Source of the DNA: Clostridia bacterium
GTDB lineage: Bacteria; Bacillota; Clostridia; Oscillospirales; CAG-272
Assembly (NCBI GenBank): GCA_017473865.1
Contig: JAFUJB010000010.1
Coordinates: forward strand, 1-50,233
Direction: 5' to 3'
DNA length: 50,233 nt
The position numbers and the translations under genes are program-made. Every line of letters starts with the position of its first letter. The first letter of the stretch is position 1. Under the pieces are notes generated by a model. That model was not told where the DNA came from. It saw nothing but the letters and a program-made list of their open reading frames with translations, and did no database searches. Below, in pieces: positions 1 to 50,233 of this stretch.

Positions 1-1
1 C

Positions 2-154
2 GACATCGGTATGTACTATGACCTTGGTAAGTTCAAGACTCAGGTTCTTTGGGCTAAGAGTAAGAACATTAACCTTACAAGAGAATACGACAGACGTAAA
101 GCTTCTATCGAAGCTGATATAAGAGTTCTCTTCAGAGATTTTGCTAAACATTAA
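2..154 (+). CDS. C-terminal fragment of an unrecognised protein
   Basis: An open frame enters from the left edge and ends at TAA 152-154, giving about 50 residues. The fragment is rich in charged residues and ends in R-V-L-F-R-D-F-A-K-H. I do not recognise the family. Codon use (AAG, CTT, AGA, GAA) looks like a well-expressed gene, and a strong terminator follows ten bases later, so this is probably the real end of a gene whose body lies outside the window. Confidence 0.6.
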   Translation, partial: DIGMYYDLGKFKTQVLWAKSKNINLTREYDRRKASIEADIRVLFRDFAKH

Positions 155-163
155 TTAACATAC

Positions 164-199
164 AAAAAACATCCGTTCGTAAAAGAACGGATGTTTTTT
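164..199 (+). terminator. Rho-independent terminator of the leftmost gene
   Basis: A 15-bp perfect stem (AAAAAACATCCGTTC with GAACGGATGTTTTTT) encloses a 6-base loop. Its own T-rich arm provides the U-tract. It lies just after the stop at 154. Confidence 0.9.
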
Positions 200-248
200 A
201 TATTCCGAAAACCATTACATAGCGGGTGGTCTTAGGTATACAAAGAAA

Positions 249-273
249 GGTGTGTGGGATCTACCCACACACC
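249..273 (-). terminator. Probable terminator of the redox operon
   Basis: A 10-bp perfect stem (GGTGTGTGGG / CCCACACACC) with a 5-base loop lies 25 bases beyond the last gene of the minus-strand operon. On that strand it is followed by TTTCTTTG. The stem resembles the one at 33522-33557. Confidence 0.7.
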
Positions 274-297
274 GTCTTATTTCGCAATATTCTTTAA

Positions 298-1560
298 TTA
301 AAACAATATTACAATGAATTGCGACACCAATACGACTGCAATTAGTGCAATCGGATAGGTTGCAGCATACGCCGCCGCTACATCCTCTGTTCCAGCAGTT
401 GAAATAAGTGTTCCAAGTGCCGGTGTACTTGTCATACCACCTGTTAATGAGCCAAGATTGTTGAGCAAGCTAAGCTTAATAACATACTTTGCAAAGAAAA
501 ATCCTACAATCATTGGAACAATTGTCATAAATATACCGTATACGAAGTACATCGGGTCAAAGTTTGCAATAAACTCAGCACCGCCGGGAATACCTGCTCC
601 CACAAGGAATAACACAAGTCCAAACTCACGGAAAAGCTTAAGTGTGCTTTGCGACGGCATAATGCTGATATTTCCAATTCTACCAAAATGACCTAAAATC
701 AAGCTTACAAGCAAACAGCCTCCCGTTGTTGTAAGTGAAAAGCACACGCCGTCAAAACCTGCGCTTGAAAGCGGAATTTTAATTTGACCTATGAGCGTAC
801 CCAAAATTGCCGCAAGTGCAAAACCCGCAACACCCATATGGTCAATGGTAAAGAGCTTTCTTTCCTTTGTTTGCTTTTTCTCCTCGGTCTTTATAACAAG
901 CTTTGCTCTTTCCGCGTCCATATCAGCCTTTGTAAGCTTTGGAATAAGCTGAACAAAAAGCACAACACCGATTACGCCGAAAATATAAGCAATACCGTGT
1001 CCAACGGAAACAAGTCCTTGATATTCTGCTGCAACAGTTGCCTTTGCCGCCGAGAATGCGGGAGTCGACGTAAGTGCACCTGAAAGCAATCCTACAATCA
1101 TAGCCACAAAGCCTTCCCTTGTTTCAATCGTTGCACCGTATCCAATCAGATCTCCTACGTAGATACAGCCAACTGCAACAAGCCCGCCTGCCAAAATAAT
1201 TATTGCGCCAAGCAATACGTATGACTTGAAGTTTCTTTTGAAATTACCGAAAAACTTTGGTCCTGCTATATAACCAACTGACGTTACAAACAAGATAAGT
1301 CCCAAGCTTTCAATAATGGAAAAACCGCTTGTAAAATCGTATGCCGCAGAAGAAGCTCTGAAGATCAACTGTCCGCCGTCGTTTACGAAGAAAAACAGTG
1401 CACCAAACAAAAGTGCAATTATAAACACACCCGCATCGCCGAGTGATACTCCCTTAATGGTAATTCTGCCAAGCAGATAGCCTATCATAATAACTGCAAA
1501 ACTTATCAAAAGAAGCGTTGATACATTACTGATAGATATTAATCCGCCCAAAAGTCTCAT
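298..1560 (-). CDS. AspT/YidE-family (AAE) transporter, probable C4-dicarboxylate carrier
   Basis: This 420-residue, very hydrophobic protein has two homologous membrane halves joined by a charged cytoplasmic linker (about residues 205-240, KTEEKKQTKERK). Each half carries the family signature: GALTSTPAFSAA near residue 160 and GGMTSTPALGTL near 380. The AAE family includes the aspartate:alanine antiporter AspT and the succinate exporter SucE of corynebacteria. The regulatory TrkA-C domains found in many AspT proteins are absent. It is the last gene of the operon, 15 bases after the FrdA-like gene. By inference it exports succinate or exchanges it for fumarate or aspartate made or used by the reductase. 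Family call is firm; substrate is inferred from context only. Confidence 0.85.
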   Translation of the reverse strand: MRLLGGLISISNVSTLLLISFAVIMIGYLLGRITIKGVSLGDAGVFIIALLFGALFFFVNDGGQLIFRASSAAYDFTSGFSIIESLGLILFVTSVGYIAGPKFFGNFKRNFKSYVLLGAIIILAGGLVAVGCIYVGDLIGYGATIETREGFVAMIVGLLSGALTSTPAFSAAKATVAAEYQGLVSVGHGIAYIFGVIGVVLFVQLIPKLTKADMDAERAKLVIKTEEKKQTKERKLFTIDHMGVAGFALAAILGTLIGQIKIPLSSAGFDGVCFSLTTTGGCLLVSLILGHFGRIGNISIMPSQSTLKLFREFGLVLFLVGAGIPGGAEFIANFDPMYFVYGIFMTIVPMIVGFFFAKYVIKLSLLNNLGSLTGGMTSTPALGTLISTAGTEDVAAAYAATYPIALIAVVLVSQFIVILF

Positions 1561-1575
1561 ACAAAAACACCTTCC

Positions 1576-3180
1576 TTATATACTTTTTTGAGACGTATAA
1601 TTTGGAAGAAGTTTAGGCGAAACAGCTTCGGTTTCAATCTTTGCTTCTTCTATTTCTTTTTCAAATTTTGCAATATGGTCAAGTGTAAGCTTTGCAACCT
1701 TTGCAGTCTTTGCTTTTGCCGCCGCAGACTGACCTGCAGAGCGTCCAAAAACAATAATATCAAGCAAAGAGTTACCCATAAGTCTATTCTTACCGTGAAT
1801 ACCGCCAACAGCTTCGCCTGCAACAAAGAGGTTTTCAACGTTTGTCGTCATACAGTCGGGAGTAATATCAAGACCGCCGTTCTGATAGTGAAGTGTGGGG
1901 TAGATAAGAATAGGCTCTTTGCGTATATCAATTCCATACTTACCGAACATTCTCATCATTGCGGGAATTCTCGCTTCAATAGTACCCTCTCCGCCAATCT
2001 TTTCGATCATAGGAGTGTCAAGCCATACTGCGAGACCGTTGCCGGTGTCAATGCCGTTACCTCTTTCAAGACATTCGCGGATAACGGACGCCGCGGTAAC
2101 GTCTCTCGTTTCAAGGGGATGCATAAATACTTCGCCGTTCTTGTTTACAAGCTTAGCGCCAAGCGAACGTACTTTTTCAGTTACGAGCGCACCGAAAATC
2201 TGTTCGGGGAACGCAGCGCCGGTAGGATGATACTGCAACGTTTCTGCATAAAGAAGCTTTGCGCCGACCCTGTATCCGAGTACAAGACCGTCCGCCGTCG
2301 CTCCATAGTGGTTAGACGTCGGGAAGCCCTGATAGTGCATACGTCCGGCACCACCGGTTGCAATAATAACTGTCTTTGCCTTTGCAACGTAGAGTTCTTT
2401 TGTTTCCATATTCATAAGAACGGCGCCTGCCGCCTTACCGTTTTCATCAAGAATAAGCTCGATTGCCGCAGTAAAATCAACTACGGGAATTTGGCGGTTA
2501 AGAACTTCGTCGCGTAAAGTTCTCATTATTTCCGCACCCGAATAGTCCTTTGCCGCATGCATTCTCTTTCTTGATGTGCCGCCGCCGTGTGTGGTGATCA
2601 TATTGCCTTCAGCGTCTTTGTCAAACTCAACGCCGAGGTTTGAAAGCCACTGGATAGCTTCGGGAGCGTCGCATACAAGCTTGGAGAGAAGCTCTCTTTT
2701 TGCCGCAAAGTGTCCGCCGCCGAATGCGTCAACAAAGTGAATTGCAGGCGAATCGTTGGGTTTATCAGCCGCCTGGATACCGCCTTCAGCCATCATTGTA
2801 TTTGCGTCTCCGATACGGAGCTTTGTTACGATCATAACATTAGCGCCCGCTTCGTGAGCCTCAATAGCTGCAGAAGAACCTGCGCCGCCGCCACCGATAA
2901 CAAGAACGTCTACGTCATAGTCGACTTTTTCAAGATCAACGGAATCAGCTGTAATTCTGCTGTGAGCCTGAAGCATTTCTGCAAGCTCGTGAGGTACCTT
3001 ATCGCCCTTATTTGCGCCTATTTTGAGTTCGCTGAATTCTTCTTTTTTATAGTCGGGGTGGAATGCCGCAAGCAAGTCTTCTTTTTCTTTTGCAGTCATT
3101 CTGACGGGTTCATAAGCTATATTTTTGTCTCTTGCCGCTTTTACCGCTTCAAGTGATTTTTGAAAGTTCTCAGAATACAT
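1576..3180 (-). CDS. Soluble fumarate reductase-like flavoprotein subunit (FrdA/SdhA family)
   Basis: 534 residues. The FAD dinucleotide motif VIGGGGAGSS is at about 94-103. Residues matching the E. coli FrdA dicarboxylate site are all visible: His318 (QYHPTG), Thr334-Glu335, Arg338, His431 (HYQNGG) and Arg466 (GKNRLMGNSL). The His that binds FAD covalently in membrane FrdA/SdhA is Asn127 here (GDANTMMAEGG), so FAD should be non-covalent. There is an unusual ~85-residue N-terminal extension before the FAD motif, while the C-terminal helical domain of SdhA is largely missing. The loop after Arg338 is SLGA instead of GEGG. It is 17 bases downstream of its Fe-S partner, with a strong GGGGAGGGG ribosome site. 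Fumarate to succinate is likely; another enoate is possible. Confidence 0.85.
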   Translation of the reverse strand: MYSENFQKSLEAVKAARDKNIAYEPVRMTAKEKEDLLAAFHPDYKKEEFSELKIGANKGDKVPHELAEMLQAHSRITADSVDLEKVDYDVDVLVIGGGGAGSSAAIEAHEAGANVMIVTKLRIGDANTMMAEGGIQAADKPNDSPAIHFVDAFGGGHFAAKRELLSKLVCDAPEAIQWLSNLGVEFDKDAEGNMITTHGGGTSRKRMHAAKDYSGAEIMRTLRDEVLNRQIPVVDFTAAIELILDENGKAAGAVLMNMETKELYVAKAKTVIIATGGAGRMHYQGFPTSNHYGATADGLVLGYRVGAKLLYAETLQYHPTGAAFPEQIFGALVTEKVRSLGAKLVNKNGEVFMHPLETRDVTAASVIRECLERGNGIDTGNGLAVWLDTPMIEKIGGEGTIEARIPAMMRMFGKYGIDIRKEPILIYPTLHYQNGGLDITPDCMTTNVENLFVAGEAVGGIHGKNRLMGNSLLDIIVFGRSAGQSAAAKAKTAKVAKLTLDHIAKFEKEIEEAKIETEAVSPKLLPNYTSQKSI

Positions 3181-3197
3181 ATTACTTCCCCTCCCCT

Positions 3198-3872
3198 TTA
3201 TTTCTCAATCTCACGAGTATTGTAAAGCTCTTTCATTTCCTCGATGGGCTTCTGCATAAGAGCTTCAATGAGTTCTTTGAAATCGCCGTTTTTAATCTCT
3301 TTTACACGGTCATTCAAATGACCGCATCCGGGTGCAAGGTATTTGCCGTTAATTCTTCTTGCAAGCATTGCAACCTGAGGATGAGAGATACCTGCGGGGC
3401 ATCTTGACGAGCATACGCCGCACATTACGCAGTCAAACGACTCTTCAGCACACTTCTCAAAATCGCCGCGCTGAGCGTATGCTATGTACTGCATAACGTT
3501 GAGCTCCTGAGTACAGCTCTTTGTACAAGCATTACAGCCTATGCAAGAGTAGATCTCCGGATAAAGCTGCATCATAACAGCCTCTGTGGTAGGGATTTTT
3601 TCAATATCATATCCCTGTTTTACCAACGGGAAGAAAGGCAGAGTTGCAATATACATATTGTCCTCAACCTTTGTCTGACAAGCGAGGCACGCCTTAAGCT
3701 CGCGGTCGCCCTTTATACGATAAATGGTAGCGCAAGCTCCGCAGAAGCCGTTACGGCATCCGCAGCCGCGTACAAGCTGATATCCCGCATATTCCATCGC
3801 GGTCATAATCGTCAGATTTTCGGGAACAGAATACTTCTTCCCGAAAAGAAATATATTAACCATATTTTCCAT
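3198..3872 (-). CDS. Fe-S electron-transfer subunit of the fumarate reductase-like enzyme (FrdB/HdrC-like)
   Basis: 224 residues. An N-terminal plant-type [2Fe-2S] domain has Cys37, 39, 44, 47, 62 and 65. It is followed by two complete CxxCxxCxxxC motifs at 110-120 and 148-158. Ordinary FrdB/SdhB has one [3Fe-4S] motif with a missing Cys; here both look like [4Fe-4S], as in HdrC or thiol:fumarate reductase TfrB. A C-terminal CCG domain like that of TfrB is absent, and no membrane-anchor subunit is encoded. I chose the Met at 3872 because AAAGGAGAA lies just before it; the frame stays open to 3992 but overlaps flxA without a ribosome site. It probably moves electrons from the Flx-Hdr proteins to the flavoprotein. 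Confidence 0.85.
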   Translation of the reverse strand: MENMVNIFLFGKKYSVPENLTIMTAMEYAGYQLVRGCGCRNGFCGACATIYRIKGDRELKACLACQTKVEDNMYIATLPFFPLVKQGYDIEKIPTTEAVMMQLYPEIYSCIGCNACTKSCTQELNVMQYIAYAQRGDFEKCAEESFDCVMCGVCSSRCPAGISHPQVAMLARRINGKYLAPGCGHLNDRVKEIKNGDFKELIEALMQKPIEEMKELYNTREIEK

Positions 3873-3885
3873 ATCAGTTTCTCCT

Positions 3886-4722
3886 TTAATACTCGTCGGG
3901 AAGTTCCCCAAGTTCGTCATAACGGAATACAGGACCGTCTTTGCATACGTATTTTGAACCGATGTTGCAACGGCCGCATTTTCCGACACCACACTTCATA
4001 CGCAATTCCATCGTTGTGTATATCTGTGTGTCTTTAAATCCAAGCTCTTTAAGAGCCGCTACCGTAAACTTAATCATAATCGGAGGTCCGCACACGATAG
4101 CAACACGGTCTGGCGTATACTTAAGTTCTTTTACGTAGTTGGGAACGAAACCAACGTGTTTCACCCAGTCGGGATCTTCCTTGTCAACGGTCAGGTAAAC
4201 GTACATTTCCTTGTCCTTCGCCCACTCGTTGATTATCTCGTTATAGTTAACAAGGTCATCCATACTTCTTGAGCCGTAAACCAAGTTGATACTCTTATAA
4301 TCATCTCTGTAATAACGGCAATAGTTGATTACCGAACGGAGAGGAGCGATACCGATACCGCCCGCGATGAACAAAAGTTTTTTGCCCTTAAATTCATCTG
4401 AATCAACAGGAAATGCGTTTCCGTAAGGACCGCGGATTGTAATCTGCTGACCAACCTCTGCCTGATGGAGCCACTCTGTAACGCAACCGCACTTCTTTAT
4501 GGAAAATTCCATATATTCGGTGTTTGTGGGGGATGATGTAATCGAGAACATTGCCTCGCCTACACCGGGGATGGAAAGCATAGCGCACTGTCCGGGCATA
4601 TGTTCAAAAGCTTTCTTTCCGTCGGGAGTTACCACTCTGAACGTCTTTATGTCGGCTGTGTCTATTCTAACATCGGTAATAACACCGACTTTAGGGATAA
4701 GGGTTTCATTTGTGTTATTCAT
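3886..4722 (-). CDS. flxA: FlxA: FAD/NAD(P)-binding electron-input subunit (AsrB/HydG-like)
   Basis: 278 residues. An N-terminal ferredoxin-reductase FAD barrel (MFSITSSP near 58-65) is followed by an NAD-binding domain (GGIGIAPLRS near 121-130) and a C-terminal [2Fe-2S] site (CGVGKCGRC and a fourth Cys before KDGPVF). This is the architecture of anaerobic sulfite reductase subunit B and of FlxA in FlxABCD-HdrABC, where it oxidises NADH. The start overlaps the end of the preceding gene by eight bases and follows a good GGGAGGTAAGG site. A sulfite reductase is unlikely because no siroheme subunit (AsrC) is present and Hdr genes are adjacent. Confidence 0.85.
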   Translation of the reverse strand: MNNTNETLIPKVGVITDVRIDTADIKTFRVVTPDGKKAFEHMPGQCAMLSIPGVGEAMFSITSSPTNTEYMEFSIKKCGCVTEWLHQAEVGQQITIRGPYGNAFPVDSDEFKGKKLLFIAGGIGIAPLRSVINYCRYYRDDYKSINLVYGSRSMDDLVNYNEIINEWAKDKEMYVYLTVDKEDPDWVKHVGFVPNYVKELKYTPDRVAIVCGPPIMIKFTVAALKELGFKDTQIYTTMELRMKCGVGKCGRCNIGSKYVCKDGPVFRYDELGELPDEY

Positions 4723-5743
4723 TTTCCTTACCTCCCAATTTTTTCATTACTTTTACTATATTCATTGATATTGGGCATCTTGATACACACCTGCCGCAAC
4801 CTACGCAACCGAATATACCGTCATTATTTTCCGGATAGTATACCAACTTGTGCATAAATCTCTGACGAAAACGTTCTTTCTGGCTGTTTCTGTTGTTTCC
4901 GTGAGCCATTCTGGTAAATTCAGAATACATACATGAATCCCAACATCTGTATCTGATTATTCCCTTGCCCGTGTTAAAATCTTTTATGTCATAGCACTGG
5001 CAGGTAGGACATACGAAAGTACACGTTCCGCAACCGAGGCAGGTTTCGGAAAGCTCATCCCACTCGGGAGCTTTAAAGAAATCATCAGTTTTTCCGCCGC
5101 CGAATTTGCTTGTGTCAAGGTCGGCAAGAGGAAGCTTTTTCATTATCTTTGAAATCTGTTCTTTCTGCTCTTTTACTTTTTCATCGTTAGCTTCTTCGGT
5201 TAATCCTTCAATCATCTTAAGAAGCTTTTCACCTTTTTCGGTGTTGGACTGCATAAAGAGTTCATCTTCTGTCTTCCATACCGATACGTCAGCTTTAGGC
5301 TCTGCGGGATCAATGCCGAAAGCAGAACAGAAACAGGTCTCGCTCGGTCTTGTACAAGCAACCGAAACAATTATACCGTGCTCACGCTTTGTAGCATAGT
5401 AGCTGTCTCTCGGGTCTACCAAGAATACTCTGTCAAGTATATCAAAAGCCTTTACATCGCAAGCTCTTACACCGAAAACAACAAAATCTTCCGAAACCTT
5501 TCGTGTGTCGATAACTTCAACGTTTTTGCCCTCGACCTTGAACTCCATCATATCTTCTGTCTGAGGGAAGAAAAAGTCCTTAGGGCTTTTTACCGTATTA
5601 AGAGCATTGCTCCACTTTTTGCCCTCTTCCCATTTCGTATATGCGGCTTTGCCGTCATTTTGGTCAACAGGAAGATAAAGGGACATATTGTTTGCTATCT
5701 CTGCAAACATCAAGTCAATTTTCTGTAAAGAAATCTTACGCAT
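4715..5743 (-). CDS. flxB: FlxB-type 4Fe-4S protein (AsrA-like)
   Basis: 342 residues from the Met at 5743, which follows GGGGGGAC and overlaps the preceding gene by eight bases. The N-terminal two thirds resemble AsrA/4Fe-4S dicluster proteins (VFGVRACDVKAFDILD, then a Cys-rich T-R-P-S-E-T-C-F-C stretch). Two ferredoxin motifs lie near the C-terminus: CLGCGTCTFVCP near 235 and CVGCGRCVSRCP near 317. These would carry electrons between FlxA and the MvhD-like/HdrA entry point. The frame is open further upstream but without a ribosome site. It is paralogous in plan to the next gene upstream; which is FlxB and which FlxC is assigned only by mirror order with the known gene cluster. Confidence 0.8.
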   Translation of the reverse strand: MRKISLQKIDLMFAEIANNMSLYLPVDQNDGKAAYTKWEEGKKWSNALNTVKSPKDFFFPQTEDMMEFKVEGKNVEVIDTRKVSEDFVVFGVRACDVKAFDILDRVFLVDPRDSYYATKREHGIIVSVACTRPSETCFCSAFGIDPAEPKADVSVWKTEDELFMQSNTEKGEKLLKMIEGLTEEANDEKVKEQKEQISKIMKKLPLADLDTSKFGGGKTDDFFKAPEWDELSETCLGCGTCTFVCPTCQCYDIKDFNTGKGIIRYRCWDSCMYSEFTRMAHGNNRNSQKERFRQRFMHKLVYYPENNDGIFGCVGCGRCVSRCPISMNIVKVMKKLGGKENE

Positions 5744-6761
5744 CTTCGTCCCCCCTGTCAAAAACTTCGCCGGGTTCAATATCGCTTGTAGTATAGTTAA
5801 CCAGAGGTGCTCTTGAACCAACCTCTGCACCCGCCTGATAGTCTCCGTAAAACTCGTTCATATCCTTGATGAACTTTCTGTTCAAAAGGTGAAGAGGTAT
5901 GTTCTGAGGACATACTCTTGAACATTCGCCGCAGTCGGTACATCTGCCGGCTACGTGATATGCTCTTATAATATGGAACAGTTTTTCTTCAAAGCTGTTT
6001 GCGGGAGATTTATTTTCAACGCCTGATTTGGGGTTGTCGAATACGCACTTTTCGCAGGTACAAGCGGGACAAGCATCTCTGCAAGCATTACATCTTATAC
6101 ACTTTGAAAGTTCATTCTGCCAGAAAGCAAATCTTTCATCGGCAGTCATTTTTTCCAATTTTTCTACTTCATCAAAACGGTTTGAATCGATTACTTCACC
6201 CGTTTCTCCGAGCAATTCGTCGTATGCAACGTGTTTCTTACTCTTGCAGTTCACGCATCTTTCAGCAAGTACGTCTGCCTTTGCAATAGTCATATCATCG
6301 TTATAAAGCGTCTTCACAATGATATCTTCACCGCTGCAGTCAACCGACAAAATACCGTCGCCCGCAATTTTCTTTACCTTTTCGATATCAATCATACCGT
6401 CGCACTGAACGCCTACTGCATATACACTTTCTCTGTCAAGTCTGTGCTCGGTGAGAAGCTGATTAAAGCTGTATGTATCGCAAGGTTTGAGGAAAACAAG
6501 TATCTTTTTTTCAGGGTTAAGGAAGACAAGTGCCTGACCGTGTACCTTTTCAGTTCTCTTTATAAGATATTTGGAAAGGTTTGCCGCAGAAAAATCGTTG
6601 TATATAAATTCATTCTTTACTTCTTCAACGCTTTTGAATTCTGCGGGAGATACGTCATAGTCGCATTCGCCTTTTTTCCAACCGAGAACCGTAGATACCG
6701 TACCGTTGGTAAGCAGTTCAGTCGCTTTTTCGATAAGCATTTCACTCGTTATCTTTTGCAT
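5736..6761 (-). CDS. flxC: FlxC-type 4Fe-4S dicluster protein (AsrA/FrhB-like)
   Basis: 341 residues. The N-terminal domain (FLKPCDTYSFNQLL, VYAVGVQCDGM) resembles the FrhB/AsrA group. A Cys pair CVNCKS is near 189. Two dense ferredoxin motifs follow: CIRCNACRDACPACTCEKC near 221-239 and CTDCGECSRVCPQN near 275. It overlaps the MvhD-like gene by 13 bases and starts after TTGGAGGACC. It should be a second electron-relay subunit of the Flx complex. Substrate-binding residues for F420 are not evident, so an F420 role is not claimed. Confidence 0.8.
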   Translation of the reverse strand: MQKITSEMLIEKATELLTNGTVSTVLGWKKGECDYDVSPAEFKSVEEVKNEFIYNDFSAANLSKYLIKRTEKVHGQALVFLNPEKKILVFLKPCDTYSFNQLLTEHRLDRESVYAVGVQCDGMIDIEKVKKIAGDGILSVDCSGEDIIVKTLYNDDMTIAKADVLAERCVNCKSKKHVAYDELLGETGEVIDSNRFDEVEKLEKMTADERFAFWQNELSKCIRCNACRDACPACTCEKCVFDNPKSGVENKSPANSFEEKLFHIIRAYHVAGRCTDCGECSRVCPQNIPLHLLNRKFIKDMNEFYGDYQAGAEVGSRAPLVNYTTSDIEPGEVFDRGDEDA

Positions 6762-7183
6762 CTCAGGTCCTCCAATCTCTTGTTTTCGCCTAAAGCGGCT
6801 ACTTTTTCAACAAAGTCGTTCATCGTTGCCGCAAACTTCGCGCCTTCAGCCGCAGATACCCATTCAACACGGGTACGTTCTTTTTCAATGCCCAGATAGT
6901 CGAGCATTGAGAATAAAGCAGCCATACGTCTTCTCGTATAGTAGTTACCCGACGTGTAGTGGCAGTCGCCGGGATGGCAACCGCATATTATTACGCCGTC
7001 AGCGCCCCTCTGGAATGCTCTGAGAATAAACATAGGGTTTACTCTGCACGAGCAAGGAACTCTGATTATTTTTACTTCAGCGGGATAGTTAAGTCTGTTG
7101 TTACCTGCAAGGTCTGCGCCCGCATAAGAACACCAGTTACAGCAAAATGCTACGATTAAAGGCTTATATTCATTCATTTGCAT
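6749..7183 (-). CDS. flxD: FlxD: MvhD-type [2Fe-2S] adaptor to HdrA
   Basis: 144 residues, a single MvhD/FlxD domain with its Cys ligands in FCCNWCSYAGAD, PCSCRVNP and GCHPGDCHY. In known complexes this subunit docks on HdrA and delivers electrons from the oxidising module to the bifurcating flavin. The start at 7183 is preferred because GGAGGT sits nine bases upstream; a second Met at 7177 is possible. The gene overlaps the hdrA stop by ten bases, which suggests translational coupling and tight stoichiometry with HdrA. Confidence 0.88.
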   Translation of the reverse strand: MQMNEYKPLIVAFCCNWCSYAGADLAGNNRLNYPAEVKIIRVPCSCRVNPMFILRAFQRGADGVIICGCHPGDCHYTSGNYYTRRRMAALFSMLDYLGIEKERTRVEWVSAAEGAKFAATMNDFVEKVAALGENKRLEDLRCKR

Positions 7184-9168
7184 ATCGCGTCTACCTCCGC
7201 CATAATTTGTGTATTCATAAATCCGTTCAAGTCCATAGCTCCCGAAGGACAAGCGACCGTACAAGCGCCGCATCCCTGACATACTGCAGGATTTACAACG
7301 GCTACTCTTCTTGTCTTAACGGTTCTGTTGGGACCGGGGAATTCTTTGTCTTCATAGCTGATAGCACCGTAAGGACATACTCTTTCACAGCTTGAACAGC
7401 CGTTACACATAAGCTGATTTGAGCTTGCAACACAAGGGTTACCCATAAGCTTATTCTTCTGAAGCAGTCCGATAACTTTAGAAGCTGCCGCGCCTGCCTG
7501 AGAAACTGTTTCGGGAATATCCTTGGGGCCCTGACAGGTTCCGGAAAGAAATACGCCTGCCGTAGGACTTTCAACGGGACGAAGCTTGGGATGAGCTTCG
7601 GTAAAGAAGTCGTTTGTATCCATACTTGCAGTAAGCATTGTCGCTAACGGTCTTGCCGACTTGTCGGGTTCAATTGCCGCCGCAAGAACAACTAAGTCTG
7701 CATCAATATTTATCTGCTTATTTGCAATAAGGTCTGACGCGCGTACCTTAAGCTTGTCGCCCTCGGGTGTAATCTTTCCGACCATACCCTTAACGTAGTT
7801 TACTCCGTATTCTTCGACGGCTCTTCTCTGGAACTCGTCAAAGTTCTTACCGGGTGTTCTTACGTCTATGTAGAATACCGTTACTTCTGTATCGGGATAC
7901 TTATCTCTTGTAAGCATAGCATGTTTTGCCGTGTACATACAGCATATCTTCGAACAATATTCCTTGCCCTTTTCAGCGCAAGCCGAGCAACGCGAGCCAA
8001 CACACTGTACAAATACTATCTTTTGAGGATGCTTACCGTCGGAAGGACGAAGCAGCTTACCTGCAGTAGGTCCTGCCGCGTTTGTAAGTCTTTCAAATTC
8101 AAGAGAAGTAATTACGTCTTTTGACTGACTGTAAGCAAACTCATCGAACTTATCCATCGAAATAGGCTCAAATCCCGTCGCAACAACGATAGCGCCGTAC
8201 TTTTCTTCAATAATTTCGTCTTTCTGCTTATAGTCGATAGCACCCGCCGCACAGAATTTTGAACATACTCCGCACTTGCCGTTTTTGAGCATATTACAGT
8301 AATCGGGGTCAATAGTTGCAACCTTCGGTACTGCCTGCGCGAAAGGAATGTATATCGCGCGTCTGTTGTCCATACCCAAGTTAAATTCGTTGGGAACTTT
8401 TTTCTGAGGACACTTTTCGATACAAGCTCCGCAACCCGTACATTTCGTTTCGTCAACAAAACGTGCTCTCTTTTTAATCTTTACGTTGAAATTACCGACA
8501 AAGCCTTTAACTTCTTCAACGTCGCTATACGAGAATATTCTTATATTTTCGTTCTGAGCAACGTCAACCATCTTAGGTGTAAGAATACAAGCCGCACAGT
8601 CAAGCGTCGGGAAAGTCTTGTCGAGCTGAGCCATCTTACCGCCGATGGTCGCCTTTTTTTCAACTATGTCAACGGGAAATCCCGCGTCGGCAATATCAAG
8701 AGCTGTCTGAATACCCGCAATACCGCCGCCGATAACCAACGCTCTCTTTGTTACGGGCGATTCACCGGGAGTCAAAGGAGTATTAAGACTTACCTTTGCA
8801 ACCGCCGCCTTGCCGAGTATAATTGCTTTTTCAGTACCCAAAGGCATTTCTTTATGTACCCATGAGCACTGCTCACGGATGTTTGCAATTTCAACCATAT
8901 AGGGATTAAGCCCTGCCGCAGAAGCGGTCTTACGGAAGGTCGCCTCGTGCATACGGGGCGAGCACGAGCATACTACAATGCCCGTCAGGTTGTGTTCTTT
9001 TACGGCATTCTTGATCAGATCCTGACCTGCCTGCGAACACATATACTGATAGTCGGTGGAAAAGACAACGCCGGGCTCCGACTTCAAAGCCTCTGCAACG
9101 ACTTTTACGTCAACAGTTCCTGCAATATTGCTTCCGCACCAGCATACGAATACGCCAATTCTTTGCAT
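7174..9168 (-). CDS. hdrA: HdrA: FAD-containing flavin-bifurcating subunit
   Basis: 664 residues, normal length. The N-terminal HdrA Cys region (VCWCGSN, VVCSCSPRMHE) is followed by the FAD motif VIGGGIAGIQTALDIADAG near 145-163, inserted ferredoxin motifs (CTGCGACIEKCPQ and CGVCSKFCAAG), and two C-terminal motifs (CNGCSSCERVCPYG, CQGCGACTVACPSG). HdrA is the site of flavin-based electron bifurcation in heterodisulfide reductases, with ferredoxin as low-potential acceptor. It starts 15 bases after hdrC with TAAAGGAGG upstream. The Flx genes directly downstream suggest NADH as donor rather than H2 or formate. Confidence 0.93.
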   Translation of the reverse strand: MQRIGVFVCWCGSNIAGTVDVKVVAEALKSEPGVVFSTDYQYMCSQAGQDLIKNAVKEHNLTGIVVCSCSPRMHEATFRKTASAAGLNPYMVEIANIREQCSWVHKEMPLGTEKAIILGKAAVAKVSLNTPLTPGESPVTKRALVIGGGIAGIQTALDIADAGFPVDIVEKKATIGGKMAQLDKTFPTLDCAACILTPKMVDVAQNENIRIFSYSDVEEVKGFVGNFNVKIKKRARFVDETKCTGCGACIEKCPQKKVPNEFNLGMDNRRAIYIPFAQAVPKVATIDPDYCNMLKNGKCGVCSKFCAAGAIDYKQKDEIIEEKYGAIVVATGFEPISMDKFDEFAYSQSKDVITSLEFERLTNAAGPTAGKLLRPSDGKHPQKIVFVQCVGSRCSACAEKGKEYCSKICCMYTAKHAMLTRDKYPDTEVTVFYIDVRTPGKNFDEFQRRAVEEYGVNYVKGMVGKITPEGDKLKVRASDLIANKQINIDADLVVLAAAIEPDKSARPLATMLTASMDTNDFFTEAHPKLRPVESPTAGVFLSGTCQGPKDIPETVSQAGAAASKVIGLLQKNKLMGNPCVASSNQLMCNGCSSCERVCPYGAISYEDKEFPGPNRTVKTRRVAVVNPAVCQGCGACTVACPSGAMDLNGFMNTQIMAEVDAICK

Positions 9169-9183
9169 TATTCTTTTCCTCCT

Positions 9184-9570
9184 TTATTTCGTGTATTTTC
9201 TGAAAGCGCTGACTATTGCCTGCTGAGGCATATCTTCATCAAGAAGAGCGGGTACGTCATCAGCTTTCAAGTGATTGTTGTTTTGTTTTCTTATTACCGA
9301 AAGGCGAACCGCCTCAACAAGTTTTGCGGGTTCAACGCCTCTCGGGCATCTGTCGATACAAGCGAAGCAGGACAGACATTTGTAGAGAGACTCAGACTTA
9401 AGCAAAGGCTCTATATCCCCCGACTCTACCATGTATACAAACTGATGCGGATGATATTCCATTTCGTCAAATGAAGGACAAGTTGCAGTACACTTTCCGC
9501 ACTTCATACACTTTTTTGGATTGACTCCGCTCATACGGATAATTTCTTCTTTCAAATATTTGTTATCCAT
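9184..9570 (-). CDS. hdrC: HdrC: 2x[4Fe-4S] subunit
   Basis: 128 residues with two ferredoxin motifs, CMKCGKCTATCP near 17-28 and CLSCFACIDRCPRG near 65-78, the complete HdrC plan. It links HdrA to HdrB. I chose the Met at 9570 because AAAGGAG is then eight bases away; the Met at 9576 would leave only one base of spacing. It overlaps hdrB by eight bases. Confidence 0.9.
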   Translation of the reverse strand: MDNKYLKEEIIRMSGVNPKKCMKCGKCTATCPSFDEMEYHPHQFVYMVESGDIEPLLKSESLYKCLSCFACIDRCPRGVEPAKLVEAVRLSVIRKQNNNHLKADDVPALLDEDMPQQAIVSAFRKYTK

Positions 9571-10351
9571 CTGCATTCTCCTTTACCCCGAGCGCTTCAG
9601 CCAACAGCTCGGTAAAGTATACTACGGGAATATCCGCGCCGTTTTTCACAAGATTGTATTTACAAAGAGGACACGCGGTTATTATCATTTCAGCGCCCAT
9701 CGCTTTTGCATTTCTCACTATATCGTTGCTTCTTATTTTTGCAGCTTCAGGACTTTCAAGAGCTATGTAACCGCCGCAACATTCGTTTCTGTTGGCGTAT
9801 ATTACGGGGTCTCCCCCCATAGCCGAGATAAGATCTTCCATAATTCTCGGATTTTCGGGATCGTCCATCTTCATAACCGAATTAGGTCTAAGCAAAAGGC
9901 AGCCGTAATAAGCCGCAATTTTCTTACCCTGAAGAGAGTTGACAACCTTTTCTTTTACCTTATCAAATCCAATAGTATCACGCAAAAGCTCAAGATAGTG
10001 GTATACCTCCGTCTCTCCGTTATACGCATCTTCTGCCATATATCTGTTTACCTTATCGGCAAATTCTTTATCATTTTGCATAGCATAGTTAGTCTGCTTA
10101 ATAACGTTATGACAACCCGAGCACACGGTAACGAGCGGCTGGTCTTTTTTCATTGCCGCTTTGAGTGCTCTTACAGAAGACAGCTTGCTTGCGACCTCAT
10201 TTTTCGCCGTAACAAACACGCCTCCGCAACACTGCCATTCCTCTATTTCTTCCAACGTTATGCCCAATACTTCCGCGCACTTATATGAATATCTGTCAAG
10301 CTCTTTCGCCTTATTCTTCAGTGTGCAACCGGGAAAATAACTGACCTTCAT
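9563..10351 (-). CDS. hdrB: HdrB: CCG-domain catalytic subunit
   Basis: 262 residues with two full cysteine-rich (CCG) motifs: Cys9...Cys41-Cys42...CSGC (77-80), and a second set with YYGC, NECCGG and TACPLC. These bind the noncubane [4Fe-4S] clusters that reduce disulfides in HdrB. Both motifs are intact, so HdrB may still reduce a thiol/disulfide partner, or may only pass electrons on. It is the first gene of the operon, with AGGAGGG seven bases before the start. A dedicated disulfide partner such as DsrC is not encoded nearby. Confidence 0.9.
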   Translation of the reverse strand: MKVSYFPGCTLKNKAKELDRYSYKCAEVLGITLEEIEEWQCCGGVFVTAKNEVASKLSSVRALKAAMKKDQPLVTVCSGCHNVIKQTNYAMQNDKEFADKVNRYMAEDAYNGETEVYHYLELLRDTIGFDKVKEKVVNSLQGKKIAAYYGCLLLRPNSVMKMDDPENPRIMEDLISAMGGDPVIYANRNECCGGYIALESPEAAKIRSNDIVRNAKAMGAEMIITACPLCKYNLVKNGADIPVVYFTELLAEALGVKENADG

Positions 10352-10464
10352 CTATCGGCCCTCCTGTTTTGTCGAATAAACTTAAACCTATTTTTCTTAT
10401 GGTTTTTTGTTCAATCTATTATACGTGTTTTTCTTTTTTCGCACACGCATAGTTATTCTTATAT

Positions 10465-10493
10465 ATTATATCATATACAGCCAAAATAATCAA
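10465..10493 (-). promoter_or_regulatory. Predicted sigma-A promoter of the hdr-flx-frd operon
   Basis: On the minus strand TTGATT and TATAAT are separated by 17 bases. Transcription would begin near 10458 and leave a leader of about 107 bases before hdrB. The leader is AT-rich; I see no clear riboswitch. Confidence 0.6.
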
Positions 10494-10630
10494 TACTTCA
10501 TATACAGATATAATCGCGAAATTTATGTATTTTTGGACAATTTTTTTATATTAATTCAACAAAACTCCGCTTTTTTTACCCAAATAATAATATGCGGGAC
10601 TTCCCCCACACACATTACTGTTTTATTGTA

Positions 10631-10664
10631 AAAAGGGCATATAGGAAACCCTATATACCCTTTT
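10631..10664 (-). terminator. Terminator of the adhesin gene
   Basis: A 15-bp stem with one mismatch (AAAAGGGCATATAGG / CCTATATACCCTTTT) and a 3-4-base loop lies 13 bases after the adhesin stop, followed on the minus strand by TTTTTACAAT. The core belongs to the TATAGGG/TATATGGGC hairpin family seen elsewhere in this window. Confidence 0.85.
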
Positions 10665-10676
10665 CGTTATTTTTTA

Positions 10677-13600
10677 TCAGTCAGTCTCTTTCTGCTTTCT
10701 GCAGTAAACTACGGATGCTACGAAGCCTATGCCGCTCATGCACAGCAACGTAATCCACAAGCCTACTTTTGCATCAAATCCCGTCTGAGGAATGTCGGGA
10801 TCGGGAGCAACGTATGTGTTCTCAAATATGATCTCAGCAACGTTGTCCGTATTGCCCTCTTTTCTGATTATGGGTGTTGTTGCGGTAAGCTTTCCGTTTC
10901 CGTCATCGGTTACGGTAAATTCAACGATGAATTCCGTCTTATCGTAGGTTACGTATTTCTGTGTTCCGTTTTCTTCGTATACAGAGAACTTATAATTGCC
11001 TGCAGCTTTGATAACAAGCTTATCAAACACTATCTTACCGTCTTTGGTGTTCGTCGCGGTTGCAACCTCGTTGCCCTGTTCATCCTTAAGAATAAACTTG
11101 AATTCGCCGTCAAGGAGCTGACGTCCGGTAAGCTTCTTAATCGCGCTGATGGTAACATCAGTATCTTCGGGCTTGTAGGTGTTATTGAATACGACGTCTT
11201 CAACGGGTGTGTTTTCAAGCAGGTATACTACTTTTTCAACAGCCAATACTCCGTTTCTGTCAACGATCTTTATTTCAACGTTATAAATCTTATCGTCGTA
11301 TGTTACGCCTGCAACTCCGTTGTTCTTTTCAACAACCTTGTATACGTAAGTACCGGCTTTTGTAAAGTTAAGCTCAAACTTGAACAAGCCGTTTGCATCG
11401 TTCTTGGCAGTTGTGATCTCTTTGTCTCCGTCGAGAACTGCAAAGATAAATTCTTTGTCTTTGATATCACGTCCGTCAAGCTCTTTCGTAAGTTCGCCTT
11501 CTGCTCCAAGCTCAACGTCTACGTCCTTGGGAACGTATTTGTTTACAAACTTAATAGCGGGATCCTGAGCAGTACCGACTCCGATAACAGTCGCAAGAAG
11601 CTGACCGTTTGAGTTGTCGTCTGTTACTTTTACGACTACCGTATAAACGGTGGTATCGTAAGTGTAACCTGTCTTGCCGAGGTTCTTTTCGGTAATCTTG
11701 TACTCATATTCACCAAGCTTAGTATAGGTAATTGTACCAAACTGGAACGTACCCGTCGCACTGTTCTTGACTGTTGTCTGCAAAGGCAACGGAGCGCCGT
11801 TTGTTACAGCTTCAATAGTGAATTCAAACTCATCAGCCGAAAGCACCTTGTGTCCGCCCTGAAGTTCTTTGGTACCGAAAATCAACGCAGAGGTTTCTTT
11901 CGGGTTATATTTGTTTTCAAACTCAATGCCGCCCTGCTTGTTAGCTGTATTCGTAACAGCAACCGAGGTAACAAGCTTTGCATTTGCATAGTCGTCGGTA
12001 ACCGTAACCGTTACTGTATATACGTTGCCGTCGTAGGTAATGCCACCGAGTGTGCCCTGTTCTTCGCGGATAGTGTAAGTATAAACACCTCTCTGCGTGA
12101 ATGTAATCGTACCGAAATCAACCTTACCCTGAGCATCGTTCTTAACTGTTGTTTTTGCGGGCATGGGAGCATTTGCCGAGCCTTCAATTACAAAGCTAAA
12201 CATATCTGCCTTAAGGTTGAATGCGTTACCTGTCGAAGGAGTAACTACCTTTGTTACGGGGATTTCAACGGGAGCGCTTTCAGCAGAAGCATAAGTGTTT
12301 ACAAAGTTCACAGTCGCCTTGTTCTGCGCCTGACCGTTAATTTCAAGAACAAGTTTTGCATTTGCACTGTCATCGCTCGCCTTGATTACAACCGTCTTTG
12401 TCGTTGTATCGTAAGTGATGCCGTTAATGCCGCCGTCCTTTTCGGTTACGTTGAACGTATAAGTACCGATCTTGTTTACCTTAACGGTAGTTGAAGCCTT
12501 ATTGCCCTTTGTTGCAATGGTCTTCGTTACAGTATCCGTACTGCCGTTGTCAAGAGTAATTTCAATATCGCCGTTCGCGATTGCCTGTTTCGTTGCCTCG
12601 TCTGCCGCCTTGATTTCGAAATCAAACTTATCGGTAGAAAGCCACTCATCATCCTTTCTGCCTGTGAAATCTTTTGTAATTTCAATGACAGCTTCGGTCG
12701 ATTCTGCTTCGTATTTATTTATAATATTTTCGCCGCCGTAGAACTGCACGAGTGTCGCGGTAAGCGTACCGTTTCTGTCGTCATCTACACGGTATGCAGC
12801 GTAAATCGTCTGTGTGCTGTAAGTTATACCTGGAACCTTGTCAGCTGCGTCGGGTTCAACCTCGGTAATCTTCAAAACGTAGAGTCCGGCTTTTGTGAAC
12901 TCAACCTGTTCAAATACGATATCGCCGTTTGCAGCATTAAATGCAGTATTGTTAGTAATAGGTGTAATTCCGTCTGAGGGATTTGCCGAAGCAATTTCCA
13001 TCTTGAACTCGAATTCGCCTGCCTTCAAAGGCTCGCTTCTGTCGCCTTCAAGAATTTTCTTGATCAAAGGCAGAGTTACCTTTACAGGTGTGGGATCATA
13101 ATCGTTCGAGAAGCTGATTACATCAACGTTATTATAAACTCCTGCATTTTCATCATACTTCTGAGGAGTATTGACCGTCGCGGTAAGATTACCGTTCAGA
13201 TCATCCAGCACTGTAACTAAGACGCTGTATTTGCTCGTGTCGTAAGTTGTTCCGCCGACCTTGTTTGCATCGTCGGGAATCTGTTCTGTAATAATATACT
13301 GATAGCTGCCGGGCTTGGTATACGTTACGTTGTCAAGGAACTTGATTGCTCCGGCATATACGCCGTTTGTGCCGTTCGTATCTGCTGTATGAGTAACGTA
13401 TCTTTCACCGACTTTTACTCCGTTGTAATATTCAACCACTTCGAAGTAAAACTCTCCCTCAAGAAGCGTCTTGCCGGTAAGGGTCTTCGCACCTGCAACG
13501 GTAACGGGATTACCTGTAAATTTCCTTGTATAAGTGTTTACAAAGTCCGCACTGTTTCCGCCGTTGCTGTAAGTGATCGACTTAACTTCAAGATTGCCGT

Positions 13601-16600
13601 CTTTGTTTGCATCTTCAACTACTACGGTAACGATTATCTTGCTGTCATCGTATTCAACAGAAGCTCTCGTGCCTGCAACTTCAGTTACTTTGAAGCTGTA
13701 AGTTCCTGCCTTCTTAAACTGAATGGGAGCAAACGAGAATGCCTTTGCAACTCCGTCAAGGCCGTCGCTTACGCTTGCAGTCTTGTCGGAGATTTCTACG
13801 ATTCCGCTGTTGATAGCCGCCAACGTTGCATCATCGGCATAATCAATATTGAAATCGAACGTTTCACCGCTTGCCATATGTCTGCCGTTAAGCACCTTTG
13901 TACCGTTTACGGTCGCCTCAACGGGTTTGGGTGTATACGTGTTTTTAAACGTAGGAACGTGAACTCCGTCGGGATATACTACGCTAACGTTGAGAGTCGA
14001 GCCGCCGTCGATTGAAACCGTTACGTCGATTGTATATACAGTATCGTCATAGGTCATTCCGTTAACTCTGTTTGCGGGAATAACCTCTCTCATTTCGTAT
14101 CTGAACGTTACGCTTGAAGCATTCAGATCCATAAGCATCTGCTGTGTGAACGTAAGACCCGGGAACGTTACGTTGTGGCCTTCATTGGTTGTTGTTATAA
14201 CACCATTTGACGCGCCCTGAGGCATCGGAACTTTTGTAATATCAGTATTAACTACAGTACCGTTTTCAACGATACCGACAGCCTTAAGTTCAAACTCGAA
14301 CATACCTGAAACAAGCGGATTTTCACCCGAATTGTCGGTATAATCCTTCAGTGCTACGGGAACACGTACAACGTCGTCAGCAGTGTATTTGTTGATGAAC
14401 TTGATATCGTCCTCGCCTTCCTCGCCGGGATTGAGAATGATCTCGTTGTTCTGTCCGTATGTGAAGAGGGCAGTTGCATCATCTGTATAAAGCTTCTGAA
14501 TATCGGAATTCGTTACCGTTAGAGTGCCGTTTCCGTTGTCAACAACTGTTACTACCAAACGGTAAAGAGCTCTTGAATACGACATACCGGGAAGCATATC
14601 GTCGGGCTCGTCTTCATATATCGTATAACGGTATACGCCGGGAGCTTTGAACTTAATTGTGCCAAGGTCAAACGTAGCAGTGTCTCCGCCTGCTACGTCG
14701 GGCTGAGTTACAACAATACCCGTCGAAGCGTTATAACCTTCGGGAAGGGGCGCATTATTGTAAGGATTGATGAAGAACGCAAATGAATCGTTTGCTCCCC
14801 ATCCTGTTCCGGCTCTTCCGGTAAGCACCTTAGTTCCCTGTCCGACTTGGAAGGTTACTTCTTCAACACTGTAATTATTCGTAAACTTTACAACGCTTGT
14901 CTGACCGACTCCGATTGTACCCGTCGCGCCCTCGGACTGCCGTGTAAAGCCGTCAACATCGGCTTCGGTTACGGTATAAGTCGTGTCGGGAGGAAGGCTG
15001 ATAATAACTGCCTTCTGTCCTGCCCTAAGGGTTACCTTGGGATTGGACGCGGAAACCGTGCCGACACCCGCCTGACTGCCGTCAGCATTGTAAATATGAT
15101 AATCAAATTCGCCCTGCGAAACCGATGCGCCGTTAAGATCAATAGTAAATTCAAAGTCCTTGTCGGGAGCTGTAAGTCCTTCTTCTGCAGTAACCTCTTT
15201 GCTTATTTCAAGGTTGCCGCCTGCTACTAACGAGAGCTTGCCGTTGTTACCCTGGTGAACGGTAAATCTGCCGTCGTATGCATTTGTGCTGCCTTCAGCA
15301 TAACGGAACTCGGGAGCATAGAAGTCTTCTGCCGTGCCGGTCGCATTTGCAACCTTCGTGCCTTCAAACTTGAGAATTCTGTTCAAACGGGGAGAACCTT
15401 CAGCTCTGTAGAGATAGCCGTCAGCACCCGTCTTGATCTCAGTTCTGCTGAGCTGAGCACCGGTACGTGCAATGGGTGTTATTTCTACAGAAGAACCATG
15501 ATAATAAATATCTTTATAATAATAGGTTGTTGCATCGTCAATACCTTCGCTTACAGTAAGCTGCTGTGTCAACGCTTCATCCTTGTAAATCGGCATATCT
15601 TCAAGAATGTAGTAGAAGCCGTTGTTGTGCGCAGGTTCAAAATCCACCATCGCATCACCAACAGTACTGCCGTTGATAAGGTGCATGTCGGTATAACGGT
15701 TAGCGTAGAAATTGATCGAACCGTCTTCATTCGTATTGTTTTCAAGATACGTTGAAGAAAGCTTGGTTGTATCAACGTAAAATATGCCGCTGTCGCTCTT
15801 TTTGAGAATTCTCGACTGCATACCTACAGAATAAATTACTCTGCAGGGGAATGCGCCGTTATTGGTGTGTGTCTTAACCGAGCCGTCTTCGTTAAGGGTA
15901 ATCGTATTGACACGAAGCGGAATAACCGACGCGGGAATCTCAATAACAAGGGTTTCATTTCCGTCACTGTCTTTTGTAACGGTGATACGAATTTCAGCGA
16001 TATCCTGGTCACCGCCGTAAACCTCACTATGTACTTCGCCCGAGAAGGTGTACGTAGTTACGTTACCGCTTGTCGATTTTGTCTTAGCCTTGAATTCCTG
16101 ACCGGCGTAGATAATGGACTTAATGTCCTTGACTTCCATATATTCGCCGATAGGGTCTGTGAAAGTGATATATCCGCTTTCAGTAGGACTTAAGCCTTCC
16201 TTGATTTCGGTCGGAACCACGGGAACCGAGATGGCAATATCGGTTACGATATTTTCGAATACGGTGGTTACCGCACTTGCGTTGTCTGCATCATAGTAAG
16301 AATCAACGACGTTCTTCAGAGCGTCTTTGTTTGACGCAGTATAAATATCCTTCAAAGGAGACTGAGGATGTCTTAAAGTATAGTTTTCATTGCTGCCAAC
16401 CTGAACATTTGACGTTCCGTTACCATTTGCAGTCTGATTTGTATACGTCGTCCAAGCATTTACAACCGCTTTTGCCATATTGTTGTCTGCAGTCCAGTAT
16501 GCACCTGGATTAAGAGTCATATATGCAAGGTCTTTTTCGCCGGTATAGTAGCTGGATCCCCAGCCGCTAGATCTGTTCGAAAGTCCTGAAATACCCATAC

Positions 16601-17633
16601 CGATTGTATAGAGCTTCATCTCGTAAGCCGAACCGTAATGCTCGTTTACAGCGTTTTTCATATACGCAGCCGTCATAAGGGTCTTGAAGCCGTTTCCGAA
16701 ATATGCAGAATTACCGGGGCCGTCGTTATCGTTGTTCTCAGGGGCCCACCACGCGCTGCTGTCGGACGAATATGTAGGAGCACCGTCGGAAAGCAATACG
16801 AGCGAAGGATATCTCGTTATTGAAGATCCGTTAACGTTTGCCGTAACCGAATCGGAAGTTGCAAGCATATTCATGCCTGCGTAAACGCCTCTCTGAATAT
16901 TCGTGCCGCCGCTTACGCTTCTGATGTCATTTATCTGCTGAGTTTTGCCCTCTTCTTTAACGTGAATGTAAAGAGTGCTGCCGTTCGAATTCAATGAAAA
17001 ATAGTCGGTAACAGATGTCTGATTGTTTCCGTTTCCGGAAGTGCGTGTTCCCTTTTCATAACGTCCGAGAGGCAAAAGCTCCTCAGAAGTGTTTGCGAAC
17101 GCAACGACACCTACTCTTACATATTCGTTCATCTCCATAAGAGCTTCAATCGCATCATTAAGAGCGTCTACCGTATTTTTAATACGTCTTGTCGAGTCTG
17201 TGCTGCTCATCGGATCGGTCATAGAACCCGAAGTATCGATAACAAATACAACGTCAACGGGAGCTTCTGTCTGTCCCGATATTGAATCGGACGTTGCAAG
17301 AGCTGAATAAGCAATAAGGAAATCTTCTCCGTTCATTGCCTCGTTCAGCTTTATTGTAGTTGAGCCGCCGCCCCAAAGAGCAAACGTTTTATCGCTGTTA
17401 TAAACGGACTTATCCGTCCAGATACGTCCCGAATACTCGGTCGACGCATTGTCCCCCAGAGACTCGGTAAACTTCATTGAAGTATCAAGATCTGCTACGG
17501 TACTTTCGGTTCCGCCTGTATAAACAAGCTCTCCGGCCGCAAAAACCGTGAGGCAGGGGATAAGGGTTTCGAAAACCATAATTACTGCCAATAAGAACGG
17601 TAAATAAGTTTTCTTGAATGATTTTTTTGCCAT
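10677..17633 (-). CDS. Giant VWA / isopeptide-repeat sortase-anchored surface adhesin
   Basis: 2318 residues from the Met at 17633 (GGTGAT just upstream; an in-frame GTG at 17642 is less likely). A signal peptide covers about 1-33. A von Willebrand A domain begins with the MIDAS motif DTSGS at 133-137, as in a tip adhesin. One Cna-B/prealbumin-like domain follows, then ten FctA/Spy0128-like stalk domains each starting with a K-x-L-x-G-R-type strand, containing a Y-x-F/Y-x-V/I-x-E Glu and ending F-x-N-x-Y. These Lys, Glu and Asn positions are those of intramolecular isopeptide bonds. The C-terminus has IPQTG at 2281-2285, a membrane helix and CRKQKETD, a sortase signal. No sortase gene is in the window. 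It stands alone between two terminators. Confidence 0.9.
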   Translation of the reverse strand: MAKKSFKKTYLPFLLAVIMVFETLIPCLTVFAAGELVYTGGTESTVADLDTSMKFTESLGDNASTEYSGRIWTDKSVYNSDKTFALWGGGSTTIKLNEAMNGEDFLIAYSALATSDSISGQTEAPVDVVFVIDTSGSMTDPMSSTDSTRRIKNTVDALNDAIEALMEMNEYVRVGVVAFANTSEELLPLGRYEKGTRTSGNGNNQTSVTDYFSLNSNGSTLYIHVKEEGKTQQINDIRSVSGGTNIQRGVYAGMNMLATSDSVTANVNGSSITRYPSLVLLSDGAPTYSSDSSAWWAPENNDNDGPGNSAYFGNGFKTLMTAAYMKNAVNEHYGSAYEMKLYTIGMGISGLSNRSSGWGSSYYTGEKDLAYMTLNPGAYWTADNNMAKAVVNAWTTYTNQTANGNGTSNVQVGSNENYTLRHPQSPLKDIYTASNKDALKNVVDSYYDADNASAVTTVFENIVTDIAISVPVVPTEIKEGLSPTESGYITFTDPIGEYMEVKDIKSIIYAGQEFKAKTKSTSGNVTTYTFSGEVHSEVYGGDQDIAEIRITVTKDSDGNETLVIEIPASVIPLRVNTITLNEDGSVKTHTNNGAFPCRVIYSVGMQSRILKKSDSGIFYVDTTKLSSTYLENNTNEDGSINFYANRYTDMHLINGSTVGDAMVDFEPAHNNGFYYILEDMPIYKDEALTQQLTVSEGIDDATTYYYKDIYYHGSSVEITPIARTGAQLSRTEIKTGADGYLYRAEGSPRLNRILKFEGTKVANATGTAEDFYAPEFRYAEGSTNAYDGRFTVHQGNNGKLSLVAGGNLEISKEVTAEEGLTAPDKDFEFTIDLNGASVSQGEFDYHIYNADGSQAGVGTVSASNPKVTLRAGQKAVIISLPPDTTYTVTEADVDGFTRQSEGATGTIGVGQTSVVKFTNNYSVEEVTFQVGQGTKVLTGRAGTGWGANDSFAFFINPYNNAPLPEGYNASTGIVVTQPDVAGGDTATFDLGTIKFKAPGVYRYTIYEDEPDDMLPGMSYSRALYRLVVTVVDNGNGTLTVTNSDIQKLYTDDATALFTYGQNNEIILNPGEEGEDDIKFINKYTADDVVRVPVALKDYTDNSGENPLVSGMFEFELKAVGIVENGTVVNTDITKVPMPQGASNGVITTTNEGHNVTFPGLTFTQQMLMDLNASSVTFRYEMREVIPANRVNGMTYDDTVYTIDVTVSIDGGSTLNVSVVYPDGVHVPTFKNTYTPKPVEATVNGTKVLNGRHMASGETFDFNIDYADDATLAAINSGIVEISDKTASVSDGLDGVAKAFSFAPIQFKKAGTYSFKVTEVAGTRASVEYDDSKIIVTVVVEDANKDGNLEVKSITYSNGGNSADFVNTYTRKFTGNPVTVAGAKTLTGKTLLEGEFYFEVVEYYNGVKVGERYVTHTADTNGTNGVYAGAIKFLDNVTYTKPGSYQYIITEQIPDDANKVGGTTYDTSKYSVLVTVLDDLNGNLTATVNTPQKYDENAGVYNNVDVISFSNDYDPTPVKVTLPLIKKILEGDRSEPLKAGEFEFKMEIASANPSDGITPITNNTAFNAANGDIVFEQVEFTKAGLYVLKITEVEPDAADKVPGITYSTQTIYAAYRVDDDRNGTLTATLVQFYGGENIINKYEAESTEAVIEITKDFTGRKDDEWLSTDKFDFEIKAADEATKQAIANGDIEITLDNGSTDTVTKTIATKGNKASTTVKVNKIGTYTFNVTEKDGGINGITYDTTTKTVVIKASDDSANAKLVLEINGQAQNKATVNFVNTYASAESAPVEIPVTKVVTPSTGNAFNLKADMFSFVIEGSANAPMPAKTTVKNDAQGKVDFGTITFTQRGVYTYTIREEQGTLGGITYDGNVYTVTVTVTDDYANAKLVTSVAVTNTANKQGGIEFENKYNPKETSALIFGTKELQGGHKVLSADEFEFTIEAVTNGAPLPLQTTVKNSATGTFQFGTITYTKLGEYEYKITEKNLGKTGYTYDTTVYTVVVKVTDDNSNGQLLATVIGVGTAQDPAIKFVNKYVPKDVDVELGAEGELTKELDGRDIKDKEFIFAVLDGDKEITTAKNDANGLFKFELNFTKAGTYVYKVVEKNNGVAGVTYDDKIYNVEIKIVDRNGVLAVEKVVYLLENTPVEDVVFNNTYKPEDTDVTISAIKKLTGRQLLDGEFKFILKDEQGNEVATATNTKDGKIVFDKLVIKAAGNYKFSVYEENGTQKYVTYDKTEFIVEFTVTDDGNGKLTATTPIIRKEGNTDNVAEIIFENTYVAPDPDIPQTGFDAKVGLWITLLCMSGIGFVASVVYCRKQKETD

Positions 17634-17950
17634 TAATATCACCTTTCCTTTTTGATGAGGATAAATTATTACGTATTTTGTGTTGTGTATTCAGTCATTT
17701 TTTGCAATAAACACACGTTTTTATCAACAAAATATATGCGATAAAACAATATTAATCTTAAAGATATTTACACACTGTAATAGTATCACAAAAATACAAA
17801 AAGCACAATACTTTTTCTCAAAAAAAAACTACATTTTTTTGCCTTTTTTACTTGTTGATAAATCAATAGAAAACGCGGTAATACGGTGATTTTCTTGAGT
17901 TTTTTGTTATGCTTGTCCATTTAACTTTTTTCATTCGCAAAATATAGCAG
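17634..17950. other. AT-rich intergenic region upstream of the adhesin
   Basis: This stretch is very AT-rich with long A and T runs. It must carry the adhesin promoter on the minus strand, but I found no TTGNNN/TANNNT pair with good spacing. I see no gene or RNA structure in it. Confidence 0.5.
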
Positions 17951-17951
17951 C

Positions 17952-17985
17952 AAAAAACAAAAAAGCCCCCGAAAAAACGGGGGCT
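17952..17985 (-). terminator. Terminator of the SPFH gene
   Basis: An 8-bp GC-rich stem (AGCCCCCG / CGGGGGCT) with an A6 loop; on the minus strand it is followed by a T-rich run (complement of 17952-17963). It lies about 30 bases after the SPFH stop. Confidence 0.92.
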
Positions 17986-18014
17986 CTAATCATTTAACAG
18001 CCGTATATATGCCG

Positions 18015-18914
18015 TTAATTTGTTGCGTTGTTCGTAGTGGGAATCATCAGATTAGCTTCTTCTCCTGCAACAACCTGCGGGAGTACGCCATTCCACTTAT
18101 TTATGTACATTTCCTGCAAAATCTTGTCGGTAAGCGTCTGTTCAAGCAATTCATTTGCTTTTGCCTGAGCTTCTGCCGCTACAAGCTTTGCTTTAGCGTC
18201 AGCTTCAGCCTTTGCAACCTTTGTCTGATTCTCGTATTCGGATTTCAGCTGCTGCTGTTCTGCAATCATCTTTTCTTCAACGGCATTTTCAAACGCGTCG
18301 GAAAAATCAATATTAGTAAGAACAACGGATACAATATTTACAAAATATTCTTCGCCTACAGCAACACGTACTGCTTCTTCAACCGCAGGGGACATTGCAG
18401 CTCTGTCTGCAATAATATCCATAGCTTTATGAGACGAAAGCGTTGCTTTTGTTTTTTCTATAGCAATTGCCTGAATTCGAGTGTTGAGAGCTTCAAGCGA
18501 ACCATACTGATTAGCAATATTAAGAACCTTATCGCTGAGAATCTGATACTGAAGGTTCATCTGAATGTTCATTGTCTGAGCATCACTTGAATATGCTGCC
18601 GTTTCAATTGCCACGTTCTGCACTTTAGCGTCATACGTCTGATACTCATTTGTAAGCCAAAAATTAAAGTACGTGCCCGCTGTTTTTACTTCTTTGGCTT
18701 GACCCAGATGTTTAACAACAGCAACCTCACCGGTGTCTACCGTGTGAAAACTCAGAGGAACTGTTAAAAGCGCGAGTATAAACACAGCCACTAAAATAGC
18801 TGCTACTGTTGAAAGTGTGCGATTTTTACGTTTAAGCTTGTTTGTTACTGCAATAAAACCACACACAAGTATAAGCACTACAAGTACAACGCCTAAAATA
18901 AATCCGATTGCCAT
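18015..18914 (-). CDS. SPFH/prohibitin-family membrane protein
   Basis: 299 residues. Two hydrophobic segments (about 2-24 and 35-55) are followed by an SPFH domain beginning FHTVDTGEVAVVKHLGQ near 56, and then an Ala/Glu/Lys-rich coiled coil around 215-260. These proteins form membrane-associated oligomeric scaffolds, often with proteases or in lipid microdomains. No NfeD or protease partner is adjacent. It has its own promoter and terminator, so it is a single-gene unit. Its precise role cannot be read from the sequence. Confidence 0.85.
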   Translation of the reverse strand: MAIGFILGVVLVVLILVCGFIAVTNKLKRKNRTLSTVAAILVAVFILALLTVPLSFHTVDTGEVAVVKHLGQAKEVKTAGTYFNFWLTNEYQTYDAKVQNVAIETAAYSSDAQTMNIQMNLQYQILSDKVLNIANQYGSLEALNTRIQAIAIEKTKATLSSHKAMDIIADRAAMSPAVEEAVRVAVGEEYFVNIVSVVLTNIDFSDAFENAVEEKMIAEQQQLKSEYENQTKVAKAEADAKAKLVAAEAQAKANELLEQTLTDKILQEMYINKWNGVLPQVVAGEEANLMIPTTNNATN

Positions 18915-18967
18915 AATTTTTCTCCTTTAATCTAATACAATGTGTCAACGTGTATCGTTGTTTTTTT

Positions 18968-18996
18968 ATTGTATCATATTTTATAAAGATTTTCAA
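18968..18996 (-). promoter_or_regulatory. Predicted sigma-A promoter of the SPFH gene
   Basis: Minus-strand TTGAAA and TACAAT are 17 bases apart. The -35 element overlaps the stop codon of the four-helix-bundle gene. Confidence 0.6.
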
Positions 18997-19268
18997 TACC
19001 GCAAAAAAATTATTAATAATGCGCTTGTATTTAATAATAACTGCAACCAACCTTCCGTTTCACTGCACTCTTTAAGAGCAATCTCAAACTTTGAAAGCAT
19101 ATCCGCCATACTTTGACCGTAATTGGCTTCGCGAATGTTTGCATAAACACTGCTTGAACTTTTGCGAAGCTGGAAAAGAGTGTTAGACGATACCTTTATA
19201 TTTTGGCAAAGCAATTCTATATCGGTTGCAAGTTGTTCGGAATGAATCAATAAGTAATTTTTAGACAT
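18993..19268 (-). CDS. Short four-helix-bundle protein (23S rRNA IVP / Avd-like family)
   Basis: 91 residues. The core matches four-helix-bundle proteins related to those in 23S rRNA intervening sequences and to Avd of diversity-generating retroelements: S-SSVYANIREA, then MLSKFEIALKECSETEGWLQLL. Family members usually run to about 115-130 residues; this one stops after helix three with a hydrophobic tail LNTSALLIIFLRY, so the last helix is probably lost by a frameshift or truncation. A good AAGGAGTGG site precedes the start. Upstream lies a symmetric ladder of hairpins (19316-19483) that I think belongs to the same element. No reverse transcriptase is nearby. Confidence 0.7.
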   Translation of the reverse strand: MSKNYLLIHSEQLATDIELLCQNIKVSSNTLFQLRKSSSSVYANIREANYGQSMADMLSKFEIALKECSETEGWLQLLLNTSALLIIFLRY

Positions 19269-19315
19269 AAAACCACTCCTTTCAAGAGCATTATATTACA
19301 CTTTCACAAATAAAT

Positions 19316-19483
19316 CAAGGCGCTAGCCTTGTATATCATCAATTCCGAAGGAATTGCATATCATCAACACGAAGTGTTGTATATCATCATTGCGAAAGCG
19401 GGATACACCTTCGGTGGTGATATACGCCTGCGGCGATGATATACACGCTGACGCGTGATGATATACCATTGCTTTCGCAATGG
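19316..19483. repeat. Symmetric hairpin ladder with repeated TATATCATC linkers
   Basis: Six or seven small hairpins are separated by a repeated 10-base linker. On the left the linker is GTATATCATC, GCATATCATC and GTATATCATC (19331, 19356, 19379). On the right it appears as its reverse complement: GGTGATATAC, GATGATATAC and GATGATATAC (19416, 19435, 19457). Hairpins between them include CAAGGC-GCTA-GCCTTG, AATTCC-GAA-GGAATT, AACAC-GAA-GTGTT, GCC-TGC-GGC and ACGC-TGAC-GCGT. The linkers can pair across the centre, leaving a hairpin on each side of every junction. It sits about 48 bases upstream of the four-helix-bundle gene. Confidence 0.85.
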
Positions 19484-19485
19484 AT

Positions 19486-19521
19486 AAAAAAATTCCGAGA
19501 ACATCGTTCTCGGAATTTTTT
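19486..19521 (-). terminator. Bidirectional terminator after the tRNA
   Basis: A 17-bp perfect stem (AAAAAAATTCCGAGAAC with its complement) and a 3-base loop directly abut the tRNA 3' end. T-runs occur on both strands. Confidence 0.92.
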
Positions 19522-19597
19522 GGTGGGCCATCAGGGACTCGAACCCCGGACCAACCGGTTATGAGCCGGTAGCTCTAACCAACTGAGCTAATGGCCC
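19521..19597 (-). tRNA. tRNA with CAU anticodon (Met elongator or Ile2)
   Basis: 77 bases on the minus strand fold as a full cloverleaf: acceptor GGGCCAT/ATGGCCC, D arm AGCTCAGTTGGTTAGAGCT, anticodon stem CCGG with loop CTCATAA, T arm with GGTTCGAGTCC, and an encoded CCA. The anticodon is CAU. It lacks initiator features (three G-C pairs at the base of the anticodon stem), so it is either elongator tRNA-Met or the lysidine-modified tRNA-Ile2; a comparison with the genome's other CAU tRNAs would decide. Confidence 0.95.
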
Positions 19598-19622
19598 GAT
19601 TTTTCTCAAATCGGCTTTTTGT

Positions 19623-19651
19623 ATTATAGCATATACGTTTTTTTATGTCAA
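19623..19651 (-). promoter_or_regulatory. Strong sigma-A promoter of the tRNA
   Basis: On the minus strand TTGACA and TATAAT are 17 bases apart, about 26 bases upstream of the tRNA 5' end. Confidence 0.85.
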
Positions 19652-19700
19652 TATTCCAACCAAATAATTATGTAAACAAAATATGAACACAACCACAAAA

Positions 19701-19724
19701 ACAGCCCTGAAAAATCAGGACTGT
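19701..19724 (-). terminator. Terminator of the VanY-like gene
   Basis: A 9-bp stem with a mismatch (ACAGCCCTGA / TCAGGACTGT), followed on the minus strand by TTTTTGTGG, 12 bases beyond the stop. Confidence 0.75.
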
Positions 19725-19736
19725 TCCATTGTTTTT

Positions 19737-20816
19737 TTATTTACTTGCCGTTACGATAAATCCGTTTATGTTGTTGCCGGATATAGTATATTCTTTGCCC
19801 TCGGGTACGGGAATATTTACCTTTTCCCCGTCTGTTTCACCGCTTACAAAATATATTTCATATGCTTTTCCATCGTCGGTTACGACTTCAATATGCGCTC
19901 CGCCATACACGTAATTGCTTAATTTCACAATGTATTCTTCAAGGCAGAGATTGTTCTTCTTCATATATTCCGCGTGAGGAACTCCAACGTATCTGAGGTA
20001 AAATGAAGAAGAATAGTCAAGTCCCGTAGTCGCAATCTTGTCGTCGGGATAACGCTCTACAAAACCATATTTGTGACAGTTTTCTTCGAGCCAATTATAC
20101 CCTTCAAGCTCGTGAAGCTGATACGATTTCCCATTTCTGTATACGCGTATAGCTATACCAAGTCCCGTGTTGTGATCGCTTTCTCCCGGCTTTGCCACAG
20201 CGGTTTTTGCCGCTTCTTCACCGTATTTCTTCACGTAATCATCGTATACCTGTTTTTGTCTCGCTTCGTCTCTGTATGACGTCCATAAAATCAAATCCGT
20301 ATGACCCGTAGCAGCGGCAAAATCGTCAAGCATTTTGTTCATCGCATCAATTATATCCTTGTGCGCTGTCATCGTATTCGTACTGATTTTGTACGATTTT
20401 GTCTTTACCGACGAAAGTTTTACAAGCTCTTCTGCTGTAGGATAAACTACCTTGTGATTGTTCATTACAAGGATAAGTCCGCCTTTGTTTATGCCGCTTT
20501 TATCAACCTCTACGTTTGTATAAACAACCTCGGGTTCAACAGGTTCGGGATCATCTTCCGTTTCAGGCGGAATTGTCGTATTATCTGTCGTATCGGCAGG
20601 GTCATTGTGATTATTGTCGGTATTCAAAGTAGGAACTTCCGCTTTATTTCCGCCATTTTCGCTCTCGTGAGACGTAATGAAAAATAGTGCAGAAAGCGCC
20701 AATGCCATCACCAATAATAATAAAATTGCATATTTAATAAACACTAACCCTACATTTTTGCGCTTTCTCGGCGGCTGTGGATTTAGCGGTTTGTAATCCT
20801 CGTAATTCTTCGACAT
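19737..20816 (-). CDS. VanY-like (M15) membrane protein with lost zinc ligands
   Basis: 359 residues: cytoplasmic N-terminus, one membrane helix (about 23-47), an acidic Thr/Pro-rich spacer (50-97) and a D-Ala-D-Ala carboxypeptidase VanY/M15B-type domain (about 110-300). The motif normally reading S-x-H-x(6)-D is SDHNTGLGIA: His215 is kept but the Asp ligand is Ala222. The normal E-P-W-H-x-R-Y-V-G is S-S-F-Y-L-R-Y-V-G: catalytic Glu becomes Ser270 and the His ligand Tyr273. It should therefore be unable to bind catalytic zinc. The domain is otherwise intact and the gene has a good promoter, so a peptidoglycan-binding or regulatory role is more likely than decay. Confidence 0.8.
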   Translation of the reverse strand: MSKNYEDYKPLNPQPPRKRKNVGLVFIKYAILLLLVMALALSALFFITSHESENGGNKAEVPTLNTDNNHNDPADTTDNTTIPPETEDDPEPVEPEVVYTNVEVDKSGINKGGLILVMNNHKVVYPTAEELVKLSSVKTKSYKISTNTMTAHKDIIDAMNKMLDDFAAATGHTDLILWTSYRDEARQKQVYDDYVKKYGEEAAKTAVAKPGESDHNTGLGIAIRVYRNGKSYQLHELEGYNWLEENCHKYGFVERYPDDKIATTGLDYSSSFYLRYVGVPHAEYMKKNNLCLEEYIVKLSNYVYGGAHIEVVTDDGKAYEIYFVSGETDGEKVNIPVPEGKEYTISGNNINGFIVTASK

Positions 20817-20865
20817 TTTACGACCTCCTGTATGTTAAAAGAAGATAATAATTTTTTCTTTTATA

Positions 20866-20894
20866 AGTATACCACATTTATCCTTTTGTTGCAA
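20866..20894 (-). promoter_or_regulatory. Predicted sigma-A promoter of the VanY-like gene
   Basis: Minus-strand TTGCAA and TATACT are 17 bases apart; the leader is about 45 bases and ends in CAGGAGGTCG before the start. Confidence 0.7.
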
Positions 20895-20972
20895 GTAATT
20901 TTTGTGAACATATTTATATAAAAAAATCAACGTCAACAAAAATTTTTATACAAGAAATCTATTTTTTTCATC

Positions 20973-21002
20973 ACATAAACACCCTTAGAAAAACACATCA
21001 TA
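20973..21002 (+). promoter_or_regulatory. Possible forespore (sigma-G/F) promoter of spoIVB
   Basis: ACATA and CATCATA are separated by 18 bases, close to the sigma-G pattern GNATR-N18-CATNNTA. Transcription would start about 50 bases before spoIVB. In Bacillus spoIVB is forespore-transcribed. The match is imperfect. Confidence 0.4.
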
Positions 21003-21059
21003 AACACAGACATCGAGTTAATTGTTTTTTGAGAAATCAAAAAGAAAAAGGATACTCAA

Positions 21060-22298
21060 ATGCAAAGCAAATCTTTGAAAATTGCTTTTCGTATCATTTT
21101 TATTATAATACTTTTCGGGATAGCGGTTTTAGGTGTCTACGACTATATTATACCCGAAAATATATCGGTTTTTTCCGATGATTCTGACATTTTATGCGAT
21201 AATGAGCTGGATCTGCCCTTTGTTTCGGCAACCATTGACTCAGTCCCCACGCTTACGAGAGTATCTGACGGGGACAATGCTAAACCGTTTCACACTTCAC
21301 TTGAAGCCAACACTACAATTTTCGGTGTCGTTCCTCTGAAAAAAGTGAACGTTGATGTGTTTAAAGACATAACTCTCTACCCGGGCGGTATGCCGTTTGG
21401 TGTAAAGATTTATACAAACGGTGTCATCGTCGTGGGAATAGTGGGAGTTGAAACGGAAAGCGGAAAAATAAATCCTGCCGCAGACGGCGGACTTAAGGTC
21501 AGAGATATTATAACCAAAGTTAACGGAAAAGCAGTAAACACAACGGACGAGGTTTCTGCCGCTGTTGAGCAAAGCGACGGTAAACCTATATCTCTTACGG
21601 TAACGCGTAACGATAAAACCATTGAATTAAACGTTCAGCCGGTGTTCTCAAAGACAGATAATTTGTACAGATTGGGACTGTGGCTGCGCGACAGTACCGC
21701 GGGAATCGGTACAATAACCTTTATTTCTCCCGAAAACAACACTTTTGCCGGTCTCGGACACGGTATATGCGACGTGGATACGGGCGAGATAATGCCCTTA
21801 CGAAAAGGCATTGTAGTCGACGTAACCATAAAAAGCATAAAGAAAGGCGTTGTCGGAAATCCGGGGGGATTAAACGGATATTTTGTACCCGGAAAAACGG
21901 GTTCGCTGATTGGAAATACAACTTGCGGAGTATATGGGATAATGTCGGAATTACCCGACACATCACACTCCGAGCCTTTAAAGATCGGGTTAAAGAATGA
22001 ATTAAAAGTAGGCGAATGCGAGATATTCTGTACAGTCAACGATAAGCTTGACAAGTACAGCGCGGAAATAACCAAAATAGGCAACAAAAATGAAGAACAA
22101 AAGAACTTTGTGATAAAGATTACAGACAAACGGTTGTTAGAAGCAACAGGCGGCATAGTTCAGGGTATGTCGGGCTCTCCCATCATACAGAACGGTAAGC
22201 TCGTCGGTGCAATCACACATGTTTTGGTAAACGATCCCACGAAGGGCTACGGTATCTTCATCGAAAATATGCTGAAAAATATGCCTGAAATCAATTAA
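21060..22298 (+). CDS. spoIVB: SpoIVB serine peptidase (S55), sporulation signalling
   Basis: 412 residues: an N-terminal membrane helix (about 8-28), a PDZ domain (about 105-195; VGVETESGKINPAADGGLKVRDII), and the S55 protease domain. His234 (GLGHGICD) and Ser373 (GMSGSPII) match the catalytic His and Ser; Asp356 is a likely third member. SpoIVB is made in the forespore, secreted to the intermembrane space and triggers pro-sigma-K processing. Length and motifs are normal, and it indicates an endospore-forming lineage. An AAAAAGGAT ribosome site precedes the start. Confidence 0.95.
   Translation: MQSKSLKIAFRIIFIIILFGIAVLGVYDYIIPENISVFSDDSDILCDNELDLPFVSATIDSVPTLTRVSDGDNAKPFHTSLEANTTIFGVVPLKKVNVDVFKDITLYPGGMPFGVKIYTNGVIVVGIVGVETESGKINPAADGGLKVRDIITKVNGKAVNTTDEVSAAVEQSDGKPISLTVTRNDKTIELNVQPVFSKTDNLYRLGLWLRDSTAGIGTITFISPENNTFAGLGHGICDVDTGEIMPLRKGIVVDVTIKSIKKGVVGNPGGLNGYFVPGKTGSLIGNTTCGVYGIMSELPDTSHSEPLKIGLKNELKVGECEIFCTVNDKLDKYSAEITKIGNKNEEQKNFVIKITDKRLLEATGGIVQGMSGSPIIQNGKLVGAITHVLVNDPTKGYGIFIENMLKNMPEIN
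22276..22297 (+). repeat. Direct repeat, copy A (spoIVB 3' end)
   Basis: 22 bases covering the last spoIVB codons (AAAATATGCCTGAAATCAAT and two more). 21 of 22 bases recur at 23076-23097 on the far side of the Phd-Doc pair. Confidence 0.85.
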
Positions 22299-22301
22299 CA
22301 A

Positions 22302-22340
22302 AAAAGGGTATGCACGGGCGAAACCCGTGTATACCCTTTT
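22302..22340 (+). terminator. Terminator after spoIVB
   Basis: A long, nearly perfect stem (AAAAGGGTA-T-GCACGGG / CCCGTGT-A-TACCCTTTT) with a CGAAA loop begins three bases after the stop and ends in T-rich sequence. It also faces the end of the doc gene on the other strand. Confidence 0.88.
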
Positions 22341-22346
22341 TATTTA

Positions 22347-22721
22347 TTATTCATTATCAATTATCCATTCCAACAAATCTTCATATTTCATCGTTCCTGC
22401 GGCAACCGCAAGTCCGACACGTGCAACCTCTTCGTTTGTAGGACGAATTTTTATTCCGTTAGTTTCAAGAAACGTCAGCAAAACGTACATTCCTATCCGC
22501 TTGTTACCGTCAACAAATGCATGATTTGAAATGAGCGCATATCCAAGTCTTGCTCCCTTCTCTTCCTTTGTGGGATAAAGTTCTCTGCCATCAAACGTAG
22601 CAAAAGCAGATTCAAGTGCACTATCAAGCAGTGCCTTATCTCTTATATTGGGATCTCCTCCTGTTTCATCAGTAATCAATTTATGCAAAAGCATTACTTT
22701 TTCTTGGCTGAACTTTATCAT
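22347..22721 (-). CDS. doc: Doc-type Fic toxin
   Basis: 124 residues, the usual length for Doc. The Fic motif reads HAFVDGNKRIG at 67-77. The Lys in N-K-R, instead of the Gly of AMPylating Fic proteins, is the Doc feature linked to phosphorylation of EF-Tu. It overlaps the antitoxin gene by four bases and is the second gene of the module, as in phd-doc. The pair sits between two copies of the spoIVB 3' end, which suggests acquisition. Confidence 0.88.
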   Translation of the reverse strand: MIKFSQEKVMLLHKLITDETGGDPNIRDKALLDSALESAFATFDGRELYPTKEEKGARLGYALISNHAFVDGNKRIGMYVLLTFLETNGIKIRPTNEEVARVGLAVAAGTMKYEDLLEWIIDNE

Positions 22722-22960
22722 TTTGCAAGCTCCTCAAACGCACTACGGTATAGCTTTAAAATACGCGCCGCAACAAAATCAATTTTTTCATCATCAGTCA
22801 TTTCAATCGAGGTGTCATTCTCTATATCAACAAGTTTGTATTTGGGTTTATTGTTTTTAAATATATATAACTCTCCGTGCTTGTCTGTCAATCTTGCTAC
22901 TTTTGAAAAATTTTGATTAGCTTCAGATATAGATACAATTCGATTAGTGTTTATGTTCAT
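22718..22960 (-). CDS. phd: Phd/YefM-type antitoxin
   Basis: 80 residues. The N-terminus has the Phd/YefM fold signature (IVSISEANQNFSKVARLTDKHGELYIFKNNKPKYKLVD), which binds DNA as a dimer. The C-terminus (LKLYRSAFEELAK) would clamp the toxin. It has a GGAGGTAA ribosome site. Autorepression is likely because near-palindromic TATAAT repeats overlap its promoter. Confidence 0.88.
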   Translation of the reverse strand: MNINTNRIVSISEANQNFSKVARLTDKHGELYIFKNNKPKYKLVDIENDTSIEMTDDEKIDFVAARILKLYRSAFEELAK

Positions 22961-22992
22961 TAAATTACCTCCTATACTTATAATACAATAAT

Positions 22993-23020
22993 ATTATACA
23001 CTTTTTTAGGATATTGTCAA
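22993..23020 (-). promoter_or_regulatory. Promoter/operator of the phd-doc operon
   Basis: Minus-strand TTGACA and TATAAT are 16 bases apart. Just downstream the AT-rich sequence is nearly palindromic (TATAATATTATTGTATTATA), a plausible binding site for the antitoxin complex. Confidence 0.7.
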
Positions 23021-23075
23021 CCTATTTTTTATCGATAAATATTGTGTATTGGTACACGCCAATTATATGTGTTGG

Positions 23076-23097
23076 AAAATATGCCTGAAATTAATTA
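23076..23097 (+). repeat. Direct repeat, copy B (duplicated spoIVB 3' end)
   Basis: Same 22 bases as 22276-22297 with one C-to-T change, including the in-frame end of spoIVB up to its TA. It is followed directly by a second spoIVB-type terminator. Confidence 0.85.
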
Positions 23098-23128
23098 GGA
23101 GTATATGGGCTTATTGCCCATATACTCC
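23098..23128 (+). terminator. Second terminator after the duplicated spoIVB tail
   Basis: A 13-bp perfect stem (GGAGTATATGGGC / GCCCATATACTCC) with a 5-base loop and TTTTG. It may be the original spoIVB terminator. Confidence 0.75.
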
Positions 23129-23155
23129 TTTTGTATAGCTGCTTTATAGTTTTTA

Positions 23156-23632
23156 CTAATTTACCTTTATGCTCTTGATGACCATATCAAACATAGGTCT
23201 GTCAGCATAGCCTGTCTTGGTATTTGCAATCTCATCGAGTGTGTCAAAACCGTCTGTCATTTTACCGAAAGCGGCGTACTGACCGTCAAGATGAGGCGCA
23301 TCCATATGCATAATAAAGAACTGTGAACCTGCGGAATTGGGATTCATCGATCTCGCCATTGAGATTACACCTCTCGTATGTCTGAGGTCGTTATTTACAC
23401 CGTTTGCCGCAAATTCGCCCTTAATGCTGTATCCGGGGCCGCCCATACCGGTACCTTCGGGGTCGCCGCCCTGAATCATAAATCCTGCTATAACTCTATG
23501 GAAAATAAGTCCGTCGTAAAAGCCTTCATTTGCCAATTTTTCAAAGTTTTCTACGGTTAAAGGTGCCTTTTCGGGATAAAGCTCAAGAGTCATCTTGCCG
23601 CCGTTTTCCATTTCAATTACTGCTGTTTTCAT
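23156..23632 (-). CDS. Cyclophilin-type peptidyl-prolyl isomerase
   Basis: 158 residues, a single cyclophilin domain with no signal peptide, so cytoplasmic. Motifs VIAGFMIQGGDPEGTGMGGPGY (residues 46-67), the NSAGSQFFI segment and the Arg-Phe-type active site region (FHRVIAGF) match bacterial PpiB. It accelerates proline isomerisation during folding. An AAGGAG site precedes the start; it appears to be a single gene. Confidence 0.93.
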   Translation of the reverse strand: MKTAVIEMENGGKMTLELYPEKAPLTVENFEKLANEGFYDGLIFHRVIAGFMIQGGDPEGTGMGGPGYSIKGEFAANGVNNDLRHTRGVISMARSMNPNSAGSQFFIMHMDAPHLDGQYAAFGKMTDGFDTLDEIANTKTGYADRPMFDMVIKSIKVN

Positions 23633-23758
23633 TGTTTTTCTCCTTATATATTTATATTTTTCAACAAATGCATTATACCACAGTTTCTATAAACAAGTCA
23701 AGCGAGTCAAAGGTATACCTTTAACCCGCTTGAAATTATTTATATTGCAAAACCGTTA

Positions 23759-25561
23759 TTAGTCTCTGAAAGCTTCTCTTGCAGCATACGTTGTATGGAG
23801 CAATTCGTGAGCCTTGTGAGAGTTGGGTTCGCCGAGGAACTTCTCATAGAGAGCCTTGATCTGAGGATTGTTGTGGCTCTGTCTGAGAGTCTGTCTTTCA
23901 TCTTCGGAATAGAGAGCTGCAGCACGCTTAGCCTTGAAAGTATCAACGATATCAGCATCTTCATTAGGAAGGAACTGAGGCTTGATGTAAGGCTGACCGC
24001 CGCCTGCGATACAACCGCCGGGACAACCCATAATTTCGATAAATGCATACTTGCTCTTGCCTGCTCTGATATCATCGAGGAGAACCTTAGCGTTCTTCAT
24101 ACCGTGAGCAACAGCAACCCAGATTTCAGTGCCGTTAACTTCGACCATAGCTTCTTTGATGCCGTCGAATCCACGAACAGCTTCGAACTTAACGCCTTCG
24201 TGTTCTTTACCTGTAAGAACGTAGTAAGCAGTTCTGAGAGCTGCTTCCATAACGCCTCCGGTAACACCGAAGATTACGCCAGCGCCCGTGTAGTCGCCTA
24301 CAACGTCGTTATCAAATTCTTCGTCGGGAAGCTTGTTGAAGTTAATGCCCGAACGCTTGATAAGCTTTGCAAGTTCTCTTGTTGTAAGAACTGCGTCAAC
24401 GTCCTTAATGCCGTCCTTCTGGAGCTGTTCTCTTTCCTTTTCGCCCTTCTTAGCTGTACAAGGCATAATGGAAACAACAAACATATCCTTAGGATCGATG
24501 CCGTTTGCTTCTGCATAGTAGCTCTTAAGAATTGCGCCGAACATTTCGTGAGGAGACTTACAAGATGAGAGATGACCGAGAAGATCGCCGTAGTTAATTT
24601 CAGCGTAGTTGATCCAACCGGGCGAGCAAGAAGTGATCATAGGAAGCTGACCGCCGTTCTTGATTCTGCCGAGAAGCTCTGTAGCTTCTTCCATAATTGT
24701 AAGGTCAGCAGCATAGTTTGTATCAAACACCTTCTTGAATCCGAGACGTCTGAGAGCAGCAACCATCTTGCCTGTGCAAGCAGTACCGACTTTCATACCG
24801 AACTCTTCGCCGAGAGCAGCTCTTACTGCGGGAGCGGTCTGAACAACAACGTACTTGCCTTCAGCCATAGCCTTGTCAACGAGAGCGATTTCGCTCTTTT
24901 CCATCAATGCGCCCGTAGGACATACGCTTACGCACTGTCCGCAGAGGATACAAGGAGAGTTAGCAAACGAACGGTTTTCAGCGGGAGCAACAATTGTATT
25001 GAAGCCTCTCTTTTCAAAACCGAGAACGCCCTTGCCGTGAGCATTCTTACATCTTTCAACGCAACGACCGCAGAGTACGCACTTAGATGTGTCTCTTACG
25101 ATAGAAGGTGTGAGCTGGTCAATAGTTACAGGAGTCATCGAACCCTTGAACATATCTTCTCTTGCGCCCGTTACTTTTGCAGCGTAGAGGAGTTCGCAGT
25201 ATTCGTTCTTATCGCACTGCTGGCACTTCATAGAGTGGTTGGAAAGCAAAAGTTCAACAGATGCTCTTCTTGCGGAAACAGCCTTGGGAGAAGAGATAAT
25301 AACCTTCATATCGGGTGTAATGGGGTATACGCAAGATGCAACGAGACGCTGAGGTCCGTAAGCGATCTCACCCTTATCATTTCTTCTGCCTTCCTGAATT
25401 TCTACAAGACATACACGGCAAGAACCTTTGGAGCATTCGCCGTGGTTATAAGCGCAGAGTGTGGGGATATCGTAGCCGCAAGCCTTTGCAGCTTCGAGTA
25501 CAGTCGTTCCTGCCTCTACCTGGTAGGAAACGCCTTCAATAAAAATATTAATCAATGCCAT
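23759..25561 (-). CDS. hydA: [FeFe] hydrogenase catalytic subunit HydA/HndD, NADH-linked (group A)
   Basis: 600 residues. N-terminal [2Fe-2S] domain (Cys36, 43/48, 51, 77), His-Cys3 [4Fe-4S] (HSMKCQQCDKNEYC near 109-122), two ferredoxin clusters (near 161-171 and 204-214), then the H-cluster domain: TSCSPGW at 310-316, MPCTAKK at 366-372 and GCPGGCIAGGGQP at 512-524. The first motif has Ser where TSCCPxW hydrogenases have a second Cys; as I recall this is usual in the NADH-linked group. It produces H2 from reduced ferredoxin plus NADH, or bifurcates in reverse. Last gene of the hydC-hydB-hydA operon, 14 bases after hydB. Confidence 0.95.
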   Translation of the reverse strand: MALINIFIEGVSYQVEAGTTVLEAAKACGYDIPTLCAYNHGECSKGSCRVCLVEIQEGRRNDKGEIAYGPQRLVASCVYPITPDMKVIISSPKAVSARRASVELLLSNHSMKCQQCDKNEYCELLYAAKVTGAREDMFKGSMTPVTIDQLTPSIVRDTSKCVLCGRCVERCKNAHGKGVLGFEKRGFNTIVAPAENRSFANSPCILCGQCVSVCPTGALMEKSEIALVDKAMAEGKYVVVQTAPAVRAALGEEFGMKVGTACTGKMVAALRRLGFKKVFDTNYAADLTIMEEATELLGRIKNGGQLPMITSCSPGWINYAEINYGDLLGHLSSCKSPHEMFGAILKSYYAEANGIDPKDMFVVSIMPCTAKKGEKEREQLQKDGIKDVDAVLTTRELAKLIKRSGINFNKLPDEEFDNDVVGDYTGAGVIFGVTGGVMEAALRTAYYVLTGKEHEGVKFEAVRGFDGIKEAMVEVNGTEIWVAVAHGMKNAKVLLDDIRAGKSKYAFIEIMGCPGGCIAGGGQPYIKPQFLPNEDADIVDTFKAKRAAALYSEDERQTLRQSHNNPQIKALYEKFLGEPNSHKAHELLHTTYAAREAFRD

Positions 25562-25575
25562 CTTTCATTTCCCCC

Positions 25576-27447
25576 TTATTTCTTTTCGATTGCCTTGAAC
25601 TTACAAGAAGATACGCACATACCGCACTTAATGCACTTATCCTGATCGATAACGTAGGGTTCTTTACCTACAACGCCTGTGATAGCGTTTACAGGACACT
25701 GACGTGCACAGAGTGAGCACTTCTTACACTTGTCAGGATCGATTACATATTTCATAAGATTCTTACATACTTTTGCGGGGCACTTCTTGTCAACTACGTG
25801 AGCGACATATTCATCTCTGAAGGAGCGAAGTGTGGAGAGAACGGGGTTAGCCGCTGTCTGACCGAGAGCGCAGAGAGAACCGATCTTGATGGTTTCGCTG
25901 AGTTCTTCGAGTTCTTCGAGGTCCTTCATTGTTGCCTTACCGTCAGTAATCTTGTTAAGGAGTTCGAGCAAACGCTTTGTACCGATACGGCAGGGTGAAC
26001 ACTTACCGCAAGATTCGTCGCAGATAAATTCCATATAGAATTTTGCAACGTCAACCATACAGTTGTCTTCGTCCATAACGATAGCACCGCCGGAGCCCAT
26101 CATTGAGCCCTTCGCAACGAGAGTATCAAAATCAATTGCAGAATCAAGGTCTTTTTCTGTCAAGCAGCCGCCTGAAGGACCGCCTGTCTGAATAGCCTTG
26201 AACTTCTTACCGTCGGGAATACCGCCGCCGATATCATAAATGAGTTCGCGGAGTGTTGTACCCATAGGAATTTCAACGAGACCAACGTTGTTGATCTTAC
26301 CGCCCAATGCGAATACCTTTGTACCCTTGGACTTTTCAGTACCGTACTTGCCGAACTTTTCAGCGCCTTCACGGAGTATGTAAGGAACGCAAGCGAGCGT
26401 TTCAACGTTGTTAACGATTGTGGGGCAGCCCCAAAGACCTTTAACTGCAGGGAACGGAGGACGGGGTCTGGGCATACCTCTCTGACCTTCAATAGAGTTA
26501 AGGAGAGCAGTTTCTTCACCGCAAACGAACGCACCTGCGCCAAGTCTGATATGTACGCGGAAGCTGAAATCAGTTCCGAGAATGTTGTCGCCGAGGAGTC
26601 CGATCTCTTCTGCCTGCTTAATAGCGATCTTAAGTCTCTTAACTGCAATGGGATATTCAGCACGAACGTAGAAATAGCCGTTCTGAGCGCCGATTGCATA
26701 ACCTGCGATTGCCATACCTTCGATAACTGCAAGGGGGTTACCTTCGAGAATCGAACGGTCCATAAATGCACCGGGGTCGCCTTCGTCGCCGTTACATACA
26801 ACGTACTTTTCACCGTCGGGCTGAGCGTAAGCGAAGTTCCACTTCATACCGGTGGGGAAGCCGCCGCCGCCACGTCCGCGGAGACCTGATGCGAGAACGT
26901 TATCAATAACAGCTTTTCTATCCATCTTAAGAGCGTTTGCAAGACCAATGAATGCGCCCGAACCGAGTGCTTCTTCAATGTTTTCAGGGTCAATAGCGCC
27001 GCAACCGTGGAGAGAAATACGTACTTGCTTCTTGTAGAATTCGATATCATCCTGCTTTGCGATCTTTTCCTGTGTCTTGGGATCAACGTAAAGCAATCTT
27101 TCGATGATCTCGCCGCCGATAAGGTCTTTTTCAACGATTTCTTCTACGTCATCGATCGTTACGAGTCTGTAAAGAGTATCTTCAGGGTAAATCTTTACGA
27201 AAGGACCCTGTGAGCAGAAGCCGAAACAACCAACCTGGTTAACTGTAACCTTGTCGGAAAGTCCTCTTTCTTCTACGAGTTTTTCAAATTTAGCCTTTAT
27301 TTCGAGAGAGTTCGAGGAGATACAGCCTGTACCGCCGCAAAGAACTACAGCTCTTTTACCACTTCCGCCTTCAATCTTCTTGCCGTAAGCATCTGCGCAT
27401 ACAGCACATTTCGCGGAAAGCTCTTCAAAATTCTTAATCTTTTCCAT
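25576..27447 (-). CDS. hydB: Bifurcating hydrogenase NuoF-like flavoprotein subunit HydB/HndC
   Basis: 623 residues. An N-terminal thioredoxin-like [2Fe-2S] domain (LCGGTGCISS near 37-46), the NuoF FMN/NADH core (GRGGGGFPTGMKW near 196-208 and GDEGDPGAFMDRS near 221-233), a [4Fe-4S] motif ESCGKCSPCRIGTKR near 485, and two C-terminal ferredoxin motifs (CKKCSLCARQCP, CIKCGMCVSSC). This is the NADH- and flavin-containing bifurcation subunit. It lies five bases after the NuoE-like gene, so the operon encodes the three-subunit form. Confidence 0.95.
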   Translation of the reverse strand: MEKIKNFEELSAKCAVCADAYGKKIEGGSGKRAVVLCGGTGCISSNSLEIKAKFEKLVEERGLSDKVTVNQVGCFGFCSQGPFVKIYPEDTLYRLVTIDDVEEIVEKDLIGGEIIERLLYVDPKTQEKIAKQDDIEFYKKQVRISLHGCGAIDPENIEEALGSGAFIGLANALKMDRKAVIDNVLASGLRGRGGGGFPTGMKWNFAYAQPDGEKYVVCNGDEGDPGAFMDRSILEGNPLAVIEGMAIAGYAIGAQNGYFYVRAEYPIAVKRLKIAIKQAEEIGLLGDNILGTDFSFRVHIRLGAGAFVCGEETALLNSIEGQRGMPRPRPPFPAVKGLWGCPTIVNNVETLACVPYILREGAEKFGKYGTEKSKGTKVFALGGKINNVGLVEIPMGTTLRELIYDIGGGIPDGKKFKAIQTGGPSGGCLTEKDLDSAIDFDTLVAKGSMMGSGGAIVMDEDNCMVDVAKFYMEFICDESCGKCSPCRIGTKRLLELLNKITDGKATMKDLEELEELSETIKIGSLCALGQTAANPVLSTLRSFRDEYVAHVVDKKCPAKVCKNLMKYVIDPDKCKKCSLCARQCPVNAITGVVGKEPYVIDQDKCIKCGMCVSSCKFKAIEKK

Positions 27448-27452
27448 AATCC

Positions 27453-27935
27453 TTATGCCTCCATCTTGCGATATTCTTCAACAATTCCGGGAACATCGGA
27501 TACCTTGAGCTTGGGATATACCTTACCGTTGATTGTTACAGCGGGAGCGATACCGCAAGCGCCGATGCAACGGAGAGCATCAAGTGTGAACAAGCCGTCT
27601 TCTGTTGTTCCGCCGGGAGCTATTCCCAAAAGTTCGGAGAACTTGTCTATGATCTGCTGTGCTCCTTTTACGTAGCAAGCCGTACCAAGACATACGCCGA
27701 CAACATACTTTCCCTTCGGTTGAAGCGAGAAGAAAGAATAGAATGTAACTACGCCGTAAATTTCTGCAACCGAAATTCCGGTTCTTTCTGATACGATTTC
27801 CTGTACTTCAAGCGGAATATAACCATATTCTTCCTGAATTGCAGACAAAATCATCATCAAGGGTGTTTTTTCCTCAACGTATCTGTCGCAGATCTCGTTG
27901 ATTTTAGCAACTGCCGATTCCTGTAAATGGGCCAT
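27453..27935 (-). CDS. hydC: NuoE-like [2Fe-2S] subunit HydC/HndA
   Basis: 160 residues, thioredoxin-like NuoE fold with four Cys: GVCLGTACYVKGA near 87-99 and CIGACGIAP near 128-136. It is the small electron-transfer subunit that pairs with the NuoF-like protein. First gene of the operon, preceded by AAAAGGAGGG and by a strong promoter. No HndB homologue is present. Confidence 0.93.
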   Translation of the reverse strand: MAHLQESAVAKINEICDRYVEEKTPLMMILSAIQEEYGYIPLEVQEIVSERTGISVAEIYGVVTFYSFFSLQPKGKYVVGVCLGTACYVKGAQQIIDKFSELLGIAPGGTTEDGLFTLDALRCIGACGIAPAVTINGKVYPKLKVSDVPGIVEEYRKMEA

Positions 27936-27997
27936 TACTAGCCCTCCTTTTCTAAAGATTTTATATAATTTGCATTATTGCAATCCATACATTGTAT

Positions 27998-28026
27998 ATC
28001 TTATCAAACATTAAGAGGCTTGTCAA
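27998..28026 (-). promoter_or_regulatory. Strong promoter of the hydrogenase operon
   Basis: Minus-strand TTGACA and TAAGAT are 17 bases apart; the leader is about 55 bases. Confidence 0.8.
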
Positions 28027-28042
28027 TACAAAAAAGGCATTA

Positions 28043-28060
28043 AATCGATTAGTATCGATT
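28043..28060. promoter_or_regulatory. FNR-like palindrome upstream of the hydrogenase promoter
   Basis: Perfect palindrome AATCGAT-TAGT-ATCGATT. Its GAT-N4-ATC core has the spacing of FNR boxes (TTGAT-N4-ATCAA). The centre lies about 60 bases upstream of the predicted transcription start, a classical activator position. A further ATCGAT occurs at 28121. The window's Crp/Fnr protein is one candidate; binding is inferred only. Confidence 0.5.
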
Positions 28061-28199
28061 GATTTTTTTACATATAATAACAAAATAATACATATTTTTT
28101 CGTTTTTTGATACATTTTTAATCGATATGTTTGTATCTATTGCATGGTGCTAAGTATTTTGTAAAAAATATATATTTTCCAATAAAGTATTACGACTAA

Positions 28200-28415
28200 A
28201 AAAAGAAAACGCTCTCGCGTTTTCTTAAAAAGTACAAACAGTCAGGAGCTTCGCTCCCGAACCCACACAAAAGGACACTTTTGAAAAAGTGCCCTCTTGA
28301 CTCCCTCAAAACTTTTCTTATGGATCCGCCGAAACTTTACGGCTTTTGCAGACCCATAAGCCCCGCCGCGTGGCGGCCTTTGCCTACTTTCTTTCCTTAA
28401 AAGAAAGTAGGTGCC
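28200..28415. repeat. Hairpin-rich intergenic repeat block
   Basis: No gene. A chain of small hairpins: GAAAACGCTCTCGCGTTTTC (28205), GGAGCTTCGCTCC, CGCCGCGTGGCGG, and CCTACTTTC...GAAAGTAGG just after the typA stop. Several pieces (AAGAAAACGC, CAGTCAGGAGCTTC, GCCGCGTGGCGGC) recur in the same order at 49755-49905. Confidence 0.6.
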
Positions 28416-28419
28416 AAAA

Positions 28420-30249
28420 TTAATTTCCTCTTCTCTTCTGAGCTTCCGCTTTAAGTCTGAGCTCGGTGTTGAGAATTCTCTTTCTGAGTCTTATGCTCTT
28501 GGGCGTTACCTCGATAAGCTCGTCATCGCTGATAAACTCAATTGCCTCTTCAAGACTCATTATCTTAGGCGTTACAAGTCTTAAGGCTTCGTCAGCGCCC
28601 GAAGAACGAATAGCCGTCAAATGCTTCTTCTTACATACGTTTACAGTAATATCGCCCATTTTGGGATTTTCACCCACGATCATGCCCTCGTAAACCTCTG
28701 TTGCAGGTCCGATAAACATAACGCCTCTGTCCTGAGCGTTAAACAAGCCGTACGACGTAGCTTCACCCGCCTCGTGTGCAACAAGCGAACCGGTGTAACG
28801 AAGTGTAATATCACCCTTGTAAGGCTGATATCCGTCAAACAAGCTGTTTATAATACCTTCGCCTCTTGTATCCGTCAAAAACTCACTTCTGTAACCGAAC
28901 AAGCAGCGCGCAGGAATAAGATATTCTATCTTCATTCTGTTACCCGAAGGCTGCATTTCGATAAGCTCGCCCTTTCTTGCGCCCAGTTTTTCCATAACCG
29001 AACCCATACAGGTTTCGGGTACGTCGATAGACACTCTTTCCATAGGCTCGCAAAGTACGCCGTCAATTTCTTTCATAAGAACACGGGGAGTACTTGCACA
29101 AAGCTCATAGCCCTCTCTTCTCATATTTTCGATAAGTATGGAAAGGTGCATTTCGCCTCTGCCGCTAACCTTAAAGCTATCGGTGGTTTCACCGTCTTCA
29201 ACGTGCAAAGATACATCACGGAGCAGTTCTTTATAAAGTCTGTCGCGGAGCTGACGGGAAGTAACGAACTTACCCTCTCTGCCCGCCATAGGACTGTCGT
29301 TTACTGAGAAAGTCATTTCAAGCGTAGGCTCGCTGATCTTTACGAAAGGAAGAGCTTCGGGCTTTTCAACCGAAGTTATCGTATCGCCGATCGTAATATT
29401 TTCTGCACCCGAGAAACAGATTATATCTCCGCATTTTGCCTCGTTTACGGGCATTCTGCCAAGACCGTCAAACTGATACATAGAAACTATCTTCGTTCTC
29501 TTGGGAGGATTGTCGTTATGATAGTTGCAGATCATAACCTCTTGGTTAACCTTGATAGTGCCCCTTTCGACTCTGCCGATACCGATTCTTCCGACGTATT
29601 CGTTATAGTCTATCGAAGATACAAGCACCTGCAGATCATCCTCGGGATCACCCTCGGGAGCAGGCATATATTCAAGTATGGTTTCAAACAAAGGTACAAG
29701 GTCTTTTCCCTGTTCAAAAGGAGAAAGCGATGCCGTTCCTGCTTTACCCGAACAGAATATCATCGGGCTGTCAAGCTGTTCGTCTGTCGCGTCAAGATCA
29801 AGCAAAAGCTCGAGTACTTCCTCTTCGACCTCTTCAAGTCTTGCGTCGGGCTTGTCGATCTTGTTTACGACAACGATAACTCTGTGGTTAAGCTCCAAAG
29901 CCTTCTGCAGAACAAATCTCGTCTGGGGCATAGGGCCCTCTGCCGCGTCTACAAGAAGGAGAACGCCGTTAACCATCTTGAGTATACGTTCTACTTCTCC
30001 TCCGAAGTCAGCGTGTCCGGGGGTATCGATTACGTTAATTTTTACGTCTTTATAATGTATAGCCGTGTTTTTTGCAAGTATTGTGATTCCGCGTTCTTTT
30101 TCGATCGCGTTACTGTCCATTACTCTTTCTTCTGTCGCCTGATTTTCGCGATAAACACCGCCCTGCTTAAGCATTTCGTCAACAAGCGTGGTTTTGCCGT
30201 GGTCAACGTGAGCAATTATCGCAATATTACGAAGGTCTTCTCTTTTCAT
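28420..30249 (-). CDS. typA: TypA/BipA ribosome-associated GTPase
   Basis: 609 residues, full length. G1 AHVDHGKTT near 14-22, G3 DTPGHADFGGEV near 76, G4 NKIDKPDA near 130. The EF-G-like domains and the TypA-specific C-terminal domain (TSYGLFNAQDRGVMFIGP) are intact. It acts in ribosome assembly and stress adaptation. Single gene with its own promoter. Confidence 0.96.
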   Translation of the reverse strand: MKREDLRNIAIIAHVDHGKTTLVDEMLKQGGVYRENQATEERVMDSNAIEKERGITILAKNTAIHYKDVKINVIDTPGHADFGGEVERILKMVNGVLLLVDAAEGPMPQTRFVLQKALELNHRVIVVVNKIDKPDARLEEVEEEVLELLLDLDATDEQLDSPMIFCSGKAGTASLSPFEQGKDLVPLFETILEYMPAPEGDPEDDLQVLVSSIDYNEYVGRIGIGRVERGTIKVNQEVMICNYHNDNPPKRTKIVSMYQFDGLGRMPVNEAKCGDIICFSGAENITIGDTITSVEKPEALPFVKISEPTLEMTFSVNDSPMAGREGKFVTSRQLRDRLYKELLRDVSLHVEDGETTDSFKVSGRGEMHLSILIENMRREGYELCASTPRVLMKEIDGVLCEPMERVSIDVPETCMGSVMEKLGARKGELIEMQPSGNRMKIEYLIPARCLFGYRSEFLTDTRGEGIINSLFDGYQPYKGDITLRYTGSLVAHEAGEATSYGLFNAQDRGVMFIGPATEVYEGMIVGENPKMGDITVNVCKKKHLTAIRSSGADEALRLVTPKIMSLEEAIEFISDDELIEVTPKSIRLRKRILNTELRLKAEAQKRRGN

Positions 30250-30305
30250 TAATATCCCTGCCTTAATTTTTACTGTTTCTGCATTTTAGTTCCTATAACT
30301 TAAAT

Positions 30306-30334
30306 ATTATAAAACACATTTCTGCATTTTACAA
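30306..30334 (-). promoter_or_regulatory. Predicted promoter of typA
   Basis: Minus-strand TTGTAA and TATAAT separated by 17 bases, about 55 bases before the start. Confidence 0.65.
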
Positions 30335-30403
30335 CACTTTTGAGCCGATTTTTTTAATTTTTTTATGAGCAAATAAATATATATGTATTTTTTCATCAAG
30401 CTA

Positions 30404-30432
30404 TTGACAATCGGTATAACGTATACTATAAT
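30404..30432 (+). promoter_or_regulatory. Consensus sigma-A promoter of the Crp/Fnr-ABC operon
   Basis: TTGACA and TATAAT are exactly 17 bases apart. Transcription should start near 30439, at the edge of the palindrome described next. Confidence 0.9.
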
Positions 30433-30442
30433 GGTCTCAAGA

Positions 30443-30472
30443 GATAAAGTGTATCATTTGAGACACTTTATC
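30443..30472 (+). promoter_or_regulatory. Inverted repeat at the Crp/Fnr operon start site
   Basis: Perfect 10-base arms GATAAAGTGT and ACACTTTATC are separated by ten bases. It sits at about +4 to +33, where a bound protein would block transcription; as RNA it could form a hairpin before the ribosome site. An overlapping TCTCAA/TTGAGA pair adds further symmetry. Confidence 0.65.
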
Positions 30473-30499
30473 AAATAAAGCAAAAAGGAGGACAAAGCA

Positions 30500-31180
30500 T
30501 TGACAAAAAAAGAAATCACCGAAATATTTGCATCGTCTCCCCTTTTTACAGATTCAGGCAGCAAAACCGTTGAATATGCGTCAGAAAACTGTGTTATTAC
30601 CGAGTGTGCCAAAGGCGGCAAGCTTTTTGACAATACGAAAGACAAACCGTCGCTCTGCATTATTTTAAGCGGAAGCGCACAGGTTATGGGCGGAACAAAA
30701 AGCAAACCCGTAATACTCAATACCCTTTCAAGAGGCAGAGTTTTCGGTATGGCGTCCCTCTTCGGCGGAAAATGCGGTTCGACAGCAGTAGTCGCAAAAG
30801 AAAAATGCATTTATGCGATTATATCGCAAGAATGTGTCGAGATCCTTCTCGGTATGGACGTCGGTTTTGCAAAAAACTATATCAGTTTTCTTTCAGAAAA
30901 GATACGCTTTCTCAACAAGAAAATTGCATTCTTTACCTCAGAAAGCACCGAGAAAAAGGTGGCGGGGTATCTGCTCTCTCTTCCCTACGACGAAAGCGAA
31001 AAATGCGTTATACTCGACATAAAAATGGCAAAGCTTGCCCAGAATCTTGATATAGGCAGAGCATCGCTCTATCGGGCGTTTGATTCGCTCACCGAACAAG
31101 GCTTTATTGAAAAAACAAATAACGCCGTAAAAATTAATTGCTACGGCGAATTCAAAAAAATATACGGAGAAAGACTATGA
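30500..31180 (+). CDS. Crp/Fnr-family transcription regulator
   Basis: 226 residues from a TTG start eight bases after AAGGAGG. An N-terminal cyclic-nucleotide-binding-type beta-barrel (about 15-120; LSRGRVFGMASLFGG) is followed by a dimer helix and a C-terminal winged helix-turn-helix (MAKLAQNLDIGRASLYRAFDSL, residues about 178-199). No Fnr-type N-terminal Cys cluster is present and the cNMP phosphate-binding Arg is not obvious, so the ligand is unknown. Its stop overlaps the start of the ABC binding-protein gene (ATGA), so it most likely controls that operon and senses its substrate or a related signal. Confidence 0.85.
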   Translation: MTKKEITEIFASSPLFTDSGSKTVEYASENCVITECAKGGKLFDNTKDKPSLCIILSGSAQVMGGTKSKPVILNTLSRGRVFGMASLFGGKCGSTAVVAKEKCIYAIISQECVEILLGMDVGFAKNYISFLSEKIRFLNKKIAFFTSESTEKKVAGYLLSLPYDESEKCVILDIKMAKLAQNLDIGRASLYRAFDSLTEQGFIEKTNNAVKINCYGEFKKIYGERL

Positions 31181-32190
31181 AAAACACAAAAAAACTTTTA
31201 ACACTTGCACTCGCGCTTATTATGGCGCTGTCCGTTTTTGTATTTGCTTCGTGCGCTAAAAACGACAAAACAGAAAACAACGTAAACAAACAACCTAAAG
31301 AGGAAACACCCGAAAAAATACGCATTATAACGCTCGCTGGCCCCACCGGTATGGGTATGGCAAAGCTTATCGACGATGACAAGAATGAAAAAGCAAAGTA
31401 TGACTATGAATTTACGATTTCGTCCGCGCCCGACCAGGTAAGCCCCGAAGTTATCAAGGGCAACTACGACATCGCGTGCGTCCCCGTCAACCTCGCATCC
31501 AATCTCTATAACAAGACCGGAGGTAAGCTCGGGGTTGTCGGCATAAACACACTCGGCGTACTTTATATGCTTGAAAACGGCAACACGATCAACAGCGTTG
31601 CAGACCTCAAAGGCAAGACGATTTACGCTACGGGACAGGGCTCGAACCCCGAATACGTACTGCGCTATATTCTTGAAAAAAATAACATTGACCCCGAAAA
31701 AGACGTAACGATCGAATTCCTTGCAGACCACGCTGAACTTGCAACAAAGCTCAAAGAAAATAAGGTTGCCATCGGTATGCTCCCTGAACCTCAGGTAACA
31801 GCGGCAACTATGGGCACAAGCGTACGTATTGCACTTGATATGACTGAAGAATGGGATAAAGTATCCGATCATGCTCTCGTTCAGGGCTGTATCATCGTAA
31901 ACAACGATTTTGCAACAAAATATCCTACCGCCCTCAAAAAGTTCCTCGACGAATATAAAGCATCCGTTGATTTCGTAAACAATAACGTTGACGAAGCATC
32001 GACACTCATTGAAGCTGCAGGTATTATCCCCAAGGCAGCCATAGCAAAGAAAGCCATCCCGAACTGCAACATTTGCCTTGTTACGGGCGAAGAAATGGCA
32101 ACATCCGTAAAAAATATGCTGACACTGCTCTTTGAAGCAAAACCTGATTCCGTCGGCGGAAAGATGCCCGATGAAAAGTTCTATAAATAA
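31177..32190 (+). CDS. ABC transporter substrate-binding lipoprotein (NMT1/SsuA-like)
   Basis: 337 residues. A lipoprotein signal peptide ends in FVFASC with a Cys near residue 25. The body is a type-II periplasmic-binding fold of the nitrate/sulfonate/thiamine-precursor group (LAGPTGMGMAKLI near 49; VADLKGKTIYATGQGSNPEYVLRYIL at about 138-163). The Met at 31177 overlaps the regulator's stop by four bases. It forms an importer with the next two genes. The substrate cannot be read from the sequence; sulfonates, thiamine precursors or other small aromatic or heterocyclic compounds are all possible. Confidence 0.85.
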   Translation: MKNTKKLLTLALALIMALSVFVFASCAKNDKTENNVNKQPKEETPEKIRIITLAGPTGMGMAKLIDDDKNEKAKYDYEFTISSAPDQVSPEVIKGNYDIACVPVNLASNLYNKTGGKLGVVGINTLGVLYMLENGNTINSVADLKGKTIYATGQGSNPEYVLRYILEKNNIDPEKDVTIEFLADHAELATKLKENKVAIGMLPEPQVTAATMGTSVRIALDMTEEWDKVSDHALVQGCIIVNNDFATKYPTALKKFLDEYKASVDFVNNNVDEASTLIEAAGIIPKAAIAKKAIPNCNICLVTGEEMATSVKNMLTLLFEAKPDSVGGKMPDEKFYK

Positions 32191-32950
32191 TAGAATTAAA
32201 AAAATCGCGAGGACAGTTTTTGTCCTCGCCTTTTGGGTTTTGATATGGCATATAGTTGCAGTTGCCGTAGGCAAGCCCATACTCATCTCCACCCCCTATG
32301 ATACGGTAAAAAACCTTGTACTCCTTGGCGGAGAAAAAGAATTCTACGTTATTATTTTCAGCTCGGTATTGCGTATACTTACAGGCTTTTTCGTTGCTGT
32401 AGCCATCGGTACCCTGCTCGGTATAGCAACAGGGAAAATACGTCTGCTTGACGAGATTATTTCCCCCTTACTCTCGGTAATAAAAGCTACTCCCGTAGCG
32501 TCCTTTATTATTCTCGCACTGTTCTGGCTTACGAAAGAGTCTATCCCCTCTTTTATCGCCTTTCTTATGGTACTTCCCATAATTCACGGCAACGTTTCAG
32601 AGGGCATAAAAAATACGCCGAACGAGCTTATTGAAATGACAAAAATATATAACGTAAAACCGATTCAAAAGCTCACGAAGCTCTATTTACCCAACATACT
32701 CCCCTATTTCCTTGCCGGTTTTAAGACCTCGCTTGGACTTGCCTGGAAAGCGGGTGTTGCCGCTGAAGTAATCGCACTAACGAAAAACTCTATCGGCAAA
32801 GAGCTTTACGAAGCGAAAAACTACCTTGAGACCGTCGACCTGTTCACTTGGACTCTTACTGTTATTGTAATAAGTATGTTTCTTGAAAAAGTTCTTATGA
32901 TGACGGTAAACCGTTTTACGCAAAAAAGAAAGAGAGGCAGCGCAAAATGA
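32171..32950 (+). CDS. ABC transporter permease (SsuC/TauC-like)
   Basis: 259 residues from the Met at 32171, overlapping the binding-protein gene by 20 bases. About six membrane helices and the cytoplasmic EAA-type loop (AGFKTSLGLAWKAGVAAEVIA near 191-211) match BPD permeases of the nitrate/sulfonate family. A homodimer would form the channel. Followed by the ATPase with a four-base overlap. Confidence 0.88.
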   Translation: MKSSINNRIKKIARTVFVLAFWVLIWHIVAVAVGKPILISTPYDTVKNLVLLGGEKEFYVIIFSSVLRILTGFFVAVAIGTLLGIATGKIRLLDEIISPLLSVIKATPVASFIILALFWLTKESIPSFIAFLMVLPIIHGNVSEGIKNTPNELIEMTKIYNVKPIQKLTKLYLPNILPYFLAGFKTSLGLAWKAGVAAEVIALTKNSIGKELYEAKNYLETVDLFTWTLTVIVISMFLEKVLMMTVNRFTQKRKRGSAK

Positions 32951-33516
32951 TTATTTCCGATCTTTCAAAAAAATTCGGCAAGAAAGTTATCCTTCAGAAT
33001 TTCTCGCTTAATACCGATAACAACGGTATAATTGCCATTTGGGGCGAGTCGGGCAAAGGCAAGACCACCCTTTTGCGTATGATCGCGGGACTTGACAAAA
33101 AATATACGGGAAAAATAGACCTCGAAGGCAAAAACAAGATAGCATACGTATTCCAAGAACCGAGATTACTTAACAATCTTACTGCTCTTGAAAACGCAGC
33201 GCTCCCCCTCGGTAACACAAAAGAAGCTGCCCAACTCGCAGAAATATGGCTCAAAAAAATGGGGCTTGAAAATGACCTGCATACCTATCCCGAAGAAATG
33301 TCAGGCGGTATGAAACAAAGGGTATCTCTTGCAAGAGCGCTTGCCTATGAGGGTGATATTCTCCTGCTTGACGAGCCGTTTAACGGTATAGACCCCGAAA
33401 GAACAAAAGCAATTATGGATATTCTGATTGACTATTCCAAAGACCGACTCTGTATTGTCGTAACACACAACAAAGAACACATCGACTACCTCGGATGCAA
33501 AACAGTGAATATATAA
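32947..33516 (+). CDS. ABC transporter ATPase, short form
   Basis: 189 residues. Walker A GESGKGKTT near 33-41, Q-loop FQEP near 69, signature MSGGMKQRV near 118, Walker B ILLLDEPFNG near 138, and switch His (VVTHNKEH). It is shorter than the usual ~250 residues because it ends right after the switch region. It energises the importer encoded just upstream and is the last gene of the operon. Confidence 0.92.
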   Translation: MIISDLSKKFGKKVILQNFSLNTDNNGIIAIWGESGKGKTTLLRMIAGLDKKYTGKIDLEGKNKIAYVFQEPRLLNNLTALENAALPLGNTKEAAQLAEIWLKKMGLENDLHTYPEEMSGGMKQRVSLARALAYEGDILLLDEPFNGIDPERTKAIMDILIDYSKDRLCIVVTHNKEHIDYLGCKTVNI

Positions 33517-33521
33517 TACGT

Positions 33522-33557
33522 CAAGACGGTGTGCGGGCTTTGCCCGCACACCGTCTT
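33522..33557 (+). terminator. Long perfect hairpin after the ABC operon
   Basis: A 16-17-bp perfect stem (CAAGACGGTGTGCGGGC / GCCCGCACACCGTCTTG) with a 2-3-base loop, six bases after the stop. No long T-run follows. The stem resembles that at 249-273. Confidence 0.75.
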
Positions 33558-33566
33558 GTTGCTATC

Positions 33567-33614
33567 GTAGAGGCGTTCTTTGAACGCCCACGGACGAACA
33601 CTGTTCGCCCCTAC
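33567..33614. repeat. REP-like palindromic element
   Basis: Bounded by GTAG and CTAC, it contains two hairpins: GGCGTTC-TTT-GAACGCC and GGACGAACA-CTGTTCGCCC (imperfect). Similar modules are, as I recall, dispersed in clostridial genomes. No coding capacity. Confidence 0.6.
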
Positions 33615-33696
33615 CGAGATTGGTTAATTCTGTTTTATAAACATTTTCTCCAAAACACATATATGGGGATTATATCCCCTTAATAAATAAGATTAT

Positions 33697-33730
33697 AACC
33701 CCCATAATAAATATTGTCAATAAGGGGGTT
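33697..33730. promoter_or_regulatory. Inverted repeat before the small XRE regulator
   Basis: AACCCCC and GGGGGTT arms lie 20 bases apart just before the gene; a second GGGGAT/ATCCCC pair is at 33665-33679. The G-rich arm also serves as ribosome site. It could be an autoregulatory operator or a translational hairpin. Confidence 0.5.
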
Positions 33731-33735
33731 GTTTA

Positions 33736-33933
33736 ATGATAGTATTTGATCGTTTGTGGGAAACAATGAATAAAAAGGGTATATCAACTTATGCATTAAG
33801 AGAAAAATGCGGAATTGACAGCAAGACAATCAGAAGGCTCAGAGCCAATGACAATATCGAAACAAAAACGCTTGATAAGCTTTGTTCAGCATTAAACTGC
33901 AGAATTGAAGATATTGCGGAATTTATAGAATAA
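33736..33933 (+). CDS. Small XRE-family (Cro/CI) helix-turn-helix regulator
   Basis: 65 residues, almost entirely a single HTH domain: LREKCGIDSKTIRRLRANDNIETKTLDKLCSALNC (about 20-54). There is no effector domain. Such minimal Cro-like proteins are common as mobile-element or toxin-antitoxin regulators, but no partner gene is adjacent. GGGGGTT precedes the start, and a terminator follows. Confidence 0.85.
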   Translation: MIVFDRLWETMNKKGISTYALREKCGIDSKTIRRLRANDNIETKTLDKLCSALNCRIEDIAEFIE

Positions 33934-33953
33934 CGGCATAAAAAAGCCCTCGT

Positions 33954-33988
33954 TGGCGTACCTGCTCTATCGCAGGTACGCCATTTTT
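33954..33988 (+). terminator. Terminator of the small XRE gene
   Basis: A 12-bp perfect stem (TGGCGTACCTGC / GCAGGTACGCCA), 6-base loop and T5, 20 bases after the stop. Confidence 0.92.
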
Positions 33989-34033
33989 GTTGCATATAAC
34001 ACATATTAATAATTTTTCTCTCGAAATGCGTTA

Positions 34034-34061
34034 TTGAATGTCTAAAAAATTGCTGTATAAT
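34034..34061 (+). promoter_or_regulatory. Predicted promoter of the long XRE regulator
   Basis: TTGAAT and TATAAT separated by 16 bases; the leader is about 55 bases and ends in AAGGAGG. Confidence 0.65.
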
Positions 34062-34120
34062 ATAGGTGTCGACAAAAGAAATGCTTTGCAAAGCAAGTAC
34101 CTGAAATAAGGAGGAAAAAA

Positions 34121-35278
34121 ATGAAACTTGCAATTGGAGAAAATATACGCAATTTTCGAAAGAAAAACGACTTGACGCAGGAAGCGCTTGCTGATCGCTT
34201 GGGCGTAACCTATCAATCTATCAGCCGCTGGGAAAATGGCTCGACTTATCCTGACCTTGAGCTGATCCCTGCTATTGCCGAGGTGCTTGCCGTGACTGTT
34301 GACGAGCTACTTGGAATGCCTCAAATTGAAAAAGAAAAACGTGCGGTTCAAACATTTGATGAACTTCGCCGCGAGTGTATAAAACGTGATTATGATGCCG
34401 ATAAAATTGTTGATCTTCTTCGCGATATACGAAGAAATTATCTTGACAGCGATTCTGCTTGGCGTCCGTGGGTTGAAGGAAACGACAGAGCATTCCGCGA
34501 TCCTAAAATACTTCCCGAGGTACGCTTGCTGGCAGAAGCCTATTTTGAACGCCATCCTATGAATCCTCACACGATTCAAACAATGGCAGAAGTTGAGGAC
34601 GAAGAACATTTGGATGACTTTTTGAGCAAATATACGACATCCATTGATTGTTCTGCGCGCGCACTGCTATTTAATAGGTATTTCCGACGCGGTGATGCAA
34701 AAAAATTCGAGCCGGAACGTAGATATCAATTGTATCAAGCATTCAGCACATTACTATGCCCACGCTACTTGCTAAAGTGGGGAGAAAGCAGCGAACATAA
34801 ACAAGCTGTGGATAAATTTATGGAAACAGTACTTTCATTAATTCGCTGCGACGCTGAGGATGATCGCCCTGATATGTGGGTAGATGATCGTATTGAACTC
34901 GGACTTAAATCTGCGGTGCGATCAATATCTGCGGGTAATCAAGATGAGGCTCTTTTGCAAATAGGAACTGTAGTAAAGTTGTTAGAGGATACAATGAAAA
35001 TTACAGATGAGGTTCTATTGCCAACATCCTGCCGTTTCCTTGATGGAATGGAATGGCAAGCCAAAGAGGCTTGGAAGAACCGTGGTAATAATCCCGACAG
35101 TCCAGAGGAACGATTTATTTATATCTTCACTGAAATCAATGGCATGAGCACTTGCTATTGCATATTTCCCAGCGCTTATTATGATGTTCTTAACGGAAAA
35201 GATTTTGAATCTCTCCGTAATCATCCGAAATTTGAAAAACTTTGTGATCGCGTAAAAGCGTTAATAATTACAAAATAA
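34121..35278 (+). CDS. XRE-family regulator with long C-terminal domain
   Basis: 385 residues. Residues 1-65 are a classical HTH_3 domain (LTQEALADRLGVTYQSISRWENGSTYPDLELIPAIAEVL). The remaining 320 residues are mostly predicted helical with many Arg/Asp/Glu and Trp and resemble the uncharacterised sensor part of clostridial XRE proteins; I recognise no enzyme motif. Base composition is less biased towards the codons of its neighbours (more mixed third positions), so recent transfer is possible. It is a single gene between its own promoter and a terminator. Confidence 0.8.
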   Translation: MKLAIGENIRNFRKKNDLTQEALADRLGVTYQSISRWENGSTYPDLELIPAIAEVLAVTVDELLGMPQIEKEKRAVQTFDELRRECIKRDYDADKIVDLLRDIRRNYLDSDSAWRPWVEGNDRAFRDPKILPEVRLLAEAYFERHPMNPHTIQTMAEVEDEEHLDDFLSKYTTSIDCSARALLFNRYFRRGDAKKFEPERRYQLYQAFSTLLCPRYLLKWGESSEHKQAVDKFMETVLSLIRCDAEDDRPDMWVDDRIELGLKSAVRSISAGNQDEALLQIGTVVKLLEDTMKITDEVLLPTSCRFLDGMEWQAKEAWKNRGNNPDSPEERFIYIFTEINGMSTCYCIFPSAYYDVLNGKDFESLRNHPKFEKLCDRVKALIITK

Positions 35279-35300
35279 AAGGTTCCCCTGTGTAAAGAAT

Positions 35301-35337
35301 ATGCACCTCCAAAAGCTAGACACTTTTGGAGGTGCAT
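35301..35337 (+). terminator. Hairpin between the XRE gene and nadE
   Basis: A 15-bp perfect stem (ATGCACCTCCAAAAG / CTTTTGGAGGTGCAT) with a 7-base loop lies between convergent genes and can serve both. Confidence 0.75.
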
Positions 35338-35357
35338 ATAAACATCTCTTGAGTTTT

Positions 35358-36092
35358 TTATTCTGCGTCTCCGTAGAGGGACGGCATTTTTCTTTTGTGT
35401 TCGCTGACTCTGTGGTAGCGGTCGATTATTGCTTTGTCGTGCTCGTTTGCCTTGCCCGTCGTGATATATTCTTCGATCGCGGCATAGGTTACGCCCATTT
35501 CCATCTCGTCGGTCTGTCCTTCAAAAAGTCCCGCAGAGGGCGCTTTTTTTATTATTGAAGCCGGAGCATTGAGATATTCAAGAAATTCGTAAACCTCGGA
35601 AACCGTAAGGTCTGCAATAGGGTTAAAATCGCACGCGCCATCTCCCCATTTCGTGAAATAACCCATATATCTTTCACACCTGTTTCCCGTGCCTGCAACA
35701 ATTCTGTTTTCCTGAGCGCCGATCGTATAAAGCGTAAGCATACGGAGTCTGGGGGCAATATTAGTATCCGCGCCCTTATTCAGCGTCTCTTCTCCCGCAA
35801 TCGTTGTAACGGCAAGCTTTTTAAGCTCGGTCAGATCGACCGTTCTCGTCTCAATGTTAAACTGCTCGGCAACCGCAATACCGTCAGTCATATCCTGCCC
35901 GAAATTAACCTTGGATGAACAAGGCATAATAACACCTACTGTATCCTCGCAAGCAAGCTTACAGAGTATTCCTACCAGCGCGCTGTCCTTGCCTCCGCTG
36001 TTACCGAAAATAATGCCCTTTGCGTGCGCCTCGGCAAGCTTGTTTTTTATAAATTCAATTCTGTTCTTAAGTTCAACTTCGTAGTTTCTCAT
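35358..36092 (-). CDS. nadE: NH3-dependent NAD+ synthetase
   Basis: 244 residues. N-type ATP pyrophosphatase P-loop FGNSGGKDSALV near 29-40 and the deamido-NAD site (GTGNRCERYMGYFTKWGDGACDFNPIADL at about 134-162). There is no glutaminase domain, so ammonia is the nitrogen source. The Met at 36092 is preferred since AGGA is then about eight bases away; the Met at 36098 is too close to it. Confidence 0.93.
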   Translation of the reverse strand: MRNYEVELKNRIEFIKNKLAEAHAKGIIFGNSGGKDSALVGILCKLACEDTVGVIMPCSSKVNFGQDMTDGIAVAEQFNIETRTVDLTELKKLAVTTIAGEETLNKGADTNIAPRLRMLTLYTIGAQENRIVAGTGNRCERYMGYFTKWGDGACDFNPIADLTVSEVYEFLEYLNAPASIIKKAPSAGLFEGQTDEMEMGVTYAAIEEYITTGKANEHDKAIIDRYHRVSEHKRKMPSLYGDAE

Positions 36093-36124
36093 TTTCATTT
36101 CCTCGTCCGATTATTTACGTAGAT

Positions 36125-36153
36125 ATTTTACACCGCAAAGGGTATAAAGTCAA
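36125..36153 (-). promoter_or_regulatory. Predicted promoter of nadE
   Basis: Minus-strand TTGACT and TAAAAT separated by 17 bases, about 30 bases before the start. Confidence 0.7.
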
Positions 36154-36237
36154 TACACAGTCAATAATTATTATGCTCGATAACAATACCTAAAAAACAC
36201 AACAGTTTATTTTTAATAACTATTTTTCAAATTTTAA

Positions 36238-36265
36238 TTGTATTTTCCGCGATGTATGCTATAAT
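36238..36265 (+). promoter_or_regulatory. Predicted promoter of the acyltransferase-like gene
   Basis: TTGTAT and TATAAT are 16 bases apart; the start codon is 32 bases further. Confidence 0.6.
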
Positions 36266-36297
36266 CAATAACAACGACTTAGAACAAGAGGTTGCTT

Positions 36298-37104
36298 ATG
36301 AAAAAAATAATTGAAAAATGGTTTGATATCCTTCAGTTTCCGACTGAATGGAAGGGTGAAATCCTTGAAAGTGCACAAGGTTTTTCAACAGATGAAATTG
36401 AAAAAAACGAACAACCTTACGAATGGCTGTTTGAGCAGGAAAACAAACTTCAGGGGCTGCTTTATGCCCTTTATAAATGCGAAGATTTCTTCAATACCGG
36501 AAGAAAAAGAAACATTCCTGAAGATATATTAATCAAGACTCTTTCCGAAGTAAGAAGATACGCTCTTGAATACTACACATCAACCGGAAAAATCGGCGTA
36601 TTGATGATAACTTGGCTGGGCATAATTCTTAACGGAAACATATACAGACTCGGCAGACTTGAATTTGAAATGCACCCGGCACAGCATTCGTGCGAAGAGC
36701 TGGGGCTGGAAAAGGGAGAAAACGTAATCGGTGTACATATTCCCGACAACGGAGGCCCATTTACCCCCGAAGCGTGCGAAAAAGCATATGCCATTGCAAA
36801 AGACTTCTTTGCAGAATATTTTCCCGAATATTCCTACACACATTACGTATGCGAATCTTGGCTGCTTGATACTACCTTGAAAAACTTTTTAAATAATGAC
36901 TCCAACATCGTAAAATTTATGGACACTTTCAAACCGGTAGTCAGCAAAGAAGCCTATTCAGCTCTTATCTATCTTTTCAGCAGAGATACATCCGTCGAAG
37001 ACCTCGGCAAAATAACGCCAAAAACAAGCCTGCAAAAAGCAGTAATCGACCATATTCAGAACGGTGGAAAGCTGTATACCACGTTCGGTGTAAAAATCAG
37101 ATAA
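36298..37104 (+). CDS. Acyltransferase-domain protein (DUF5596/GNAT-C-like)
   Basis: 268 residues, soluble. The centre carries IYRLGRLEFEMHP (about 118-130) followed by VIGVHIPDNGGPFTPEACEKAYAIAKDFF, matching a family annotated as acyltransferase or GNAT C-terminal domain proteins of Clostridia. I see no classic GNAT acetyl-CoA loop, so chemistry is not certain. AAGAGG lies six bases before the start. Single gene with a long hairpin after it. Confidence 0.65.
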   Translation: MKKIIEKWFDILQFPTEWKGEILESAQGFSTDEIEKNEQPYEWLFEQENKLQGLLYALYKCEDFFNTGRKRNIPEDILIKTLSEVRRYALEYYTSTGKIGVLMITWLGIILNGNIYRLGRLEFEMHPAQHSCEELGLEKGENVIGVHIPDNGGPFTPEACEKAYAIAKDFFAEYFPEYSYTHYVCESWLLDTTLKNFLNNDSNIVKFMDTFKPVVSKEAYSALIYLFSRDTSVEDLGKITPKTSLQKAVIDHIQNGGKLYTTFGVKIR

Positions 37105-37117
37105 CAAGAGAGTGTGT

Positions 37118-37152
37118 ACGGCGGTATATGGGCGAAGCCCATATACCGCCGT
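37118..37152 (+). terminator. Long perfect hairpin after the acyltransferase-like gene
   Basis: A 16-bp perfect stem (ACGGCGGTATATGGGC / GCCCATATACCGCCGT) with a GAA loop. Only a weak T-run follows. It shares the TATATGGGC core with hairpins at 23098 and 46756. Confidence 0.78.
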
Positions 37153-37188
37153 TACTTTATTATAAGATTGTAAATTTTGCAAAAAATG

Positions 37189-37217
37189 TGGAAATTTCGT
37201 TTTATTTATGATATAAT
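37189..37217 (+). promoter_or_regulatory. Predicted promoter of the lon operon
   Basis: TGGAAA and TATAAT separated by 17 bases, about 65 bases before the lon start. I see no HrcA CIRCE or CtsR-type operator nearby. Confidence 0.5.
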
Positions 37218-37284
37218 ATATTATTAATATTTAAAATCGGCAACTATATGCAAAAAAATACCACCATCGGCACAGGAGTAAACA

Positions 37285-39711
37285 ATGGTAAAATACATAG
37301 AAAAAGCAGAGAAAATGACGTTACAGCTTATTGCTCTTCGCGGAATAACGGTATATCCTTCTATCCCGCAAAGCATTGAAATATCGGACAAGATTGCAAA
37401 GAAATGCTGTATATTCGCAAAAGAAATCGACGAGCCCGTTTTTTTGGTGTCTCTCAAAGATATAACGAACAAGAACTACGAAAAAGTTGAAGATTTTGCC
37501 AAGATCGGTACCGCAGCAAAGATAAAGGATTTCCTTAAGCTCCCCAACGGCAATTTGAGAATTATTTTTGACGGTCTATGCAGAGCTTCTCTTCTCTCGG
37601 TAACAAAGAGGGGCGACAAGCTTTTCGCAGACACACTCTGCAAAAAAATAACCGCCGAAAACGAAGGCGGCGTTAAGGGCGAAGCGCTTATCAGAGAAAC
37701 GCTTACGGTGTTTGAAAAATTCTCGAAATTCGTTCCCAACCTTTCGGAAGACGTTTCACTTAACATAAAAACCATAAAAACGGTAGGACTTCTTGCAGAC
37801 TATATTGCTTGTAACATTCTTACGAGTATTGACGACAAGCAGGCTATCCTCGATGAGTTTGACCCTTTGAAGCGTCTTGAACTGCTTAACGTTATTCTTG
37901 AAAAAGAGCTTCGTATTTTTGAAGCGGAATATGCTATACACAAAAAAGTCGTCAAAAAGCTTGAAAATAACCAGCGCGAACATTATCTGCGCGAACAAAT
38001 GAAGGTTATTCAGGGTGAGCTGGGATACGGCGACGGGGAAAACGAAATCGAGGAATATCTCGATTCGATATATGCAAAAAAGCTTCCCAAGGAAGTTGAA
38101 AAAAAGCTTGTAAAAGAAGTATACAAGCTCCAGAAGATGCCCTTCGGCTCTGCTGAGAGCGCGGTTATAAGAACCTATCTCGACACCTGCATCGAGCTTC
38201 CTTGGACAAAGTCTACCAAGGACAGACTTGACACTAAATACGCGCAGAAAATTCTTGACCGCGATCACGACGGTCTTGAAAAGGTTAAAGAAAGAATCGT
38301 CGAATATCTTTCGGTAAAACAGCTTAATCCCGAGCTTAAAAATCAGATTATATGTCTTGTTGGTCCTCCCGGAACAGGTAAGACATCTGTTGCCCAATCT
38401 ATCGCAACTGCAATGAACCGTAAATACGTGCGTGTAGCTCTTGGCGGTATCAGGGACGAAGCCGATATCAGAGGCCACAGAAAAACCTATGTCGGCTCAA
38501 TGCCCGGCAGAATAATCAACGCCATTAATCAGGCGGGTGTAAAAAATCCGCTCGTTCTGCTTGACGAAGTGGACAAGCTTACAAGAGACTCGCACGGCGA
38601 TCCGTCTTCTGCATTACTTGAAGTGCTTGACGGCGAACAGAATAAGAATTTCCGCGACCATTTTATCGAGCTTCCCTTCGACCTTTCCGAATGTATGTTT
38701 ATTGCAACGGCAAATACGCTTGATACTATTCCCAAGCCCCTGCTTGACAGAATGGAAGTTATCGAGCTTCATATATACACAAGAACGGAAAAACTCAGTA
38801 TCGCGAAAAACCACCTTATTCCAAAACAGCTCAAGCGCCACGGACTTACAAAAAAACAGCTTAAGCTTGAAGATTCTGCGATATTTGAAATAATTGATTT
38901 CTACACTCGCGAGGCGGGCGTACGTAATCTTGAAAGAGAAATATCCTCTCTCTGCCGTAAGGTTGCAAAGAAAATCGTCGAAAATGAATATACTTCTGCA
39001 AAAATTACCGACAAAGACATAAAAGACTATCTGGGCGGAAGAAAGATTCTTCCCGACGTTATTTCCGAGCAGGGAGAAATCGGTATTGTAAACGGACTTG
39101 CATACACGTCTGTCGGCGGTGATCTTCTCAAAATTGAGGTTGCCGTTATGACGGGAAGCGGCAAGATCGAGCTTACGGGTTCTCTTGGCGACGTGATGAA
39201 AGAATCCGCAAAAACTGCCGTAAGCTATCTCAGAAGCAACTGTGAAAAATACGGCATTGAAGAAGATTTTTACAAGACGAAAGATATACATATCCACGTT
39301 CCCGAGGGAGCAATTCCAAAGGACGGTCCCTCTGCAGGCGTTACACTTGCTACCGCTCTCTTAAGTGAACTTACCAAGAGAAAAGTACGCTCCGACGTTG
39401 CAATGACGGGAGAAATTACTTTACGCGGCAGAGTTCTTGCAATCGGCGGCCTGCGTGAAAAAACTATGGCGGCTTACAAGGCGGGGGTTAAGAAGGTTCT
39501 TATCCCTCACGACAACGCAAAAGACATACAAGAGCTTGATAAAGAGGTTAAAAACAATATTGAGATCGTGCTCTGCTCAAGTTTAGACGACGTTTTCGCA
39601 AACGCCTTTGAAGAAGAAAAGCAAACCAAAACGAACGTACTTGAAAACCTCAAAAACGGCTCGGTTGTCGATATTCCCCAAAAAACAAACCACATCGCGA
39701 GGTCGGTATGA
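37285..39711 (+). CDS. lon: ATP-dependent protease Lon (LonA)
   Basis: 808 residues with all LonA parts: N-terminal LAN domain (1-200), coiled coil, AAA+ ATPase with Walker A GPPGTGKT at 360-367 and Walker B VLLDEVDK near 424, and the peptidase domain with catalytic Ser683 (PKDGPSAG) and Lys726 (REKTMAA). The N-terminus lacks the usual L-P-L-R-x-x-V-x-P wording (it reads [12 protein letters not shown]) but the plan is conserved. It degrades damaged and regulatory proteins. CAGGAG precedes the start, and the gene is coupled to engB by ATGA. Confidence 0.96.
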
Positions 39712-40313
39712 AAATAAACGTCCAGAATTCAAACCTTGAAATAACGGCAGGTGTCCCTAAGCAGTTTCCCTCGTTCTCTATGCCGCAGATTGCATTTTCG
39801 GGCAGATCAAACGTTGGAAAGAGTTCGCTTATAAACACCCTGCTCGGCAGAAAAAAACTCGCAAGAGTCAGCTCCGCCCCCGGAAAAACGATAACTGTTA
39901 ACTTCTATTCGGTTGACAAAAAGCTATATCTTGTCGACCTCCCCGGCTACGGATATGCGAAACGCTCTGTCGAGGACAAAAAAAGATGGTCTGCCTTAAC
40001 CGACGGATTTTTCACGGCAAGAGACGAAAACGACAATTCGCTGAAAGCCGTCGCCCAGCTTATCGATATGAAAGCGGGTCCGACTGCCGACGACGAAATG
40101 ATGCTCGACTACCTCAATTCAGTCGGTATACCCTATTTTATTGTCGTTACAAAATCGGACAAGGTAAACAAGACCGACAGAAACAAGATGCTTGAATACA
40201 TCAAAAATCACCCCTCAGTTATGCAAAACACACCCATAATCCCCTTTTCTTCACTTAAAAACGAGGGAAAGGACGACGTGTGGTCGACTATTCTCACATA
40301 TTGCGATAACTAA
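39708..40313 (+). CDS. engB: YihA/EngB GTPase for ribosome assembly
   Basis: 201 residues. G1 GRSNVGKSSL near 32-41, G2 Thr region, G3 DLPGYGYA near 77, G4 TKSDK near 145. The lon-engB pairing with a four-base overlap is common in Firmicutes. It acts in 50S subunit maturation. Confidence 0.95.
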   Translation: MKINVQNSNLEITAGVPKQFPSFSMPQIAFSGRSNVGKSSLINTLLGRKKLARVSSAPGKTITVNFYSVDKKLYLVDLPGYGYAKRSVEDKKRWSALTDGFFTARDENDNSLKAVAQLIDMKAGPTADDEMMLDYLNSVGIPYFIVVTKSDKVNKTDRNKMLEYIKNHPSVMQNTPIIPFSSLKNEGKDDVWSTILTYCDN

Positions 40314-40344
40314 TTATGCTATATAACTTCCACGGAGAAAAACA

Positions 40345-41640
40345 ATGTTACACAAAAACCTAGGAATAAACGAAAACAATCACCTCACTATATGCGGATA
40401 CGACACCGTCGAGCTTGCAAAAGAATACGGTACGCCGTCCTACGTTATGGACGAGGATATGATAAGAGAAAACTGCCGAATATACAAAAATGCGCTTGAA
40501 AAGCATTTCGGCAAAGGCAGTATGCCTCTTTACGCAAGCAAGGCGTTTTCCTGCAAAAAAATATACGAGATTGCAAAAGAAGAAGGCATCGGCTGTGACG
40601 TTGTATCGGGCGGTGAGCTTTATACAGTATACAAATCCGGTTTCCCGATGGAAAAAGTATATTTCCACGGAAACAACAAGACTGATGCCGATATAGCCCT
40701 CGGACTTGACTGTAAAATCGGTTTTTTTGTTGTTGATAATTTTGAGGAGCTTGAAGAAATCAACAGGCAAGCAATGCAGAGAAACGTAAAGCAAAATATC
40801 CTTCTTCGCATTACCCCCGGAATCGACCCACACACTCACAAGGCAGTCGTTACGGGCAGCGTTGATTCGAAATTCGGCTCTGCCATTGAAACCAATCAGG
40901 CAATGGCTATCGTAAAAGAAGCTCTTACAAAAGCAAATATCGAGCTTTGCGGACTCCACTGCCATATCGGCTCGCAGATATTCGAGTGCGAACCTTTTAC
41001 GGACGCGGCAGATATTATGATACGCTTTTTGAAGCAAATTAAGGACGAAACGGGTAAAGAGCTCAAGATACTCAATCTCGGCGGCGGTATGGGCGTACGC
41101 TATACCGAAGACGATCCTTATATAAGCTACGAAGAAAATATCGGCAAGATTGCAAATAAAATTAAAGACTACGCTGAAAAACACAACGTCAACCTGCCCA
41201 TAATACTTATGGAGCCCGGACGCTCTCTCGTTGCGGCTGCAGGGCTTACACTCTATACTGTCGGAAGCGTAAAAGAGATCCCGGGTTTTAAAAACTACGT
41301 ATCCATCGACGGCGGCATGCCCGATAATCCGAGATACGCTCTCTATCAGTCGGTATATACAAGCGTTGTCGCAAACAAGGCAAACAGCCCCGCAGACTAC
41401 ACCTGCACAATCGCAGGCAGATGTTGCGAAAGCGGAGACCTTATTGCCGAAAACACCAAAATCACACGCCCCGAAAGAAACGACATACTCGCCGTTCTTG
41501 TTACGGGCGCATACAACTATTCTATGTCGTCGCACTACAACAGACTCCCAAAACCGCCCGTTATTATGGTTTCGAAAGATAAGAAATATATAGCGGTAAA
41601 AAGGGAGAGCTACGACGACCTTATGAGGAATGATCTATGA
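40345..41640 (+). CDS. lysA: Diaminopimelate decarboxylase
   Basis: 431 residues, fold-III PLP enzyme. The PLP Lys is in YASKAFSCK near 64-72; HCHIGSQI near 203, the phosphate loop GGGMGVRY near 244, and the substrate Cys in CESGDL near 355 are all present. It makes L-lysine from meso-DAP. CGGAG precedes the start. Only 31 bases separate it from engB and no lysine riboswitch or T-box is present, so it is expressed with lon-engB. Confidence 0.95.
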   Translation: MLHKNLGINENNHLTICGYDTVELAKEYGTPSYVMDEDMIRENCRIYKNALEKHFGKGSMPLYASKAFSCKKIYEIAKEEGIGCDVVSGGELYTVYKSGFPMEKVYFHGNNKTDADIALGLDCKIGFFVVDNFEELEEINRQAMQRNVKQNILLRITPGIDPHTHKAVVTGSVDSKFGSAIETNQAMAIVKEALTKANIELCGLHCHIGSQIFECEPFTDAADIMIRFLKQIKDETGKELKILNLGGGMGVRYTEDDPYISYEENIGKIANKIKDYAEKHNVNLPIILMEPGRSLVAAAGLTLYTVGSVKEIPGFKNYVSIDGGMPDNPRYALYQSVYTSVVANKANSPADYTCTIAGRCCESGDLIAENTKITRPERNDILAVLVTGAYNYSMSSHYNRLPKPPVIMVSKDKKYIAVKRESYDDLMRNDL

Positions 41641-42332
41641 TAAGCAGCTTGCTCTCGGGAAATTTTAACTATATTGAGTTTTTGCTCAGAATCCCCATCG
41701 TTCTTATCGCCCTTTCGGTACACGAATGTGCTCACGGCTACGCGGCATACAAAATGGGAGACCCCACCGCCAAAGCCTTTGGCAGACTTACGCTTAATCC
41801 CATTAAGCACCTTGACCTTTTCGGTACTATTTCAATGTTTTTGTTCGGTTTTGGCTGGGCAAAGCCCGTACCCGTTAATGCAAGAAGGTTTGATAACCCC
41901 AAAAAAGGTATGGCTGTAACCGCACTTGCGGGACCTCTGTCAAACGTACTCCTTTCTTTGCTCGGCATTATACTCTGTGCAATCGTCGCTGTTATAAACG
42001 CTAATTTCCCGAAGCTTTTTTCGCAGTCTGAATTTATGAGCAACTTCTATTTTATTCTGACTACGTTTCTTTATATGTTTCATATAATGAACCTCAGCCT
42101 TGCGGTGTTTAACCTTATTCCCATCCCGCCGCTCGACGGTTCAAGACTTGCTCTCGTGTTCTTGCCCGATAAGCTGTATTTCAGCTTTATGAAATATGAG
42201 CATATCATTCAAATGATTCTTATGATTGCTCTTTTCACGGGACTTCTTGACGGTCCACTCAGCACTGTTATTATGTTTCTTTCAAACAGAATGACTGATG
42301 TAATATTTTATATCGCAGGATTTTTTATATGA
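41637..42332 (+). CDS. Site-2 protease family (M50) membrane metalloprotease
   Basis: 231 residues, about five or six membrane helices. The zinc motif HECAH (HExxH) is near 28-32 in the first helix and the second ligand lies in NLIPIPPLDGSR near 162-173. The short form without PDZ domain is typical of the YwhC-like group found before scpA in clostridia. Overlaps lysA and scpA by four bases on either side. Substrate unknown. Confidence 0.9.
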   Translation: MISSLLSGNFNYIEFLLRIPIVLIALSVHECAHGYAAYKMGDPTAKAFGRLTLNPIKHLDLFGTISMFLFGFGWAKPVPVNARRFDNPKKGMAVTALAGPLSNVLLSLLGIILCAIVAVINANFPKLFSQSEFMSNFYFILTTFLYMFHIMNLSLAVFNLIPIPPLDGSRLALVFLPDKLYFSFMKYEHIIQMILMIALFTGLLDGPLSTVIMFLSNRMTDVIFYIAGFFI

Positions 42333-43087
42333 CAAACACAAAACCTAATTATAAGCTTGAGATCTTTGAGGGCCCGCTTGACCTTCTGCTCTCGCTTATC
42401 ACAAAAAACAAGATCGATATATGCGACATTCCTATAGCCCTTATCCTCGATCAGTATATGGAATATTTATCGTTAATGGAAAAAATGGATATGGACATTG
42501 CGGGCGAATTTATTGCGATGGCATCAGAGCTTATGCTCATTAAGAGCCGTATGCTCTTCCCCAAACAAGACGAGGAAGACGAAGAAGACCCGCGCGCCGC
42601 TCTTGCCGCCGCCCTTCTGGAATATAAAAAAGCAAAAGAAGCGGCAATCCTGCTTAATGATATGTTCGCTGAATATTCGGGCAGATTTGCGAAAGAAAGC
42701 GATACGTTTCCTGCTAAAAACGATGAGCCTCCGGAGGATATGGATTCCGAGCTGTTGCAAAAAGCCTTCGTCAGACTTATAAACAGAAGCAAGTTATATT
42801 CAGCTCCCCCCGAAAAAGTGTTTGCTCCCCTGCTCCGCGGCCGTATGGTATCGGTATCCGAGAAAATACTCAGCATTCTTAAAAGACTTCGCAGAATGGA
42901 ACGCGACAGCTTTGACAACCTTATTCTTCTTTGTGAAAACCGTTCTGAGCTTGTTGCGTCCTTTATGGCTATTCTTGAGCTTGCAAAGGCACGAAGAATT
43001 GAGCTTGAAGAAAAAGAAGACGGCTCGCTTGATATTGTTTTGAATACACATTCCAACCGAAAAGGAAGACTCGAAAATGCAGAATGA
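42329..43087 (+). CDS. scpA: Segregation and condensation protein A
   Basis: 252 residues. The N-terminus YKLEIFEGPLDLLLSLI binds the SMC neck, a central acidic region (EDEEDPRAAL) follows, and a C-terminal winged helix (SFMAILELAKARRIEL) completes a normal ScpA kleisin. It bridges the SMC dimer with ScpB. Overlaps the M50 gene by four bases and scpB by eleven. Confidence 0.95.
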   Translation: MTNTKPNYKLEIFEGPLDLLLSLITKNKIDICDIPIALILDQYMEYLSLMEKMDMDIAGEFIAMASELMLIKSRMLFPKQDEEDEEDPRAALAAALLEYKKAKEAAILLNDMFAEYSGRFAKESDTFPAKNDEPPEDMDSELLQKAFVRLINRSKLYSAPPEKVFAPLLRGRMVSVSEKILSILKRLRRMERDSFDNLILLCENRSELVASFMAILELAKARRIELEEKEDGSLDIVLNTHSNRKGRLENAE

Positions 43088-43697
43088 AATCGATATAAAC
43101 AAGAAAATGGAAATAATTGAGGCTGTGCTGTTTGCCGCAGGACATCCCGTAAGCTACGACAAACTGGCGGATATACTTGAAATCACTCCGTCTGCGGCAA
43201 AAGAGCTTGTTGCAATGTATGAAGAAAAATACAACAATACAGATCTCCCCCGCGGTGTTCAGCTTATCCGATTTGACAAGGCGTGTCAGCTCTGTACCAA
43301 GAGTGAATACGAATCGTACGTAAAACTCGCTCTCGGCATTAAGCAAGGCAGAGGAAATCTTTCTAATTCCTCTCTTGAAGTACTTGCAATAATCGCATAT
43401 CACCAGCCGGTTACAAGAGCTTACATAGAACAAGTAAGAGGACTCGACAGCTCATATTCCATCGCAGTTCTTTCCGAGAAAAACCTTATCGAGAAAAAAG
43501 GCAGACTCGACGTCCCCGGCCGTCCCTCGCTTTACGGAACGACGCTCGACTTTTTACGTTGCTTCGGACTTACCTCTCTCGATCAGCTCCCATCCGTTGA
43601 AATGCTTACTTTTGACGTAGCTGATGAAGACAATTCTGAAAAGCCCGAAGGAGACATTCTCCCGCTTGAAGACGATAATAACAACGAAAACGATTAA
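43077..43697 (+). CDS. scpB: Segregation and condensation protein B
   Basis: 206 residues with two winged-helix domains (IEAVLFAAGHPVSYDKLADIL near 13-33; LEVLAIIAYHQPVTRAYIEQVRG near 100-122) and an acidic low-complexity tail (EDDNNNEND). It dimerises and binds ScpA. AAGGA lies ten bases before the start, inside scpA. Confidence 0.95.
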   Translation: MQNEIDINKKMEIIEAVLFAAGHPVSYDKLADILEITPSAAKELVAMYEEKYNNTDLPRGVQLIRFDKACQLCTKSEYESYVKLALGIKQGRGNLSNSSLEVLAIIAYHQPVTRAYIEQVRGLDSSYSIAVLSEKNLIEKKGRLDVPGRPSLYGTTLDFLRCFGLTSLDQLPSVEMLTFDVADEDNSEKPEGDILPLEDDNNNEND

Positions 43698-43727
43698 CAG
43701 ACAAAACTTAGACAGGAGGCGTATAAT

Positions 43728-44402
43728 ATGTGGTGGCTGCTTTTACTTATTCCTTTTGCCCTTATTATGCTCGTACTGTTTGTCAAGGTCAGACTTTGCC
43801 TTATCTACGAGGACGATCTTGATGTAAAAGTAAAAGTCTTGTTCTTCAATATTCCGCTCTATCCGCAAAAGCAGAAAAAAATTAAGCCGTCCGACTATTC
43901 TTTAAATAAACTGCAGAAAAAACAAGCCAAGCTGGACAAAAAAAGCAAAAAACAACCGAAAAAACAAACCGCGTCTCAGCCGAAAGAAAAAGACACGGCA
44001 ACCAAGATCAAAGACGGTATCGGACTTATACGAATTATCCTCGACAACGTAATGTCGCCGTTCGGCAGGTATTTAAAAATCGAGATCATAAAAATATATG
44101 TAAAAATAGCTTCGGAAGATGCAGCAAAAACAGCTTTTATATACGGCCTTGCCTCACAGGGCATCGCCTATATAATCGAACTTCTCTCGAACGTAACAAA
44201 CGTTGACGTAAAAAAGAAAAACAGCATCAGAATAATCCCCGATTTTCTTGATACGACATCTGAAGCAAGAATTAATATTACTCTGGGACTTCGAGGCTGG
44301 CACGCGTTTGTTCTTGCAGTAAAATTCTTTATGGGTTATATAAAATCAAAAAACAATACAAATGATAATATAAATTCTCTTAAAACTCAGGAGGAAAAAT
44401 AA
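43728..44402 (+). CDS. DUF2953-family membrane-anchored protein
   Basis: 224 residues. One N-terminal membrane helix (about 1-22) is followed by a Lys-rich stretch (residues 45-90, many KKQ repeats) and a conserved C-terminal domain. It matches DUF2953 (YtfI-like) proteins that in Bacillus and clostridia precede ytfJ/gerW and are sporulation-linked. AGGAGG precedes the start; the next gene follows by one base. Confidence 0.8.
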   Translation: MWWLLLLIPFALIMLVLFVKVRLCLIYEDDLDVKVKVLFFNIPLYPQKQKKIKPSDYSLNKLQKKQAKLDKKSKKQPKKQTASQPKEKDTATKIKDGIGLIRIILDNVMSPFGRYLKIEIIKIYVKIASEDAAKTAFIYGLASQGIAYIIELLSNVTNVDVKKKNSIRIIPDFLDTTSEARINITLGLRGWHAFVLAVKFFMGYIKSKNNTNDNINSLKTQEEK

Positions 44403-44403
44403 T

Positions 44404-44820
44404 ATGGATAACAAGCACAACGACATTATCAAAACTACCCTTGACAGCATCAAAGGTATCGTTGAATCAAACACAGTAATCGGCGAACCCGTAAACACTC
44501 CCGGCGGAATAACCATTATCCCCGTATCAAAAGTATCTCTCGGCTTTGCTTCGGGCGGACTTGACTATGCATCGAAAAAAGAAGAGACTGCAAAAAATAA
44601 CAATTTTGGCGGCGGCTCAGGCACGGGTGTATCCGTTGTTCCTATGGCGTTTCTTGTTGTTAAGCCCGATGGAACGGTCGAGCTTCTCAATATGTCTGTT
44701 CCGGACACAACGACAAACCAGATAGCAACAGTCGGCAACCTCATCGAAAAAACTCCCGACGTTATTGAAAAAATTAAAAATATTTTCGTAAAAGAAAAGA
44801 AAGAAGAAAAAGGCGAATAA
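44404..44820 (+). CDS. gerW: GerW/YtfJ-family sporulation protein
   Basis: 138 residues. The signature region VIGEPVNTPGGITIIPVSKVSLGFASGG is at about 25-52, followed by a Gly-rich segment (FGGGSGTG) and VVPMAFLVVKPDG. GerW (YtfJ) is needed for spore germination in Bacillus. The end of the gene is Lys/Glu-rich. An AGGAGG site precedes the start. It closes the lon-to-gerW run. Confidence 0.92.
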   Translation: MDNKHNDIIKTTLDSIKGIVESNTVIGEPVNTPGGITIIPVSKVSLGFASGGLDYASKKEETAKNNNFGGGSGTGVSVVPMAFLVVKPDGTVELLNMSVPDTTTNQIATVGNLIEKTPDVIEKIKNIFVKEKKEEKGE

Positions 44821-44861
44821 TTCATTGTCTTACATTTAATAACAATCCCTGTTTCTGCATA

Positions 44862-44926
44862 TAAAACACTCTGATTTCAAATAAATATAGTAAAAACATT
44901 TATTTATTTCGGAGTGTTATTTTATG
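44862..44926 (+). promoter_or_regulatory. Hairpin that could hide the dacF-like ribosome site
   Basis: AACACTC near 44865 can pair with GAGTGTT at 44912-44918, and AAATAAAT with ATTTATTT further in. The 3' arm holds the GGAG ribosome site and reaches the start codon. A GCATA just upstream (44857) could belong to a forespore promoter, but no convincing -10 was found. Confidence 0.45.
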
Positions 44927-46021
44927 AAGAAAATTATATCCGTACTGACTGTAATTTTATTGCTTTCGCAAATTTTTACCGTAAACTGTCTGGCACTTGA
45001 CGTATCCGCGCACAGCGCATACGTAATTGACGGAGAAGAAGGTATAGCAGTCTACGAAAAAAATGCAAACGAAAAAATGGGTATGGCAAGTACGACGAAA
45101 ATCATGACCTGCCTCGTTGCAATTGAAAACTGCCCTCTGGAAAAAAAGGTAGCCGTTTCCGACAAGGCAATAGGTGTTGAAGGCTCGTCGATATACCTGC
45201 AAAAAGGTGAAATGCTTACGATGAAGCACCTGCTCTATGCTTTAATGCTTCAGAGCGCAAATGACGCGGCAACCGCGATCGCCTGCGAAATAAGCGGCAG
45301 TACCGAAGGTTTTGCAGAACTGATGAATAAAAAAGCACAAGAGCTTGGTCTGAAAAATACCCACTTTACAAATCCGCACGGTCTGTACGACGAAAACCAC
45401 TATACAACCGCCCGCGATCTTGCGCTGATTACAAAACACGCGCTGGATAACCCTACCTTTCGCGAGATCGTTTCAACAAAGAAAACAGTAATCCCGCTAA
45501 ATAACGACGAAGGCGCCCGTGCACTTGTTAACCACAACAAGCTTCTTCGTATTTATGACGGGGCAATAGGTGTAAAAACAGGTTTTACCAAGAAAACGGG
45601 TCGCTGTCTTGTTTCCGCCGCGCAAAAAGACGATACGACTATAATTGCAGTTACTCTCAATGCACCTGACGACTGGAACGACCACAAGTCTATGCTTGAT
45701 ATGGGCTTTGATAAAATACAAACGGTCAGCCTCGCGTGTGAAGGTCAGTATAACTGCAAAGTGTCGGTCGTAGGCGGTCAGTCCGACTACGTAACGCTAA
45801 CCAATACCGAGGGACTGAAATACACCTACCTGAAAGAAAACGCAAATATTACAAGCGAGATTATTCACGACAGATTTATTTTTGCGCCGGTAAAACAGGG
45901 CGAAGTTATCGGGTACGTGGTTTTTTATAACAACGGAGAAGAAATCGGAAGAATAAAACTTACGGCGCAAAACAGCGTAGAAAAACCGGTTTCAAAAAAG
46001 AAACTATTCGGCATATTTTAG
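44924..46021 (+). CDS. D-alanyl-D-alanine carboxypeptidase (DacF-like, S11)
   Basis: 365 residues. A signal peptide (about 1-25) precedes the penicillin-binding domain: STTK near 57-60 (nucleophile Ser), SAN near 110-112, and KTG near 218-220. A C-terminal beta domain (about 270-350) follows, ending in a basic tail KKKLFGIF rather than a long amphipathic helix. Location next to gerW and rluB and the spore context suggest the DacF type that trims peptidoglycan during sporulation. Followed 14 bases later by the pseudouridine synthase gene. Confidence 0.9.
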   Translation: MKKIISVLTVILLLSQIFTVNCLALDVSAHSAYVIDGEEGIAVYEKNANEKMGMASTTKIMTCLVAIENCPLEKKVAVSDKAIGVEGSSIYLQKGEMLTMKHLLYALMLQSANDAATAIACEISGSTEGFAELMNKKAQELGLKNTHFTNPHGLYDENHYTTARDLALITKHALDNPTFREIVSTKKTVIPLNNDEGARALVNHNKLLRIYDGAIGVKTGFTKKTGRCLVSAAQKDDTTIIAVTLNAPDDWNDHKSMLDMGFDKIQTVSLACEGQYNCKVSVVGGQSDYVTLTNTEGLKYTYLKENANITSEIIHDRFIFAPVKQGEVIGYVVFYNNGEEIGRIKLTAQNSVEKPVSKKKLFGIF

Positions 46022-46035
46022 GAGCTATATTATAT

Positions 46036-46755
46036 ATGGAAGAAATACGACTTCAAAAGTATATTTCAACAATAGGCGTTATGAGCCGCAGAGCCGCTGA
46101 AAAAGAGATTGAAGCAGGCAGAATAAGAGTAAACGGCGAAGTAGCAGACCTTGGACAAAAGATTATCCCCGGCAAAGACCGGGTTACATACAAGGGCAAG
46201 CTTCTTGAGCAAAAGAAAAACGATCGCAAGGTTTATATTATGCTCAATAAGCCAAAAGGATACGTTACTACTCTTTCTGACGACAAAGAAAGAAAATGTG
46301 TGGCTCAGCTTGTTGAAGACGTAAACACACGAGTCTATCCCGTCGGCAGACTTGATATGTATTCGGAAGGACTGCTTCTTTTTACAAATGACGGCGAGCT
46401 TGCAAACAAGCTTACACACCCTAAGCACCATATCCCGAAGATATATCACGTAAAGCTCAAAGGCGAAATTACGCCTGAACAGCTTAAGGCGCTCAGTAAG
46501 CCTATGGTTATCGACGACTATGAAATACAACCCGTAAAGTGCGAAATAATCACGAGAAGGGATAATTTTACGGTCATCCGCATGGAGCTTTACGAGGGCA
46601 GAAACAGACAAATACGAAAAATGTGCGAGCAGACCGAGCTTGAAATTATCAAACTGCAACGCGTAGCGATCGGTAACATTAAACTTGGTGATCTTGCTCC
46701 GGGTAAATGGCGCCACCTTACAAAAACACAGGTCGATTACTTAATGAAAAGTTAA
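46036..46755 (+). CDS. Pseudouridine synthase RsuA/RluB/E/F family
   Basis: 239 residues. An N-terminal S4 RNA-binding domain (RLQKYISTIGVMSRRAAEKEIEAGRIRVNG, about 5-34) is followed by the catalytic domain with the Asp motif GRLDMYSEGLLL near 108. It modifies uridine in rRNA; the neighbourhood (scpAB, dacF) is that of Bacillus rluB, so 23S rRNA is the likely target, although RsuA-type activity cannot be excluded. Confidence 0.93.
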   Translation: MEEIRLQKYISTIGVMSRRAAEKEIEAGRIRVNGEVADLGQKIIPGKDRVTYKGKLLEQKKNDRKVYIMLNKPKGYVTTLSDDKERKCVAQLVEDVNTRVYPVGRLDMYSEGLLLFTNDGELANKLTHPKHHIPKIYHVKLKGEITPEQLKALSKPMVIDDYEIQPVKCEIITRRDNFTVIRMELYEGRNRQIRKMCEQTELEIIKLQRVAIGNIKLGDLAPGKWRHLTKTQVDYLMKS

Positions 46756-46788
46756 TGTGGATATATGGGCTCCTCCCATATATCCACA
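46756..46788 (+). terminator. Long perfect hairpin after the pseudouridine synthase gene
   Basis: A 14-bp perfect stem (TGTGGATATATGGG / CCCATATATCCACA) with a 5-base loop begins directly after the stop codon. There is no T-run, so its action as a simple terminator is unsure. Confidence 0.65.
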
Positions 46789-46819
46789 TACTATTTCCCA
46801 CCCTTTATTTGTGTATTTA

Positions 46820-46926
46820 GGTAAACTTTGGTAAAATTTGGTAAATATAACCTATTATCGACAATTTTTTTTAGTAAGTATTTCGTCAAAAATAGTATTG
46901 CAATAATTGGTAAAATATGGTAATAT
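46820..46926 (+). promoter_or_regulatory. GGTAAA direct repeats upstream of spo0A
   Basis: GGTAAA occurs at 46820, 46830 and 46840, exactly ten bases apart, and again as GGTAAA/GGTAAT at 46909 and 46919. The last two lie in the promoter spacer and -10 region. Helical phasing suggests a protein binding one DNA face. An ATCGACAA sequence (46857), close to an inverted 0A box, lies between the groups. Confidence 0.65.
46898..46926 (+). promoter_or_regulatory. Predicted promoter of spo0A
   Basis: TTGCAA and TAATAT are 17 bases apart; the leader is about 37 bases and contains TTGGAG. Confidence 0.6.
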
Positions 46927-46968
46927 ATATGCATAGAAAAACGAAATAAGTTATTTGGAGTGTGCAAA

Positions 46969-47742
46969 ATGGATCAATCAATAAAAATTCTGATAGCTGA
47001 CGAAAACTACGATTTCCGGACAAGCTGTCGAGATAACCTGCAAAGACAGGGATTTATGCAGATAGACGTTGCATCAAACGGCGAGGATGCATTGGCAAAG
47101 ATCAGAACCAACCGCCCTGACGTAGTCATTATTGACTCTTGGATGTCAAAAATTGACTGTATAAAAATTATTAATACTGCAAATTCAATGGACAAGTGCC
47201 CGTCGTTTATTGTTGTATCTGCGGTAAATAACGAAAATATATTTTCGGAAGCTACTGAAGCAGGCGCAGAATACTGCCTCGTAAAACCGCTTGATTTCCC
47301 CACTCTGAAAGAGAGAATAATCCGTATTGCAAGAAAAAATATGAACAGCAAAACAAAAACATATTCGGGAAAAAGCGATATTGTTCAGGCGGATATGGAA
47401 ACTCAGATCACCAAAATTATACATCAGATAGGCGTACCGGCGCACATTAAAGGGTATCAATACTTAAGAACTGCCATTATGATGGCGATTGAGGACAACA
47501 ATATAATTAACTCGGTTACAAAAATTCTCTATCCTACGGTTGCACAGAAGTATTCGACCACATCCTCAAGAGTTGAACGCGCAATCAGACACGCTATTGA
47601 GGTTGCTTGGGACAGAGGCGACATTGACACTCTGAATTCTTATTTCGGATATACCATTCAGAATAACCGAGGCAAGCCCACAAACAGCGAATTTATCGCC
47701 ATGATCGCCGATAATTTGCGTTTGAAGAATAAATTCTCCTAA
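46969..47742 (+). CDS. spo0A: Spo0A, master regulator of sporulation
   Basis: 257 residues. The receiver domain has the acidic pair Asp11-Glu12, phospho-acceptor Asp56, and the Lys of CLVKPLD near 108. The usual M-P after the acceptor is M-S (DSWMSKID). The C-terminal DNA-binding domain (about 145-257) is almost identical to Bacillus Spo0A, including [29 protein letters not shown] and [13 protein letters not shown]. The start at 46969 follows GGAG by eight bases. spoIVB is elsewhere in the window rather than adjacent, unlike in Bacillus. Confidence 0.97.
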
Positions 47743-47746
47743 TCTA

Positions 47747-47893
47747 TCCCCATTTTATTAATTGTAATATGGGCTACGCTCATATTACAACTCATTCCCC
47801 ATTTTATTAATTGTAATACGGGCTGCGCCCATATTACAACTCATTCCCCATTTTACTCCCTTTTTAAACTGTGATACGGGCTAATTAACGTAC
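47747..47893. repeat. 49-bp tandem repeat with internal hairpin
   Basis: Units begin at 47747, 47796 and 47845. The first two are nearly identical, each starting TCCCCATTTTATTAATTG and containing the hairpin TGTAATATGGGC/GCTCATATTACA or its compensated form. The third is degraded. The hairpin belongs to the ATATGGGC core family. Confidence 0.85.
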
Positions 47894-47930
47894 CACAAAT
47901 CTATTTTCATTTAAAGCAACCTGCTTTAAA

Positions 47931-47967
47931 AAACAAAAAACCGTGCTCCCCTCACGGTTTTTTGTTT
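47931..47967. terminator. Bidirectional terminator between spo0A and the ytvI-like gene
   Basis: Stem AAACAAAAAACCGTG / CACGGTTTTTTGTTT with a 7-base loop and T-runs on both strands, between convergent genes. Confidence 0.92.
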
Positions 47968-48041
47968 TTTTCTCTCGCTTTTTTGAAAAAAAGTAGGCAA
48001 ATAATCTTACAACTATAGTTCACAAAAAACCAAACCATCTG

Positions 48042-49100
48042 TTATTTTGCTTTTTCAAAAATATTTTTGAAGGCAATTACAAATACAGGAAAGAAAATAA
48101 GCCCGAGAAAGCCGCACAGTTCAAGCCCGATGTACATGGAAAACAGTGTCGCCAACGGGTGAAGTCCAATACTTTTTCCTATTATTTTTGGTTCAAGTAC
48201 TTCTTTTACGACGCTTACCACCGCAAATATTATGAGCAAGCCGAACCCTTGATAATATGAACCTGCAAATATTTTTACAGCCGCCCACGGTATAAGCACA
48301 GTGCCTACGCCTATGACCGGTAATATGTCAACCAGCGCAATTATGAGCGCCACCGAAAAAGCGTACTCTGTCCTTAGTATTAAAAACCCGACGTATAACT
48401 GCAAAAAAGTGAGGGTCATCGTAAGCAGATATCCCTTTGCAATGTTAATTCCCGCCCTTTTCAGCTTTTCGCCTACACCCGAAAATCGTGTTTTTATTTT
48501 CTGGGGGGTGTTTAAAAGAATATATTTTTTTATATCGTCATAATCGGCAGAAAAATAATACGAAGCCATTATAAGAATGAGAGATACGAACAACAGATTT
48601 GGCAGCAGCGTAATTATTCCCCGCAGCATATTTGGTACGTTTTGAGTAAAACGGGCAATAATACTCTGGAAAATATCAGAAAACACCTTCTTCAGCTCAT
48701 CTTCACTTGCAAAAGACTGCAAAAAAGGAAACCTGTCCGACAGCTTGTTTATATATTTTATAATCCCGTTTATCCACGTTTCAGCGTGTTCCGTAATATA
48801 GACCACGATACCGCGCAGTTCAAAAATAAGCTTGTCAAACAGCAAAAACAGCACGAGCCCGAGGAATACGATAATAATAAGTACAAGTATTATGCTTATC
48901 AATTTTTGCGGTATTTTAGTGCGAACGTGCAGTGTTTTTGAAAGAGGTCTTATTATCAGCGATACGCCCCAGGCAATAATAAAGGGCAAAAACAGCTTCA
49001 AAAGGTATTTAAAAAACACAAAAAGTGCAATTCCGCCGACTATGAAGTAAAACGATATAACAAGTATTCTTTTGTAGCTCTCCTTCGGCAAATAGTCCAT
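48042..49100 (-). CDS. YtvI-like AI-2E-family membrane protein
   Basis: 352 residues with about eight membrane helices and the AI-2E/UPF0118 signature (ALIIALVDILPVIGVGTVLIPWA near 245-267; EPKIIGKSIGLHPLATLFSMYIGL near 302-325). It fits the sporulation integral membrane protein YtvI subgroup, consistent with a spore former. Transport substrate is unknown. GGGGGC precedes the start. Confidence 0.85.
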   Translation of the reverse strand: MDYLPKESYKRILVISFYFIVGGIALFVFFKYLLKLFLPFIIAWGVSLIIRPLSKTLHVRTKIPQKLISIILVLIIIVFLGLVLFLLFDKLIFELRGIVVYITEHAETWINGIIKYINKLSDRFPFLQSFASEDELKKVFSDIFQSIIARFTQNVPNMLRGIITLLPNLLFVSLILIMASYYFSADYDDIKKYILLNTPQKIKTRFSGVGEKLKRAGINIAKGYLLTMTLTFLQLYVGFLILRTEYAFSVALIIALVDILPVIGVGTVLIPWAAVKIFAGSYYQGFGLLIIFAVVSVVKEVLEPKIIGKSIGLHPLATLFSMYIGLELCGFLGLIFFPVFVIAFKNIFEKAK

Positions 49101-49237
49101 TTTTCACAAGCCCCCTTTTCATTATATTATATAGAAAAGAAAGGCTTTTCATTCAACTAAACAACAATGCTTTATAAACACCATAAAAAATGTTTTTACG
49201 GGGGTACCGCGGCACAGGGCAACATGAGTTTTTGCTA

Positions 49238-49606
49238 AGCATTTAAGCCTCTCACTTTGGGAGAGGTGGCGCACAAAGCGCGACGGAGAGGGGCTGACGA
49301 GTTGTAATCATTTGCCCTCTCACCCGCTATCGCGGGAGCTCTCCCGTAGGGAGAGCCTTTTTTGCGAGTGTAATCACTTGCCTCCATCTGACGAGGTAGC
49401 GAAGCGGCGGCGAGGGAGTGAATAACAGTCCGGTGGACTGTTAGAGCCGAGCCGTGACCGAACCGCAGTGAGACGGTGGCATTTTGCCTTGGCAAAATGA
49501 CGGAAGGAGAGATACACGAACATTTTTTGATTGCAATAATGGCGATATTGCAAATATAAAAATTGTACCAATAAAGACGTGTTACTCCGCACATTCTCTC
49601 TCCTTC
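49238..49606. repeat. Hairpin-mosaic intergenic repeat
   Basis: No credible gene. Successive hairpins include CCTCTC...GAGAGG, GCGC-ACAAA-GCGC, CCCGCTATCGCGGG, GCTCTCCC...GGGAGAGC, CAGTCC-GGT-GGACTG and CATTTTGCC-TT-GGCAAAATG. Near the right end GGAAGGAGAGA (49502) is matched by TCTCTCCTTC (49595). Any frames through this block are repeat-driven. Similar arrays are, as I recall, dispersed in gut clostridial genomes. Confidence 0.7.
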
Positions 49607-49617
49607 AGTCTTGGACT

Positions 49618-49672
49618 AAAAACTCGGCGTTTTCTTTGAAATAAACTTAGAGAAAAAAACGCCGAGTTTTCT
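49618..49672. terminator. Long-loop hairpin, terminator-like
   Basis: AAAAACTCGGCGTTTT and AAAACGCCGAGTTTT pair around a 22-base loop and are followed by TTC. No gene ends nearby, so it is probably part of the repeat region. Confidence 0.5.
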
Positions 49673-49941
49673 TAACGCCAATCCAGCTTCCGAAGTATAG
49701 GGGTTCCCCGAAACGCACGCAGTAAGTTTTGGGGGTTCGCGCAAGAGGAAGCCAAGAAAGAAAACGCATTCGCATTTTCCAAGAGGCTCAGGCAGTCAGG
49801 AGCTTCCCAGCTTTTTGAAAGAAGCTGGGCAAAAACTTTGCAACATTGGTTTGTCTAAACATTATTACTTCTGCTCACCCGTGTTGCCCTGCCGCGTGGC
49901 GGCAAAAACTTGTAAGCTCCTAAAGCTGTCTGTACCATAAT
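49673..49941. other. Gene-free region with shared repeat fragments
   Basis: I see no gene. Fragments recur from 28200-28415 (AAGAAAACGC, CAGTCAGGAGCTTC, GCCGCGTGGCGGC), and a hairpin CCCAGCTTTTTGAAAGAAGCTGGG lies near 49828. Confidence 0.55.
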
Positions 49942-49968
49942 AAAAAGAGCGGTAAAACCGCTCTTTTT
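49942..49968 (-). terminator. Terminator of the cell-wall-binding protein gene
   Basis: A 12-bp perfect stem (AAAAAGAGCGGT / ACCGCTCTTTTT) with a 3-base loop lies eight bases beyond the stop on the minus strand. Confidence 0.93.
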
Positions 49969-49975
49969 GTGTTAT

Positions 49976-50233
49976 TCATTCTATAGGCTCATCGTAGTAT
50001 ATGCCGTCCCAATAGCCGCTGTCGTCAAGATAACACCAGCCTACGCTGTCTTTCATCCAAGCATTTGTGAGCATTGCTCCATCTTCTCCCAGATAGCACC
50101 AGCCTATGCTGTCCTTTCTCCACTGGTTATCTACCCTATAGCCTTTTTCGAGATAGTACCACGTTCCGTGGTAGTTTACCCAGCCGTTTCTATCGTAGTA
50201 GAAATAACCGTCTGACGTAATGTATGCCCAGCC
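49976..50233 (-). CDS. C-terminal part of a cell-wall-binding-repeat protein
   Basis: The frame enters from the right edge and ends at TGA 49976-49978, giving 85 residues. They form about four aromatic-rich repeats of the choline/glucan-binding type: GWAYITSDGYFYYD, GWVNYHGTWYYLEKG, IGWCYLGEDGAML and VGWCYLDDSGYW. Such repeats tether secreted hydrolases or adhesins to wall teichoic or lipoteichoic acids or glucans. The catalytic part lies outside the window. Confidence 0.88.
   Translation of the reverse strand, partial: GWAYITSDGYFYYDRNGWVNYHGTWYYLEKGYRVDNQWRKDSIGWCYLGEDGAMLTNAWMKDSVGWCYLDDSGYWDGIYYDEPIE

Follow-up and report, generated by a model that had tools for sequence, protein, structure and literature searches.

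Which reaction is served by an operon that joins genes for Hdr-Flx electron bifurcation to fumarate reductase-like genes and a carrier gene? Such an operon lies in the window (the whole analysed stretch of 50,233 nucleotides, contig JAFUJB010000010.1 of a Clostridia bacterium). To judge by its genes, the operon would most likely allow this gut bacterium to oxidise NADH with fumarate independently of a membrane chain and to charge ferredoxin at the same time. Textbook fumarate reduction is a menaquinol-dependent reaction at the membrane. The gene set and the proposal that fumarate reduction is coupled to ferredoxin are already published, as the available text of PMC7282089 shows; the recurrence of the operon in related Clostridia, the conserved frdB-flx block, the fumarase neighbours and the kept residues are added here.

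The features are sorted in the direction of transcription.

10465..10493, minus strand: sigma-70-like promoter with extended -10, TTGATT-17-TATAAT (motif scan); ends 113 bases before hdrB.
9563..10351, minus strand: hdrB, CCG-domain subunit, two non-cubane 4Fe-4S sites predicted (PF02754, 84 bits).
9184..9576, minus strand: hdrC, two 4Fe-4S clusters (TIGR03290, 64 bits, cut-off 160).
7174..9168, minus strand: hdrA, FAD and FeS subunit (NF040770, 782.7 bits, cut-off 1100, profile 1-641 of 777).
6749..7183, minus strand: flxD (MvhD/FlpD; PF02662, 187.8 bits; longer ORF to 7282).
5736..6761, minus strand: flxC, FeS subunit (Fer4 families; between flxD and flxB in relatives).
4715..5743, minus strand: flxB, FeS subunit (PF17179, 105.5 bits; longer ORF to 5830).
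3886..4722, minus strand: flxA, FAD/NAD-binding diaphorase subunit (PF00175, PF00970, PF10418).
3198..3872, minus strand: frdB-like gene, no CCG domain (2Fe-2S and two 4Fe-4S motifs; longer ORF to 3992).
1576..3180, minus strand: frdA-like flavoprotein gene (PF00890, 228.7 bits; fumarate-site residues kept, Asn at the position of the covalent-FAD His).
298..1560, minus strand: short AAE-superfamily carrier, 420 aa (PF06826, 176.7 bits; TIGR01625, 117.9 bits, cut-off 71.95).
249..273, minus strand: terminator-like 10-bp hairpin with T-rich tail, 3′ of the carrier gene (motif scan).

All ten genes named in an earlier note on this DNA (hdrB-hdrC-hdrA-flxD-flxC-flxB-flxA-frdB-frdA-carrier) are present according to the ORF list and the family profiles, and every junction is at most 17 bases. 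The operon is transcribed from 10351 to 298 on the minus strand; the earlier note gave no strand. Starts were refined by means of ribosome-binding sites and neighbouring genes (flxD, about 7183; flxB, 5743; frdB, 3872), and junction lengths were counted by hand from the refined starts. Overlaps: hdrB/hdrC, 14 bases; hdrA/flxD, 10; flxD/flxC, 13; flxC/flxB, 8; flxB/flxA, 8. Gaps: hdrC/hdrA, 15 bases; flxA/frdB, 13; frdB/frdA, 17; frdA/carrier, 15. The front promoter and the end hairpin, also claimed earlier, were both located; each is near its shuffle frequency (promoter-type matches: 20 found vs 18.1 in shuffles; terminator-type matches: 14 vs 9.5, sd 3.5), and because such matches are not rare, each is weak evidence alone. 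Rex control of the operon was rejected: no Rex-like site was found before it, and the two 3-mismatch sites in the 50 kb are fewer than expected by chance, neither being in the promoter.

The seven subunits of HdrABC-FlxABCD are encoded together (ORFs, profiles, relatives). The NCBIfam cut-offs for HdrA, HdrB and HdrC were set on methanogen proteins; the window Hdr subunits score well below them, as expected for a bacterial branch. HdrB reaches 154.5 bits with TIGR03288 (cut-off 345), and its ten cluster cysteines are kept in 31/31 class rows and 20/20 rows of the phylum set, the window being counted in each. HdrC has 8 Cys in 31/31 rows. HdrA, the presumed site of bifurcation and ferredoxin exit, retains its ferredoxin-type cysteines (243-253, 291-306, 588-598, 630-640) in 32/32 rows. 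FlxA, whose profile matches include FAD- and NAD-binding domains, is the presumed entry of NADH; a solved relative is the sulfhydrogenase gamma subunit 9nez_C (191.3 bits), and FlxB gives 183.6 bits with the sulfhydrogenase beta (ShyB) profile (cut-off 690). In the search of solved structures, relatives of FrdA, HdrB, FlxA and FlxC belong only to other enzymes, and FrdB had none over its full length.

The label of a 2Fe-2S/4Fe-4S subunit given to FrdB is borne out by its 2Fe-2S motif and two full 4Fe-4S motifs; the twelve cluster cysteines are present in 40/40 rows, window counted. FrdB does not match the classical FrdB/SdhB (TIGR00384, 28.6 bits, cut-off 88) and has no 3Fe-4S pattern. The TfrB profile is split over three proteins: FrdB (19-92), HdrC (133-222) and HdrB (262-487). 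This split may serve as a fusion precedent for electron transfer along HdrC, HdrB and FrdB, and since FrdB is devoid of the CCG half of TfrB, HdrB is likely to be its electron feeder. The cut-offs for TfrAB are not reached (TfrA, 347.3 of 718 bits; TfrB, 37.2 of 385). The best score of FrdA is with TfrA, followed by FrdA/SdhA (281 bits) and NadB (274.5 bits). FrdA carries the marks of the FrdA/SdhA superfamily, i.e. the FAD-binding fold and the His, Thr-Glu, Arg, His, Arg site. These residues, assigned by alignment with E. coli FrdA (1kf6), are H318, E335, R359, H431 and R466 in 76/76 rows and T334 in 75/76 (one T/S change). The His that binds FAD covalently in quinol-linked types is replaced by Asn in 76/76 rows; loss of covalent FAD is compatible with one-way fumarate reduction.

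The linkage set of 113 distinct loci was drawn from 39 class regions and from the 80 best of 484 relatives, which gives close kin much weight in it. In all 113, frdB stands in one block with flx genes. The arrangement flxA-frdB-frdA is found in 111; the exceptions are one locus whose contig ends after frdB (L083) and one with reversed order (L071). The complete nine-gene order recurs in 86/113 distinct loci, which is more than chance. Among the 291 class genomes, host included, FlpD is found in 45, FrdB in 40 and both in 39; of the six FlpD-only genomes, one has this cluster truncated by the end of a contig, and the rest (five) have other Hdr types. In the phylum sample (398 genomes), frdB is found in 38 further genomes. 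The earlier note would have been refuted if frdBA and flx-hdr were rarely found together; its view is upheld by 39/39 class regions and by 80/80 of the closest named loci (best of 484). In the phylum loci outside the class the co-occurrence is much less common: hdr and flxB-type genes are beside frdBA in only 5/38, and neither hdr nor flx genes are near it in 17/38 (three of these, L198, L208 and L229, have less than 2.6 kb upstream). These 17 loci indicate that FrdBA does not depend on bifurcation. Five other loci of the 38 have hdrC-hdrB-frdB without hdrA or flx nearby; frdA is seen in four and the fifth is cut.

Names of neighbouring genes each rest on one example, and counts are by distinct loci with enough flank. 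A fumarase of any class is found within 4 kb in 61/69 distinct loci with both flanks. FumC is upstream in 65/83, an MDH/LDH-family gene is a neighbour in 59/83, and class I fumarase and PEPCK are downstream in 11/90 and 2/90, respectively. A Rex gene is upstream in 16/83 and downstream in 10/90. The best score of the MDH-like gene of relatives' operons is with L-lactate dehydrogenase. None of these fumarase, MDH/LDH, Rex and PEPCK neighbours is found within the window, where neither FumC nor a FumA-type gene was matched; in the host genome (70% complete), neither fumarase class, nor ATP-PEPCK, nor RnfC over its cut-off was found.

The operon products would probably form a soluble NADH:fumarate reductase complex with ferredoxin as a second electron acceptor. 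Electrons of NADH would enter at FlxA, pass through FlxB, FlxC and FlxD to the FAD of HdrA, and bifurcate there. The low-potential branch would lead from HdrA to ferredoxin; the high-potential branch would run through HdrC, HdrB and FrdB to FrdA, where fumarate would be reduced to succinate on a non-covalent FAD. Succinate would leave through the carrier, possibly against another dicarboxylate. The genes, their conserved order, the kept cofactor and substrate residues and the fumarate-pathway neighbours of relatives are observed, while route, bifurcation, transport and direction are inferred. The calculated energetics of the coupled reaction are about -33 to -49 kJ/mol with ferredoxin at -500 to -420 mV, and -68 kJ/mol for NADH to fumarate alone. 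An NADH-linked [FeFe] hydrogenase encoded outside the operon is a candidate oxidiser of ferredoxin and NADH:

23759..27935, minus strand: HydA, NuoF-like and NuoE-like genes (HydA: NF040763, group A6, 814.4 bits, cut-off 765).

Fumarate as the likely high-potential acceptor, proposed earlier, is supported by comparison: Frd site residues, fumarase and MDH-like neighbours, no DsrC and no Sdh_cyt. A DsrC-type disulfide as acceptor was rejected, DsrC being over cut-off in 0/291 class genomes; of three weak matches, one is in an FrdB-bearing genome (G179), inside a 526-aa ORF. A membrane anchor of the Sdh_cyt family was likewise rejected (0/291 class genomes over cut-off; seven weak matches, none in FrdB-bearing genomes). 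The complete set of non-cubane cysteines in HdrB, as expected of a disulfide reductase, counts against the fumarate reading. Also counted against it are the 17 phylum loci where frdBA has no hdr or flx gene nearby, the host without a fumarase, ATP-PEPCK or over-cut-off RnfC found, the lack of the neighbour genes in the window, FrdB without a full-length solved relative, the lack of a Rex-like site and the LDH-scoring MDH-like gene.

The same route might operate without bifurcation, with Hdr-Flx acting only as a wire in a simple soluble NADH:fumarate reductase. The reaction is strongly downhill alone, and the hdrC-hdrB-frdB-frdA units without hdrA nearby suggest that the bifurcating subunit is dispensable for FrdBA; the entire bifurcating module would then persist unused, and the invariant ferredoxin-type cysteines of HdrA make this alternative unlikely. 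That Hdr-Flx reduces a cellular disulfide and FrdBA draws on the dithiol, in the manner of thiol:fumarate reductase with coupling by a small molecule, agrees with both HdrB cluster sites being intact and with TfrA as the best score of FrdA. It is quite improbable given that no DsrC is over cut-off in the 291 class genomes, and it is weakened further by FrdB, whose lack of a CCG domain leaves FrdBA by itself without a known site for thiols.

Reverse operation, in which confurcation with reduced ferredoxin would drive the oxidation of succinate, appears very improbable: the covalent-FAD His is replaced by Asn, and the flx-linked form has FumC, PEPCK and carrier neighbours, against one locus without hdr (L203) where frdBA is accompanied by a fumarase gene and by genes resembling succinyl-CoA synthetase (these last identified by eye). 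Least probable of all is FrdA being an L-aspartate oxidase or a reductase of another unsaturated acid. NadB has the same site residues and its model does score, and a divergent FrdBA branch (L229, L230, L233) lies beside MmgE/PrpD- or PrpF-looking genes (by eye); an FrdB partner is present, fumarase lies close by in most loci, and the TfrA and FrdA/SdhA scores exceed that of NadB.

The nearest described system is the 'succinate operon' of Pseudoclostridium thermosuccinogenes. According to the available text of PMC7282089, which refers to a 2019 preprint by Koendjbiharie and van Kranenburg (Preprints), it contains seven genes for Flx-Hdr, two for fumarate reductase and one for a putative succinate transporter, is up about 4-fold under CO2 limitation, and led to a proposal of coupled fumarate and ferredoxin reduction. 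The earlier note knew of no described example with the full gene set; this one supersedes that statement. Compared by listed gene order, the window is alike (seven hdr-flx genes, two frd genes, transporter), but the P. thermosuccinogenes operon has a fumarase at its front and the window has none. Tubeworm symbionts and Thioflavicoccus have tfrAB interspersed with flxABCD-hdrABC, with direct electron delivery proposed (available parts of PMC6315080 and PMC11636981). There, tfrAB is part of a reductive TCA cluster that includes korABCD, and the likeness is by description: the genes are named TfrAB, whereas the window FrdB has no CCG half. In methanogen TfrAB, TfrB carries the CCG half, which in the window is a separate protein, HdrB. 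The 8-methylmenaquinol:fumarate reductase (MFR) is membrane-bound and quinol-linked; its HdrB-like SdhE works with SdhAB, and the window HdrB gives 149.8 bits with the SdhE model (NF042965, cut-off 500). Desulfovibrio FlxABCD-HdrABC has seven subunits with the same names as in the window. Its partner is DsrC (PMC10504309, available text), whereas the window has frdBA attached. No purified Frd-Hdr-Flx complex was found in the PMC literature, most subscription journals lying outside that search.

Tentatively, FrdBA with an HdrB/HdrC adaptor may be a plug-in output module docked onto several electron inputs in Bacillota: Flx as the NADH input (its genes in either of two opposite orders), HdrA-MvhD where FlxA and FlxB are lacking, HdrBC by itself and, at one locus, perhaps NrfH-like cytochromes. 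The Flx-docked form could then be a common quinone-free fumarate respiration of gut Clostridia, with energy banked as reduced ferredoxin and H2. The frdB gene is common in both genome sets. If the coupling is true, Clostridia without an Sdh_cyt anchor could dispose of electrons on fumarate and conserve energy in the form of low-potential ferredoxin. The assignment of succinate and H2 formation in rumen and hindgut metagenomes would change; the operon genes may carry heterodisulfide reductase annotation there.

The carrier, presumed to be the succinate exit or a dicarboxylate antiporter, has two duplicated membrane halves (PF06826 and TIGR01625, two stretches each) and 11 hydrophobic segments in a simple hydropathy scan. 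No RCK domain was matched at E 0.001, and none of three full-length carrier cut-offs is reached (AspT, 121.2 of 546.95 bits); the earlier 'AspT/SucE-type' therefore holds only at superfamily level. Of 90 distinct loci with more than 1.5 kb downstream, 24 have no carrier. As leads only, 6 of these 24 have a membrane-like protein of the 113-aa class within 200 bases after frdA, and one locus (L070) has a DASS carrier after frdA.

The ten genes ending in the carrier, a short AAE-superfamily protein, are close-packed on one strand as the earlier note had described, here the minus strand, with overlaps of at most 14 bases and gaps of at most 17 bases (starts corrected for flxD, flxB and frdB). frdB and frdA refer to frdB-like and frdA-like genes. 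The features of the window are as follows.

10351 to 298, minus strand: hdrB, hdrC, hdrA, flxD, flxC, flxB, flxA, frdB-like, frdA-like and carrier genes (ORFs and family profiles)
10493-10465, minus strand: promoter-like site (promoter scan)
273-249, minus strand: hairpin (terminator scan)
10677-17642, minus strand: pilin-repeat gene (2321 aa), unrelated to the operon and upstream of it, 3′ end at 10677
23759-27935, minus strand: [FeFe] hydrogenase, three genes (HydA, NuoF-like, NuoE-like); HydA over the cut-off of the group A6 profile

The pilin-repeat gene has a terminator-looking hairpin, seen by eye and absent from the terminator scan output. It encodes a surface protein whose domains are of the streptococcal pilin isopeptide-linkage type and whose end is LPXTG-like (by eye); the gene occupies the spot directly upstream of the operon where many relatives have fumC and mdh.

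FrdB was found in 40 of the 291 Clostridia genomes searched, host included, and frdB adjoins flx or hdr genes in all 39 regions from genomes other than the host. A separate contig scan gave at least 484 relatives among 594 pattern matches listed; the best 80 were kept, and all 80 have the frdB-flx/hdr block. The conserved co-occurrence of frdBA with flx-hdr, proposed earlier as a check, is thus upheld in the class sample. The two sets overlap (119 loci, 113 distinct). The order flxA-frdB-frdA is found in 111/113 distinct loci (the sequence of L083 stops after frdB; L071 has frdBA ahead of hdr-flx) and the full nine-gene order in 86/113. FlpD (FlxD family) is found in 45/291 genomes, 39 of which also have FrdB. 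The contig of G071, with FrdB and no FlpD, breaks off in flxC. The six FlpD-only genomes comprise G032, where the same cluster is broken by a contig end; G022, with HdrA and FlpD and no Flx; and four in which Flx occurs with a long HdrA, HdrB not being found. Nearest named relatives by FrdB, among the matches listed, are Oscillospiraceae and Clostridia MAGs, many of them ruminant-derived.

The earlier note knew of no described example with the full gene set; this did not hold, a 'succinate operon' being described in P. thermosuccinogenes (PMC7282089, accessible part). For tubeworm symbionts, delivery of electrons by Hdr-Flx to a thiol-fumarate reductase is proposed in the accessible parts of PMC6315080 and PMC11636981. 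The kind is therefore already known, as a proposal, and the operon of the window is a further case. Biochemical proof of such coupling was not found in the accessible parts of the literature searched. The strict frdB-flx linkage in the sampled Clostridia seems to be an addition to these proposals.

The most likely working is the following. NADH would enter at FlxA and electrons would be split at HdrA; the low-potential branch would reduce ferredoxin, and the other would pass through HdrC and HdrB to FrdB and FrdA. By standard energies, with assumed values for the ferredoxin potentials, each mol of fumarate still yields about -33 to -49 kJ once ferredoxin is paid for. The inputs of -320 and +33 mV are from PMC5861303 (accessible part). 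Reduced ferredoxin and NADH could exit as H2 via the group A6 [FeFe] hydrogenase encoded ~13 kb from the operon; its use of ferredoxin is given as a possibility because the family is named NADH-dependent.

HdrB is the putative direct electron feeder of FrdB on two grounds: separate segments of the methanogen TfrB profile (TfrAB, thiol:fumarate reductase) match FrdB, HdrC and HdrB, which means that these parts also occur as a fusion, and five loci of the phylum have hdrC-hdrB-frdB without nearby hdrA or flx. HdrB has both halves of the CCG domain (PF02754). Its ten cysteines, which we take to be cluster ligands, are kept in 31/31 class rows and 20/20 phylum-set rows (window counted in each set, shorter rows excluded). 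It scores 149.8 bits with the profile of SdhE of 8-methylmenaquinol:fumarate reductase, likewise a CCG protein paired with a succinate/fumarate enzyme, versus 154.5 bits with the HdrB profile, both below cut-off.

FrdB (224 aa) has one 2Fe-2S and two 4Fe-4S motifs, whose 12 cysteines are retained in 40/40 rows. The profile search found no CCG domain in it, and it falls under the cut-offs of both the classical FrdB and TfrB profiles. Judged by sequence, FrdB is no TfrB, a finding that seems to be a further addition to published proposals. In FrdA (534 aa), ~87 residues precede the FAD domain, and alignment to longer relatives ends near residue 514, before their C-terminal region. Positions assigned by alignment to E. 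coli FrdA, presumably those of the fumarate site, are retained in 76/76 rows, save one T to S; the FAD-binding His position is Asn in all 76. L066 and L207 are absent from these rows (contig ends).

Neighbour counts include only distinct loci with enough flanking sequence. Class II fumarase (FumC) is upstream in 65/83, a lactate/malate-dehydrogenase family gene in 59/83, a fumarase of any class lies within 4 kb in 61/69, and the carrier is within the block in 66/90. FumC, class I fumarase alpha, PEPCK and Rex were named by profile from one example each. The dehydrogenase example has L-LDH as top profile and, in the active-site loop, Arg where LDH has Gln, which we take to mark a malate enzyme. 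In L045, L101, L116, L130, L131 and L149, a ~113-aa membrane-like protein of no confident family follows frdA within 200 bases, where other loci have the AAE carrier. The two are never both at that distance in distinct loci; a few loci that have the carrier (L035/L076, L090, L092) also have the protein, 1-3 kb further on. It may be an unrecognised succinate carrier. L070 has a carrier of another family (DASS, anions) in this position.

In the host assembly (1.31 Mb, 70% complete, 21 contigs, the window being one), neither class of fumarase, no ATP-PEPCK and no RnfC match over cut-off were found; one MDH/LDH-family gene is 66% identical to the operon type. The genes not found may belong to the 30% of the genome that the assembly lacks; alternatively, fumarate may be supplied from outside.

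In the phylum sample, FrdB was found at E 1e-30 in 39/398 genomes, host included; the other 38 are all outside the class and are sorted by the genes near frdB only. Five loci have hdr with flxD, flxC and flxB: four have frdBA first (the fetched stretch stops at flxB or inside flxA), and the fifth, L222, has frdBA last, with flxA seen. Eleven (L211, L213-L217, L219-L221, L224, L226) have HdrA, FlxD and a weak flxC-like match, FlxA and FlxB not being found there (L215 and L226 are broken at the 5′ end). Many of these clusters carry hdrC-hdrB and a second long HdrA; in L211, frdB is preceded by the gene of a 382-aa protein that matches no NCBIfam family. In the five hdrC-hdrB-frdB loci, frdA is next in four and L207 is cut. 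This modular hdrCB-frdBA unit also seems additional to published proposals. No hdr or flx was found at the remaining 17 loci (L198, L208 and L229 have <2.6 kb upstream). Among the hdr-free loci, fumarase and a malic-enzyme-like gene are adjacent in L199 (scanned) and in L196, L205, L206 and L218 (by look), and pyruvate carboxylase in L223 (scanned), L227 and L228 (by look). In a quick FrdA tree (76 sequences), those of the frd-first form group in a single clade (SH-aLRT 99), separate from the main flx-linked group, L222 is separate again, and some hdr-free rows adjoin the main group.

In L203 and L225, frdBA is found with membrane and redox genes, encoding an RnfC-like dicluster protein below cut-off in L203 and an adjacent NrfH-like cytochrome (74 bits, below cut-off) in hdr-free L225; these are perhaps quinol-linked or succinate-oxidising forms. 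A divergent FrdBA branch (L229, L230, L233), which may reduce another unsaturated acid, lies beside MmgE/PrpD- or PrpF-looking genes (by eye).
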